Positions 1 to 64,000 of a DNA stretch of 64,000 nt are shown piece after piece. A model generated the notes under the pieces. It was not told the DNA's origin. It did no database searches and saw nothing but the letters and a program-made list of their open reading frames with translations. Both the position numbers and the translations under genes were made by a program. How positions within the stretch are numbered: the first letter of the stretch is position 1; each line of letters starts with the position of its first letter. Source of the DNA: Dillenia suffruticosa (Eukaryota; Streptophyta; Magnoliopsida; Dilleniales; Dilleniaceae); contig JAVTVX010000004.1 of the NCBI GenBank assembly GCA_033439265.1, positions 22,457,701-22,521,700 of the forward strand. The letters run 5' to 3'.

Positions 1-287
1 TATTACGATATAAATTTGTATTTAATTTATTCGAATATTATTTATATAAAAAAAAGAAAAAGAAAATTGTTGCTATCTTATTCTCACGTGCGCGCACGTG
101 ACGAGTGCTCGGTGACGCCCATCCTGAAAATGGGATGGGTCCCGGAAGGCCCACTGTGAGAACCAAGTAGGCACACCATGCCCCCAGTGGGTCACACTTA
201 CAGTCTTCAATTCATAAGATCACTTATAAGGTAAGTTGAGCATGGAAGGTCCATCTGTTTTACGGGCCCGGCCCGAACCTTCTTCTT

Positions 288-288
<1 letters not shown>

Positions 289-325
<37 letters not shown>

Positions 326-514
326 GGTACCATGGTTAGGCCACCAATCCAGTATTCGGGATTTTGTCCCGACTAATCTGGATTGACCGCTTACAAGGCC
401 CAATTGAGGGGCATGTCTCCCAGTGCTGATTTTTCCGTTCCCATAGAGAATCGAATTCCCGACCATGGTTAAGGGACGTCAGTTTTCGAACTAACTAAAC
501 TATCGGACGTTGGT
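289..514 (-). mobile_element. tRNA-derived SINE, family A, copy 1
   Basis: On the minus strand a tRNA-like head with a box-B-like GGGAATTCGATTCTC is followed by a body and a poly(A) tail, seen as a long T run at about 291-324. The flanks carry ACCTTCTTCTTC (277-288) and ACCTTCTTTTTC (515-526), an 11/12 target-site duplication. The same body recurs at 7175-7367 and 18792-18990, and its 3' end near 58235-58315. The ORF-like stretch inside it is not a gene. Confidence 0.8.
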
Positions 515-526
515 ACCTTCTTTTTC

Positions 527-1660
527 TTTCGTACGTAGGAAACTCCGACTCGAGAATTTTGATAAGAGAGAATGGGTTGTTACAAGTTGAGCTATAGCTT
601 ATCGGCCTTTTTTATATAAGTAGATAATTAATATCAATCGGTATTCAGATTTAACCTGATAAATCAAGTCGATCATTGTAAGACCTATTATGAGATTGGC
701 TCTTCCAATACTCGTTTTTTCATTTTTAATATTTGAATTCGAGATTTTGGTTAAGAGAATTTAACATCTTATCATTACACTCACAGGTTATTGGTCCAAA
801 CCATATTGAATTTCAGAAAAGAAAAGTTTCAATTACTAAATTACTAAATTTGTGATTTTTTTGATAGATAAAAAAGTTTCAATTTGAAATTGTTAAAAAA
901 AAGAATCGATATCAATTGAATCATGATTATCATAAAAAAGAAAAAGCAAAACCTAAATTAAAAAGAGAAAACCTTTTAGGTCAACTAATTTGTTAATATG
1001 TCCACAACTAAATCAAATGGGACTCAAAGAAATGACCTTGTGCTTCTAAGGCATATTATATTATCCTTTTTCACATAGGAGTGCATTGCAAATGAAAATG
1101 TTTCCGTAACTCTTTTCATACTATTAAGCTGTCCCTTCGGGGACAGTAGCCCTTTCATTCAATCTTAAATCTTTAAACTATTTTTCAATGTTACTCCCGA
1201 CAATTTATTTATTTAATTCTATCTTGTTTTAAATATACAATTCTTATTATGATTTATTTTTATTTTATTTTTTTGATTTCGTGAAAGTTACGAAAATTAT
1301 AAAAATATATATATGTATAAAAATTCAAATATTAGATTTCGGAAAAAGACATTTAAATAAAAATTCTTTACCATTCGTATTTCTCTATAAGAATTTTGAT
1401 TTATTTTTATAATACAATCGTAATGAATCACATATTTCATTATTAAATAATTCTGTATGTACGGTTGTAATCTCAATTTTACTACTTAATTTAATTATGA
1501 ATAAGTTAAAGTATATAAACATAAAAAGACAAAATAAAAAAAAAAAAAAGAAAACAGTAATGGGGAGGATTTAATCTCTAATTACTATTTTTATATGAGA
1601 TTAGATAAAATTATTTTATAATTATATATTTAATTTTTAACTTAAAATGTCCAAGTGTTG
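527..1660. other. AT-rich intergenic DNA
   Basis: No coding pattern is visible. A decayed SINE-like segment on the minus strand lies at about 640-780 (compare 6240-6400 and 23100-23260). The rest is AT-rich with A and T runs. Confidence 0.6.
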
Positions 1661-1666
1661 GAAGGG

Positions 1667-1675
1667 TTAGGGTTT
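1667..1675 (-). promoter_or_regulatory. Telo-box (reverse orientation)
   Basis: TTAGGGTTT is the reverse complement of AAACCCTAA. Telo-boxes are known in promoters of plant translation-apparatus genes such as EF1A and ribosomal proteins. This one lies about 590 bp before the eEF1B start codon. Confidence 0.5.
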
Positions 1676-1798
1676 GCAGGGTGCCCTTTTTTTTTGGGAA
1701 GCTTAATCTTGGTTTGTTTTAATCACGGCTGTCCATCCTTAATAACTCGAGCTCTTTAAATCTGTTTTAATCTTGACTATTCGTATGTTGTGTCATCG

Positions 1799-1880
1799 AA
1801 ACCCTAGTAATCTCAGCCGTTAAATTTTACTTGATCTCAACCATCCGTTCTATTCTCCTTCACAATCTTAACCGTTGAAT
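1799..1880 (+). promoter_or_regulatory. Telo-box and repeated CCGTT motifs of the eEF1B promoter
   Basis: AAACCCTAG lies at 1799-1807. It is followed by three related pieces: CAGCCGTT (about 1814), CAACCATCCGTT (about 1838) and TTAACCGTTGAA (about 1868). A pyrimidine-rich stretch at about 1895-1975 then precedes the 5' splice site of the leader intron and may be the transcript start region. The transcription start itself cannot be seen. Confidence 0.5.
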
Positions 1881-2261
1881 CAAATTTGTTCCCAAGATCT
1901 CTTCCTCGTTTTTCCTTATCCCTTTTTATTCTCGCTCTCTTCGACTCATCCTCCCCCTTCCTCCCTCCCTCCTACATCTGACCGCCGCCGCCGCCGAAAC
2001 CCTTCCGAATTCCTCAGATCCTGCTTCCGTTCGTCGTCGTTCAAGCTAGGTGAGTTCCTCTTTTTCTTCTTACTCCTCTATTTCGGCCTAGGATCTGAGT
2101 TCTTTCTACCTTAACAGTCTCATCTTCTATCTCTCATCTCGATTGATCGATCTCTGACACAATTGTGTCAGTGATTTAGAATTTGAAAAGATCTCGTTCT
2201 TTGGTTGAGTATCTATGTCTTTCTTTAATTTTTTATTTTTTGGGTAGATAAATAAGAAGCA

Positions 2262-4221
2262 ATGGCAATCACATTCACCAATCTTAATTCAGAGGCTGGT
2301 CTTCAGAAGCTTGATGACTACTTGCTCACCAGAAGTTACATCACTGGGTATGCTTTTCAGTTTTCACTCTGACTCTCTCTGTCTCTCTTGATTTTTCTAA
2401 AATATTGCTTGGAATATTGATATGATTCTAGATAACCCTAAATTTTGATGACCATATTCATGAAATTTTATTTAATACAATCTGAGTGCGTTTGTAGGGT
2501 GAAATCTCCATAAAATTATGGGGAAAAATTTTCATAAATTTAAACATGAACTTTGTATATTTATATAATTGCAATATATTCTTTAATGCTTCTTACATCA
2601 CTCGATGAAGCATACAAACATATAAGATTCCCAAAATGTTCTTGAGTCTCCGCATGTCATTGTCTTTCATATTGCAGATTTGGGTAGTTTATTCTGAAAT
2701 TTGATTTGGGCATACACAATTTTTTTTTTTCAGTTACCAGGCTTCAAAGGATGATATCACTGTTCATGCGGCTATTGATAAAGCTCCATCGGCTAAATTT
2801 GTGAACGTGTCTCGGTGGTATAACCACATTGAGGCACTTTTGAGGATCTCGTGAGTTTTGTCGGATTCCATCTGAATCTTGTGTTTCTTGATTGATTGCG
2901 GGCAGTATTGATTCTTAGACTAATGGGTTGATTACCTTTATCTGCTGTTTGATTGTTTCAGTGGTGTTTCTGGTGATGGTTCTGGTGTGATTGTGGAGGG
3001 AGCTTCCCCCATCACCGAGGAGGCCATTGCAACTCCTCCTGTTGCTGACAAGAAGGTGAGCTTTTTGTTCAGTGTGTTAGTTCCTTATGTTTTTATTAGG
3101 AGAGGCACCCCTGTTGTTCCTAATCTTCCAAAAAAATTGTTTATCTTTATTTTATGTATGGCATAATAATTTTTTCACCCAAAATGTGTACGTTGACCTG
3201 GTTTTTTCTTTTCTTGTTGTGTCATGGAGTTCATTTGTTAAATGGCGTTTTGCATTTTATCTTTGCATAAGCATTATATGTGTCTTGGATTTGGATGTAA
3301 TTGTAATATGAAGTGCTGTTTTTAGGCCTCTGCTGCTGAGGACGATGATGACGATGATGTTGATCTCTTTGGTGAGGAAACTGAAGAGGAAAAGAAGGCT
3401 GCAGAGGAGCGTGCTGCTGCTGTCAAGGCAGCTGCAAAGAAGAAAGAGTGTAAGTCTATTCTCCTTTCAGTTTTTTCTAAGAAAAATTAGGCATCTTCTG
3501 TGGTTCTGAACAGGAGCTTGTAATTGGCACTTAATTTTGTTTTCTTGTTGCCATAGAATATTCAAATTCTGATGTTTAATTTACATGTTTTTTCTAATAT
3601 TATTCCGTGCAATCTTGATGGCCCCATGTGGACTTGTGTTCTGGTTCTCCATAAGAATTTGTAGCAATTTCATCTGTAAACTTCTAGATTGTAAATTTCT
3701 TATTACTTTTCTCTTATTCACCTGAGCTGATGTATCCGAATTTAATATTCTCTTCAGCTGGAAAATCCTCGGTCCTTCTGGATGTTAAGCCATGGGATGA
3801 TGAGACCGACATGAAAAAGCTTGAAGAAGCTGTAAGAAGTGTTCAGATGGAAGGATTGCTCTGGGGTGCATGTATGTTGTTTCTTTCCCTTATAGATATT
3901 GCACGTTATTACAGGCTAGGTTAGTAAAAGTGGTTTGTTAAAATTGTTGTGTTGTGCAGCCAAACTGGTAGCTGTTGGCTATGGTATCAAAAAGTTGCAG
4001 ATTATGTTGACCATTGTCGATGATCTTGTCTCTGTTGACAATTTGATTGAGGAACATCTCACTGCTGAGCCAATCAATGAGCATGTTCAGAGCTGTGACA
4101 TTGTGGCCTTCAACAAGATATGTAAGTCCTCAGTGAAGCCGTTCTATTTCCTTTAAACTAAATTCTGTTCTGTTGTCTAACCGTTAGTCCTCTAATTGGC
4201 TTTTTGCTATTTGCTGCAGAA
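2262..4221 (+). CDS. Translation elongation factor eEF1B, GEF subunit (plant EF-1-beta/alpha-type)
   Basis: This protein exchanges GDP for GTP on eEF1A in the cytosol. Coding exons are 2262-2347, 2734-2850, 2962-3055, 3326-3449, 3758-3871, 3960-4121 and 4220-4221. A 5'UTR intron (2050-2247) ends 14 bp before the ATG. The phases join without error into 232 aa, close to the usual plant length. The N-terminal domain begins [20 protein letters not shown]. An acidic linker follows at about residues 100-125 ([13 protein letters not shown], then a [10 protein letters not shown] helix). The C-terminal GEF domain runs from about 142 to 232 ([44 protein letters not shown]). The last intron splits the stop codon (T|AA); unspliced read-through would add about 11 unrelated residues. 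A likely poly(A) signal AATAAA lies at 4574-4579. The family is certain; the exact subunit name varies between nomenclatures. Confidence 0.95.
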
Positions 4222-4579
4222 TTTGAAGGATCCCTGTAAGGTTTTGCTTGAGGCTGCCGCCTGAGGACTCCTTGGTGGCTGCTTTAGAATACTCCTTTTG
4301 TTTCTTCTTTTGTGTTTATTGTTCTCAATGAGACCTGGTTTACTACCATGCCCGTGTGTTGATCAAGTGAGACCAATGAAATTTTGGAATGGAGGCTGCT
4401 TTTAATGAATCATTTATGGATTTGACATTTTTATTTGATAAATGTATTTCTTATTTTCTGAAGTACATGCCTATAATTTTTGTCCATTTTGTTGGATGCT
4501 ACTTAGTGAGGGAGTTGCGCAACTCCCTCGGTGACTTAGCTTTTCAGGTCCATTTCTGCCTCTCGACTTATTGAATAAA

Positions 4580-7158
4580 TCTTTTGATTTTGGTCCAAGG
4601 AGGAGTCTGAGGCCCAGCGTAACCAACTGCTCCAGACACAAAAGAATCCAAGGAGAGAAGTCTCATGACATAGGGCTATTGATGTGGGTCTAGTAACGAG
4701 ATAAATTTATTTAATCAAAATTTTGAGTTTAACATTCGGAACGGAAAAGTAGGCGTAAGGGAGAATCGATTTTTGAATTGAATTAGTTAGATTTTTGGAT
4801 AACAGTAGTCAAATATTAAAAAAAAAAAAAATTAAGCAAGGAATATCAAAATTAAAGATCTATGACTTATACTAGTTATATGGTATTTTTCAAAATTGTA
4901 ATATCATGACTTGATAAGTGAAGTGAAGGTTTAAATGAAGCCAGACAATCCTATTTAAGTAATATAACATAATTCTCTTTGATTTTCTGTAAGGGCATCA
5001 AATTTTGGTTGAAACGAAATTTAACGTACACTTAACGCTATCTTGTTGGGCAATAATTTCTTTTTTTTTTTTTTTTTTTTTTTTGGTGGGATTGTTGGCC
5101 AATAATTTCAATGGTAAGTAGTATGATTCTTAAGAAACACAAGCATCACCCAAAGATCTTTTCTTTTGTGGACTCAAACCTGCAGAGAAAAATAAGATCA
5201 TTGTTCTCGTGTCCGAAAAATCTTTTCTTGCGCTTAAGGGCCTTCCTTGGTGGCTAAGCAAAAATGGGTTGGAGAATTATTTGGAAGCCTCACTTAGCAT
5301 AGGGACAATATCGAGACTTTATTTGTGACACGAAGCACTGAAATTCACATACAAACAAGCAAAACCAAAAAGTTGACTCAAGTGTCTGAAAAAAAAAAAA
5401 TCAAAGAAGACGACAAAGTGAAAGTTTGCTAAAGTTGCAATTTGATAGAATTTTTGTTAACAATGATTATTTGTTCGAGTGTCTAAACATCGGTATCCCG
5501 AGTTTTATGTATCGTAAAAACAAGTATAAAAAAAATTATATTTTTTAAGAATTTAACTTGATTTGAATCGGATATATTCAGATTTAATATGATTACTGAT
5601 TATTGATTTATTAAAAAAAAGGATAGAATTTATTTTTTTTAATATTGTTATGTGGTACATATCATGGTGCCAACTCAAGTACCTTCCAAATCTAGGTATT
5701 TTTTGTTTTGTTTTTTTTTTTTTTTTTTTTGGTAACAATGAAAACATCATGTTAGAGACTTCAAGTAATATGGTTTGGGACAATTTTTATAAACAAATGT
5801 GTGAAGAAATAATATTAAAAATTTATAAAATATTTAACTTAAATCTGACAAACTTAATTTATAATTTTTTTCTGAGACTTAAATTATTTATAAATGGCTT
5901 AATTATGTTATATTTTTATTATTTAGAAAGAATTATATTTGTTATATTTTTAAAAATAAATTTAAATTGTCGAGCTTTTTTGGAAGCCAAGCTTAAAAAT
6001 CTTTCAGAGGAAAAGTATGGTTTGACGACTAAGGTAAGAATCAAGAAGCCTTCACGTATTTTTTCTTCAAAGGGGCCTAAGTGAAAAAGAAGCTTCAGAC
6101 TGCCTCCCACTTTTATGAACCGAATAACACTTGAAAAAAAAATAATTAAATAGAATGATATTTCCTCAAACTTTCAAACTTACATAAATTTTAATTTGTG
6201 TTATGTTATGTTATGTTACAAGGACGATGCTTTTTTTTTACTTGATTATCGGAATCCGAGTTATCTGATTAATTTGATTATAGTATTTTGGGATCCAATT
6301 TAGTAAAGGACTCTCATAATATTTTTTATTTTCAAAATTCAAATTCGAATTATTGATTAAGAGAGTTTAGTGCATTGTCATTAGACTCACAAAATATTGA
6401 TAGAATGATGTCTCTTACTACGCAATGAATTAAGTATGCTAATTTCAATTATTAATTATCTGAAACCAATAAAATACGCTCATCGCTCTCTTCGGCGCGT
6501 ACTAGTAGCATAAAATTTGGAGAGAACTCTAAATTTTTTCATTAAAAAAAATATTTTTTTTAAAATAAAATATTTCATTGGAATAATTGAACAAATCGGG
6601 ATAAATAAGTCATACAAAATGAGTAATATGTATAAGATAAATGAAGAGGAAAAACATAACAAGGATTGTTTTCATTGCAAATAATAACCTTTTGAGTCGC
6701 ATTTCTAAAGCAAAATCACTTCATCGCCTATAAGTTACAAAGACACCACCTTTATGGTACGTTTGGGAGTTTCGGACAGAAAAAAAAAAAAGATTAGTTA
6801 AGAGAGAAAAGAAAAAAAAGGAAAAAAGTTGTAATTTTTTTTTTCCATTTTGTTTAGGAGTTTTATGAAATAAAAGAAAAAAAAAAGAGAGTTTCTTGAG
6901 AGTTGGAGAGAAACGGAGAGAAAAGCAAATTTATATATGAAGGTTACATTGGATAAGAACATAGGAAAACAAAACAGGATAATATTAAAAATAAATTAAG
7001 CAAGAATTTGGAATATTAAAAAAATTATAAGGACTAATATTGATAGAAACAAGTTGATCGATCTAACCATAATTTCAAAATAGTTAATTCGATCTCAGGA
7101 GAGTCCTTGTTAACCTACTTACACAAATAAAATATTATCTCAACTCGATAGATACAAA
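4580..7158. other. Intergenic DNA with old SINE-like fragments
   Basis: No gene is recognised. Decayed tRNA-SINE-like segments lie at about 4690-4830 (+), 5470-5620 (+) and 6240-6400 (-). There are T runs at about 5060-5084 and 5710-5730. The open frames at 5553-6110 overlap on both strands, are rich in F, I and K, and look fortuitous. Confidence 0.6.
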
Positions 7159-7174
7159 ATTAATCATCACATCA

Positions 7175-7367
7175 CCAATATTTGATGATTTAGTTGGTTC
7201 GGGTATTGACATCCTTTAACCATAGTCAGGATTTCGATCCCCCATAGGAATGGAAAAATCAGCGTCGGAAGACCTGTCCCTAAAATGGATCCTATAAGCG
7301 GTCGACTCAGATTAATAGGGGCAAAACTCTGAATACTGGTGGCCAAGGTATGGTACCTAAAAAAAAA
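7175..7367 (+). mobile_element. tRNA-derived SINE, family A, copy 2
   Basis: The tRNA-like head begins TTTAGTTGGTTCGGG and has a box-B-like GGATTTCGATCCCCC. The body matches copy 1, and the tail is GGTACCT followed by a run of A. Flanks at 7159-7174 and 7368-7383 read ATTAAYCAYCACATCA, with two mismatches in 16 bp, so this is a full-length insertion. Confidence 0.85.
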
Positions 7368-7383
7368 ATTAACCACCACATCA

Positions 7384-8400
7384 TATCCAAACAAAGTTTG
7401 CTGTCAACTTCTTTATTGAATGTGTAACTCATTTAAATCCTCATTTGCTTTTTTATCCATCTAAAAGAATTAACGTGAATATGCTTATTATATCAAGGCC
7501 GGGCATCGAAGAAATTACTAAAAAAAATTATTGTCCAGCAATTTTTCATCAACAACACATTTTCAGAAACCATAATGGATGATAACATACTATTGATAAA
7601 ATATCAATTAGTTCACGTGCGTCGTCACAAATATAATGTACTAATAATTTGAAAATCAAATACATACAATAACAAAAGTACACAAATTTCAACAGTTTCA
7701 AACAATTAACAAGAAATTATTAAATAAATCCTTTTGATTTATAAATAACATGTAGAATGAAAAAATTAATAAATATCAATAATTTGAATAAAATAAGAAA
7801 TAAATTAAGTAAAGATGAATTTAATATTCGTGGAGAAAGAATGAATGAGATTACAGCGGTTGTTGTCTATAATTTTAGAAGAAAAGAATTCAGTTTTTTT
7901 TTTTTTTTTTTGGGTCTAAGTAGAGCAAAGTTTTTTCGATTTGCTTGTCTCTATTATACTCAATAGATAAGAGTCATTGGAAATAAAAAATTTTGATATC
8001 AGCTTTTGATGGATATTTTTAAATATAAAAATATTTAATTTTTATATTTTTTCTTTTCTCTATTTTTTTCACAAAAATTTATAAATTTGGAGAAATCTCA
8101 AATCCATTTAATACCATTCTTTTCTATTATATCAAAACTCTCAAAGAAAAAAAAAAGATGTAAATTTCTTTTTCAATTCTTTCTTTTTTCTTCTGATCTT
8201 TTCATTCAAACGAGTAATTATTTTCAAAGAAAAGGAAGAGAGAGACTACTTTAGTTTGGCATGCATCTTAATTATTGAGCCACTTAAACTACATCCAACT
8301 TTAGACATCACCAAGATATCCGTGCACCCAAAGGTCCTCTAAAACTGTTTATTCGTGGCAAAGCAACTTATGTCCTCCGGTCGACATCCCACTAGCCACA
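7384..8400. other. Intergenic DNA upstream of the first DUF761 gene
   Basis: AT-rich with no recognised gene until about 8300. From about 8318 to 8400 the sequence resembles the region before the second DUF761 gene at about 15833-15905 (GCACC-AAAGGT, then GCAAAGCAA, then TGTCCTCC). The core promoter was therefore duplicated with the gene. Confidence 0.55.
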
Positions 8401-8404
8401 CTTC

Positions 8405-8410
8405 TATAAA
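8405..8410 (+). promoter_or_regulatory. TATA box of the first DUF761 gene
   Basis: TATAAA lies 81 bp before the ATG, and a CT-repeat leader follows. The paralogue has the same arrangement. Confidence 0.6.
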
Positions 8411-8448
8411 TTCTCTCTTCCCCCTCTCGTCTCTACAAATAAAGTAAG

Positions 8449-8452
<4 letters not shown>

Positions 8453-8480
<28 letters not shown>
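8453..8480 (+). repeat. (CT)14 in the 5' leader
   Basis: An uninterrupted CT microsatellite ending 10 bp before the DUF761 start codon. Confidence 0.9.
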
Positions 8481-8490
8481 ACCTACAGAG

Positions 8491-9081
8491 ATGGAACAAA
8501 ACTTGCCCATCATAGCAAAGAAAATATTGAACCTAGTAAGGGTTGCATATTATATGGTAAGAAAGGGAATACTAAAGAGCAAGCTGTTGCTTGATCTCAA
8601 CATGACGATGAAACGCAGCAAGATCGTCGGCAGCAAAGCATTTCACAACCTCATGCCCCACCACCAGCATAGCCACACCTCCTCTTCCTCGTCACGTGAC
8701 CAGCACGTGCCATTCACTCTAACCCCACACGAGAACGAGTTCAGCTGCAGCAATAGCCCGGCGTTCCCGGCCTTCCACCTCAGCAAACGCAAGAACCATA
8801 ATCTCGTCTCGCGTGCCGCTCGCATGCGACCAACCGCGGCTGACGAGGAGGCAATTACAGCCACCGCGGTGAACATGGCGATGGATATGTCCAACACGGC
8901 ATCTCCGTATTTACCCAGGTTCGGGCGGAGCCCGATGGTCCGACCGCTTAGGATAACGGACTCGCCGTTTCCGCTGAGGAACATGGACGAGGAAGAAACC
9001 CTTCTAGTTAATAAAGCTGCCGAGGACTTTATTGAAAGATTTTATAACGATTTAAAGAGACAAAATGGAATCACCGAGTAA
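8491..9081 (+). CDS. DUF761-family protein, copy 1
   Basis: Intronless, 196 aa. The N-terminal block at about residues 1-55 (LPIIAKKILNLVRVAYYMVR, then KSKLLLDLNMTMKRSKIVGS) and the C-terminal DUF761 box (about 171-191, VNKAAEDFIERFYNDLKRQN) are the two conserved parts of the plant DUF761 family, whose members are annotated as cotton-fibre-expressed or Avr9/Cf-9 rapidly elicited proteins. The middle is rich in H, S and T and poorly conserved, with a FGRSPMVRPLRITDSPFPLR block before the box. There is no clear signal peptide. The molecular function of the family is not established. The start is supported by the same MEQNLPIIAKK start in the paralogue at 16049, and by a TATA box and CT leader upstream. 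This copy shares an evenly modified reading frame with its paralogue, so both look maintained. Confidence 0.85.
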   Translation: MEQNLPIIAKKILNLVRVAYYMVRKGILKSKLLLDLNMTMKRSKIVGSKAFHNLMPHHQHSHTSSSSSRDQHVPFTLTPHENEFSCSNSPAFPAFHLSKRKNHNLVSRAARMRPTAADEEAITATAVNMAMDMSNTASPYLPRFGRSPMVRPLRITDSPFPLRNMDEEETLLVNKAAEDFIERFYNDLKRQNGITE

Positions 9082-12000
9082 ATTTGGGGAAATGGGAAAC
9101 TAAAGGGTAGGTTGAGTTGATTAAAGTAGTTGTGTAGGGTATTTTTATGGGGTTTGGTCCTTTGGTCTGGTACTCCCAGTTAGTTTTTGTACTGGTACCA
9201 TAAAAGAAAAAACAGAAAATACAACATTCTATATGATTTTCATCATTAATTCCAATTATTAGTTTACCTCTCACTAATTTCTCTTAATTTATTTCATTAA
9301 AATTCGTTTTTTGGGTACTCAAGATTAAGATAATCTACCCCAATTCAAATAATTTTTTGGGGTCTAGCAATTTGATTAAATGAAAATCATTAAAAAGGTT
9401 CATTTTCATGAGGGTCCGTGTTTAAGGAAAAAAGATGGGAGCGTTATTGTCAATACAGAAGAAAAATGAGCTTATGGCGTATCTTTTGGGATGTACGAGT
9501 TATTTTTGGGATGAGTAAGGTTATGTTTGTGTCACGTTGATTTTGGTATTTCATCATTGTTTATTTGGAAAAGATTTTATCCTCTTCTGTGCCATGACCA
9601 TCCGTTACTACATATGACAAAGCCCCATTTAAGATTAATCCATTAAATTATAATTTATCGATCTATGCTCAGAATACATTACAGCAAAATCCAATATCAT
9701 TACACTTTATGTACATCTCTCCTATTTAAAAAATTCCTTTTATCCTACACCATGCGTTCCAATTAGTGCAAACTTTGTGGGGTTTTAGTCCCTGAAATGG
9801 TCGCTAACTGAAATGGTCACATCAATCACTTAGACAATTCTCATTAAAGTCATTTTGAAATAGAGGTAACGTATTAATTTTAGTATAGAAAATTATTAGA
9901 GTAATAATAACTTTAATTATTTTGAAAAATATTTTAATATAATTATAAAATCTTATAAAAATTGATTAAAAATATCATAAACAAAATTAAGATAAAGTAA
10001 AAAAAAGGTTCATAAATAATGTGTGTTTAGTATCAACGCTACAAGCATTGGGGCAAAGGTCTTTAATTGTTGTGCTCAGACTTCGAGGAAGAATAATTAT
10101 CCTCCATTGCCAAGACAAATATGCTACCTCGAAGAAGATGAAAGGAAAACGCCTTCCTTTGGTGCGAAGCAAAATTTGCTTCCATGTATGATTTGAAAGG
10201 GAGGACCAACGTTCGAGATTTTGAAATTGTTCGTAAATAAAAATAAAAATTTCATTAATAAAAATCTCAAAAATTAAAGACACGACAAGTGGAAATATAC
10301 CATTTTATTTGATGAAGCAATAGAATGGAAATTTTAATTCTTGTGATGGTACATGTCACAATGCCATTCCTCACTAAAGGACTTCAATACCAACGTCCCC
10401 CGCTCGGTTAAAATCGAATTTTTTTTCAAACTTTTTTTTTTTTTTATATTTCGGATGATTTATTAAATATCCGATTTTTATTTGAATAAAATCAAATTTT
10501 AATTTGATTTATTTATATTGTTATTGATTTTAATAATTTTTATTTCGTTTAAATCGAATTAATCAAATTAATTAAAAATATTATATTTTTTGTTCATATA
10601 AATATTAATATAATATTTAAATTAAATTTTTTAAAAAATATTATAATTAATAAAAAACTTTAAAAGAAAAAAAATATAAAAATTAAAACTAATATAAAGG
10701 AGAGTGCACAATTAATAATAGACTTTCATCTTATCTCCGGTGTTTAATCCGGTCTACAACTCTTCTTCATCTTTTTCTATTTCACTCTTTTTCCTTTTCT
10801 CTTTGCTATTTTCATGCTCTGATTTTGCTATGACACTGTTGTTTTACACAACACCACAACTGATTTTAGAAGTAGAGGCAACTATCTTGCTTTGAATACT
10901 TTTTTTTTTCAATTTTCTTGATTTTTTATACAGACACATATGATTAATTGTTTATGTATTTGTATCATAAGCAAACTTCTCTAATTTTTTTTTCATCTTC
11001 TTTCCGATCTCCAACACATGACATTTTGATTTCAGTCTCTCTAATTGTTTGAAATTTGAATTTTGAAAATTTTAAAAATGACATTCGGTGAACTAAAATT
11101 ATAAGTTAATTTTAAATTTTAAAATTACACTTTATAACCATACATTGATATAAATGTTATATATTATATTAATATAAACATAAATAAAAAGTAACATTAT
11201 TTAAAAGTTTCTTATAATCAGATATTTCAATAATTCTGTTAATTTAGATAATCGAACCGAATTAGTCGTCTAATTCGATTAAACAAACTATTAGTTTTTG
11301 ATCTATTTAGTTAGATTATTGTTATGAAAATTGTATAATCGAATTAGATCGATTATTCCAATTTTAATAATTTTGGTTACAGTTTAACCGAATGATCACC
11401 CCTTATTCTATGAATTTAAAGATAAAATATTAAAATTTTTAATTAAAATCTGGATTTCGAGTTTTAGTAACGAAAAAACAAGCATCAGGACAGTTTGTTT
11501 CTAAATTGGATCTCACAATACTCAAATCGGATTAATCAAATATACCGAATACCAATGATACTTCAATGGGCAAAGCTATCATCTTCATTAGTGAGCAATT
11601 CCTGCTCTTTGATTTAATCTTTCGTTTGAAATTTGGATAAGATCAATATGAAATTTACTTTTTTATCAATTTAAGAAATAAAAAAAATTTAATGATAAGG
11701 GTTCCCCTAGCTCAAGGTTTAAGTCTCACATAACTCTTCAATCAGAATCTGTTGGGGGATATTGGTGTTTAGCGTGGAAATTTTTTTTCTAATTAGTGTT
11801 TTACTTGGAATTACATTTATCAGATTTAAATGCCGAACAAGACAAGTATTGAAATAACTTTCTTTTTTCCTTAAAATGTTGAACAACAAAAGATTGAAAT
11901 AACTTTCCTTTTTCCTTAAAAGTACAAAAAATTTTCTATATAACCTAAAATATATTCATTCAAATGAAATGAGAGAGTTCTCTCAAAACCAACATCACGT

Positions 12001-12298
12001 CGATGTAGTAGTCAAATAATAAACTCTCTTAATTAAAATTTTGAGTTTTAGTTTTAGGAATAGAAAAACAGACGTCAAAAGAGTAAACCCTTAAACAGGT
12101 CTCATAATACTCAAATTGGAATAGTCTGATAACCTGATATATGATACTAGTATAGACCAAAATTTCCTTATAGTCCAATTATAATCGATGATAAATATTG
12201 AGACTTTGTAATGTTTGATTGATTATAATTCTGTATATGTCATTTATTATAGAAGTTTTCAAAAAATTCGTTAGTAGAATGTTTCAAATAAAAATTGT
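9082..12298. other. Intergenic DNA between DUF761 copies 1 and 2
   Basis: No gene is recognised. SINE-like segments related to the one at 4690 lie at about 11430-11550 and 12000-12150 (+). The rest is AT-rich. The ORF at 9987-10283 (-) has no family features. Confidence 0.55.
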
Positions 12299-12430
12299 AT
12301 GATTACGGACTCGCCGTTACCGTTAAGGAACACGGACGAGGAAGAGACCCGTCAAGTTAATAAAGCTGCGGAGGACTTTATTAAAAGATTTTATAACGAT
12401 TTGAAGAGGCAAAATAGAATTACTCAATAA
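12299..12430 (+). pseudogene. 3' remnant of a DUF761 gene (possible 43-aa ORF)
   Basis: From 12302 the DNA is nearly identical to the last third of the DUF761 genes and reads without a stop: ITDSPLPLRN, then TRQVNKAAEDFIKRFYNDLK, then RQNRITQ and TAA. The N-terminal two thirds and the promoter are absent. At the breakpoint the three bases just before the homology form an in-frame ATG (12299-12301), giving a 43-aa frame that holds only the DUF761 box. It is most likely a truncated duplicate. The clean frame is unexpected for dead DNA but could simply reflect youth. Confidence 0.8.
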
Positions 12431-13542
12431 ATTTGGGCTCTTAATAAAATGAAAAAAAATTATTATTACTTTTTATTTTTTTAATTAATTTTCCCAATTA
12501 TGGAGAGAAAATAAAAAAGAAAAGAAAAAGAGAAATGCAATATTATTGATCTAACTTTATTTATCATGACCTTCAATAAATTATGTTCATTGTAATTTTC
12601 ACTTAATTTCTTTTATAAAGATTTCCCTATGTATTTATCAAAGTATGGTTGTAATTTTCATTTAATTCAATTTTTGCATAATTTTTTAAAAAGAAAATGA
12701 ATATATTATTACTATGAAAAAAGAAAAATAATCTTTATTTTCCGAATAACTCTACTAATCCAGTGGTTGGGCTATGATCATATGGGAACTTGTTTATTTA
12801 TTTAATTAATGTTTTCATTTTTGTTTAGTGGTAAGGGGATTATGAGATTTGTCTCAATATTTCCTATTTTATTTTATTAGTGATATTCAATTAAAAAAAA
12901 AGTTTTAGTTGAAAGTGTAGAATTTTATAAATAAAATTTAATAATTTTTAAAAATAATCATTACATTAAAAGATTTTATGAAATGTTTACATCTTTTAAT
13001 TAAATTAGTTTTAAAATTTTCAAAACAATTTTAACCCAAGTACAATTACTATTTTTTTATTGGTACCACAGAGCATCAAGACTCATACTTTAACTAATTT
13101 AATTTGAGACACGATTAGATCCCTTTTCGAAAAAAAAAAAAAACTTTCCCGACATAATTCATAATATTTTTCTATCAATTCAGTTCATGTACAATTACAG
13201 TGATTTAGCCTTTTGTTACATGCTTGAAGAGCAATTATGTGAATTAAATAGTTGCAGAATGGGGTAAAAGGTGTTTCTTTGGTGTGCCCAAACTTGGAGG
13301 GAGAATAATTGTCCCTCCATTAGGACAATTCTAGCTTGATTGAAACGATTGCCTTTCTTAGATGCTAAGCAAAATATGCTTGTGCAACATAAGAGAAGAA
13401 GACAACCAAAATTGAGATATTGGTGAATGTAACACGAAGCACTGAAATACAATTAGAAAATGGCAAAACAAGAGAAAAAGCTTATGGATAGAAATTTCCA
13501 AAATCAAAGAAGAAGACAAGATGAAAATAACGTTTTATTTCT

Positions 13543-13575
<33 letters not shown>

Positions 13576-15830
13576 ATGTTGGGATTTAAATCCATTAAGA
13601 AATTTCATACCAAATTAAGGAGACAGTCTAGTAGTATAAATCTCTATCTCCCAATATGGTATAAATCTCTATCCCCCAATTTAATGATTTCAGATTCAAA
13701 TTTTTATATAAAAAAAAACAAACAAACAATCGAAGTAAACAGATCTCCTTTGATAATTTCCTTTAGGTGTCCTGAGTCAATTACAACGCTCTAAAAATTT
13801 TGAATTGAGAGTAGCCTTTTAAATTTTTATGTTCTTTCTAAAAATCTCTTATTAATGGAATGTTAGGGATGGAAGAAGACATAGGGGACCACAACACAAT
13901 TGTGTTATCTTGTCATATATATATATTTTTTTTAATGTAAATCCATCATCAAGATATGGATTATCCTTTAGATTTCTACACATAAGGGAAGCATATTATT
14001 AGATACTCTAGAGTTCAAAATTAATCAAAATTTAGTAGGACTCATCTTATATGATAATCTAAATATATAATTATTTTACTTATTATCCCAATATTGTATT
14101 AAATGATCCAACATATAAATTATCTGTATCCAGTACATAAAACTTGACTAAATTCGGTTCGAATAAGATTAATCTCTTAAGGAATAAAACTTTTCCGACG
14201 ACTATTTTTACCATATACAAGATTTTAATTCAAGATTTTATTTAAAAAATATCGATATTCAACCTTTAGACAAACTTGATGTTGATATTAATGTTTTATT
14301 TCATGTAACGTTTCAATGAAAATTTTTCAATTATTTATATAAAAAAAGTTTCAATTATTTTCAATTTTTTTAAATACCCTTCTCTACTCCATTTAAATCG
14401 TTTAGATTAAAAATAAAAAAAATATTTATATCAAATTAGATTTTATTATTAATTTAATTTAATTTAAATTCAAATTTTCTAATTATTAAATAATTAAACA
14501 AAGGAGACTGAAACGTTCACCCTTTTGATGCCTAACCACATAAGGGAATTAAACAAACGAGATTACATGATTTTGTTTCTGATACCACATAGGGGAAAAA
14601 AAATTAAAAACCTAGGTTTTAATATAATATTTAATTAATTCTTCAAATTTAGAATCTTAATTTTTTTTTACCTCGACACTATTGCCAACATTAAATAAAT
14701 TGCTCTTCACTATAAATTAAATTTTCAAAATTTTCCATGATTTATTTTAAATCTTTCGCTTGAAGCCTATTTTCGGAAATCTTAACTTCTCTAAATTTGA
14801 TTTGATCTATCATTGTTTTGTTTTATTTTATTTATAATATTCTCTTAATTAAGTGATTTTTCTTTTAAAAAATATAGAATTTTGTAAATACTATACTAAT
14901 AAATTATTTTGTGTTTTTTTTAATACATAGGAGAGATTCGAACTCAAGACGTTTAACAAAAAGGGAATAATGTCAATGGAGTTATAATTTATTGATTTGA
15001 AGAGAAAACATTAGATTAATTAGATTTTTTTTCCCAATTAAGACTAATTAAATCCTATTCTATTCCCATACAATGGTGGCAAAATCAATGAAGCTTCAAA
15101 CATGGTATTTAATACTAAAAAAGTTAGAAAATTAGAAGCCCCCATGCAATTTCTCAATAAAGCATTGTGCAAGTGAAAAGAACTTTCAGCCCACCTGCAG
15201 TTTGGCTCTATTTTGTAATATACAAAATTTTAAATTAGGGTTTGAATTATTCCTATAAGTAGAATTGAATATAGGTAATGACCAATTATTTTTTAAACAC
15301 CATTAAACAAATATTTTGAATTTGAGAATTCAAAATCTTCGTCGAGTAGAGTTTGTATCTACAATTAAATATAATTATTATTTTTTTTTACAATACAAGT
15401 TAAATATATAGTAACAACAATCTCACCCTTAATCTTAAATTTTGAAGTCAGTTATTTGAGGTCAATATAGGAAAAATGAAATTTTCTATTCGAACTCTCA
15501 TGGTATCATGATGTTGACAAAATTTTTGTATTGGTTGTGATTCCATCGTAACTCTGCCAGTTTATTCGGATTTGGATCGACTGTTTTAAAAAAAAATGTT
15601 AAACGAAAAAATTAAATATTTTAATTTTATGATATTTGTATACCTAATTTTATACAATCAGCCATGAAATGACTAAAATATAGGGCTATTCCTTTGGAAG
15701 GCGGCCACAAACAGGGACTCAAAAGCAAGAGCACACTGGTTTTGGTTGCCCTCTTGAGTGATTAAAGACCTCAACTTTTATCCAAAAAAATTCCAAGAAA
15801 CACTGTAATATAACTGGCACTGCCAAACAA
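12431..15830. other. Intergenic DNA between the DUF761 remnant and copy 3
   Basis: AT-rich with no recognised gene. It contains an (AT)n at 13549-13575 and, at about 13620-13720, a SINE-like 3' end similar to one near 60005-60076. Confidence 0.55.
13549..13575. repeat. (AT)n microsatellite
   Basis: About 13 uninterrupted TA/AT units. Confidence 0.9.
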
Positions 15831-15934
15831 TCTATGCACCTAAAGGTGACTCTAACACACTCCTACCTCGAAGCAAAGCAAACTTCTGTCCTCCACATGA
15901 CCCATTTTACTTCCTTCCTTCCTCTCCCTTCGCC

Positions 15935-15940
15935 TATAAA
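15935..15940 (+). promoter_or_regulatory. TATA box of the second intact DUF761 gene
   Basis: TATAAA lies 109 bp before the ATG, in a C- and T-rich context like that of the copy at 8405. Confidence 0.6.
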
Positions 15941-16048
15941 TTCAACCCACCTCGCCCTCTCCTCTTTCCAAGCCAATTTCCTCTTTCATCTCTCTCTCTC
16001 ACATCCTAAAAGAACTGAACTTTCCCTCTCTTTCTCTCGTGTCAAAAA

Positions 16049-16648
16049 ATGGAACAAAACTTGCCGATTATAGCCAAGAAAATATGGAACCTAGTAAGGG
16101 TTGCATACTACATGGTGAGGAAGGGATTATCAAAGAGGAAGATCTTGGTTGATCTAAACATGATGATGAAACGTGGCAAGATCGCAGGCAGTAAGGCAAT
16201 TCACAGCCTCATGTTCCACCACCACCATAACTCTTCCTCCTCCCCCTCACGTGACCAGCACTTGCCATTCTCACTTTCACAGGAGTACGAGTTCAGCTGC
16301 AGCAACAGCCCAGCACTGCCTTTCTCTCTCACCAAGCGCAGCAAGAACCACAGCTTCCTCTCACGTGCCGCTCACTTGCCATCTCACGACGAGGCCATTG
16401 CCGTTAACATGGTCCTTGAGATGTTGAGCAACAGTGATATGGCAGCTGACGTGTCTTCATCCAACATGCCATCCCCGTATCTACCCGGGTTCGGGAGGAG
16501 CCCCGTGGTCCGACCGCTCCAAATAACCGACTCTCCTTTTCCGATTCAAAACACGGACGATGATGAGACCCGTCAAATTAACAAGGCTGCCGAAGACTTC
16601 ATAACCCGATTTTACAATGATTTGAAGAGACAAAACCGAATGAATTAA
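16049..16648 (+). CDS. DUF761-family protein, copy 3 (second intact copy)
   Basis: Intronless, 199 aa. It has the same architecture as the gene at 8491. The N-terminal block is LPIIAKKIWNLVRVAYYMVR followed by KRKILVDLNMMMKRGKIAGS. A low-complexity HHHHNSSSSP segment comes next, then a FGRSPVVRPLQITDSPFP block, and the C-terminal box is INKAAEDFITRFYNDLKRQN. This copy is closer to the general family consensus in its N-terminal block (W, KRK, RGKIAG), so it may be nearer the ancestral form. The overlapping ORFs at 15834, 16173 (+) and 16481 (-) are shadows. The function is unknown; stress- or elicitor-responsive expression is reported for some family members, but nothing in this sequence shows it. 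Confidence 0.85.
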   Translation: MEQNLPIIAKKIWNLVRVAYYMVRKGLSKRKILVDLNMMMKRGKIAGSKAIHSLMFHHHHNSSSSPSRDQHLPFSLSQEYEFSCSNSPALPFSLTKRSKNHSFLSRAAHLPSHDEAIAVNMVLEMLSNSDMAADVSSSNMPSPYLPGFGRSPVVRPLQITDSPFPIQNTDDDETRQINKAAEDFITRFYNDLKRQNRMN

Positions 16649-18778
16649 GTCGGGTCGGGTGGGGTTGGGTCCGGTCAATGTTATTATATATATATATTTT
16701 TTCAACTTTCTTTCCTTAGGGAATTGTTGAATAAATGTGTTTGGCACGTAATTGTAACATCCTACCAATTTAGTTATTTTTTTCCTAAAGAGATTGTAAT
16801 ATTTGAGAGCATTATGGTAAAAAAAAAAAAAAACCTCTTAGACTTTTTTTTATGATTTCTTATAAATATATTATTCATCATTTCTAACCGGTGGAATTTT
16901 CTTGATATTAGGATATATTATTACACAAAAATTTTTGTAACAATTAATCATTAGGCATCACATCCATGTAATATATCAATTTCATCGATCCTTAATTGGT
17001 CCCATGATTGAATAATGATATTTCTTAAATAAGATATCAAGTTCACGTCTTCTGTATAAGAAAATAAACATTAGAAAAGTTTTATCATTTAAAAATCTAA
17101 CCTGATTCGAACTAGATTTCAGAGGAATCAAGTGTTTATTAAATATATGTGATTTATTAAAAAAAATTAATTGCATATTAAGTTTTGAATTATATCCTTT
17201 ATTTGAAGCTTGATGTGAATCCACTACGTGAGATATAGTTAATCTCTGGGTTTGTTGTCTTGAACATCGTTTTCTTTTTCCTTTTCTTTTTCACTTCTTT
17301 GCTTATGTCTCATCAGCCTTTTCTCTTTCCTATTTCGGGTGTTTTATATCTGGAGCTGTAATGAGTTTACCTAAAAGATTATGTGGGTGAGTGGGTACTT
17401 GAGTGGTACCTCTTTTTTGAAGGCAATTGCTTTCGCTCTCTTTTTCTCCAACTTTATTTCATGTGTTCTATGTTTTATTATTATTTCTAAGCATTATTAT
17501 ATTATTGAAGTATCCTTCTTGGTAGGTGACTTTGGTCGTCATTTGCTAAGTCAAGCTGTAATAAACAATTGTTGAATCAACTATTTTACTTCCTAGTTAA
17601 GGAGGTGTGATTATAATTTATGAATTTAAATAGTGGTTTGATGAGTTTACTTTACCAACCAAATATATGGGGTTTCGGCTCACACCCAACGCCGCCCCCC
17701 TTTTCGGTCTTAGAAGCCCTCTTTACAGCCTGTGGTCCTGTGGTCCAAAGTATGTACATTAACTATAGGTTAGAATTAACAATATACGATTGATCTAGCC
17801 AATAAAGATACTGATCTCTTAATCAAATCTTACGTTCAAAACTTAGGAAAAAATAAAAAAAAAATAACTAAATTGGTAAAGATATCGATTGGTCTAGCTC
17901 AAAAAAAAAAAAAAAAAAAAACCTATAAGCTAGAGTTCATCTTGTGGCATTCGAGGTTTAAGCCATGTGATATAAGAAATATGTATTTTAAGGATCCCTT
18001 GTTTGTGACAACTTAGGAGAAGGGTTTTAACATGTGTAATCTAATCTTAATTGAAGACAACATTATTACATTATTATCGGGTTTTTGTTAATTTTGAATT
18101 TAATGTGGTGTTCGGTAAAGTAAAGGTGGAGTAGAGAAGAAAGGTTAAGATATTTGGAAAAAAAAAATAATAATATTGATTAAAAAGAAATTTAGTTTTT
18201 ATTGAAAATTTTGATTTTATTAATTTGCTACAAAATTTACACTTACTCGATGAATATTAACAGCGATGTTAAGACAAAATGGAGATTAAGCAGAGGAAAG
18301 TATATAATATAAGAGTTACATTAGGACTTCTAACGCCGCATGGAACAATCGATAATTGATAAGTTAACCTATTTATACCATTTTTAGAAAGAAACATCAA
18401 GAAATTAGATTGTTTCTAATATATAAGAGAGGTTATTTGTTGCGGATAAAATTTATAATTCTTCTCCGTTTAAAAAAGTTGTGTCGGCCCTCGCATTTGA
18501 GATAGCTACCTTGGACTTAAGACATCATATTATCTGAGAATGCGAAGATCTAATTCGTCGTATCTTGGTACATCAGATACCTCGGTGCATCAAGTGACAT
18601 CTGTCCGTAGAGAAGAAAATAATTGTGTTGATATTCTCAAGAAATTACGTGCGTCAGTTCCTCCTGATTTTCATGAGTTTTGTATCTTTCCTCATGGGAC
18701 ATATCACTGCTTGAAATTTGATATTTAGAGTACGATTTCTATTAAAAGTGAATTCTTTCTTACACCCATTTGTCAAAT
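16649..18778. other. Gene-poor intergenic DNA
   Basis: No supported gene. A short ORF at 18540-18728 (62 aa, + strand) has mixed composition but no family features. An A run lies at about 17900-17920. Confidence 0.55.
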
Positions 18779-18791
18779 GAAAGTTATTTTT

Positions 18792-18990
18792 CACTTACAT
18801 TTAATTACTCAGTTGATTCAGAAATTGACGTTTCTTAATTATAGTCGGGAGTTCAATTCTCTATTAAAATAAAAAAATCAGTATTAGAAAACCTGTTTTC
18901 TCAATTGGGTCTTACAAGCGATCGATCTAGATTAATCGAGACAAAATCTTAAATACTAAGTTTGTGACCTAACTATAATAATAAAAAAAA
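18792..18990 (+). mobile_element. tRNA-derived SINE, family A, copy 3
   Basis: Same body as copies 1 and 2, with a box-B-like GGGAGTTCAATTCTC and an A-rich tail. A perfect 13-bp target duplication GAAAGTTATTTTT flanks it at 18779-18791 and 18991-19003. Confidence 0.85.
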
Positions 18991-19575
18991 GAAAGTTATT
19001 TTTTTAATTTTCTCAATTAAAATATTTCTAAATTTTGTTTCGATTTGAAATAGCTACAGCAATTCTATCAAATTTTAGCATTACACATATAATTGTCATT
19101 TAATTATTTTTTCTTCTTTAAATTGATCAAAAATTTTCTGTAAATTGTCGAGGGAGAAAGATTTACTTCGAGGTATACTTATTAAGAGCTTAATCTTGTT
19201 TATGGATGACTTAATCTTGTTTGTGTTCCCATCATAATCACATGTTTAAGCATAAAGTCATTAATTAATATAATAATAATGGGGGTAGGGGAAGGCACAC
19301 TTGCCATTAAAGATCCGTTGCTTGCAAGTCTAAATCAACTTTTATGGTAATGGAAGCAATCGAGAAGAGACATGGGGCTCCCCATAATGGAAAGCCAAAG
19401 GTTTAGGTGCAGGAGAGTGAGAGCTCCACGTGTGCAACATGCATGCTCCACGTGCCAGCTCTACAGTGTCCAAATTATTGTTCTTGATTTTGATTTGCGA
19501 AACCGCAGCCTTTTCTCTCCTATTTTTTATTTTTCTTTCTGTGTCGTTCCTTCTCTCTACAGCTCAATAAATTAA

Positions 19576-19580
<5 letters not shown>

Positions 19581-19628
<48 letters not shown>
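19581..19628 (+). repeat. (CT)24 microsatellite
   Basis: Uninterrupted CT dinucleotides. Confidence 0.95.
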
Positions 19629-19631
<3 letters not shown>

Positions 19632-22600
19632 ATGTCTCTTGATAAATTCTGGTTACTGTCACATTTTAATATTTTTTCTCTTTCTTTTACTCTTTTAACT
19701 CCATGGAAAGAGAAGAAAATCAAAGAATAAAATTCAATCCTGAATTACACTGTTTCAAAAATCAAAATAATGTTGAAATTTGATTCTCAACTTATTATTT
19801 TAGTAGCATTAATTGAATAATTACGTGGGACATGTAAACTCCATCAAAATTCATTTGCAAATTACTTATATTTAATAATTTAATTTCTTGTAGAGTTAGA
19901 ATTGAACTCCCTAATTTCTTATTTTTTATTTCCTTTATTTTTACAAAATATTGTTTCGCACCCATTTTTGTTTTCTTGGTTTTGTTTTCGTGCAGCCCAG
20001 TTCATAAGCATGTACGATTTACGTGTGTGTGTGTGTGTGTGTGAGGGCACCAAAAATCAACCCATGCTGATTTCTGTCATTAAGGATGGTAATGTTGTTA
20101 TTCTTATTTTGAGTATGTTTGATTTGATTTATAATTTAGCCAAAATTACTTTTTAAGTAAAAAATAAGAAGTGAAAAATGGTTTCTTTTGATGAATTACA
20201 AGTAAACCAAACAATTTAAAATAAGTCCAAAATTTTTTTTTGCTCATTAAATTATCACTTTAGATGCTCTTTGATTCGACAAATACTTGAACTACTTACT
20301 TTTAAATTAACTTATAAATTAAAAAGTTAATTATAAGTTGGTAATCAAATCAAACATGCTTTTAATGATTTCTTTACTACATTGTTTTTTGTTTTTTTGT
20401 TTTAATTTTTTTCTACAACTAATATGGTTAAATCTTCAGAAAACCCATTTGTGAGACAAGAAAAATATCTGCACTTACTTTAACACCCCCCCCCCCACAA
20501 AAGTAAAAAAGAAAAAAAACCCCACATGTTATTGCTGATTTGAGACATGGAAATCTCTCTAGGGGTCTAATTGATGCTCTCTTCATTTCACAATGTTGAA
20601 ATAATGGACCCAATTTATTGATACTAACCCTACAAGACAGCTTTCTTTTTCCTTTACTTTCCGTTCTTTTTAGGGTTGATTGATCATCAAACAAAGCAAA
20701 ACTCATTTGAACTTTGTATTTTGGCTTACAGCCGAAGTGCTGTTGAATGATTCCATTTGAATCCTTTTTACTTTGCAAGAGGAAGCAAAAGAGAAAGTAA
20801 AAACTTCCATAAATTTCTCGTGCGTGAGAGCACTGGTCCATCTCTCACACTATAGTTTTGTACTTAAAAGAAGAAAATTATGAGCACAAGTACTCAAAAT
20901 TCATGTAGTGGAGAAAAGAAAGGGAAAAAAGCTATTACCTTTGATTTATGAAGTCCAGCCAGGCACCACCTTACAGCAAGGCCTACATAAGGCCATGCGC
21001 CATCAGTAAACTTAACTTGTGAAATTAGATTTTGTCAATATAGCACACTTATAGGTTGATTAGTCTGCATTTTGTAAATTTGTTAGTGTTATAGCTGTCT
21101 TCTCTCACCTACACCTGGTTAGTGACTGATATTTTTTAAGTAAGAGTTTGAGTTCGACTCTTGTGTATTGAAAAAATAGGTGCTGGGTTCGAATCTTGTG
21201 TATAGAAAAAACAAGTGTTGGGAGATCTTTACACATTAAGATTCGAATCATATTTAATTGAATTCAACATAATTATTGGATATATTGTTTTTACTAAAAA
21301 AAAAGATTATAAAATAATATCTTGCTATAGTGGCCAAAGTTGAAATTAGAATTGAACTTTCCAATTTAGAACCAATCCCGTTTTAACTTGCAAAGCACAA
21401 CCTAAAAAATTTTCATGCATGGAACTGGTTCATTTTTCTTGTAGTAAAGTTTTATGCTTGGAGGAGAAAATGTTGTATCATTAGTATTCATAATTCATGT
21501 AGTGGGCAAAAAGGAAAACAACTACTACTACTTTGCAGGTCTTTGAAATGTAGTAAGATCCCAAGATCCCACCACTGTCTTTAAGAGACCATGCGTGCAC
21601 TTTCTCTTACTTTACTATAAATATACCCTGGTTGTTAAATGGTTGCACATGAATCATGTGTGAAAGAAGAACAAGTCTCCCTCTATAAGGCACCATATAT
21701 ATAAAGTTCTAACTAGGGAGAGCTTCATGTTGCTTGAGTTAATTAGGGCATGAAGGTATTATGCACCAAATATAAACCTGGGACTTCTTTTTGCATTTAG
21801 TTTATAGTTGGTCCGATAACTGAATATTCGTACTCTTAAATAAAGTTTTTGATTTAAATTTTGTAAATGAAGAAAATAAACATTTAAAAAATTATGTTTT
21901 TTAAAGATTTATATTGATTCAAATCAAATTTAATTAAATTTAACGTAATTAATAAATTTTTGTGATTTTAAAAAGAGGGTAAAAATTTAAGCTAATTTGT
22001 TCTTTAGGTGCCTACATTGGTCTAAGATTCTGTACTAGATTCTACGAATATTCTATGTTGCAAAACAGTAGTTTAACCAAAATTGAATGTCTCAACAGCT
22101 GTCCTCCAGTGTTGTTCAAGGTGCCCTAGGGGCGTGCAACGTTTGATTCTAAAACTGTGAGCTCTCCATTTACAAAAGGGCTGCTTGAATTTGGGGAAAA
22201 AAGCTTCCAAAAGAACACACTTGAAAGTTCAAAGAAAGTCCAATTCTTCCCTGTGAGGGTTTCAACCAATCCCCCACTAAGAACAACAAGTTGGAGCCTT
22301 ATAAAGTATGTTTGATTTCATGTTCTTTTAATTAAATATTAAATATAAAGTTCATAAAGAAATGCCATTTTTTCTCTAAAGATTACACTTGCTCTTGCTT
22401 TTAATGATAAACATATATCACCAATAAACTATAACTCAACTCGCATCGTCTCCCATTCCGTTATATCTCCCCTTTCGTTATAAATATTTCGAGTTTGAGT
22501 TTTTTTTATGTATTGAAAAAATGATAAATATACACCAATAAACATAAATAAGATCATTTTATGTAGGGAAATTTGTGCTATTTGACATTTTATATTGACA

Positions 22601-22817
22601 AAGTACGGACAGGATATGATGGGGAGTACACCATAAGTACCAAAAAGGGAGTTTTGGTATAAATAAACGTGGATTAGATTTGTGTTATAAGTGATAATAA
22701 CCCTACAGAAAGGGTGCAAGAATGAATGAATAAACAAATAAACCCTGAAGAAAGATATTTTAGATCTAAGAGATAAGTACGTAGAAAAGCAATCCTTTTG
22801 TTTAAGGTTTTATTCTG

Positions 22818-22819
<2 letters not shown>

Positions 22820-22872
<53 letters not shown>

Positions 22873-22878
22873 GTATGT
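22820..22878. repeat. (AT)20 followed by (GTAT)n
   Basis: A compound microsatellite: about 40 bp of AT, then four to five GTAT units. Confidence 0.95.
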
Positions 22879-23782
22879 TTATTGAATCAAAGTGAAAGAG
22901 CCTATATTGCTTATGCATCAGGGGTTTCATAATATTGCAAACAAATATTGAATCAAGTTTACGAGTACAACTTTATATGAAGAATTTTTTCAATCTCTCC
23001 CTGCTTATATCAGTATATATCTAACAATTCATGATATAGACCGTATCATTATAATATTTTTGAATACATTATAGTCATGGTTAGTAGCTCAATTTTTCTT
23101 TTGGTATTAATCAACCGTCGTTCAAGTTATTTGATTAATCTGGTTCGAGTATTATGGAATTTAAATTAAAGATCGACTTTCTTAACATCTGTTTTTACAT
23201 TTCTAAAACTCATATCTAAGATATTAGTTCATGGAGTTTAGTGCTCCGTCATTAAAATCGTAATACGATGGTGTTAGTAGACGATTTTTAAGTCACACAT
23301 AAATTTCATATTTGAATCTTTGTACTCCTCAATTTTCACACATAAATTTCATATTTGAATCTTTGTGCTCCTCAATTTTCCACAATCATTCGACAAATGT
23401 TACATGTTATTTTTGTCTTTATAATATAAAATAATACATGCATGTATATATTATGGTGTAAAATGTGCCACATTTTGCAACCCACGTAGTGAAGCATTTA
23501 TGAATAAGCAGGATCTTAATTATTTTGATCATGGCACTTGACACAATGATTATAAACAATTGGAGTAATGGTAAATTAGTAATCATGTAGCACAATGATT
23601 GATTTACACAAATGTGTGGGATCACGAAAGTTTTGTAAATTGACCTAAATTAAGTCTATTGAGAGTAATTAACTTATGGGCTAAAGGGACCCTATTGGTA
23701 TATTCTATGGTCACATTTGGAGATCGTTGAGAAATATGGAAAAGAATGGTTTGGAAAGGACTCTTGAGGAGGGAGAGAGAGG

Positions 23783-23784
<2 letters not shown>

Positions 23785-23820
<36 letters not shown>
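23785..23820. repeat. (GA)18 microsatellite
   Basis: GA repeat preceded by imperfect GA-rich DNA from about 23768. Confidence 0.9.
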
Positions 23821-23822
<2 letters not shown>

Positions 23823-24147
23823 TTGCTCAATTATTGAATGGAAACTCATGCAGCAATGATTGGAGGGTAACATTATTTGAATTGAAAATTTGAATATTTG
23901 GCATGATACAATTATTTTAAATGAAAAAAAATAAAGAAAAAAATTATATGACATGCTCATTATTGAGATTCAATATCTAAAAGAATTATCCTACATTATT
24001 AAATTTTCAGTTCGATATACGAATACTAGGAACTAAAATAATAAAATTAATCTTTAAACAAAAAAATTCACCGATTATAAGCTAATCAAAAATATATTAT
24101 TATTAAAATTTTATTTTATTCAAATCACAATTTTCAGCAATGGAAGA

Positions 24148-24180
<33 letters not shown>

Positions 24181-24454
24181 ACCCACCACCGACAACAGTG
24201 GATTAACAATGATGTTTGTGGCTGTTATAAACTTTTCAAGAATCAGTAATGGAGGATATGCATAGCCCACTGGTTAACATTATTGAACCCTTTATTACTT
24301 AGAAACATTTGGCAATCTTTTATGCAATAATTGATCAAACAAGAAGCCGAGATTAGTCCACACCTTTATGTGCATGTGAGAAATATTTTTACATTTCTCT
24401 CTTGCACTATATTGTCCCATGTACTTTATCTCATTACTAAAGAATCCAATGAGA

Positions 24455-24501
24455 TGAGTGCGTTGATGGTTCATCAAACCACTTTGCCTCACAACCAAAC
24501 A

Positions 24502-24543
<42 letters not shown>

Positions 24544-24626
24544 TTAGACCAACGGTTTCTGGAGTGTGAGTGCATTGATGGTACATCAAACCACTTTGCC
24601 TCGCAACCAAACAGACTCTCTCTCTC
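24455..24626. repeat. Tandem duplication around a CT microsatellite
   Basis: A segment of about 53 bp plus CT repeat (24455-24540) is repeated at 24567-24626 with few differences (shared CATCAAACCACTTTGCCTC and CAACCAAACAGA before CT runs). The first copy has about 18 CT units, the second about six. Confidence 0.85.
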
Positions 24627-25171
24627 TTATACTATAACACCGACATTCAAACTTATATTCTAATTAATCTGATTTGAGTACCTATAAAAACCATCTTTAG
24701 GGGATAACTCTCCCAATATAATTTTTTTCATTCATAAATTTTGAATTTGAAATTTAACTAAAAAATTTAATACAATATCTTATTAAATCAAATGTCTAAT
24801 GGGGTCTCTGCCTTTATTTTACTAATTTGAAGCCAAATGGTGCATATACCAACAGTGGGTACCTTCCCTTTAAGTTTTGTTCGGACACCGGAAGGAACTT
24901 TAGGGCTTTAGCAACCACTTTAGCAATCCATTTACATTATGTGGTGTTATTTACTTAATATTCAAAGCTAAAAGGTTTTGAGCCTTTTATTGCGCATAAT
25001 AAAAATCCACTAACATATGTTCACTGGGGCAATTGGATTATTTGTTTTTTGTAATCTAAATATCTGCAAAAAGAAGTGGTGGGAGAAAAATGTGGTACAA
25101 AATAACATTTTTTTTAAGGTTTATAATGGATTGAAAGGCATATTTGATGCTTCATGGATAAAAGACTCTAT

Positions 25172-25359
25172 GAGGGTGAAACTTGGCGTAACGGTAGAAT
25201 TGCTCATTTGATCACCTCGAGATCACGGGTTTGAGACGTGAAAATAGTATCTTTGCAAAAAATACAAGAGTAATGTTGCGTATATATATATATCCACATT
25301 CTCTCTACCCTACCCTCGCACTAAGTCGGGGAATATTTTATGCACCGGATAACCCCTTT
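25172..25359 (+). mobile_element. Au-type SINE with perfect target-site duplication
   Basis: The head GGCGTAACGGTAGAATTGCTC (21 bp, box A) and GATCACGGGTTTGAGACGTG (box B region) match the plant Au-SINE plan, as does the tail region with TGCACCGGATAACC and a final TTT. The same 18 bases, ATGGATAAAAGACTCTAT, lie on both sides (25154-25171 and 25360-25377). An exact long duplication suggests a rather recent insertion. Confidence 0.9.
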
Positions 25360-25453
25360 ATGGATAAAAGACTCTATACACATTATGGGTATTGTGGAAT
25401 TGTATAGTGATAGGATTTTTCGACTACTAAAATAGCTAGCTTTGGATCAAAAT

Positions 25454-26163
25454 TGACAGAGCATAGCCCAAAGGTCTCATTATTGCAAGACTCAGGAGCC
25501 TTTCGAATCGATAGCCCATCAGGCATAACATATCGAAAGCGTGTCATCAATGTGGGATTTATCTCCCGTGTGGGTAAACATGGCCCACCCACTCAGTACA
25601 TACTGATCAAACTCTTATCGATAACTACTTGTTCGGCTCCCAAATCTACTTGGAGCTTCGTGCCCTCATTGGCTAGGAGTAATATATGCGGAGTCAACCT
25701 CTCGTGATTGGAAAAGAAACTTTTGAATACAACCGAAAAGGAAAGGAATTTACGGTGGTTCAAATTACCTTAGAAAATAGTATTTCAAATTTTTGAGAAT
25801 TACTCGTTGTAATCCTTGCGATCTTGAGACACCTCTATAAGGAAATTAGGGTTTTGACACTCCGAGGTAAGTCTACAGGAATCAGTCATAGACGTAAACT
25901 ATATATACACAATGAAGAAAACCAACGAGATAAGTCCTCTTTCTCTCTGAATCCACACACAGCCCACAAAGTTAAACGAGCTCTCGGTTAGTGTGCTTTT
26001 CTCCTTTTGAAAATCACTCTTTGACTTGAGTATCCGAATCTCCCCTGTTGGAGCACCATTCGGTGATTTTTTACATGTTTCGTTAATCAAGATCACCAAA
26101 TGTCAATTCATCCCATTTGAGTCAGCAAAGCCATTATCTGTGGAGTCAAACCCACCTCCAACA
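25454..26163 (+). repeat. 5' LTR of the Tat-lineage element
   Basis: Begins TGACAGAGCA and ends CTCCAACA. TATATATA lies at about 25900, giving a probable promoter. A 62-bp stretch at about 25531-25592 is the parent-like sequence of the minisatellite at 26803-27357. Confidence 0.85.
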
Positions 26164-26185
26164 GATTGTCTCCGTCCGTGGGAAC
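26164..26185 (+). other. Primer-binding-site region of the Tat-lineage element
   Basis: Directly follows the LTR. GTCTCCGTCCGTGGGAAC differs at a few positions from the usual Tat-lineage GCGCCGTCTGTGGGAA. Confidence 0.6.
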
Positions 26186-26221
26186 AAATTAGAAAGAAAA
26201 CCACCTCCAATGATCAGTTTC

Positions 26222-26676
26222 AGTAACGATTATCTGGTACGGATTGATCCAGACCTACATGATTCCCTTGTCATTACTGCCAAGTTCGATCAATATGAAA
26301 TAAGGCGGACCTTCGTGGACTAGGGGGCCGGCTGTAACCTTCTCTATTAGAATGTCTTTCAGTAGATGGGCTTCACTGTGATGCATCTATAGCCTTACAC
26401 CGGTCCCATCAAAGGACTCTCAAGCGAATGGACATACCCTGAGGGCACAATTTCTCTCCCATAACTCTTTTGACTCCATCTAATCATGCAACTGATATAA
26501 CGATGTTCAACATGGTTAAACTATCTTTACTTTATAATGTTATCTTGGGTCGGCCCAGCTTGAACACCCCAAAAGCATTGCCAGGCATGAAACACATGAA
26601 ATTCAAGTTTAGAATATCAACCGGTATTGGAACATTGCCCTGCAATCCGGAGTCCCTGGCCAATCCTCCCAACTAA
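26222..26676 (+). pseudogene. Retropepsin (protease) remnant of the Tat-lineage element
   Basis: The frame reads HDSLVITAKFDQYEIRRTFV and then D, stop, G, followed by GAGCNLL. Tat proteases have HDALVITA-type sequence followed by VDTGSS, so the catalytic Asp-Thr-Gly has become Asp-stop-Gly (TAG at 26321-26323). After more stops, LLYNVILGRPSLN matches the conserved YNxILGRPxLN motif of these proteases. No gag frame lies between the primer site and this segment, which suggests a deletion. Confidence 0.75.
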
Positions 26677-26802
26677 CTGAATGTCTCTCTCTCGCAATCA
26701 TATCTTGTTGCATGTCCTATTATGATTATCTTATTCGTAACAATTTGCTTTGTTAATCTCTCGAGATGCAGTGACCATACCAAACACGCATCACCGAACG
26801 CA

Positions 26803-27357
26803 TACTACCAAGCGAACGTGGCGTCAATAGAGGATTTATCTCCTTGGCGAGTAGACATGGCCCACATTATCGAGCAAATGTGCCGTCAATAGAGGATCTA
26901 CCTCCTCGGTGGGTAGGTATGACCCACACTATCGAATGCACGTGCCGTCAATAGAGGATCTATCTCCCCGGCAAGTAGATACCGTCCACATTATCGAACG
27001 AACGTGCCATCAATAGAGGATCTATCTCCTCGGTGGGTAAGCATGGTCTATACTATCAAACGAACATACCGTCAATAGAAGATCTGTCTTCTCAACAAGT
27101 AGGCACAGCCTACATATTGAACGAATGTGCGGTCAATAGAGGATCTATCTCCTCGGCAGGTAGGCATGGTCCACATATCGAACAAACATGCCATCAATTG
27201 AGGATCTACCTCCTCAGCGGATAGGCACGCCCATACTATCAAACGTACGTATCAACGACAAGGGAATGCGTCTTCTTGTTAAGTAAGTACAACCCACTCT
27301 ATTGAGCCAATGAGCCAACAACAAGGGATATATCTCCCCACTATCTGCATGGAATAT
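26803..27357 (+). repeat. Minisatellite of about nine 60-62 bp units derived from the LTR
   Basis: Each unit reads roughly ATCGAACGAACGTGCCGTCA, then ATAGAGGATCTATCTCCTCG, then GCGGGTAGGCATGGCCCACA. Units start near 26805, 26867, 26929, 26991, 27053, 27114, 27175, 27236 and 27299; the last two are the most diverged. The same sequence, with changes, occurs once in each LTR. Confidence 0.85.
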
Positions 27358-27480
27358 ACTATGATCATAGAAGTCCGCACGATGGCTCATGATGAAATGA
27401 TCGAATTGTTCATTGACTTTCTTGAATGGAAGCATACAAAAGAAAAAGAAAAAGAAAAACTAAGAGAACGGTGACTACAA

Positions 27481-29610
27481 TTATGGAATGGTAGAGGACA
27501 CAGGAATCTGGGAATCTAAGTTAGCTTGAGGCTCATCAGGATGCTCAGTCATGGCTTCAACAGGGATCTCATCCTCAAGAACGATGGCCAGTTCACAGTT
27601 GTGCACCTCAGGGCCAACCCTTTCCATGTTTGGAGGCATAGCCTCTGAAAGCCCTGTATGATCTATAATCACCTTGGTACATCAAAACTTCTCACCCTAC
27701 TGACGCCAAGCGCGCAAATGCCGGTCGATAGTTCTTGTGACGGTCTCCCCTAATTCTGATATCTTCTGATCAGCTGCCTACAGAGCCCGTTCATGCGTCT
27801 CAGCCAGCCTCTACATGGTTTGTAGACGAGCCTCCCATACCCTGGACTCCGCCACCAACTCTTTGTACTGTCAAAGCGCTGCTTCCTGCTCCCTTAGTTG
27901 CTCCATCTCCTCCCCCCAGGCATTCAAAGCGACTATGGACATCCTCTCCAACTCCACTTCCCTTTCCTTTTGTAAGAGGGCCTCCTACAACCAAGACATG
28001 TTCGTACCCAACCGATCGGCCTGGTGTCTCAGATAACCTATCGTCTACTCCCTCCAAAGTCTCTGGAACTCCACTAGTACAATGGTCTACATAAAGCAAA
28101 AAAAGTCATGAACAAGAGCCAAAAAGCATAAATAGATGGCCTTTCGACAAAGTCATACCGTAAGGACAAAGGACAGGATAGTCTCATCGCTATGCTCTAG
28201 GGGACAGCTTGCTCAACTCCAAGTCAGAATGATGGAAATTCACCCATTCCGCTATCTTTCTCGCCTCCCCACTGTCAATGTAACTATAACGATGGTCATC
28301 GCCATTGATTGTTATAGTCCCTCGTTCCCTTACTCCTCTCCTACCATTAAAGGATGAAATAGGGATGAAAGAAGGTAGAGCAATTCTCCTGGGGAACCGC
28401 ATCAGTGGGCCCCATGTCAGACACCTTGGTTGCCTCTGGAGGAACGTCCTCTTCAATCCCAGCCTTTCTCCCTGATCCTTCTTCTCTTTCCTTGAGAGCC
28501 TCAGGGGTACGACTCTCGACCCCCTCGTCTCCTCCTTCTCCCCTCTTATTGGCGCCCACACCATATACTCCAACGCCTACTGAACATTTTATTGGGACCT
28601 CTGTATCCTCCCGAACCTCTAAGTCAAAACTCTTGGACCCAAGGAACCCAGTTAGCTATCCTCCTTCACAGCCTTGCCAGATGAACTTGAACGAAGAACT
28701 CTTCTCTTCTTATATGCCAAGGATGAGAGGGGAGTCGTATCATCACCAGCGTCAGATGTGCATTCTGCCTCTACAGCTTCCCTTTTTGCTCCTAACCTCA
28801 TCTCCTTGTCAGTAGAAATCGCCACAAGATCCTCTACCTTGGGAGAAATGAGAACGTCCACCAATTTCTTACTCCTTTTCGCCGTTAAGATGGGCTTTTT
28901 GATCTCCCTCTTCTCTTCCATCAGGAGGCCCGCCAATAATAGCATTTTATCATCGAAAAGAGCCTCAACCCAAACACGTCTCTTCATGGCCTTGCAGAAA
29001 CCACCAACAGAATGAATGAATCCTGATTGGCGAAAGGGCTGAGGAGTCCTCAGACCGAGAAGCAACTCTTCGTTGGCCCTAAGCAAATTAGGCATCAATT
29101 CTTACTCAGGAACTCTACGAAAAAGAACTTGTACATCCTACTCTTATCGATGGTCTCACCATAGAAAAATTTCCAGCCCGATTCGAGTTGGGTTTGGAGA
29201 TAATACCACTCATATGTAGAACCTTCGCGACCACAACTCTTGAGAGAAAAAACGGAGGATAGGACCTCAAAGTCAAAGTGAAGGCGACATAAACTTATTA
29301 ACGATATCACAGCTATTATCAAATGCTAGAAGCTAGAAATTAACATCGTCGAAAAAATGTTCCAACGATGCAAAACCCTAGCAATATCCCCTTTGTATGG
29401 CACCTTCAAGCCATACTTGACATACTGCCTGTATATCGGAGCATGGTCTTCCGACACAATATTGGCCCTATCCTCATCTGTGACAGACCAAAAAATGTAA
29501 TCGTCTCCTAACAACATGTTTTTGTGGACCTCCCATAACTCGTCCTTTATCATAACACTTCTAATATCACCGATCCCCAGATGGGTCTGAGATGACAAAC
29601 CCTTTGCCAT
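27481..29610 (-). pseudogene. Antisense accessory ORF of the Tat-lineage element (PF04195-like), broken
   Basis: Read on the minus strand it starts MAKGLSSQTHLGIGDIRSVM at 29610. It continues through YRQYVKYGLKVPYKGDIARV to 29326, shifts frame to SLISLCRLHFDFEVLSSVFS and WKFFYGETIDKSRMYKFFFV (29322-29095), and goes on with a basic segment (about 29098-28652). A coiled-coil-like part (EALLQKEREVELERMSIVAL, about 27980-27900) follows, and the frame ends QIPVSSTIP at 27481. This order resembles plant gypsy-type transposon proteins (PF04195) carried antisense between pol and the 3' LTR in some Tat elements. Frameshifts and stops make it non-functional. The family call rests on pattern recognition only. 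Confidence 0.65.
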
Positions 29611-29895
29611 TTTCGATCAATTTCTCTCTCTATGAGCATTGCTTACAGACTTTGTCGATGACAATTCGTGAGAGCACCTTTTCCTATGAAAGTTAAAACT
29701 GGCAAAAGGAAGACATGATAGTATGTAAACTGGATAAACACCACGTCTTTTGAAGTGTATCAAGGATGATTCGTGAGAATCGAAGCAGTGGGTGCCGCAT
29801 TTAATGTCCTACACTAATGTCTTTTCAAATTCTCATTTTGTTTAATGCTACTCTTGAAGCCTTCCTTACAGAACGACACCAGGAGTCGATGCAAG

Positions 29896-30331
29896 TGATG
29901 GAACATATTCCAAAGGCCCATTATTACAAGACTTAGAAGCCTTTCAAATCGATAGCCCATCAGGCATAACATATCGGAAACATGTCATCAACGTAGGATT
30001 TACCTCCCAGGTGGGTGAACACGGCTGCTCTCTTAGTACATACCAATCAAACTCTTCTCGGTAACTGCTTACTTAACTCCCAAACCTGCTAGGTGCTCCA
30101 TGCCCTCACAAGCTGGGAGTAATATATTCCCCTTAAAACACGGAGTCAACCTCTCGTGATTGCAAAGGAAAACTTTGATTACAACTGAAAATGAAAGAAA
30201 TCTATGGTGATTTGAAGTTCCTTGGATAATAGCATTTCAAATCTTTGAGAATCACTCGTTGTGATCCAGGCAATCTCGGGACACCTCTATACGGAAACTA
30301 GGGCCTTGATACCCCGAAGGTATACGGAACT
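29896..30331 (+). repeat. 3' LTR of the Tat-lineage element, first part
   Basis: Begins TGATGGAACATA and matches 25454-25880 of the 5' LTR. It is interrupted after GAACT by the solo LTR at 30332. Confidence 0.85.
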
Positions 30332-32988
30332 TGTAACACCGACACTGCGGTGTCTGTAATAATGTACTATTCTCAAAAAATATATATAAATAAATATTCT
30401 TCAGTCTATATATACAACACCCCCCAAAATCAGATTAGGGCTTTTAGCCCTAATCTCTCTCTCTCTCTTCCTCTCTTTCTCTCTCCGCCCCTTCCCCTTC
30501 CCGCGACCCGTCGCCCTCCCTCGCCCGAATCCGCCGCTCTCTCCACCTTGCTCCTCCCTCCTGTGAGCACAACCTTCCCACGAGCGCACCGCAGCGCGAG
30601 CTTCCTCGCGCGAGCGTGCTGCAGCGCGAGCTGCCTCGCGCGAGCGTGCCGCAGCGCGATCTTCCCCGCTCGAGCGCACCGCAGCGCCAGCTTCCTCGCA
30701 CGAGCTTCCTCAAGCGAGCGTGCGACTGCAGTCCAGCTCACGAGCCTGCTCCTCAGCCCACGAGCGTGCCAATCCACGAGCATGCTGACCCTCGAGCCCA
30801 CCAGCCCGCGACGGCCAGCAAGACCACCAGCCCGCGACGGCCCGCGAGCCCATGACAGCCCACAAACCCTCAATAGCTCGCAAACCCGTGATCTATTCTC
30901 TCCTTCGAGAGCTCTCGTATGCGCAGGCCCCCTTGCTGCAACCCCAGCTGAAGCCCAAACCGCAGTCATCAACTGACCCCCGAACCCTAGGTCGTGGCTT
31001 CTTCACTGCAGATAACGGCTACGTTGGTTGTAGTTCTAGGGTTTGGTGCTTAGAATTTGATTTAGTTGCTAACATAGTTTCAAATGTGGAAATATTACAA
31101 GTTTTAGATCAATTTGACGGACAAACGAAAGTTAGGTCTGAGATCTGAGAAAACCCTAGGTGAGAGAAATGCAATCTCTTCAACATTTTGAAATAAATTT
31201 TATCAAATTTAGGTTGAAATTATCATCGGAAGCTATATATATACTCTGAAATATGTTAAATTTGAGGAAAATTAGAAAAAATGAGAAATATTAGAAATTT
31301 GATCATTGGTGAGCCAAATGATTCAAAATTGATGAAACGGGAATCTAGAAAGGAAATTGTGTAAATTAAGGTTGTATTAAATTGGAAAGAAAAATGAAAA
31401 ATCCCTTGTTAGACTTTTATTTGATATTAAATTGTGATGATTTGATTAGGGAAATCTTTTGGGAGACTCGAGAAGTCAGATTGGATTTGTTTTAAAAATA
31501 GGGAGTGACCACCCTCCCTAAAAATGTGAGTGGGACCCTAATCTATTGCATAAAATAGTGAACTTGTTTTTCTGTCATGTTTTTAATAAAACATGCTTTC
31601 GATATGTATTGACTCGACGTGTTGTATTAAATTTCAAAATTTGTTCTGTGACATTTGGAGTGTCGTAAATTTATGCTTCCGATGACTATACATCCATGGT
31701 TTGAAATGAATCAATATTGTGCCATTATTTGAGAACTAGAATGTTTTCTACTCTACCATTACATTGGCCTGTTGATTTAAAATGATTTGATGAAATGTAT
31801 CGGCACACGAATTTGAAATGTTTTGATAAATTATGCGGGTTGGATGCCTGTTAGTTATGTGATGTTTGTAAAATGATTGGTGCTTGTGCATGATTAATGG
31901 CTATAGTCATTCCTCCCACGGCGCAACCCGACGGGGTAACGTGGATGAGGGTTGGATTATATTTGGCGGGAGAGACAGACGTGTCTCCCTCAATGGTAGG
32001 TCGGGCTATATCCGGTTGCACCCCGGTGGGGCACGACCCAAAGCCAAGGAAAGGGGTATGTTTTGAAACATGATGGAAAAACTCTTGGCGGGTTTTCGTC
32101 TGGGTTTCGGCCAACCTGAGACGGAAGTGTTTTCGATGGGACCCCAGGATTTTCTGAAAAAAATGTTTGATACGGATGCATATATGTATGATATCGTATA
32201 ATTTATTAAATGAATTCATATTTCGGCACATATTATGGTACGTTACAAATTATGAATTTTTGCTTACGAAAATTGTTATTTGACACTCTAATAGTTCACC
32301 CACACTATTTATTCTTGATATTAACCCCCCTCACTCACTGAGTATCTTCCCTGATACTCACTCATCTCTTCTCCTTTCTCAGACAGGATTATTGTGATAG
32401 AGCGACGTTACAGGTTCTAAAAATTTTGATTGTTTCAGTGGATTTGATATTTACTACGGTGAGCTCTAAGTTTAATTTAAAAGATGAGTTTCTTACTTTA
32501 TTTCGACCCTGCGAGGTCTTGATATTGAGATCCGTAGTTGGTCGTATATATATTTATGGGATGACTGTATGAATAATGGACAATTATTCGTGAAACTTTT
32601 ATGTAGACTCATTTCATTTGCATTGAGGTACTTGAAAATATTTGAAATGTTAATTTGGGATTGTTGTACATTTTATAAAAATATTTAGGACCGCTCGGTG
32701 TGGCGGCTGCTCATACTCTAGTTGGGTATGACAGTAAAGATTTGTGGCTAGGACTATTAGAAATTTTATTGTCTTGCGTTGTTCTAGATGTTTGCGGTAG
32801 GATTTGTTGATTTTGGAGAGGCCGGGATGACCGTTTGTTTATTTGACAGGTTGATTTTGAATATACAGGTCAAATTGTACATGAGAGACCTCCGAAATAT
32901 GGAGAAATTCTATCCGATTTTCTATAAAAATACAACCGGCATCTAGGGTAACGGGCGGCTGCTCACGAACCTGGTTTGGGGTGTAACA
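30332..32988 (+). mobile_element. 2.66-kb solo LTR nested in the 3' LTR
   Basis: Begins TGTAACACC and ends GGTGTAACA, which are near-inverted TG..CA termini. It is flanked by the 5-bp duplication GAACT (30327-30331 and 32989-32993). A TATATATA box lies at about 30407. A GC-rich CT-rich leader at about 30455-30990 explains the long overlapping ORFs on both strands. No retroviral coding domain is present. Length and ends fit a large gypsy (Tekay/Del-like) LTR. It could also be a terminal-repeat-only element, but no second copy or PBS is seen. Confidence 0.8.
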
Positions 32989-33270
32989 GAACTTATAGAC
33001 GCAAACTATATATACATAGTAAAGCCAACCGGTAAGGTAAGTCCTTCTTCTTTTTGAATCCATTAACACCCTACAGAGGTGAAAGAGCTCTCGATCAGTC
33101 TATTTCTCTCTTTTTGAAAATCGTTTTCTAACTTCAGCGTCGGAGTCTCCCCTACCCAAACACCTTCCGATGATTTTTTGTAGGCTCCATTGATCAAGAT
33201 CACCAGACAATAAGTCATCCAATTCAAGTCAACAAAGTTATCATCTGTGCAGTCAAACCCATCTCCAACA
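32989..33270 (+). repeat. 3' LTR of the Tat-lineage element, second part
   Basis: After the duplicated GAACT it resumes at TATAGACGCAAACTATATAT and ends ATCTCCAACA, matching 25886-26163. Confidence 0.85.
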
Positions 33271-33827
33271 AAGTTGATAAACATTAATGGCCAAGGGAGT
33301 CAGAATCTTAAGCATTTGGTGTTCAAAACTCACTTTCCACTTTCATTTAGCCAAATTGGGTTTGTTTAAAGCTTTTTTGAGTTAAATGGAATTTGAAAAA
33401 TTACGAACTCCAAATTTAAATCTCAAAAATAGAATTTCCATTACATATATATGTATGTATGTATGTATATGTTGTTCATTGCCCATTACAATGAAAGAGT
33501 GAAAAAGGTGATTATTGTTGCCATTCATCAATCTCTACCACTATCAAGGTTCATGTTGTATCTAAAATAAGTCTATCACTATAATTGCACTAAGGTTTAT
33601 AATGACAATAACATACTATACAATCCTAGAAATTATCGAACTACTCTTGTAAATAATTTTCACTAATCAAATTTTCATGAACCAAATTTAAATTCACAAT
33701 TTGGTTGGTGATTCTTTATTATCAAATTCAAACTGATCACAATTTTGAAGTGTGTTTATTAGTTCACTTAGACAATCATCTTAATATCACACATAAATTT
33801 AAATAAACCATTCCATATTGGGGGACT
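33271..33827. other. Intergenic DNA before the tRNA array
   Basis: No gene is seen. A short ATGT-type microsatellite lies at about 33449-33472. Confidence 0.5.
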
Positions 33828-33880
33828 TTCACCGGGCCTTGAATTTACACCAAGAAGACCAATCCCTTGAGGAAAAAAGC

Positions 33881-34067
33881 TAATGCTTAGTTGGTCCAGT
33901 GACTAGGCATTAGTACTCCTTAAGTAAGGTTTCGTATTCGAATTTTAGATATAGAGAACATAGGTATTGAAAAAGATTTGCCCTTTAAAAGTCAAACCCG
34001 ATTCGAATCAGATTTTGTTAAATCTAATGTGAGTACTGGATATCAGCTGTTTACCAAAAAAAAAATT
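33881..34067 (+). mobile_element. tRNA-derived SINE, family B, in the array
   Basis: The head TTAGTTGGTCCAGTGACTAG and a box-B-like GTTTCGTATTCGAATTTTAG precede an A-rich tail. It splits an array unit: CTTGAGGAAAAAAGCT lies just before it, and the related CTTAAGAAAAATG just after. Confidence 0.7.
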
Positions 34068-34287
34068 TCTTAAGAAAAATGTTTGCTATCCTTTTTGGTT
34101 GAGAGCAAGAACTTTAAACTGGTTTTGAAATCTAATTATGTAAATTTAGCCCAATAAGCCTATACTTTTGTCGTACAAACCAATTGGGCTAAAATCAACA
34201 GAGCTTAATTCTCATGTGTGCCGTGTGAAACCTTAAATAATAACTGATCCATATATACCCAAACGACCTATCCCTTGGGGTAAAAAA

Positions 34288-34459
34288 TGCCTAGTTAGTC
34301 TAGTGGGTGGGAATGGGTACCCCAAAAATAAAGTCTCGAATTCGAATGTTATGTATAGAGAAAATAGGTTTCATGAGATATTTATCTTTTAAGAATTCAA
34401 CCCAATTAAAATAAGATTTAGTCAGGGCTGCTTATAGGATACCGATGGTTCATAAAAAA
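34288..34459 (+). mobile_element. tRNA-derived SINE, family B, second copy in the array
   Basis: The head CTAGTTAGTCTAGTGGGTGG, CTCGAATTCGAATGTTATG and an A-rich end are related to the SINE at 33881. It also sits in the CCTTGAGGAAAAAAGG part of a unit. Confidence 0.65.
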
Positions 34460-34628
34460 ATACCTTGAAAAAAAAGGCTCGTCGGCCTTTTTGATCAAGA
34501 GCTAAGACTTCAAATTGGGTTTGAAATCTCATTATGTAATCTTAGAACCAATAAACCTATACCTATAGCGTGCAAGTCAATTAGACTAAAATCAATTGAG
34601 TCTAATTGTAGATGCACTCCAAAAGAAA

Positions 34629-34701
34629 TGCCTACTGTGGGGCTTGAATCCATAACCACAAGGTTAAGAGCCTTGCACTCTACCTACTGAGCTGGACTGG
34701 C
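34629..34701 (-). pseudogene. tRNA-Lys(CTT)-like copy 1
   Basis: Full 73 nt with the CTT anticodon loop kept. Several arm mutations compared with 40022-40094, including CATAACCA in the T-arm/variable region. Confidence 0.8.
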
Positions 34702-34882
34702 ATACTGATCCTTTCCTTTAGGAAAAAAAAGCTCGCTGGTCTTTTTGCTCAAGAGCTAGCACTTCAGATTGGTTTGAAATCTGATTGTGTAAGCATAGTT
34801 CGAGTAAACCTATACCTTTAGTGTACAAGTCGATTAGGCTAAAATAAATTGGATCTAATTACAGATACAATTCAAGAAAATT

Positions 34883-36435
34883 TGTTGACAAATTAAGTTT
34901 TGATGATGATCAAATTAAAGGAAATTTAAGTGAAAAATATGTTATGAGATCAATGAAAAATGATCAGAAAATAGGGTTAAGTATAATCATTCGGATGGCT
35001 AACCGAAGAAGCCCAATGGTTGACCAATTGAATTTCAATGGTTGATCGTATGCATGTGCGGTCAACCTACAAAACTCATGTGGTCGACTGCATAAGCAAT
35101 ATCGTCGACCGTGTGCGCCTAGAGCATACAATATGATTAACAACAATATGCACAGGCGGTTAGCCACGAGCACCCTGAACGCTCAAGTGGCCAGCTACGT
35201 ACACTTAATGCACACGAGCGTTCGATCACGAGCGCATTGTATACTCAAGCGGTCAACTGTTGAGTAGAAGTAGCCAGCCCACATGCTCATACGGCCAACC
35301 GAGATCATGAATGGCCAACCTAATCTACTCATTCAGTTGACCAATGATTCGAGCGATTAACCACGAAACCATTTGAGGAACCAAGTGCTCTTCTAGCTGA
35401 CTGAACCAAATCAAAGGCTGATCCAGAATCTGGTTAACTACGGTTGATCATCTATTAGCATAGATAATTTAAGTAAGAAATGACGCGACATTGAAAATAT
35501 TTATTGACTATTCAAAGATTGATGACATAGACTAAATGAACTCTTTAACTAATTAGTTGCCTAAGTAATCTTTGAATTTAAAGTCAACTATCTTTTGAAA
35601 ATCTCTTTTTGTCAAGCTAACATTCCTATTGCAGCAAAAAGGTGCTTCAAATTTTTTTAAGACAAGACTTAATGAAAAAAGTAAAGAGCTTCTTTAAGGA
35701 TGATAAAGTGCAAAAACATTAATTGAGTAGCAGCTGAAGACATTAATTGAGGAAGTTGAAGAGCATTTAATTCTCAATATTCAAATTCATCTACCATTCA
35801 ATGGCATTCTTCAAAAGAGTTATAAATGTCACAGTATTGAAGAATGGAGTAACGGAAGAGATTAAGAAAAAGAATGGTTATTGCGAACAAAACACGATCT
35901 TGTTGAATACTCTGCCACTCAAAAAACACACACTATATTAAACTCTCTGTATTCTCTCTATGAATATCAATTTACTGAACTTTAATTTCTTTTCATCTGA
36001 GAAATAGTCTCATACTCTGTAACATTCTCTGAGATTAACTTCATTACATATGAGAATTAGCCTCACACTCTATAGCAGCCTTATATTCAAAAGAACTCTA
36101 AAGATCGTGAGGGTTTCATGATTTGGTTTTTGAATGAGAAAGTTTTTCAGGAAGAAATACTTGTAAGGTTTCACTTGTACCTGTAAAGTAAGTAGGTTGT
36201 GAAGATTTCACTTGCACCTGGAAAGTAAATAGTGTGTACTATTTGGAAAAATAGTAAAAGTCAAGGAAGGTTGCTTGTAAGTGGACGTATTTCGGGTTAA
36301 TAGAACCATTATAAAAATTCTTGTGTCTGATTTCCTTTTAATTTCAGTTCCCTTAATCTTGTCTATTCAATTTACTTAGTTGAAAATCTCAAAAATTAGA
36401 AAACAATTATTCACTCCCCCTCTAATTGTTTTACA
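34883..36435 (+). mobile_element. 1.55-kb solo LTR inserted in the tRNA array
   Basis: Begins TGTTGACAAATTAAG and ends AATTGTTTTACA (TG..CA). It is flanked by AAATT on both sides (34878-34882 and 36436-36440). Removing it restores a normal array spacer. The ends resemble large Copia (SIRE-like) LTRs, with TTCACTCCCCCTCTAATTG near the 3' end. Strand and lineage are inferred. Confidence 0.8.
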
Positions 36436-36624
36436 AAATTAAAAATAAATAGAGGAAAAGAGAAATGTCCATCGGGGGTACCAATTACAGATGCATTCAA
36501 AAAAAATGGAAGCTTAAGCCCCATAAGCCTATACCTTTGGTGTACAAGTCGGTTGGGTTAAAATCAATCAAGTCTAATTATAGACGCAATAAAAAAATTA
36601 AAAATAAACAAAGGAAAAGAAATA

Positions 36625-36697
36625 CGCCCACTGTGAGGCTTGAACCCATGATCACAAGGTTAGGAGCATTGCACTTTATTAACTAAGCTAGACGAGC
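36625..36697 (-). pseudogene. tRNA-Lys-like copy 2, anticodon changed to CCT
   Basis: 73 nt. The anticodon loop reads CTCCTAA, so the anticodon is CCT (Arg-type). An anticodon-stem mismatch and other changes make function unlikely. Confidence 0.75.
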
Positions 36698-36903
36698 ATG
36701 CAAGTCCTTTCCTTGAGGAAAAAAAGGCTTACTGGTCATTTTGATCAAGATCTAACATTTCTGATCAGGTTTCATATCTAATTGTAGAAGCTTTAGACCC
36801 AATAAGCCTATTTAAATGGTGTATAATTCAATTGGGATAAAATAAACCGAGCCTAATTATAGACGCAATAAAAAAATTTAAAATAAACAAAGGAAAAGAA
36901 AAA

Positions 36904-36976
36904 CACCCATCAGGGGGCTTGAACTCACAACCACAAGGTTAAGAGAACTGCGCTCAATCGACTAAGTTATATGGGC
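36904..36976 (-). pseudogene. tRNA-Lys(CTT)-like copy 3
   Basis: 73 nt with CTT kept. Acceptor and anticodon stems are disrupted. Confidence 0.75.
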
Positions 36977-37042
36977 ATGCTGATCCTTCCCTGAGGAAAA
37001 AAGGCTTGAAATCTGATTGTGTAAGCTAGAGGAAAAGAGAAA

Positions 37043-37115
37043 CGCCCACCATGGGGCTCAAACCCATGACCACAAGGTTAAGAGATTCATGTCCCACTGA
37101 CTAAGTTAGACACGC
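37043..37115 (-). pseudogene. tRNA-Lys(CTT)-like copy 4
   Basis: 73 nt with CTT kept. The anticodon stem is broken (ATTCAT on +). It lies only 139 bp from copy 3 because the spacer is deleted. Confidence 0.75.
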
Positions 37116-37324
37116 ATTCCGATCCTTCCCTTGAGGAAAAAAAAGCCTCGCTACCTTTTTGATCAAGAGCTTGCACTTCAAATTGGGCTTGAAACCTAAT
37201 TGTGGAAGCTTAGACCTAGTAAAACTATACCTTTGGTGTACAAGTCGATTGGATTAAAATAAATCGGATCTAATTACATATGCAATTCAAAAAAATAATA
37301 ATAATAAACAGAGGAAAAGAGAAA

Positions 37325-37397
37325 CACTTACCGTGGGGCTCAAACCCATGATCACTAGGTTAAGTGCCTTGCATTCTATCAACTGAGCTCGATGGGT
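37325..37397 (-). pseudogene. tRNA-Lys(CTT)-like copy 5
   Basis: 73 nt. The loop reads CACTTAA, so the universal U33 is lost, and the acceptor stem is changed. Confidence 0.75.
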
Positions 37398-37603
37398 ATG
37401 CTGATCCTTCCCTTGAGAAAAAAGGACTCATTAGTCTTTTTGATCAAGTGCTATCATTTTAGATTGGGTCTGAAATTTGATTGTGTAAGCTTAGTCGAGG
37501 TAAACCTATACCTCTAGTGGAGAAGTCGATTAGGATAAAATAAATCAGGCCTAATTACAAATGCAATCCAAAAAAATTAAAAATAAATAAAGGAAAAGAG
37601 AAA

Positions 37604-37676
37604 CACCCACCGTGGGGTTCGAACAGACAACCACAAGGTTAAGAGCCATGTGTTCTACCGATTGAGCTAGACGGAC
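37604..37676 (-). pseudogene. tRNA-Lys(CTT)-like copy 6
   Basis: 73 nt with CTT kept. T-arm mutations (GAACAGAC on +). Confidence 0.75.
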
Positions 37677-37812
37677 ATGCTTGTCCTTTCTTTGAGGGAA
37701 AAAAGGGTCACTTGCACTTTTTGATCGAGATCTAGCACTTCAGATTGTGCTTGATATTCAATTATGGAAGCTTAGACCTCGTAAGCCTATACCTTTGGCG
37801 GGAAAAGAAATA

Positions 37813-37885
37813 CGTCCACTGTAGGGCTCGAAACCATGACCACAAGGTTAAGAGCATTGCGCTCTACCGTCTAAGCTAAACTGGC
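37813..37885 (-). pseudogene. tRNA-Lys(CTT)-like copy 7
   Basis: 73 nt with CTT kept. Acceptor mismatches. The unit before it is shortened (209-bp spacing). Confidence 0.75.
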
Positions 37886-38083
37886 ATGCAGATCCTTTCC
37901 TTGAGGAAAAAAAGGCTCGCTAGTCATTTTGATCAAGATCTAGCACTTTTGATTGGGCTTCATATCTGATTGTGGAAACTTAGACCCAATCAGCTATACC
38001 TTTGGTGTACAATTCGATTATGCTAAAATCAATCAAGCCTAAATGTAGATGCAATAAAAAAAATAAAAAATAAACAAAGGAAA

Positions 38084-38106
38084 CCTACCGACTAAGCTAG
38101 ATGGGC
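38084..38106 (-). pseudogene. tRNA-Lys-like copy 8, truncated
   Basis: Only the first 23 nt (5' acceptor strand and D-arm, CTACCGACTAAGCTAGATGG on +) remain. The rest is deleted into the A-rich spacer. Confidence 0.7.
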
Positions 38107-38313
38107 GTGCTTGTCTTTTCCTTAAGAAAAAAAGGGCTCGCTACTCTTTTTTATCAAGTTCTAGCACTTCAGATTGGGCTTGATATTTGATTGTCTAACC
38201 TTAGGCCCCGTAAGCCAATACCTTTGATGTACAAGTCGATTAGGCTAAAATCAATCAAGCCTAATTGTAAACGTAATAAAAAAATTAAAAAATAAATAGA
38301 GGAAAAGAGATAC

Positions 38314-38410
38314 GTCCACATTGTGGCTCAAACCTAGACCCACAATAGGGCTTATACTCAAGACCACAAGGATAAGAGTCTTGCACTCTACTGACTAAGC
38401 TAGACAGGCA
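38314..38410 (-). pseudogene. tRNA-Lys-like copy 9 with 24-nt insertion
   Basis: 97 nt. The T-arm region is partly duplicated. The loop region reads ATAAGAG on +, so position 38 is changed while CTT is kept. Confidence 0.7.
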
Positions 38411-38619
38411 TACTGATACTTCCCTTGAGGAAAAAGGGCTCGCTTATCTTTTTTTATCAAGAGCTAGAACTTCAAATTGGGTATGAAATCTGATCGTATA
38501 AGCTTAGTCCAGGTAAACCTACACCTTTGATATATTAGTTGATTGGGATAAAATAAATCAGATCTAATTATAGATGCAATTCAAAAGAAAAATTAAAAAT
38601 AAATAGAGAAAAAGAGATA

Positions 38620-38692
38620 TGCCCACTGTGGAGCTCAAACTCAAGACCATAAGGTTAAGAGCCTTGCGCTCAACCTACTGAGCTAAACAAGT
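38620..38692 (-). pseudogene. tRNA-Lys(CTT)-like copy 10
   Basis: 73 nt with CTT kept. The acceptor 5' strand is mutated (AAACAAGT on +). Confidence 0.75.
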
Positions 38693-38898
38693 ATGCCGAT
38701 CCTTCCCTTGAGGAAAAAAAGGGCCACTCGTCATTTTGATCAAGGGCTAGCACTTCAAATTTGGTCTAAAATCTAATTGCGTAGGCTTAGTCCAAGTAAA
38801 CCTTTATCTTTGGTGTATAAGTCGATTAGGATAAAACAAATCGGGTCTAATTACAGATGTAATTCAAAAAAAATTAAATAAACAAAGGAAAACAAAAA

Positions 38899-38971
38899 CA
38901 CCCATCGTGGCGTTCAAGCCCACGACCACAAGATTAAGAGCATTGCGCTCTACCAACTGAGCTAGACGAGC
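38899..38971 (-). pseudogene. tRNA-Lys(CTT)-like copy 11
   Basis: 73 nt with CTT kept. The D-arm is intact. The T-loop and acceptor carry a few changes. Confidence 0.75.
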
Positions 38972-39192
38972 ATGCTGATCCTTCGCTTGAGGAAAAAAAG
39001 GCTTGCTTATCTTTTTGATCAAGAGCTAGCACTTTAGATTCGTTTTTTAATCTAACTGTGTAAGCTTAGTCGAGGTAAACCTATACCTCTAGTGTATAAG
39101 TAGATGGGGATAAAATAAATCAAACCTAATTATAGATACAATCGGCAAAAAAAAGAAAAAGAAAAAGAAAAAGAAAAAGAGGAAAAGAAAAA

Positions 39193-39265
39193 CACCTACC
39201 ATGGGGCTCAAACATACAACTACAAGGTTAAGAGCCTTGTACTCTACCGACTAAGCTAGACGAGC
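39193..39265 (-). pseudogene. tRNA-Lys(CTT)-like copy 12
   Basis: 73 nt with CTT kept. The T-stem is changed. An (AAAAAG)n run lies just below it at about 39150-39180. Confidence 0.75.
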
Positions 39266-39456
39266 GTTTTGACCCTTCATTTGATGAAAAAATGGCTCGC
39301 TGGCCTTTTTGATCAACATCAATCACTTCAAATTGGGTTGATTGTCAAAGCTTAGACCCATTACGCCTACACGTTTGGCTTACAAGTCGATTGGCCTAAA
39401 ATAAATCGAGCATAATTGCAGATACAATAAAAAAAATAACCATAGGAAAAGAGAAA

Positions 39457-39529
39457 CACTCATTATAGATCTCGAACCCATGACCACATGGTTAAGAGCC
39501 TTGCGCCATTCTGACCGAGCAAGAAGGGC
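39457..39529 (-). pseudogene. tRNA-Lys(CTT)-like copy 13
   Basis: 73 nt with CTT kept. The D-arm is badly disrupted (CCATTCTGACCGAGC on +), a form shared with the fragment at 42452. Confidence 0.75.
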
Positions 39530-39739
39530 ATTATGATCCTCTCCTTAAAGAAAAAAATGGCTTCCTGGCCTATTTGATCAAGATCTAGCATTTTTAGATT
39601 CTGTTTGAAATCTGATTATGTAAACTTGGGCCCCATAAGCCTATACCTTTGGCATACAAGTCAATTGGGCTAAAATCAGTCAAGCCCATTTGTTGATGCA
39701 ATAAAAAAAAATTTAAAACTAAGCAGAGGAAAAGAGAAA

Positions 39740-39812
39740 CGCTCACTGCGGAGCTTGAACTCATGACCACAAGATTAAGAGTCTTGTGCTCTACTGATTG
39801 AGCTAGACAGGC
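39740..39812 (-). pseudogene. tRNA-Lys(CTT)-like copy 14
   Basis: 73 nt with CTT kept. Scattered stem changes. Confidence 0.75.
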
Positions 39813-40021
39813 ATGCAGATCCATTCCTTGAGGAAAAAAAGGCTCGCGGGTCTTTTTGATCAAAATCTGGTACTCTCAAATTTGGCTTGAAATATGATTG
39901 TGTAAGTTAAGGCCCAATTAGCATATACCTTTTGCATACAAGTCGATTGGGCTAAAATCAATCGAGCCTAATTGTAGATGCAATAAAAAAAATTAAAAAG
40001 ATAAAAAGATAAAAAAAGATA

Positions 40022-40094
40022 CGCCCACCGTGGGGCTCGAACCCACGACCACAAGGTTAAGAGCCTTGCGCTCTACCGACTGAGCTAGACGGGC
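40022..40094 (-). tRNA. tRNA-Lys(CTT), intact copy
   Basis: A 73-nt cloverleaf. The acceptor strands GCCCGTC and GGTGGGC pair over all seven positions, two as G-U. The D-arm is GCTC-AGTCGGTA-GAGC, the anticodon arm CAAGG-CTCTTAA-CCTTG with anticodon CTT, and the T-arm GTGGG-TTCGAGC-CCCAC. Discriminator G and boxes A and B are complete, and there is no intron. Downstream on the minus strand a T7 run begins four bases after the 3' end (40017-40011), a good Pol III terminator. Upstream, CAA lies at -6 to -4, the position favoured for plant tRNA transcription starts. It fits my recollection of the standard plant tRNA-Lys(CTT). It is the only copy in the array with no visible defect. Confidence 0.95.
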
Positions 40095-40302
40095 ATGTTG
40101 GACCTTTCTTAGAGGAAAAACAATGCTCGCTACTCTTTTTGATCAAAATCTAGCGCTTCAGATAAGGCTTGATATCTAATTGTAGAAGCTTAGAACCAGT
40201 AAGCCCATAACTTTGGTGTACCAATCGACTGGGCTAAAAGAAATCAAGTTTAATTACAACTGCAATCCAAAAAAATTAAAAATAAACAAAGAAACAAAAA
40301 TA

Positions 40303-40375
40303 CGCCCACCGTGGATCTCGAATCCATGACCACAAGATTATGAGCACTACGCTCTACATACTGAGTTAGATGGGC
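40303..40375 (-). pseudogene. tRNA-Lys-like copy 16, anticodon changed to CAT
   Basis: 73 nt. The loop reads CTCATAA (anticodon CAT, Met-type), but the anticodon stem is mostly unpaired, so it is probably dead. Confidence 0.75.
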
Positions 40376-40585
40376 ATCCTAATCATTCCTTTGCAGAAAA
40401 AAAGGCTTGCTGGCATTTTTGAACAAGAACTAGCACTTCAGATTCGGTTTGAAATTTGATTGTGTAAATTTTAGGCCTAGTAAGCCTATATCTTTGGTGT
40501 ACAAGTCCATTGCGCAAAAGCCAATCGAGTCTAATTGTATATACAATTCAAAAACAAATTAAAAATGAACAATGGAAAAAAGAAA

Positions 40586-40658
40586 CCTCCATCGCGAAGC
40601 TCAAACGCACAACCACAAAGATAAGAGCCTTGCGCTCTACCAACTAAACCAGGCAAGC
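40586..40658 (-). pseudogene. tRNA-Lys-like copy 17
   Basis: 73 nt. The loop reads CTCTTAT. Acceptor and D-arm are mutated. Confidence 0.7.
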
Positions 40659-40866
40659 GTTCCAATCCTTCCCTTGAGGAAACAAAGGCTGATTGGACTT
40701 TTTGATCAAGAGTTAGTACTTCAAATTGGGTTGGAAATCTAATTGTGTAAGCATAGTTCGGGTAAACCTATACCTATGGCGTAAAAGTCAAGTAGGATGA
40801 AATAAATCGAGTCTAATTACAGATATAATCCAAAAAAAATTAAAAATAAACATAGGAAAAAAGTAA

Positions 40867-40939
40867 CGCCCACCGTGGGGCTCAAACCCACGACCACAAG
40901 GTTAAGAGCCTTGCGCTCTACCGACTGAGCTAGACCGGC
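40867..40939 (-). pseudogene. tRNA-Lys(CTT)-like copy 18, nearly intact
   Basis: It differs from the intact copy at two positions: acceptor position 4 (C to G, giving G.G) and the T-loop (TTTGAGC for TTCGAGC, in box B). It keeps the CAA upstream motif and a T6 run downstream. It could still be transcribed weakly. Confidence 0.75.
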
Positions 40940-41138
40940 ATGTTGATCCTTCCCTTGAGGAAAACAAAGGATTGCAGATCTTTTTGATCAAGTGCTAGAA
41001 CTTCAGATTGGATTTGAAATCTGATTGAGTAAGTTTAGTCCAGGTAAACCTCTACCTTTGGAGTATAAGTCGATTGGGATAAAATAAATTGAGCCTAATT
41101 ACAAAAGAAAATTAAAAATAAACAAAGGAAAAAAGAAA

Positions 41139-41211
41139 TATCCACCGTGTAGCTCGAACCTACAATCACAAGATTAAGAGCCTTGTGCTCTACCAATCGA
41201 TCTAGACGGGC
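41139..41211 (-). pseudogene. tRNA-Lys(CTT)-like copy 19
   Basis: 73 nt with CTT kept. The acceptor 3' strand and D-arm are changed. Confidence 0.75.
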
Positions 41212-41357
41212 GTGCTGATACTAACTTTTAGGAACAAATGCCTTGTTGGCTGTTTTGATCAAGATCAAGCACTTTAGATTGAGATTGAAATCTATAAATC
41301 AGATTTAATTGCTGATACAATAAAAAACAATTAAAAATAACCAAAGGAAAGGAGAAA

Positions 41358-41430
41358 GGCTTAATGTGGAGTTTGAACCCACAACAGCAAGGTTAAGAGA
41401 TTTGTGCTCTACCAACCCAACTAGACTGGC
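41358..41430 (-). pseudogene. tRNA-Lys(CTT)-like copy 20
   Basis: 73 nt with CTT kept. The acceptor 3' strand is not recognisable and the D-arm is altered. Confidence 0.7.
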
Positions 41431-41640
41431 TTTCTTATCTTTCCCTTAAGGAGAAATAACCTCAATGGCCTCTTTGATCAAGATCTAGCACTTTTCACAT
41501 TCAGCTTGAGATCTAATTGTTTATGATTTGGCCCTGTCAGCCTATACCTTTGGCATACAAGTTGACTAGGCTAAAATCTATTGAGCCTAATTGTAGATAC
41601 AATAAAAAAAAAACTAAAAATAAAAAGAGGAAAAGAAACA

Positions 41641-41713
41641 CACCCACCATGGGGCTCGAACCCACGACCACAAAATTAAGAGTCTTACGCTCTACCAACT
41701 GAGCTAGATAGGG
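41641..41713 (-). pseudogene. tRNA-Lys(CTT)-like copy 21
   Basis: 73 nt. T-arm and D-arm are good, with CTT kept. The anticodon stem (CAAAATTAAGAGTCTTA on +) and the acceptor end are mutated. Confidence 0.75.
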
Positions 41714-41920
41714 GGTGCTAGTCCTTTCCTTGAGGAAGAAGAGACTCCCTGGTCTTTCCCATCAAAATCTAGCACTTCAGATTAAGCTTGATATCTAATT
41801 GTGGAAGTTTAAACGCGGTAAGCCTATATCTGTGGTGTACAAGTTGATTGGGCTAAAATGAATCAAGCTTAATTTCAGATGCAATTCAAAAAAATAATAA
41901 TAATTAGAGGAAAAGAGAAA

Positions 41921-42002
41921 CGCCCATCATGGAGCTCAAACCCATGGCCACCATGGCCACAAAGTTAAGTGCTTTGAACTCTTTAGACTAAGTTTGATGA
42001 GC
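41921..42002 (-). pseudogene. tRNA-Lys-like copy 22 with 9-nt duplication
   Basis: 82 nt because CATGGCCAC is repeated in the T-arm/variable region. U33 is lost (CACTTAA). Confidence 0.7.
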
Positions 42003-42213
42003 TTTCTGATCCTTTCCTTGTGAAAAAAAAGGGTTTACCGGCCTTTTTGAACAAGATCTAGCACTTCAAATTTGACTTGAAATCTAATTGTGTAAGTTTA
42101 GACCCAATAAGCCTATACTTTTGATGTACAAGTTAACTATGCTAAAATTAATCGGGCCTAATTATAGATGAAATCCAAAACAAAAATTAAAAATAAATTA
42201 AGGAAAAGAGAAA

Positions 42214-42286
42214 CACCCACCGTAAGGCTTGGACCCACAATCACAAAATTAAGAGTCTTGTGCTCTATCGACAAAGGGTGACAGGG
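42214..42286 (-). pseudogene. tRNA-Lys(CTT)-like copy 23
   Basis: 73 nt with CTT kept. D-arm and acceptor 5' strand are destroyed. Confidence 0.7.
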
Positions 42287-42451
42287 GTGCTAATCCTTCC
42301 TTTGAGGAAAAAAATGGCTTGTTGGCCTTTTTGATCAACAACAAGCACTTCAGATTGGGCTAGAAATCTAATTGTGAAAGCTTAGACCCATGAAGCCAAT
42401 ACCTTTGGCATACAAGCCAAATTGCATACAAGCCAATACCTTTGGCATACA

Positions 42452-42492
42452 GTGTTAAGAGACTTGCACCATTCCGAGCAAGCAAGGAGGGC
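42452..42492 (-). pseudogene. tRNA-Lys-like copy 24, truncated
   Basis: Only the 5' half to the anticodon remains, joined directly to the GGCATACA spacer. It shares the CCATTCCGAGCAAG form of copy 13. Confidence 0.65.
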
Positions 42493-42686
42493 GTTATGAT
42501 CCTTCCCTTGAGAAGGAAAAAAAGTCTCGCTGTCCTCTTTGATCAAGATCTAGCACTTTCAGTTCTGCTTGAAATCCCCCATAAGCTTATGCCTTTGGTG
42601 TACAAGTTGATTGGACTAAAATCAATCGAGTCTAATTGTAGATGCAATCAAAAAACAAATTAAAAATAAACAAAGGAAAAGAGATA

Positions 42687-42759
42687 TGCCCACCGTGGGG
42701 CTTGAACCCATGACCACAAGGTTAAGAGCCTTGCGCTCTATCAACTGAGCTAGCCGAGC
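42687..42759 (-). pseudogene. tRNA-Lys(CTT)-like copy 25
   Basis: The anticodon arm is intact. There is one acceptor mismatch and one T-stem mismatch, the D-loop GG is changed to GA, and the T-loop is TTCAAGC. One of the better preserved copies. Confidence 0.75.
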
Positions 42760-42956
42760 ATACTGGTCCTTTCCTTAATGAAAAAAATGGTCCGGATCAA
42801 GATTTAGCACTTCATATTGGGTTTGATATCAAATTATGGAAGCTTAAACCCAGTAAGCCTATACCTTTGGTGTACAAGTTGATTGGACTAAAATAAATTA
42901 GGCTTAATTGCATATGCATTCAAAAAAAATTAAAAATAAACAGAGGAAAAGAGAAA

Positions 42957-43029
42957 TAGCCATTACGGTGCTTAAACCTATAACCAAAAGGTTAAAAGCC
43001 TTGCACTCTACCGACTGAGCTCGAAGGGC
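42957..43029 (-). pseudogene. tRNA-Lys-like copy 26, anticodon TTT
   Basis: 73 nt. The loop reads CTTTTAA, the other lysine anticodon. The acceptor 3' strand is badly decayed. Confidence 0.7.
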
Positions 43030-43147
43030 ATTTGATCCCAGTAAGCCAATACCTTTGACGTACAAGTCAATTACACTAAAACCAATTGGGCCTAATTGTA
43101 AATGCAATTTAAAAGAAAAATTAAAAATAAATAGAGAAAAAGAGAAA

Positions 43148-43219
43148 TGCCCTCTATAGAGCTCGAAGCCATGATCACAAGGTTAAGAGTCTTGCACTCT
43201 ACCAGTGAGATAGACGAGC
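43148..43219 (-). pseudogene. tRNA-Lys(CTT)-like copy 27
   Basis: 72 nt (one base lost in the D-arm), CTT kept. Confidence 0.7.
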
Positions 43220-43424
43220 GTTTTGATCCTTCCCTTGAGGAAAAAAAGGCTCGTTGGTTTTTTTGATCAAGAGTAGCACTTCAAATTGGGTTTGAAATTT
43301 GATTGTGTAAGCTTAGTCTGAGTAAACCTATGCCTGTGGTGTATAAGTCAATTGGGGTAAAATAAATCGGGTCTAATTACAGAAACAATCCAAAAAATTA
43401 AAAATAAACAGAGGAAAAGAGAAA

Positions 43425-43497
43425 CTCCCACCATGGGGCTCAAACCTATGACCATAAGGTTAAGGGCCTTGCACTCTACGGATTGAGCTAGACGGGC
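43425..43497 (-). pseudogene. tRNA-Lys(CTT)-like copy 28
   Basis: 73 nt. U33 is changed to C (CCCTTAA). The acceptor 5' strand is intact. Confidence 0.75.
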
Positions 43498-43663
43498 ATA
43501 AGTCGATTCGAATGAAATAAATCGAGTTTGAAATCTGATTGGCTTAGCTTAGTCCAAGTAAACCTATACCTCAGGTATATAAGTCGATTCGAATGAAATA
43601 AATCGAGCCTAATTACAGATGCAATCCAAAAAAAAAATAATAATAATCAGAGGAAAATGGAAA

Positions 43664-43735
43664 TGCCCACCATGAAATCTAACGTACGACCACAAAGTTA
43701 AGAGTCTTGCGCTCTATAAATTGAGTTAGAAGGGC
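43664..43735 (-). pseudogene. tRNA-Lys(CTT)-like copy 29
   Basis: 72 nt. The T-arm is disrupted; CTT kept. Confidence 0.7.
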
Positions 43736-43913
43736 GTGCTGATCTTTCCTTTGAGAAAGATTGGGATTAAAATCTGGTTGTGTTAGCTTAGTCTGGGTAA
43801 ATCTATACATTTGGTGTATACCTTTGGTATACAAGTCGATTGAGATAAAATAAATCAGGCCTAATTACAGATGCAATCCAAAAGAAATAAAAATAAACAA
43901 AGGAAATGAGAAA

Positions 43914-43986
43914 CATCCACCATGGAACTTAAACCCACGACCACAAGGTTAAGAGCCTTGCGCTCTACTGACTGAGTTAGATGAGC
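43914..43986 (-). pseudogene. tRNA-Lys(CTT)-like copy 30
   Basis: 73 nt. The anticodon and D-arms are almost intact. The T-loop (TTTAAGT) and acceptor are changed. Confidence 0.75.
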
Positions 43987-44075
43987 ATGATCCTTCTTTT
44001 GAGATAAAAATGGCTCATTGGTCTTTTTGATCAAGATCAATCACTTTAGATTGGGTTTGAAATCTAATTGTATAA

Positions 44076-44137
44076 GAGCTCGAACTCACGACTATAAGGT
44101 TAAGAGACATGCACTCTATCAATCGAGCTAGACGGGC
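44076..44137 (-). pseudogene. tRNA-Lys(CTT)-like copy 31, 3' truncated
   Basis: 62 nt. The 3' acceptor strand is missing because the upstream unit joins directly to the T-arm. Confidence 0.7.
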
Positions 44138-44457
44138 ATTCTATTCCTTCCCTTGAGGAAAATATAAGCTAGTTGGCCTCTTTTGAGATATCTAGCACTT
44201 TCACATTTGGTTTGAAATCTAACTATGTTAGATGAGGCCCCATAATCCTATGCCAAACCTTCCCTTGAGGAAAGGATAAGCTCGTTGGCCTCTTTGATCA
44301 AGATCTAGCACTTTCACATTTGGTTTGAAATCTAACTGTGTTAGATTAGGCTCCGTAATCCTATACCTTTGGCATACAAGTCAATTGGACTAAAATCAAT
44401 CAAGCCTAATTGTAGATGCAATCAAAAAAATTAAAAATAAACAAAGGAAAAAAGATA

Positions 44458-44530
44458 CACCCACTGTGGGGCTCAAACCCACAACCACAAGTTTTAGAGC
44501 CTTGTGTTCTACCAATTGAGTTTTACGGGC
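44458..44530 (-). pseudogene. tRNA-Lys-like copy 32, anticodon CTA
   Basis: 73 nt. The loop reads CTCTAAA, giving CTA, which would read UAG. The anticodon and D-stems are mismatched, so it is probably inactive. Confidence 0.7.
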
Positions 44531-44734
44531 GTGCTGGTCCTTTCATTAAGGAAGAAATGGCTCACTTGTCTTTTTGATCAAGATCTAACACTTTAGATTG
44601 GGCTTAATATTTGAATGTGGAAGCTAACACCTAGTAAGCCTATATCTTTGCTGTACAAGTCGATTAGCTAAAATCAATGTTTAATCATAGATACAATGTT
44701 AAAAAAGTTAAAAATAAATAGAGGAAAAGAAAAA

Positions 44735-44791
44735 CTCCCAAACAACCCCGAGGTTAAGAGCGTTGTGCTTTATCGATTGAGCTAAACGAGT
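44735..44791 (-). pseudogene. tRNA-Lys(CTT)-like copy 33, internal deletion
   Basis: 57 nt. About 16 nt of the T-arm are missing. It is the last recognisable copy at the right end. Confidence 0.7.
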
Positions 44792-44800
44792 TTGTTGATC

Positions 44801-45360
44801 ATTGACTGCTTTGTTATTTTTAAGTTTTGTTATTTTTTTATCCAAAATGAATTAAATTTCAGATTTTATTTGTAAATAAGATTCTGCACTTAAAATTTAA
44901 AAATAAAATTTTGAATTTAATTGAGCAACAAGAAGTTAAATTTAGAAGTCAAATCCAATAATTTTAATTACTAAATTACCAATTTTGATACAAATATTCC
45001 CAATCAATCTATACCCCCACAACCTAATAAATAAATAGAAAACATAAATTCGTCTTAATTTATACAAATCTTTTCAAAACATTTTCCCACTCTTTGTCAA
45101 GAGAACAACAATCTCTCCGAGAACTCATTCATAGAACTTCAAATTCAAACAATTAAAGGAAAAAAAAAATTCTTTTGAGGAGTGAAGGTGCTTAAGAAAC
45201 AACAATTTAGAATTAAAGGAATGAAAACTCACTTATTGAGTTGATAAAGTCTGAAAACTTTTTTTTACAAATCATTTTAGGGTTCATATCCTCAAGTTGA
45301 GGGTTCAAAACAACAATTTAGAATTAGATTCTCTAAATAAAGTAAGACCCAACGCAAAGA
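44801..45360. other. Intergenic DNA after the array
   Basis: AT-rich; nothing recognised. Confidence 0.5.
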
Positions 45361-45365
45361 TGCAC

Positions 45366-45956
45366 AATACCTTTGCACCATCAGTATTAATTGGCTTGGC
45401 CAATAAGGTATAGCTCAATCCCATTTTCTTTATAAACGTTTCGAATTCGAGCCTCTTATATATCAAATAAAAGAGTATTAATTGGCCAGATGTCTGGGTT
45501 TGGACCCACAATCCCATCAAGGGGAGATATTTAACAGAGTGAATCCCCAAGTGTATCCTTACCTAGTCCAGAGTCCCAGGAATCCCAATGAGAAAATTAT
45601 GGGGTTTACATCTCCATGAACGTATCTGCCAAAATTGTGGCAGTAAAGTTTGAGACATTTTGCATTTGCAAAATAACAACTATTTTTTTTTTAAAAGCAT
45701 ATAAGATGTTTTTTATGAAAGCACATATCCCAGAAGACATATATCAAATGCTGCCAAAATTGATTGAAAAATCTGCCAAAAATGTCTAGAGGTTCAGACC
45801 CACTACCCAAAATAGAAGCACAAATAAGCAGGAGAGATAAGAAAGAAGCAATTGCATGATCTGAGTTAGCAGCACATATGTTTACCCTTTGGATTGCAAC
45901 TTCTCCGATACAGAAATAGCTTCAGTAGCAATGCATGCCACCATTTCACTGTTAAT
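45366..45956 (-). pseudogene. Partial genomic duplicate of the MUT9-like kinase gene
   Basis: On the minus strand this region matches, in order, exon 6 (45886-45949), the intron after it, exon 7 (about 45560-45631, with an internal deletion of about 33 bp) and the end of exon 10 (about 45370-45525) of the kinase gene at 47977-56476. Introns are included, so it is a DNA duplication and not a retrocopy. Exons 8 and 9 are absent, lost through a junction between intron 7 and exon 10. A SINE interrupts the exon-10 part. Confidence 0.85.
45395..45473 (+). mobile_element. 79-bp SINE fragment in the kinase pseudogene
   Basis: Flanked by an exact 12-bp duplication AGTATTAATTGG (45383-45394 and 45474-45485). 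It contains a box-B-like GTTTCGAATTCGAGCC. The target is exon-10-derived DNA, so it came after the duplication. Confidence 0.8.
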
Positions 45957-47976
45957 GAAAGAACTTAAAACAAAATGAGTGAAATGAAATAAAATAATGT
46001 TAAACGCATATGATCAGTCTTTCTTCTGGACCTTGGGTATTGGAAGCTTGGTCCATGCATGGGTTTTTACGTGCCTATATTGTTCGATGTATAGGAAGAA
46101 GGCATTCAGCGAGGCTGAGGTTTTTTGACTCTTGGGGGTTCTGTCTGCTCGCTGAATGAACCAATGGTAGTGTTGGTGCCCATGAAAGAGGGTGGTTTAG
46201 TAATTTAAAAAATTCTCACTCCGAGTGACAAAATGGACAGGACGGCCTCTCTCTCTCTCTCTCAAATGAATATGAATGGAATTGACCCACACACACTTTA
46301 TACAAATGTGTAAAACAATACAATCTTTCAGGTATCAGAAATTGACATGTCTGAAGTTGATGTCTAAACTTCCAAACAAGGAAAGAATATGTTTCATATA
46401 TAAATATGGGTATGTCTCAGCAAAGAAGGACCCAATTAATAATGGAGGTTGTATTGTATGTTCCTGGGAAGTCATTGCCATTGTCATGCGTAATTAAGCG
46501 AAAGTGGGATTAATAAATTGCAAAATGTAAATACCATCCAATTTGACTTCCCTGCAAACTTGATTGGCTTACTCAACAACAATTGCTTGCATTTATTCCA
46601 TTGCAATGTGCCTTGTTTCAATAATCGAGCCAGCTAATGTCCTGGACAAGAGAGGAGAAGGGGTCGTGAGAGCTCGAACTCTTACCACTGGTGACAGATG
46701 AGTTTCTTTGTACAATTGTGCCTGTAACCCAATAGTCGAGCCATGAATTCGGTTATTAGAACTTTTCTCTTGATGCACAATATAGATAGATGCTTGGTAT
46801 TCAAATTTTATGAGTCCCACTCCCAAATCACCTAGGTTAGCTTTGCTGTTTTATCATCCTAAAGGACGTTAAGTCTGTTAATCAAAAAATCATATCCAAA
46901 TCTTAAAAATGAAAAGAATTATATCAGGAGAATTTCCCTTCGAAAAGGAGCCTGACTGTGGCTTAGACCAAATTATCAAACCATGGCTTCGAATGCTGAT
47001 TGGTGGAAAAATGTCCCATGACACCCAAAAAAAAAAAAAACCACCAAATAAATTAGCTACATAGAAATAAAGACAAGACTCAAATACTTTGAATAGGGGC
47101 AAAGCATAGATTTGTCTTGAATTATATGCATAACAAAGCAAAAATATGAGCATTTGGTGATTCCAAGCAGATTCATCATACAGGACCATATTCCCTGTAT
47201 CAGGCACCAGCATGATTCTCTACCATGTTATTGCAGCAAGGCATCAATCCGCTTGAGGCAAGCAGGCTCGAGTTACGCATTCTCAAGTCATAATACCAAC
47301 ACTAAATGCAAATAGAAAACAAGCCAACCATCCAGTGGAGTCAATTAATCCACTTCCATTCTTCCACAGTAGCTTTTTCCATGCCCATTTGCTTAAAGAA
47401 CCCAAAAGAAAAAATAAAAATAAATGAAGAGCTAGGGGTCACCTTTCTCAATATGTCAAGAAATTATCAATTGAACGAATGAAATCACACTTATGACGGA
47501 TAAATCAGATATAATTCAACAGAGTAACTCTTATCATCTGATTAAATTTATAAGAACATAGTCCCCTAAAATAGGGCTTAAAAGTTCTAGTGAGATCATC
47601 ACAAAAGCACAAGCCATGCACGATGTGCAAAAATGAAACAGGATATAACACAAGTCCTCTAAACAGGCAGCAGGTTCCAGCAAACTATACAAACTACCTG
47701 CAACAAAGTGGGAATGCCCTTTCCCTTTTGGCATTCTCACATGTAACAGGCACGCTGAAAAGAGAGTGGAGAAACAAATTTCATCATGATGTCTTTTACC
47801 GAGAGTTGCTATATTTCTGGTTACAAATAATTAAAGTTCTAAGTCACCAAAATTTCCCTACCTTAGATGCTACTGCAAAACCCAGATACCGATTTTTGTT
47901 TGCATCCTGCAAATTTTTAATCAAAGGATCTCAAAATGTTGGGACGACAGAAGAAAAACCTTCAATGATTGACAGC
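45957..47976. other. Region between the kinase gene and its partial copy
   Basis: No separate gene is recognised. The part nearest 47977 is the 3'UTR of the minus-strand kinase. A short CT run lies at about 46243-46262 and a poly(A) at about 47027-47040. Confidence 0.5.
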
Positions 47977-50900
47977 TTACGAAACCGTTCTTCCATAACA
48001 AACTGAAGCAATATATAGGTTTTTAGCCCACTTCTCCTGCAAGTAGGACAACAAGTAATTTCAGCTTTTAAAATAACTCAGGATTGACAACAAAGAGCAA
48101 CTGGACACTAAATGGCTATCATGATGCACCTTCACATGTGTACTTGGAAAGGCAGAAGTCCTAAGAGTTTCCTGTGTTTCATCTGTGGGCTTTCTTCTTG
48201 GTACGCTAAGAACAAAAGCAGCCTGATCCCAAGTTGAGGCAGTTGCTGTGATACGATATCCGCTATCCCATCTCCGATGAATACCTTCACTTGGGTAAAG
48301 AAAATCTAGTTCAACGACCTAAAAGAAATAAATTAATTAGTACCGGATGCTTTTGAAATTGTATCATACGCGGGAGCAAAAGCACTGCACAAAGTGAAAA
48401 TCCAAAAAGACCTGATCTGAAAATCCTGCACCGCGGGACATTACAACCGCCCATCGACTCCCTGAGGTTGCCATTGCTGTAATATAAAATCCTTCCCTCC
48501 ACTTTTTGTTGATCCATTTGTAAGGAAATGAATCACTTACTTTGTAGGATTGCTGTAGAAACTGTGTTCCTAGATTTGGAAGTGTACACATAAAATAGCA
48601 GGTCATTAAATACCCCCGGCCCCCCCAAAAAAAAAGATGAAGTCTTTTAAGCAGTAACTCAAAATATCAATCACCTTTAGACATAACAACTAAGGAGCTC
48701 CCATTTGCTGCTCCTGCTATTGCACTGATATAATAGTTCTTTTCCCACTGCTCCATAATCCATTCCTTAAAATAGCAAATATCAAATTAGTCAATTGGCT
48801 AGAATAGTTCTACAAATAAAGCCCGTATTAATGGGGATTTTCTAATGCAATAACATGCTCTAAATGGAGACATTATTCTTAAATGAAACACATCATCAAC
48901 AATCAGATTGAAGAGGCTACCTTGTGAAGAAAATGTGGTGAAAGTTCATATACTTGAGCATTGAAACCTGTACCCGCATCCATTATTAGCGCCCATAGAT
49001 TCTGACAAGAAGCCACACTGCTGATAAATAAGCCATCCTCGTTCCCTTTCTCAATGTGTTGGGCAAGCCTTCCATCTGCCACATTATAGTGATACCTAAA
49101 ACAGCAACACGGAAAAATTTCTGCCTCAATATTCTTGCATATCCAGGAACAGTTTTAATTAGAACTTCAGAAGAGAAGAGGCAGTATAATAGCAAGCAAA
49201 CACAAGATAGATTTACAAGGAACGGGGGAAACAAATAAGCATGAGGTAGGCAAGGGAAAATATAGCATCAACAAAGAAAATTACTAATTGAATCAGCCTA
49301 TTCTTTAATAACAAGGAAAGAGTATATGACATGGCTTTTTGAACCTTTGCTTCATAGGCCGACGAGCATTGTAGACACTAATCCATTGGGTTGCAGGCAT
49401 CCCCATCCTGACCTTTTTCTTTGGTTGTTCATCTTCCTCCTCCTCAGTCAGACGACCTCTTTTATGACCAACTTGATATATAAGCTTCAGAAGATATCGA
49501 CCGCAAATTAGATCATGCTAAAACTATATTCTCAAAAAAAACGAAAAGAAAGAGAAAAAAGAAGAAGACTAATTCAAACTTGGTAACTACCAGAAAGATT
49601 TAGTATCACAATACCTTCTGGGCACCATCAGTATTAATCGGCCTGATATCAGGGTTTGGACCTACAATCCCATCAAAGAGGGAAATGTACTTCGCATAAT
49701 TAGGCTCCTCATCGAACTTCAAGTTCACTACATATTCAACGAATTGTCTGAAAGGTTGTGGACAGAAACAACACAAGGATTCCGGAGATGTTCCCATCTT
49801 CTTCTTGCAAACAAGGAACCCTTTGTTCTCACCCTAAAATGACAATAAGCATGTCAAACAAATGTTGTCATTATTTACTAGATGCCCAACTCCTATCATC
49901 GGGATTGAAAACCAACCTGATATCCTTGCCATGGAAGACGACCACGGAGAAGGAAAATCAATGTGTAGGCTAAAGATTCCAGATCATCCCGCCTACTAGC
50001 AGTCCTCCCGAGATGAGCATGAACACTGGCGTAACGTACTGTTCCCCTGCAGAAAGATGACGAATAACCCAGAGCAAAACTGAAAAATATTTCATGAAGA
50101 AACATTATAAAAACTCAGGCAAAGATCCTTCAATTAGGTTTCTACCTGAAGACATCTGGCCTTTGGTCATATTCAACATGCATGCCAGCTCCCTCACGCC
50201 ATTTAGTTGCTTAAAAAAAAACACTGTTAGAAAGAAACACAATCGATACTACATTTAACAGAGTGAATACCTTCGTAGATTTTTACCTAGTCCAAGATCT
50301 ACCAGAAACAATTTTTTCTCATCCTGAGTCCCAGGAGGCCCAAGGAGAAAATTCTCAGGCTTTACATCTCCATGCACATATCTGCCAAAATTGAGACAAT
50401 CACATTTGAGACATTTTGCATTGCAATATACAGTATTTATCTACCAACAGAAAAAATCTAAGCTTAAATCTAAACTTCAATATACCATAATTATTTCCCA
50501 TAAGCCCAATTTACCAATCAAGTGTTTCAAGCTCTTACCTTACCTAGAACAAAATTGTTCGTCCAGTTCCAAACATGTTAGGATAGATATTCTCATTTAT
50601 GGAAATCGTTAATCCAAGTAGCATTATCACCCAAAGAAATCAGAAACCTTTAGTGAAAAATAATGGTGCCAGTAATTTAATTGTCCGGCAAAGTTACAAT
50701 GACTTGATATTGTTAAAACATAAGAACTGAAACCACAGATTCAAGGCTAATTCCAACTATCACCATCAAGAAATAGAACCAAATGGTTTAGCACAAGTAC
50801 TGCCCAATGGTGTCCCGGTTACAAGGGAAACCTCAACATATGTGCCAACTGCATTTTTGCATATAAAACAGTGAAATGAAATCATAATCCAGAAGATATG

Positions 50901-53900
50901 TCAACTGCTGCTCCAGACAACATATAAAACACCAAAATTAATTTAAAAAGAAGCCAAAAATGTCTAGTTCAAACCCACTTCCCAAGAGAGAATCATAAAT
51001 CAACAGAGGGGGATAAGAAAGAAGCAATTGTATGGAAAAGAATAGCGAAAATCAATGATTACAATAATTAGACATGCATGGTCTGATTAGCAGCACATAT
51101 CTTACCCTTTCGAATGCATCTTCTCCAATATAGAAATAGCTTCAATAGCAATGCATGCCACCATTTCAGTGGACATCCTGTAATAAAAGAACCTAACCAA
51201 GATGAATGAAATGCATAAGATTGAAAGTTGAAAGCATATTAGTCCTTCATCTGAACTTACGTATTGGAGTTATTATTCCATACATCACACAAGCTCGGGC
51301 CAAGCATATCCATGACCTGCAAATTATTAAATTTTCATTTCTTATACCATCAAGATAAGAAAAAAGAAAATCCATAATCCATGAATATATTTTCACAAGT
51401 ATAAGGAACAAGGAGTGATAAAATCATACCATGACATAATAGTCACCTTGGCGGCCCTTGTAGTGTACCCTCGGGATACCATGACTGCCACCTAGAGTGC
51501 TGCACAAAACACATGGAATGGTGGGTTAACCTGTAGCATGACTAAATCCCGGAAAAGAAGATAAATATAAAATAGTTGTTCTCACTTGTAAACTTGCCAC
51601 TCAAATGGTGGTCCATAGTTACATCCTTTACTACTTCTATGTTCAAATTTTAACGCCACCTATAACAGAGCAGGTCAAAAAAATTTTCAGAGCCAAAAAA
51701 AAAGATCTAAAATATTAAATAAAAAGGGGATCAACACTTTACCTCTACAGGAGCACTATTGTTTCTGTCATTATTTACAGAAGAAACACGGCGACCAACA
51801 TAGACTTGTCCAAAACCTCCCTTTCCCAACTTCCGTTCTAATCTATACGCTGGAGAACCACCAACTGAAACCTGTTAAAAGCAACCAAAAATGTTAATTA
51901 TATTGTCAGGAACTAATAAAGAGTGTAATTTAGCAGAAAGACACATTGTAGATGGGGACCCTATGGCAATCTGATAATCGAAAGCAACTTATAAGTATCC
52001 TGCTAAACATTTATGTCGAACTAAAAAAAAAAAAAATGCAAGCAAGCAATCTTGCAGTTAATAGGCTCAATATGCTGTTTCCAGTCAGGCTAATTCACCA
52101 ATGATTACAAAAGCAGTTGGTAATAATAAACAATAACACCAACTCATAATATCCTCCCAGAAAAAATCATCCTGTGATTACAGACTTGTTGAGGAAACGA
52201 CTTGCTTCAGGTTAAAAAGTTTAATAAAAGGAAAGAAGGTCTCCCGCATGGGCCAAAGGCTCAAATTACCAAGTGCTATATCTCCAAAACAGGACTCATG
52301 AAAAAAATGTCACGTGTTAGGACTATCATAACCAATACACAGCCTCCAATACAAATAAAACAGACAGTATAACTTCAAATGAAACAACTCATTTCTGTAC
52401 ATGAAAACTTTCAATTATATGTACTTCATATAAACTATATGCAAAGTTCAAATGACTAGGGGCAGGGATGTGAAAAATTATCACCCCCAATCCAGTATGA
52501 GAAGGGACGAGAAGGGTCCATTCTCAACCATGGGGACATAACCACAATTGGGTTCCCCACCCATTATTCCCTGTATATCACATGATCCAACCACAAAAAC
52601 CATCTTTATGTTCGCAAGAATAATGTTGCATACATATCCTCCGACGGCACGACGACTGCCATTCAGAATGAGGGAGCCCTGACAATATTCTCCACTTAGT
52701 ATTTACATATCTATCCGAGACAAAAGAAAAATAATAAAAAATAAATAAAAAAATAAAGGTAAATTTGATAAAAAGAGAATGGTATTTTAAGTGAGTGGGA
52801 ACCCTCTTTAGATGGACAATCAAGCTTCCACACCACCATTTTCCTTTAAATTTCTATTGTTTGGGATCCCAAACAACCCTTTTCGAAATCTTGGGAAAGA
52901 CTGTGTTCTCTTTTATTCATTTTCACAAAGTAACATATTCGAGAATGTATTTTGGATTTTTTTTTTTCCTTTTCATTTTCAAGAATATACCCAAAACTAT
53001 CGTCATTTTCAGAAACAGGATTGAGTTATTTTTGGCATTCTAAACTAAAAGGAAAATAGTTGCCTGAAAAATTAAAAAGAAAACGGTAAATCCCTCTCCA
53101 ATAACCGCAGTCCAAACAAAAAGCCACATAAATAGCCTAAACCCAAGAAAGTAGTTTGCTGAAACTTGCATAACCAAGAAGTTCAAAAAGGAAAGCTCAT
53201 AAAATCCCTAAAGAATGTCACATGGACTACTAATGTTGAAAAAGAGGGTGTTTTGCTAAACTTTTAAACTATTCAAAACATCTTATAAGATGTTTGAGAG
53301 CTTATAAGATCATGAAATTTGTTTGCTAAATTCTTTTCTTAAAATGCTTATAATCTTTACAAATAAAGTAGCACCACCCTAACATCCTTTTTATGCATCT
53401 TATAAACTTTTTTATTTTGAGATATAAATCAAAAATACCCTCATTAATATTTCATTATCTCACATTTACCCTTCTCATATATCAATAAATAGCTCTTTAC
53501 ATTATATTAATGCTATCATGACCTTTTAGTTTTTATACACTAAAAAGAGCTTATAATTCCTTATTATTACCAAACACAACAACTTATAAGCTCACAAAAT
53601 ATCTTATATTAAATCTTATTTTATCCAATCATTTTAACAACTTATTCTGAAAATAAAATACGAACTTACAAGCTCCAAAAATATCTTATAAGCTTTAAGA
53701 GCTTATAAGCTATTCAAAATAAGATTACTCAAGTGGGACCAAAATATGTCATTCTTCACAATAGGCCAAAAAAGAATGAACCAACTTACAAAGTTCATTT
53801 ATGCCTTACAACAAATAGTTTTCCTGCATGTATATACATTCCAAGTTGAAAACAAAGTTGCTGCTAGACTTGACAATCAAGGAAAATATGTTATAAAGAA

Positions 53901-54974
53901 TTCTGAAGTTAGCATATAGATCATACAATGTTACTTCTAACAATAGGGCCTGAACAAATACAAGAAGATTCTCCTGGCTAAGACCATGTCTTTCGCATTA
54001 AAAGCATTCCATAAAGGTTGAATTCACAGTATAAATCCCAATTGCTCAGGTTTCTAACCATCCAGATATATGCCGTTGATATATTACCAAATATGCAACT
54101 ATTGATAGATTTAGATAGTAATAGTGCTCAGCATTATGCCAATATAGAACGGTTTGATTTGAATAAGTAGTTCAATCTATTTGATATCACACAATCACAT
54201 CACTCACATGTTCATGTGTACCCCAAAATGCAAACTTTGACAAAACATGATATGGTTCTAGATCGGCAATTGAACACATTCAAGTAAGAAAAACAGGAGG
54301 AAGCGGGATTTATCATCCCTCAATATACATGCAGATTACATTCACAAACTGATTTAAATTCTCAAATTATTACAGAAAGGACCACTGACATAAATATGTA
54401 ATTTATAACAGTTCTCTGAAGCATACAAACACAACACACGACACAAAAAGACACAGTCAACAATACAACAAAGTTATGAAAAAATTTATACTATAATCAA
54501 TTAAAAAGTGTCGTATGCAAAGGTATCCAAAGGGCATCCCCATGGTCATGCTTTTTTCAAAAATATCTGTGTAGCACTGCTCTAAATTTACGATGTTCAT
54601 AAGCAGTGCAATAGATCAACAATTGCCCAAAAAGAACCTGTGATCCTTTGGGTAGAACCAATGCATCTAGACTACCATCTGAAGACAGATTCAAGAAATC
54701 ACTGTCCCACATATGTACAGAGGACCATCTTTGGATCAAATGGCTGAGTTCAGTCAAAATTCAAATGGGAGGAGATGAAATGCAATTTATTTTACAGTGC
54801 CAAAACTTATTTCCAAATGATGGAATTGCAAATCCAAGATTTTCAAAAAGATAGAATGTAAGAAATGCACCGGGAGGCAAATACATGGTTAGAGAAAGAA
54901 CAACAAAAGCACAGCTCCAAGCTATGGAGCACAAAACATTAACATAAGACACAGGACATGGCACAGAAGAGTAA

Positions 54975-55009
<35 letters not shown>

Positions 55010-55011
55010 GA

Positions 55012-55064
<53 letters not shown>

Positions 55065-56476
55065 AAGCGAAAATATGTATGAAATCGACTCATTCAAAAT
55101 ATGAACATGAAACAGCCACATATGTTGAAAGCATATGCAACAAATCAGCTAATGCATTCAAATAAATTAATAAACATGATATTGTACACATTCAACTTAC
55201 TATTGTTTCTAGAAACATTATTGCACCTTTAGTTTATGCAGGCAATAATTATACATTGAAGTATACACTACCCCTCCGAAGTTTTTTCAGTTTAAAACTT
55301 CTCTAACATATAAATTGTTCTATCAATTATGTGATTCAGGCACTTATGGCAATGTCCTGGTATCATCTAGTTGAAATGAAAACTTTTGAAATATGAACAC
55401 AGCCGAAGCACGTGCAATAAGCGTCTACAAAGTGTAGTAAAAGTGTTTGTCCAAAAATCATCCAATGTTGGATGCAATTCATTTCCAAAAACGTTGGTGC
55501 AATAAATGCTCCAAGATGTTGATCCGAGCAAATCAGATGGGAGATATATAACCAGATGCCATTTCAAGTAATATATTAATTGCCATAACAATGTAAATCC
55601 GCTCCCCACAAAAAAGAGCGCGGGAAGAAACACTAATCACTGTTAAAATTCTCCCAACAAAATTTAAGAATCTAAAAGCATTAGCTTATAAGATCATGAA
55701 GGGGCTAAAGTTATTCAATAGTGCCAACCAACAACATTTCAACTCCCACTCAAACTCCAAAAACCAAAATCGAAAACCCTAAAACACGAATAAGGGGCAA
55801 ACAATTAAAGTCAGAATTTTTAGGCTTATTGCTAATGCAGAATATATCTTATCTATGTCAATTCATATATTATAGTCAAGATCCATCAATCAAGCCAGCC
55901 TTTAATTTCCAATTTTTCAGACAAGGCATAAGTTATTCAATAGATGCCAAACAACAGTTCTCAACAAAATCCCAATAATAAGCACTCCAAACCTAAAATC
56001 AAAACCTTGAACACAATGAACAAGGGAAACACGATTAGAAATTGATGAAATTTAAGTTAGAAAAACGAAAGCCTGACCTTCTCAGGAAGCGGAGCAGTGC
56101 TTCCTTCATCTTCACCAGCATTAGCCTTATCATTACTCCTACCTCCTGCACTCTCATACTCATCCATCTTCTTCTCTCCTATCTCCTCCAAAACCCTAAT
56201 CTCCTCTCCTCCTCCTTTCTCTTCCTCAGATGTCACCAAAATCACTCTCTGCTCATCAACCAACACCTTCTCTTGTTGCTCCTGTTGCTGCTCTTGATTC
56301 TTCTTCCTCCTTAGCGGTGCTCTTCTTCTTCCCCCTTTCGCAGTTACTCTCCCTTTATTGTTGTTATTGTTGTCGTCGTTGTCGTTGTCGTCGTCGTCGT
56401 CCCTGTTTGGCTGTTGTCGTTGTTGTTGTTGATTTGCTGCACCGCCTCTGCGCACCGCGCTACGCAGAACTGGCAT
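47977..56476 (-). CDS. MUT9-like / photoregulatory protein kinase (casein kinase I-type), 706 aa
   Basis: Sixteen coding exons: 56476-56078, 51871-51743, 51659-51586, 51499-51430, 51316-51261, 51177-51106, 50381-50287, 50209-50146, 50046-49917, 49833-49615, 49484-49345, 49095-48921, 48765-48675, 48569-48412, 48318-48130 and 48036-47977. All junctions are GT-AG with matching phases. The first 133 residues are low-complexity (poly-[16 protein letters not shown], a basic [10 protein letters not shown]). In the kinase domain the Gly loop is [10 protein letters not shown] (148-157), the ATP lysine is in VALKFE (K180), the catalytic loop is HGDVKPEN (270-277, D272), DLG replaces DFG (295-297), and [16 protein letters not shown] is at 319-334. 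The family's C-terminal domain follows and ends [16 protein letters not shown]. Length and order match Arabidopsis MLK/PPK proteins, nuclear kinases that phosphorylate histones and photoreceptor-pathway proteins. Intron 1 is 4.2 kb. Confidence 0.95.
53245..53730. repeat. Palindrome-rich MITE-like segment in kinase intron 1
   Basis: Repeated CTTATAAG palindromes (for example GAGCTTATAAGCTATTCAAA near 53700 and CATCTTATAAGATG near 53280) and CTATTCAAAA at both ends. AT-rich with no coding. The termini and target duplication are not clear. Confidence 0.4.
54975..55061. repeat. (AAT)n followed by (GA)n in kinase intron 1
   Basis: About ten AAT units (54975-55005), then a GA-rich tract with an uninterrupted (GA)n to about 55061. 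It reads as CT repeats in the kinase transcript. Confidence 0.9.
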
Positions 56477-56497
56477 CGTTCATTCATCCATCAACCA

Positions 56498-56523
56498 CTC
56501 TCTCTCTCTCTCTCTCTCTCTCT
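56498..56523. repeat. CT/GA microsatellite in the kinase 5' leader
   Basis: (CT)13 on +, ending 22 bp upstream of the kinase ATG on the minus strand. A second (GA)n at about 56653-56678 lies further upstream. Confidence 0.9.
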
Positions 56524-58479
56524 ACACAAAATCAAAATCGATGAAGAGACAAAGAGAATCTCATGAAGACAATCAATGTGTGAACGAATTCGAAGCTCTT
56601 ACACTGATCAGAATTGAAGAATTTCACGATCGGCGATCGGCGATTTCTTCTGGAGAGAGAGAGAGAGAGAGAGAGAGATTTTGCTTCTTGTTTTTCTTAG
56701 AGAGAGAAAAGGGATTCTTTCCGGTGCTTCTGTTTCGCAGAGAGATGAAGATTAATTGCATGTCAATTGAAGTGATTTTTCATGTTTGGAAACACTGGAT
56801 TTTTGGTAACTGTGAATATTGGCCGTTGGATGGGAGGTGATGGACGACTATGATTTTGGTTTACAAGATGACAAGTTTGATATGAAATTTCTCGTGTTGT
56901 GATCCGATGTGATAATATCTACAGAGATTCGTACTTTAGAAAGTAATGATTGGTTGTTTCCGCCTGTTGTCACGTGATTATTGTGATGTGGAGGACAACT
57001 ATTGGCTGTCCATTTTCTGCAGGTGAGTTAGATTATCTGAAATTTTCCAGTTTCTCAGGACTTCTAATTATATTAAAGTGCTGATGTAATTATGTTGTTG
57101 AATCTTTTTTTTTCTCAAATTTTTGTATAAATATTTTAATTATTTATTTGACTTAAAAAATAAAATTTGCATTAATATTTATAAAAAAATAATAATATGT
57201 ATACTTCTCATCATTTTTCCATTTTGGTAGAAAATATTATTATTTAAAAAGATAATTTTATACATATTTTGAATTCATTTAATTAATCCAACACCGAGAA
57301 ATTTTTCACTTAGATTTTCCTTTAATTAAATAATTTCCACAAAAATCGTGAAAATATTATTTGCAGTTCCAATTCATGTTATTTAGAAAAAAAAAAGAAA
57401 TTCAATTTTATCCGTACAAAAAGTATGAATTTCAAAATCAGAAAAAAAAAATTGAAAATGAATTCTAGAAAATCAATGGGTTATTGGATCTTAAGGCAAT
57501 TTTATTATCATGCTGTAAATGAGTATCAATGTTGTTGCCATAAAAAGCTTTTTTTTATTCTATTTACATAGTGCTAACACTAAAAAAAATAATATTTTAA
57601 TAAATAACAATGTTACCATAAAAATGCAAGCAAGGTATGCTCTAAAAGAATATAACATTAGATTCTTTAATTAAAATCTCGAATTCGATTCACGATTTGA
57701 ACATGAAATAGACTATATTAAAACTGTAAATTTCAAACCGAATTAGTTAGAAATATAAGTTTAGATATCTGACTAATATCATAAGAAAAAAAAAAAAAAG
57801 AGAAAGATGCACCTGCATTCTTATATGTGATGTACTGACCTGTGGACTTCCATAACTCAAGCTTCACGATTGATTGCCGGATCTTCCCTTTCCTACAAAT
57901 GGTTATCTAATTTTTGTAAGGATTGCTTTCTTTTGTACACGAAATATATGTGCACCATATATGATAGCTATTAAAAACAAATGAAGAAATTTCACAAATG
58001 TTGATACTCCAAGATGGGAGTTCTTAAGAAAAGCACGAATGGAATTCCATCAAGGGCTTGAAATAACAATGAGAGGGGATCCGATTCCAAGTCTCTTGCA
58101 CAAGAACCATAGGCTTCACCAGCTCCTCTGGTTGGTGTGTTCTTCTATTGATTTTCTTACCCTGATAATAGTTCTTGCATTGGATCTGTCTTTTCTAGGT
58201 AAATATCCCAACCTTGGAGAGTATATTAGTTCCCTAGACATGATTCCGTAGAAAGAAACCAAAGGTCCAAATAGTGGATTGATAACCTAACCATGGTACC
58301 TAAAAAAAAAAAAAAGGTGGTTCAGAGAGACAAGATGATCTAAAAGGATTTCAAGTGCACAATCGTCAAGAACAAAAGCTTCCTATATGGGATTTCCCTA
58401 CATACAATTTAGAACTAATATTATGAAGCCGAAGTGAAAGAAGTTGTCTAAAAGTCAATGGAGTTTGTTTTCTTAGGCA
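56524..58479. other. Kinase promoter side and AT-rich intergenic DNA
   Basis: The first few hundred bases hold the kinase 5' region, including (GA)n. Beyond about 57000 it is AT-rich without genes. A SINE-like segment lies at about 57650-57795 (+). A 5'-truncated family A SINE 3' end (CTAACCATGGTACCT plus A run) lies at about 58235-58314. Confidence 0.5.
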
Positions 58480-58487
58480 TTCTAGTA

Positions 58488-59512
58488 TAGGCCTGTTATG
58501 ATATCCAGATAGTGTCACGGTATCCGTGACACTATCCGGTCAAAACCTGAACTCGAACTCGATCAACTCGAGCTTGGGTCGAGCTCGAGCTCAGCGATTC
58601 CTCTCTCAAGCTCGAGCTCGAGCCCACGTTTCTTCAAGCCCGAAGCTCGTCGAGCTACCCATCCCTCTCAAAACCTAACCCCTGCCCTTCCTATCATTTC
58701 CCTTCGTATCATTTCCCAACCGCACCCGTCTCCACTCGAAGGGCGAAGGGTGAAGGGCAATCGAAGGTCCGCGATGGTGATCGAAGGTCTGCTCTCTCAC
58801 CATCACGAACGAAGGGCGATCGAAAGTCTGCTCTCTCACCATCAAAGGGCGATCAAAGGTCTCTGCTTTCTCACCATCACGATCGCCTCCTCGCGCAATG
58901 GTCTCCTCCTCCTCTGACCATTGCGTGATGGTCTCCTCCTCCGCTCACCATCGCCATCGGCTACTGTGTGCGACGATCTACCTTCCGTCTCAGAATCAAA
59001 GGTAAGCTCTCCCTCTCTCTATCTCTTTCTGTCTCACTCTCTCTCTCTCTAGGGTTTTTGAGTTGCCTTCTGCTCTACCCGAATCTCAGTTTCGGTCTCG
59101 GTCTCCTTCTCCTCTCACGATCGCGATCTGTCTAGTTCTCGCCTTCCGTCTCCTTGAATCAAGGTAAATTCTCTGTCTCTGTCTCTCTGTCTCTATCTCT
59201 CTCTAGCGTTTTTGAGTTGTCTTCTGCTCTGCCCGAATCTCGATTTTGGTTTTGGGCATGGGTTTGGGTGTTGTCGCAGGCGCGGGCGCGGGCACGGGTG
59301 CAGGTTTGGGTTGGGGTTTGGGTTTGGGTGTTACCCCGCAAGGCCCGTGACACTCGAACTCAAACTCGTCGATGACACCTCGAGTCGAGCTCGAGCTCTA
59401 AAATGACTGGTTCGACGAGCTCGAGCTCGATCTCGAGCTCACCTGCCGAAGATTCGAGCCGAGCTCGGGTATTATGATACCCAAGCTCGACCCAAGTGTC
59501 ATAACAGCCCTA
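58488..59512. mobile_element. Non-autonomous hAT-like DNA transposon
   Basis: Terminal inverted repeats TAGGCCTGTTATGATA at the left and TAGGGCTGTTATGACA (reverse complement of the right end). The flanks are TTCTAGTA (58480-58487) and TTGTAGTA (59513-59520), an 8-bp duplication with one mismatch, as expected for hAT. Both subterminal regions are packed with GAGCTCGAGCTC-type repeats. The interior (58700-59340) contains repeated CGATCGAAGGTCTGCTCTCT pieces and two direct copies of a CT-rich plus TTTTTGAGTTG segment. No transposase is encoded. Confidence 0.85.
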
Positions 59513-59520
59513 TTGTAGTA

Positions 59521-61979
59521 TTGCTTCCACTCTCTCTCTCTTCCCCCTCCAATCTTTCTTCCTTATCTTGAATGTTACATTTAAAGGTCATTTTTCACCA
59601 TAAATGACATGTCATTTGAGTTGATGTGAATTAATTGAAATCCTTGATCTAGAGAAGTCTGAGCTGTGGTAGAGCTTTTTTCTTGGTCCCTTTCTCCTCT
59701 TCCTCAAGTCAGACCAGGCTGGGTAAATCACCAAGATGAAGCAGAAACTAGCATTTTTCCACATCAGTTTTAAATCACAATGCAATCAGGTGAGATCAAA
59801 AACAACAAGCATGAAAGTAGAAAAATTCTTACAAGTTCACCGCTACTCAAGAACTCTGCAGCTGAGAAACACGGCAACATCATACCTGTGAATTTGACAA
59901 GGGTTAGATGGCATTAACTAATAATGTCACCAACAGAATAAATTACGTCTATGACTAGTCTTCTTGCTTATATCTTATAAGATCCATAAGAAGTCCCAAG
60001 GGGACACCCTAGTGGTATAAACTCCTCTCCCCCAACCTGATGATCCCAATTTTAAATTTTTATACAAAAAAAAAAGATCCATAAGAAAAATTCTCTAGCT
60101 TATAAATAAGACCCTTTTTTATTAGGAAAAAAGAGATTTGTTAGGCTTAATCAGCATCATGATTCATGTGTCTCTCTATCTGATAAATAAAAAATAAAGG
60201 GTATCCCACCATAGAAACTAGTGGTACATTAAATTTTCCCCCAAGGATTATTTGGGGGTGTTTAGGCTATGAAAATGAATACAGATAGGATACGTGATAC
60301 GAGATGCAGCATCAAGTATTAAAGCACCAAACGGATTGTAAATTATAAACTGCTGAGGTAAGAATCAATACTTTACACAGAAAATTATAAACGGATTGTA
60401 AATTATAAGCTATTGAGGTAATCCACATTTTCAGAGAAGCCAATAGGTGCGCGAATAGTCTTAGGGTGCTTCTATGGGGCTTCATGAGGCTACCTCTCCT
60501 CCTCCTAAGCTCTTACCTCTGATGGCGCAGGATAGATCCAGTACCTCCTGGGTTAGACGTCATGCTAGATCCAGTACCTCCTGGGTTAGACGTCATGCTG
60601 GCTCTTCATCAGCTATGTGATTCCTCCTTTGTTTTTGTTCTCGTTTTCTTCTCCTTTGTACCACCCAAAAAAAATAAAGAAAAAAAAATATCTGGGAAAG
60701 ATGGGCCTTTTCGATGTTGAATGAGCTATTCAATCCATTCAAAGAATACAGCTATTTATGCCCTTTTTTTTTTATCCCCAGACTTGATCCACCACCGAGT
60801 ATCCGAAACTTTATGCTTACTAATCTCGATCGAACTACTGTCGGGTCTCAATCAAGAGGAAGCTCTCCTAACATCGTTTTTACCACTACCAAGACTTGAA
60901 CCCCGATTTTTTATATGGGATACTAATATCTTTCTCACTAAACTAACGAAACGTTGGTATTTATACCTTATGTAATCAAATTATGCGATCTAGTAGGGAA
61001 CATGGTCCCACAAGTACATAGATTGAATAGTGGAGGGAGGACAACAGAATGCTGGAGAGCACTTTGAGAATCTTGGGCATAGCATACATAGAAAAGGATT
61101 TGTCGCAAGTCCATTTAAGGCAAAACTTTAAGAAAATCATCAGCAATCATGATTGGCATGGTTTTCACACATCAGTCCATCCCCCTGAAAGCTACTTGAT
61201 GTACCTTATATTAATAAAAGAAAAAGTTCTTAGCAAGTATCATAGAGGTTGAGCCAAATTTCTTGCATATTATGCCTCGCAGAATTACCAAACCATTGAA
61301 GTTCAAATTGCATCAAATGACATTTAGTATCAACAATAAAATCTATTATTTTTTCTACTCATTCCATGCATATAATGCACACTTCGATCTAAAACACCTA
61401 AAAGATTACACAAAACACATGCCACTTCCCTGCTATCCATTTGCTAAATAATAAATTATGACAAAATCCAGAACTGATAAAGAAAACGTATAATTTCAAA
61501 TCCTGTTTGAGAAAAAATGAGAGTTGAAATCCTTGGACTGTATGGACCATATGATTTTCCATATTATCTATATCCTTGACCACGGCCCACAGGATTTTGC
61601 ATGAAATGAGTACAGTTCCAAGCTTAAAGACCCGGAGGATAATTTGTCTAATTCATCATGACCCTTTTTAATGAATTACAACATGTTAAATAACCAGTCT
61701 GGTTGCATCCAATCAAGAATAGAATGTAATCTTTTTGAATCCTATCAGATATTTTTGAATCCATTGACATTTAGAAGCTTACCGTGCCAAGTCTCTTGAT
61801 AATCTTGCTTATGTCAAGTCTGAAAGACCAAACCTTTCATCTGTAAAAGATTAAACACCTAGCAGTTAGAAAGAGGAAAAGTCCAAAAAGGAGGTATCCA
61901 CTAGATTTCCAGCACTCAAGTCTTACAGAGGTTCATCGTAATGACTTATGAAAACAATGAGAATTTGAGCACCGCGTCT
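59521..61979. other. Intergenic DNA with short repeats
   Basis: No gene is supported. A SINE-like 3' end lies at about 60005-60076. Direct repeats lie at about 60330-60362 and 60390-60421 (ACGGATTGTAAATTATAA). The ORFs at 60714-61583 overlap on several frames and show no family features. Confidence 0.5.
60533..60598. repeat. Perfect 33-bp tandem dimer
   Basis: Two identical 33-bp units, each starting TAGATCCAGTACCTCCTGGG and ending CGTCATGC (60533-60565 and 60566-60598). Confidence 0.95.
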
Positions 61980-62231
61980 TGTTGGAAATAATAGAAAGTA
62001 AACAGTAGTGTTGGAAATAAAAGAGGGTTGATAGAATATCCAAAAAGGTTTATTGTTCTGCCAAATATAAATAGTAAAATTAGGAAACATGCACCTTAGT
62101 TATTGTTGTTAGAATGCTCCTCTTTTGACATATAAAAATATAAATCTATAAAGTCTGTTTATGTACTGAAGCAACTCAGTTATAAGCAATGTAGTTTCTC
62201 CTACTTTTTTCCTCGACATGGTATTAGAGCC
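61980..62231 (+). mobile_element. Short LTR with tRNA-Met primer site (Copia- or TRIM-like fragment)
   Basis: About 239 bp beginning TGTTGGAAATAATAG and ending CCTCGACA, followed directly by TGGTATTAGAGCC (62219-62231), a primer-binding site for initiator tRNA-Met. TGTTGGAAATAA recurs at 62010, so the start could be there instead. No second LTR is seen in the window. Confidence 0.6.
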
Positions 62232-62502
62232 AGATTATCCTCCTTATCCCCCCGGTGTGCCTCCATGCCACTCTTTTGTTGTCCTTCAGTCTTCTTAAAG
62301 CTCGCCTGTCATTTGGTTTGCCAGGAGCTTCATCATGCTTTTCTCTAGTCTGTCATAAGTTAGTCCCAAGCCGCTCAAGTCCAGTCAGCTTCTAGTCAAG
62401 CTGGAGTCGTCCCTTGTTGTCCTTCCTACTGTCAAGCTTCTGGGGGACTGCCATCTGGCCAAGCAGTTCCAAATATCTTCATCAATTCTTGATGAGATCA
62501 TC

Positions 62503-62694
62503 AAGATTGCAAGGAATTCACGAGACCCAACTCAAGTCCCAGTTGGGCCGGTGACAAAGACCCGAGTTAAAAGATTCAAAGAAGTACTGAATAACTTAAT
62601 TCAGGGGGCTTTACAACAAGAAATTGGAGCCCAAATAAATATAGAACCAAAAGAGGCCTTAATTATGCTTATACAAGCCCAGTTGGAAGAATAA
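62503..62694 (+). pseudogene. C-terminal piece of a gypsy polyprotein
   Basis: The frame reads KIARNSRDPTQVPVGPVTKT, then RVKRFKEVLNNLIQGALQQE, and ends QAQLEE and TAA. A GPxTRxxxKxxKExxNxLIQ-type ending is usual for plant Ty3/gypsy polyproteins. Nothing of the rest of pol is in frame upstream. The family assignment is from memory of the motif. Confidence 0.5.
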
Positions 62695-62755
62695 AAGGTC
62701 CAAAACTACCCAAAACCAAGGGAGGACGAAAATGAAGAAAATAGCAGCAAGACTT

Positions 62756-63248
62756 GGTCAAAGGAGTTTGATTTATTTAGTTTCCTAATTCTTATTTTTT
62801 GTAACTTTTAGTTTCCTAATTCTTTATTGTTAGAGAGTTACTAAATTTTTAGTTGCCAATTATGTTTTTACCGCTATAAATAGGTCATTATACATTGTGT
62901 AAAACAACACTTTTGAGAGAATTAATAAAATTGTGAGAATTTTTCACACAAGTTTTGTTCTTTGAGAACTTTGAACTTATTCAAGATATGAGTCTTGTTT
63001 AGTTCTTTGACTTATCAATCTAGGTTTTGAACCATCTAAATTGTGGCGTCATTCATTCCATCTTTATACCAAAGTTCTTGATCTAGTGAGAAACGGGTGT
63101 AAGGTCATATACCTTAGGTTCTTCCTCCTTTAGGGCAAGGGTTGAGGTCTTTAATTCCACCGGTTCAAATAATTCGTTGGAACGATTTTTGAGCTAAATT
63201 AACTTGTTCGTGGGTTCTAGGGTTTTTATACCCAACGGGTTCACATCA
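62756..63248 (+). mobile_element. LTR of a Ty3/gypsy-type element
   Basis: The right end CACATCA is followed after two bases by TGGTATCAGAGCC (63251-63263), a primer site for initiator tRNA-Met. Inside are TATAAATA (about 62875) and AATAAA (about 62925), the expected LTR promoter and poly(A) signals. The left end is not certain (62756 or 62770). Confidence 0.65.
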
Positions 63249-63263
63249 GTTGGTATCAGAGCC

Positions 63264-64000
63264 AATCCAGGTTTTTTTTTCCTTCGAATTATTCTTATTT
63301 AATTTTTTTTTCTTCTTTTTGTGTCTGAAAAAAAAAACTCTTCATTCATTGGTTTATTTCTTATTTTGGGTGTACTTATTCTTTATTTCGTGCTGTCATA
63401 TTCCAAAAAAAAAAAAGAAGAGAAGGGCAAAAAAAAAGACCCACAACAAAAAAAAGGGCCCGTGAAAAAAAAAAGGCCAAAAAAAAAGGGGAGAAAAAAA
63501 AAAGAAAAAGACCCACAAAAAAAAAAAAAAAAAGAGAAGAGGCCTTGAAAAAAAAAAGGGCAGTTTTCAAATTTTGCAAAATTGATAATTCTCCATCTTG
63601 TGATTTGGCAGTGTTATTATCTTTTGGTTGGGTTTGAAATATTTCATTATTTGTACACTTACCCAAATTCAAACCTTTCATATTTGTTCTCATTTTATTA
63701 ACTATTTCTTTATTTGTTCACATTCCTTATTTATCTCATTCCTTGACTGTTTCCTTTCTAATTTAGAAATTTCTTTTTAAATTTACTACTTTTCTTATTC
63801 CTTATTTTTCTCTTTCCTTCTTACTTTTCTTGTTATACTTTCTTCTATATAAGTCATTGAATTTCACAAGACAATTATTTTTGAGTTGAGTTCTCGAGTT
63901 CAATAAAGAACTTGACTAAGTGAAGTAGAGTGGTAAAAGGCAAGAGAGAATTCATTAAAAATAAAAGCCAAATACATAGAGTGAAACACGAGTGGATTTG
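63264..64000 (+). other. 5' internal region of the gypsy-type element, cut by the window end
   Basis: Non-coding leader following the primer site. It is A- and T-rich, and no gag start is clear before the window ends. Confidence 0.5.
63400..63562 (+). repeat. Interrupted poly(A) tract
   Basis: Runs of 7-19 A broken by short GGCCC, GACCCAC and GGGCAG-type words. The lysine-rich ORFs here are products of this composition. Confidence 0.85.

Follow-up and report, generated by a model that had tools for sequence, protein, structure and literature searches.

Introduction

In Arabidopsis, complete nuclear tRNA genes have been amplified in tandem to form the tRNA-Pro and Ser-Tyr-Tyr (SYY) clusters, which are reported to be methylated and, in most tissues, silent (PMC11700998, PMC12308677). 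Single-isoacceptor tandem arrays are also described from other flowering plants, including a maize tRNA-Ile cluster of 28 copies and tRNA-Pro stretches in many eudicots (PMC11700998). Across 50 surveyed species, pairs of identical tRNAs in tandem are reported for 43 anticodons, which together represent initiator Met and 20 amino acids, and the tRNA clusters range from 2 to 110 genes (PMC12652284). Tandem arrays of tRNA genes are likewise described in Entamoeba histolytica (PMC2888827). In the available portions of PMC11700998, tRNA-Lys is mentioned three times, never as a cluster, and our search of the tRNA-array literature (titles and abstract openings, with the supplementary tables of PMC12652284 outside its scope) found no nuclear plant Lys(CTT) array.

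Here we analyze such an array in Dillenia suffruticosa. An earlier reading of the sequence alone (the sequence-only reading) knew of no described Lys(CTT) array of this kind. The literature search agrees with this statement; however, the novelty is weakened by five more Lys(CTT) arrays in the same genome and by the spread of tandem tRNAs across the anticodons of the 50-species survey.

Results

The window, i.e., the whole stretch of 64,000 nucleotides that was analyzed, comes from a contig labeled C4 in the 596-Mb assembly of the host plant; other contigs are labeled in the same way. In a search with one protein, the best match among the 120 listed of 943 hits was from Dillenia turbinata (91% identical), which makes a placement in this family likely. 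A unit profile HMM yielded 41 rows, head to tail and all on the minus strand, which make up a tandem tRNA-Lys(CTT) array at 34073..44790; some units are split over two rows. The unit of ~276-284 bp consists of a tRNA-Lys(CTT) gene or relic and ~200 bp of conserved flank/spacer, and Tandem Repeats Finder gave periods of 281-284 across the regular parts. Both methods confirm the one-strand amplification in head-to-tail units of about 280 bp described in the sequence-only reading. A recognizable tRNA-Lys(CTT), i.e., at least 56 of the 73 tRNA positions, is present in 31 of the 41 rows, with the anticodon CTT in 27 of these 31; at least 70 of 73 nt are found in 29 rows, and one row has 13 nt only. 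Adding two tRNA 5' fragments seen by eye near 42497 and 38112, the earlier count of 33 recognizable copies is about right. The unit profile is more permissive than ARAGORN and Rfam, which made fewer calls across the whole window: 8 tRNAs (7 Lys, 1 Arg-CCT) and 12 tRNA matches above the gathering score, respectively, all inside the array.

The array contains adjacent tDNAs of the same isoacceptor, on one strand and at most 1 kb apart, and in this sense it is a plant tandem tDNA cluster. A stricter definition calls for at least three high-confidence tRNA genes per kb (PMC11700998); ARAGORN places three tRNAs within 40866-41714, but only two copies in the whole array are near-intact. An origin of the copies as SINEs or tRNA retrocopies, which would be scattered in both orientations with a target duplication for each copy, was rejected, the copies being head to tail on a single strand with a common spacer. 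An assembly artefact is very unlikely, because the closest compared units are 12% apart and a homeologous array exists.

Several elements were inserted later. A SINE with a tRNA-like head (34275..34456, plus strand) lies near a unit end and was found in at least 39 other genomic places among 40 matches (40 of 133 candidates were scored). A second SINE-like element (33880..34055, ends approximate, plus strand) appears by eye to belong to the same family. An LTR-like insertion with TG...CA ends (34883..36435, strand unassigned) sits within a unit, between copies of AATTT at 34878-34882 and 36436-36440; the repeat finder found no terminal repeats inside 34883-36435. Thus, the earlier claim of two SINEs and a solo LTR holds for later insertion as such, whereas membership of a repeat family is established for the SINE at 34275-34456 and the other two assignments come from reading the sequence. 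The array edge at 33652..33878 (minus strand) matches, in four pieces that are 76-92% identical, an extra segment of the 390-bp unit of a sister array on contig C18, and it is a trace of this longer unit.

The units show star-like divergence: across 478 pairs, p averaged 0.255 with a minimum of 0.123, and it followed no clear trend with distance. Because units are ~25% apart on average, the array is best read as an old burst with no recent homogenization, in support of the old age that had been suggested for it. A permutation analysis of 21 offset bins gave no consistent signal of higher-order periodicity (one bin below 0.05, at 0.033, and one above 0.95, at 0.98). The sequence-only reading also called the array effectively a tRNA-derived satellite, and this name is not supported in that form. 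Satellites are long, homogenized and usually present at several sites; this is one 11-kb locus with divergent units, its spacer was found only on C18 among the scored candidates, and one gene is apparently kept intact.

Decay proceeds at about the same pace in both parts of the unit, with a substitution rate of 0.176 in the tRNA compared to 0.162 in the spacer (all rows, survivors included). After correction for context, 394 tRNA changes were observed versus 466 predicted from spacer rates; this 15% deficit suggests that many copies may have worked for some time. Among the copies with at least 70 nt, the 27 that are decayed retain 459 of 558 stem pairs, compared to a shuffle mean of 460.7, i.e., no pair-preserving change beyond shuffles was detected in them. 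Each of these 27, out of 29 copies of this length, has at least 7 changes, and both promoter boxes pass a loose test in only 2 of the 29. Transitions at CG sites of the tRNA part are frequent (0.317 versus 0.119 at CHH sites). The anticodon loop, with 9 changes in 189 cells, was considered as a specially conserved part, and this idea was set aside: the low count is mostly explained by the A/T-rich, CG-free composition of the loop, because A/T sites in the rest of the tRNA change about as slowly (0.071 in C4, 0.041 in C18). Composition is not the full explanation, as only 1 of 58 cells at C32 and C34 had changed, versus 0.160 at tRNA CHH sites; C2, a CHH site outside this pair, is likewise unchanged.

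The flawless copy noticed earlier (40022..40094, minus strand) is identical to the canonical tRNA-Lys(CTT), with 0/73 differences and the top Rfam tRNA score of the window (67.1 bits). It has 21/21 stem pairs, A and B boxes and a downstream T-run, so that by its full cloverleaf, promoter boxes and canonical sequence it would be predicted to be a functional tRNA gene. There are 62 other identical copies across the genome (63 perfect in total). The nearly intact copy at 40867..40939 (minus strand) has 2/73 changes, C4 to G, which disrupts a pair of the acceptor stem, and C56 to T, which hits the B box/T loop; it was probably disabled lately. Relics on the same strand include 41641..41713 (9/72 changes, 52.8 bits in Rfam), in which both boxes pass the loose test, 42687..42759 (7/73 changes, 50 bits in Rfam), and 36625..36697, which has a CCT anticodon and was called tRNA-Arg by ARAGORN. 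A CAA motif lies just upstream of both survivors and was not used as a mark, because CAA precedes some decayed copies too.

The spacers served as controls for the survivors. The unit with the intact gene (39813..40094, minus strand), which was the search seed, has a spacer off consensus in 22 of 162 columns, like other units, so that 0/73 changes in the tRNA compare to 22/162 in the spacer (P = 2e-5). For 40867-40939, the comparison is 2/73 to 28/162 (P = 1e-4; 24 units were tested, and both P values are uncorrected). The next-best C4 copy has 7 changes. Spacer windows of 73 columns with two or fewer changes were absent from both arrays (0/3406 in C4, 0/588 in C18), the minimum being 4 changes in each. 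The C18 array has its own copies at 0/73 and 2/73, followed by a next best of 9; its perfect copy lies at C18:21233260-21233332. Taken together, these comparisons suggest that 40022-40094 was preserved most likely because purifying selection maintained it as a functional Pol III gene.

The C18 segment is colinear with the C4 segment, i.e., homeologous to it, and the unit of its sister Lys(CTT) array is ~390 bp. Of 303 candidate places in the genome, 40 were scored, and among these the spacer of the C4 array recurred in the C18 array alone. The C18 units form one clade with support 100, and C4 and C18 units fall into separate clades.

Beyond C4, there are Lys(CTT) arrays on C5, C15, C16, C18 and C19; 73 of the 85 near-intact Lys(CTT) genes found are in arrays. 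Genes for tRNA-Ile(TAT), Cys(GCA) and Lys(TTT) are also locally repeated in this genome. The C15 and C16 arrays, like that on C4, consist of Lys(CTT) genes on one strand, with 30 and 32 near-intact copies, respectively; their spacing, mostly 1.0-1.2 kb on C15 and ~0.8 kb on C16 (one 3.3-kb C16 sample), differs from the ~280-bp units of C4. We found no spacer common to C4 and C15 or C16 (C16 being represented by one 3.3-kb sample). Divergence on C15 is 0.016 in the tRNAs versus 0.088 in the spacers; the C15 tRNAs look constrained, as in a living array. The spacer of C15 does have a match on C9, in the flanks of a single gene there. Kinship of C15 and C16 was rejected, as a common spacer appeared neither in the 3.3-kb C16 sample, with each target represented by its six best pieces, nor in a genome search that skipped very common words. 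The C19 array adds little, because the spacer of its perfect copy is likewise little changed (9/160, P = 0.015).

Discussion

Tandem tRNA arrays are already known in plants; the notable part is a preserved gene inside a dead array, on both homeologs. We propose, with a probability of roughly two in three for the explanation as a whole, that an old local burst multiplied a nuclear tRNA-Lys(CTT) gene together with its flank into head-to-tail copies, with unequal exchange or slippage as the probable mechanism, after which the array would have ceased homogenizing. The tRNA parts would then have decayed mainly by C-to-T and G-to-A changes, most at CG sites, as expected for silenced DNA methylated in the germline, while 40022-40094 and, until recently, 40867-40939 would have been expressed and kept intact by selection. 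On the homeologous chromosome, the common ancestral locus would also have been amplified, most likely in a separate event that ended in the same way. It should be noted that the second C4 survivor already has two damaging changes, which counts against this explanation, as does the 15% deficit of tRNA changes after context correction.

The main alternative, which we consider unlikely, is that gene conversion, with intact Lys(CTT) genes at other sites as donors, overwrites the intact copies now and then, with no selection in place. This also counts against our explanation, since conversion confined to the 73-bp tRNA, as it would be because the flanks differ, gives the same pattern; the 62 identical copies are available as donors, and by eye the intact stretch stops at the gene ends. 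Nevertheless, the other 27 C4 copies with at least 70 nt are all decayed, and the near-intact C18 copy has a change that is absent from the other 84 near-intact genes, G5 to A, by which the 5-68 wobble pair becomes a standard one. The latter argument is weak, because G5 to A is a CG transition and occurs in 6 of the 27 decayed C4 copies.

It is also doubtful, in our view, that the array is older than the genome duplication and that each homeologous array was homogenized later, mimicking separate amplifications. The separate clades, the different unit lengths and the large distances among units within each array, with no recent homogenization, argue for separate amplification. However, units within C4 (p 0.254, K2P 0.32) differ more than the alignable homeologous flanks (p 0.154, K2P 0.173, biased to conserved DNA), which makes the timing of amplification relative to duplication uncertain, and the C4 edge retains the segment of the longer unit.

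That all copies are an inert repeat and the perfect one arose by chance is very improbable: heavy decay is indeed the rule among the copies, but the untouched 73-nt stretch, the absence of any spacer window with fewer than 4 changes and the recurrence of the pattern on C18 speak against chance. Hardly any weight can be given to a methylation-silenced gene reserve that would be active in particular tissues, like the Arabidopsis SYY cluster (PMC12308677), for although CG-biased decay fits methylation, nearly all copies fail the promoter test.

Returning to the old burst with preserved genes, the six arrays of one genome, two of them homeologous and from one ancestral locus, tentatively suggest, at slightly less than even odds, that Lys(CTT) loci have been repeatedly amplified in this lineage, each amplification ending either in an array that is maintained or in a dead one in which selection keeps one or two genes. 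If true, repeated amplification would allow the birth and death of tRNA arrays to be followed as a natural time series. To our knowledge, it is an open question why plants retain tRNA genes that are redundant. Living, mixed and dead arrays of one tRNA occur together in this genome, with spacers as built-in controls, so that a comparison of tRNA with spacer divergence can show whether an entire array, or one copy in it, is constrained.

Compared to known systems, the locus resembles the Arabidopsis clusters in that complete nuclear tRNA genes were amplified in tandem, and the maize Ile cluster and the eudicot Pro stretches in being a single-isoacceptor array. The maize and eudicot clusters were called after a high-confidence filter, which only one or two C4 copies are expected to pass, and surveys restricted to high-confidence genes would probably miss such dead arrays. 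In Entamoeba histolytica, most tRNA genes lie in tandem arrays, whereas C4 is one decayed locus. The Arabidopsis clusters involve isoacceptors other than Lys(CTT), and the core of SYY is made up of major-sequence genes, pseudogenes being commoner in its flanks, whereas in C4 no more than one or two copies have escaped change.

Structure and Decay of the Array

Searching the window with a unit profile (276 model positions, built from one unit), we found 41 rows, i.e., profile matches over two of which a unit may be split, arranged head to tail on the minus strand at 34073-44790 (the C4 array). In a full unit, a tRNA-Lys(CTT) gene or its relic is accompanied by a 3' flank rich in T and by a conserved spacer. 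At least 56 tRNA positions are present in 31 of the 41 rows; the anticodon is CTT in 27 of these and CTA, CAT, TTT and CCT in the remaining four, and the consensus tRNA has every cloverleaf pair and the anticodon CTT. ARAGORN called 8 tRNAs in the window, and 12 Rfam tRNA matches exceeded the gathering score. The one-strand tandem amplification of tRNA-Lys(CTT) proposed in the sequence-only reading is thus confirmed, as is its single flawless copy.

Pairwise differences among units average 0.255, with a minimum of 0.123 (478 pairs with at least 120 shared columns), and show no clear link to distance along the array. The array is a star-like burst without subsequent homogenisation, which speaks against assembly duplication. 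Two other tandem repeats lie in the window: a GC-richer 62-bp repeat of about 7 copies plus a 124-bp dimer (26813-27250), and a GC-rich repeat with a 30-bp period within overlapping open frames (30581-30719).

The per-site change is similar in the tRNA part and the spacer (0.176 vs 0.162, best-preserved copies included). C-to-T and G-to-A changes dominate tRNA decay, and transitions affect 31.7% of cells at CG sites vs 11.9% at CHH sites, the pattern that methylation would be expected to leave. The context-corrected ratio of tRNA changes is 0.85 (394 observed vs 466 expected), suggesting that most copies have been without constraint for most of their lifetime. Structural constraint is likewise not visible in the 27 decayed copies, which retain pairing in 459 of 558 stem cells, compared to a shuffle mean of 460.7 (1476 of 2000 shuffles reached the observed value). 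The anticodon-loop cytosines C32 and C34 are changed in 1 of 58 cells in decayed copies at 34073-44790, below most other CHH sites of the tRNA.

Preserved Copies

The flawless gene at 40022-40094 (minus strand) has 0 changes in 73 nt, with 22 of 162 spacer columns changed (binomial P = 2e-5), and the copy at 40867-40939 (minus strand) has 2/73, with 28 of 162 (P = 1e-4; 24 units tested, uncorrected). Among the 29 copies that span 70 nt or more, the third-best has 7 changes. The control was a scan of flank and spacer of 35 rows with a 73-column window; none of 3406 windows had two or fewer changes, the lowest count being 4. The flawless copy retains 21/21 stem pairs and both promoter boxes. The copy at 40867-40939 is probably newly dead, because one acceptor pair is broken and one B-box C altered.

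The Homeologous Array

The window is colinear at 3.0-62.5 kb with C18:21197660-21257894, with no match to C18 at about 25.1-33.3 kb and across other, shorter gaps; the segments are therefore homeologous. At the corresponding place C18 has an array of its own, in which the profile finds 24 rows and the unit is about 390 bp long; the extra segment of this unit is also present at the C4 array edge (33652-33878). Of the 64 rows, 41 had enough spacer for a tree, in which the C18 units form a single clade (14/14, support 100), with all 27 C4 units outside. Spacer K2P is 0.249 within C18, 0.321 within C4 and 0.393 between them. Rather than an older array later homogenised, which is the rival explanation, the simplest reading is one ancestral locus amplified twice, after the duplication. 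The alignable homeologous flanks have a K2P of 0.173 (18,192 sites, 66 pieces; the array and one 7-kb stretch excluded, coding sequence included) and are thus less diverged than the array spacers.

The preserved-copy pattern is seen again among the 14 C18 copies that reach 70 nt: the best copy has 0/73 changes with 18/146 in the spacer (P = 7e-5), the second 2/73 with 19/145 (P = 2.5e-3) and the third 9, and 0 of 588 spacer control windows of 73 columns had two or fewer changes.

Elsewhere in the colinear region, a 7.3-kb stretch (47046-54372) is 85% identical to its homeolog, above most neighbouring pieces. Two DUF761-type open frames (8443-9081 and 16019-16648), with several related stretches at colinear C18 positions, form a local gene cluster.

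Other tRNA Arrays in the Genome

An ungapped pattern search of the genome, whose counts may be lower bounds, found at least 85 Lys(CTT) genes with no more than 3 mismatches (63 perfect) and none in the reversed control. Twelve are dispersed and the other 73 belong to arrays: 2 each in C4, C18 and C19, 5 in C5, 30 in C15 and 32 in C16. Counting decayed copies, the stretches examined hold 36 (C15), 24 (C19) and 12 (C5); ARAGORN called no further tRNA in the stretch below the C19 array. Outside the tRNA and near flank, no match to the C4 unit was seen in the C5, C15, C16 and C19 spacers, among the candidates scored in the genome search and by pairwise comparison.

The C15 array looks living, given a tRNA rate of 0.016 vs 0.088 in the spacer (36 units), and its spacer matches the flanks of a lone gene (C9:3859510-3860811), likely an unexpanded relative. 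The C5 array is mixed (0.076 vs 0.084, 9 units); its perfect copy has a spacer changed at 28/254 (P = 2e-4). The C19 array is dead (0.136 vs 0.087, 21 units), and its perfect copy is no proof of selection, since its spacer is also little altered (9/160, P = 0.015). A young array at C16:2067829-2123650 holds the 32 near-intact copies, apparently spaced by about 790 and 1545 bp, a further copy being seen inside the longer interval in a sampled stretch.

Local repeats of Ile(TAT), Cys(GCA) and Lys(TTT) genes occur as well, so Lys(CTT) is not alone in forming arrays. Many tRNA-Ile(TAT) units of about 820 bp lie at C1:4317001-4337000 (20 ARAGORN calls in 20 kb), with additional copies on C13, and tRNA-Cys(GCA) genes recur in steps of about 1.2 kb on C11 and C2.

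Comparison with Published Clusters

We found no description of a dead array with a single preserved gene, repeated on a homeologous pair, in the titles and abstract openings of the tRNA-array literature searched. The novelty that the sequence-only reading claimed for a Lys(CTT) array of this kind is weakened. According to PMC11700998, which names Pro, Tyr-Ser and Ile clusters, 40 of 44 eudicots have tRNA clusters; tRNA-Lys has three mentions there (a nuclear tDNA content table, plastomes and a reference), none as a cluster. PMC12652284 describes clusters ranging from 2 to 110 genes and, for 43 anticodons, identical tandem tRNA pairs; Lys appears in its main text solely within a sequence-group table. 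Since plant tRNA clusters and tandem pairs have already been reported, the lysine tandem array can be regarded as a further case of a known phenomenon, the clustering of plant tRNA genes.
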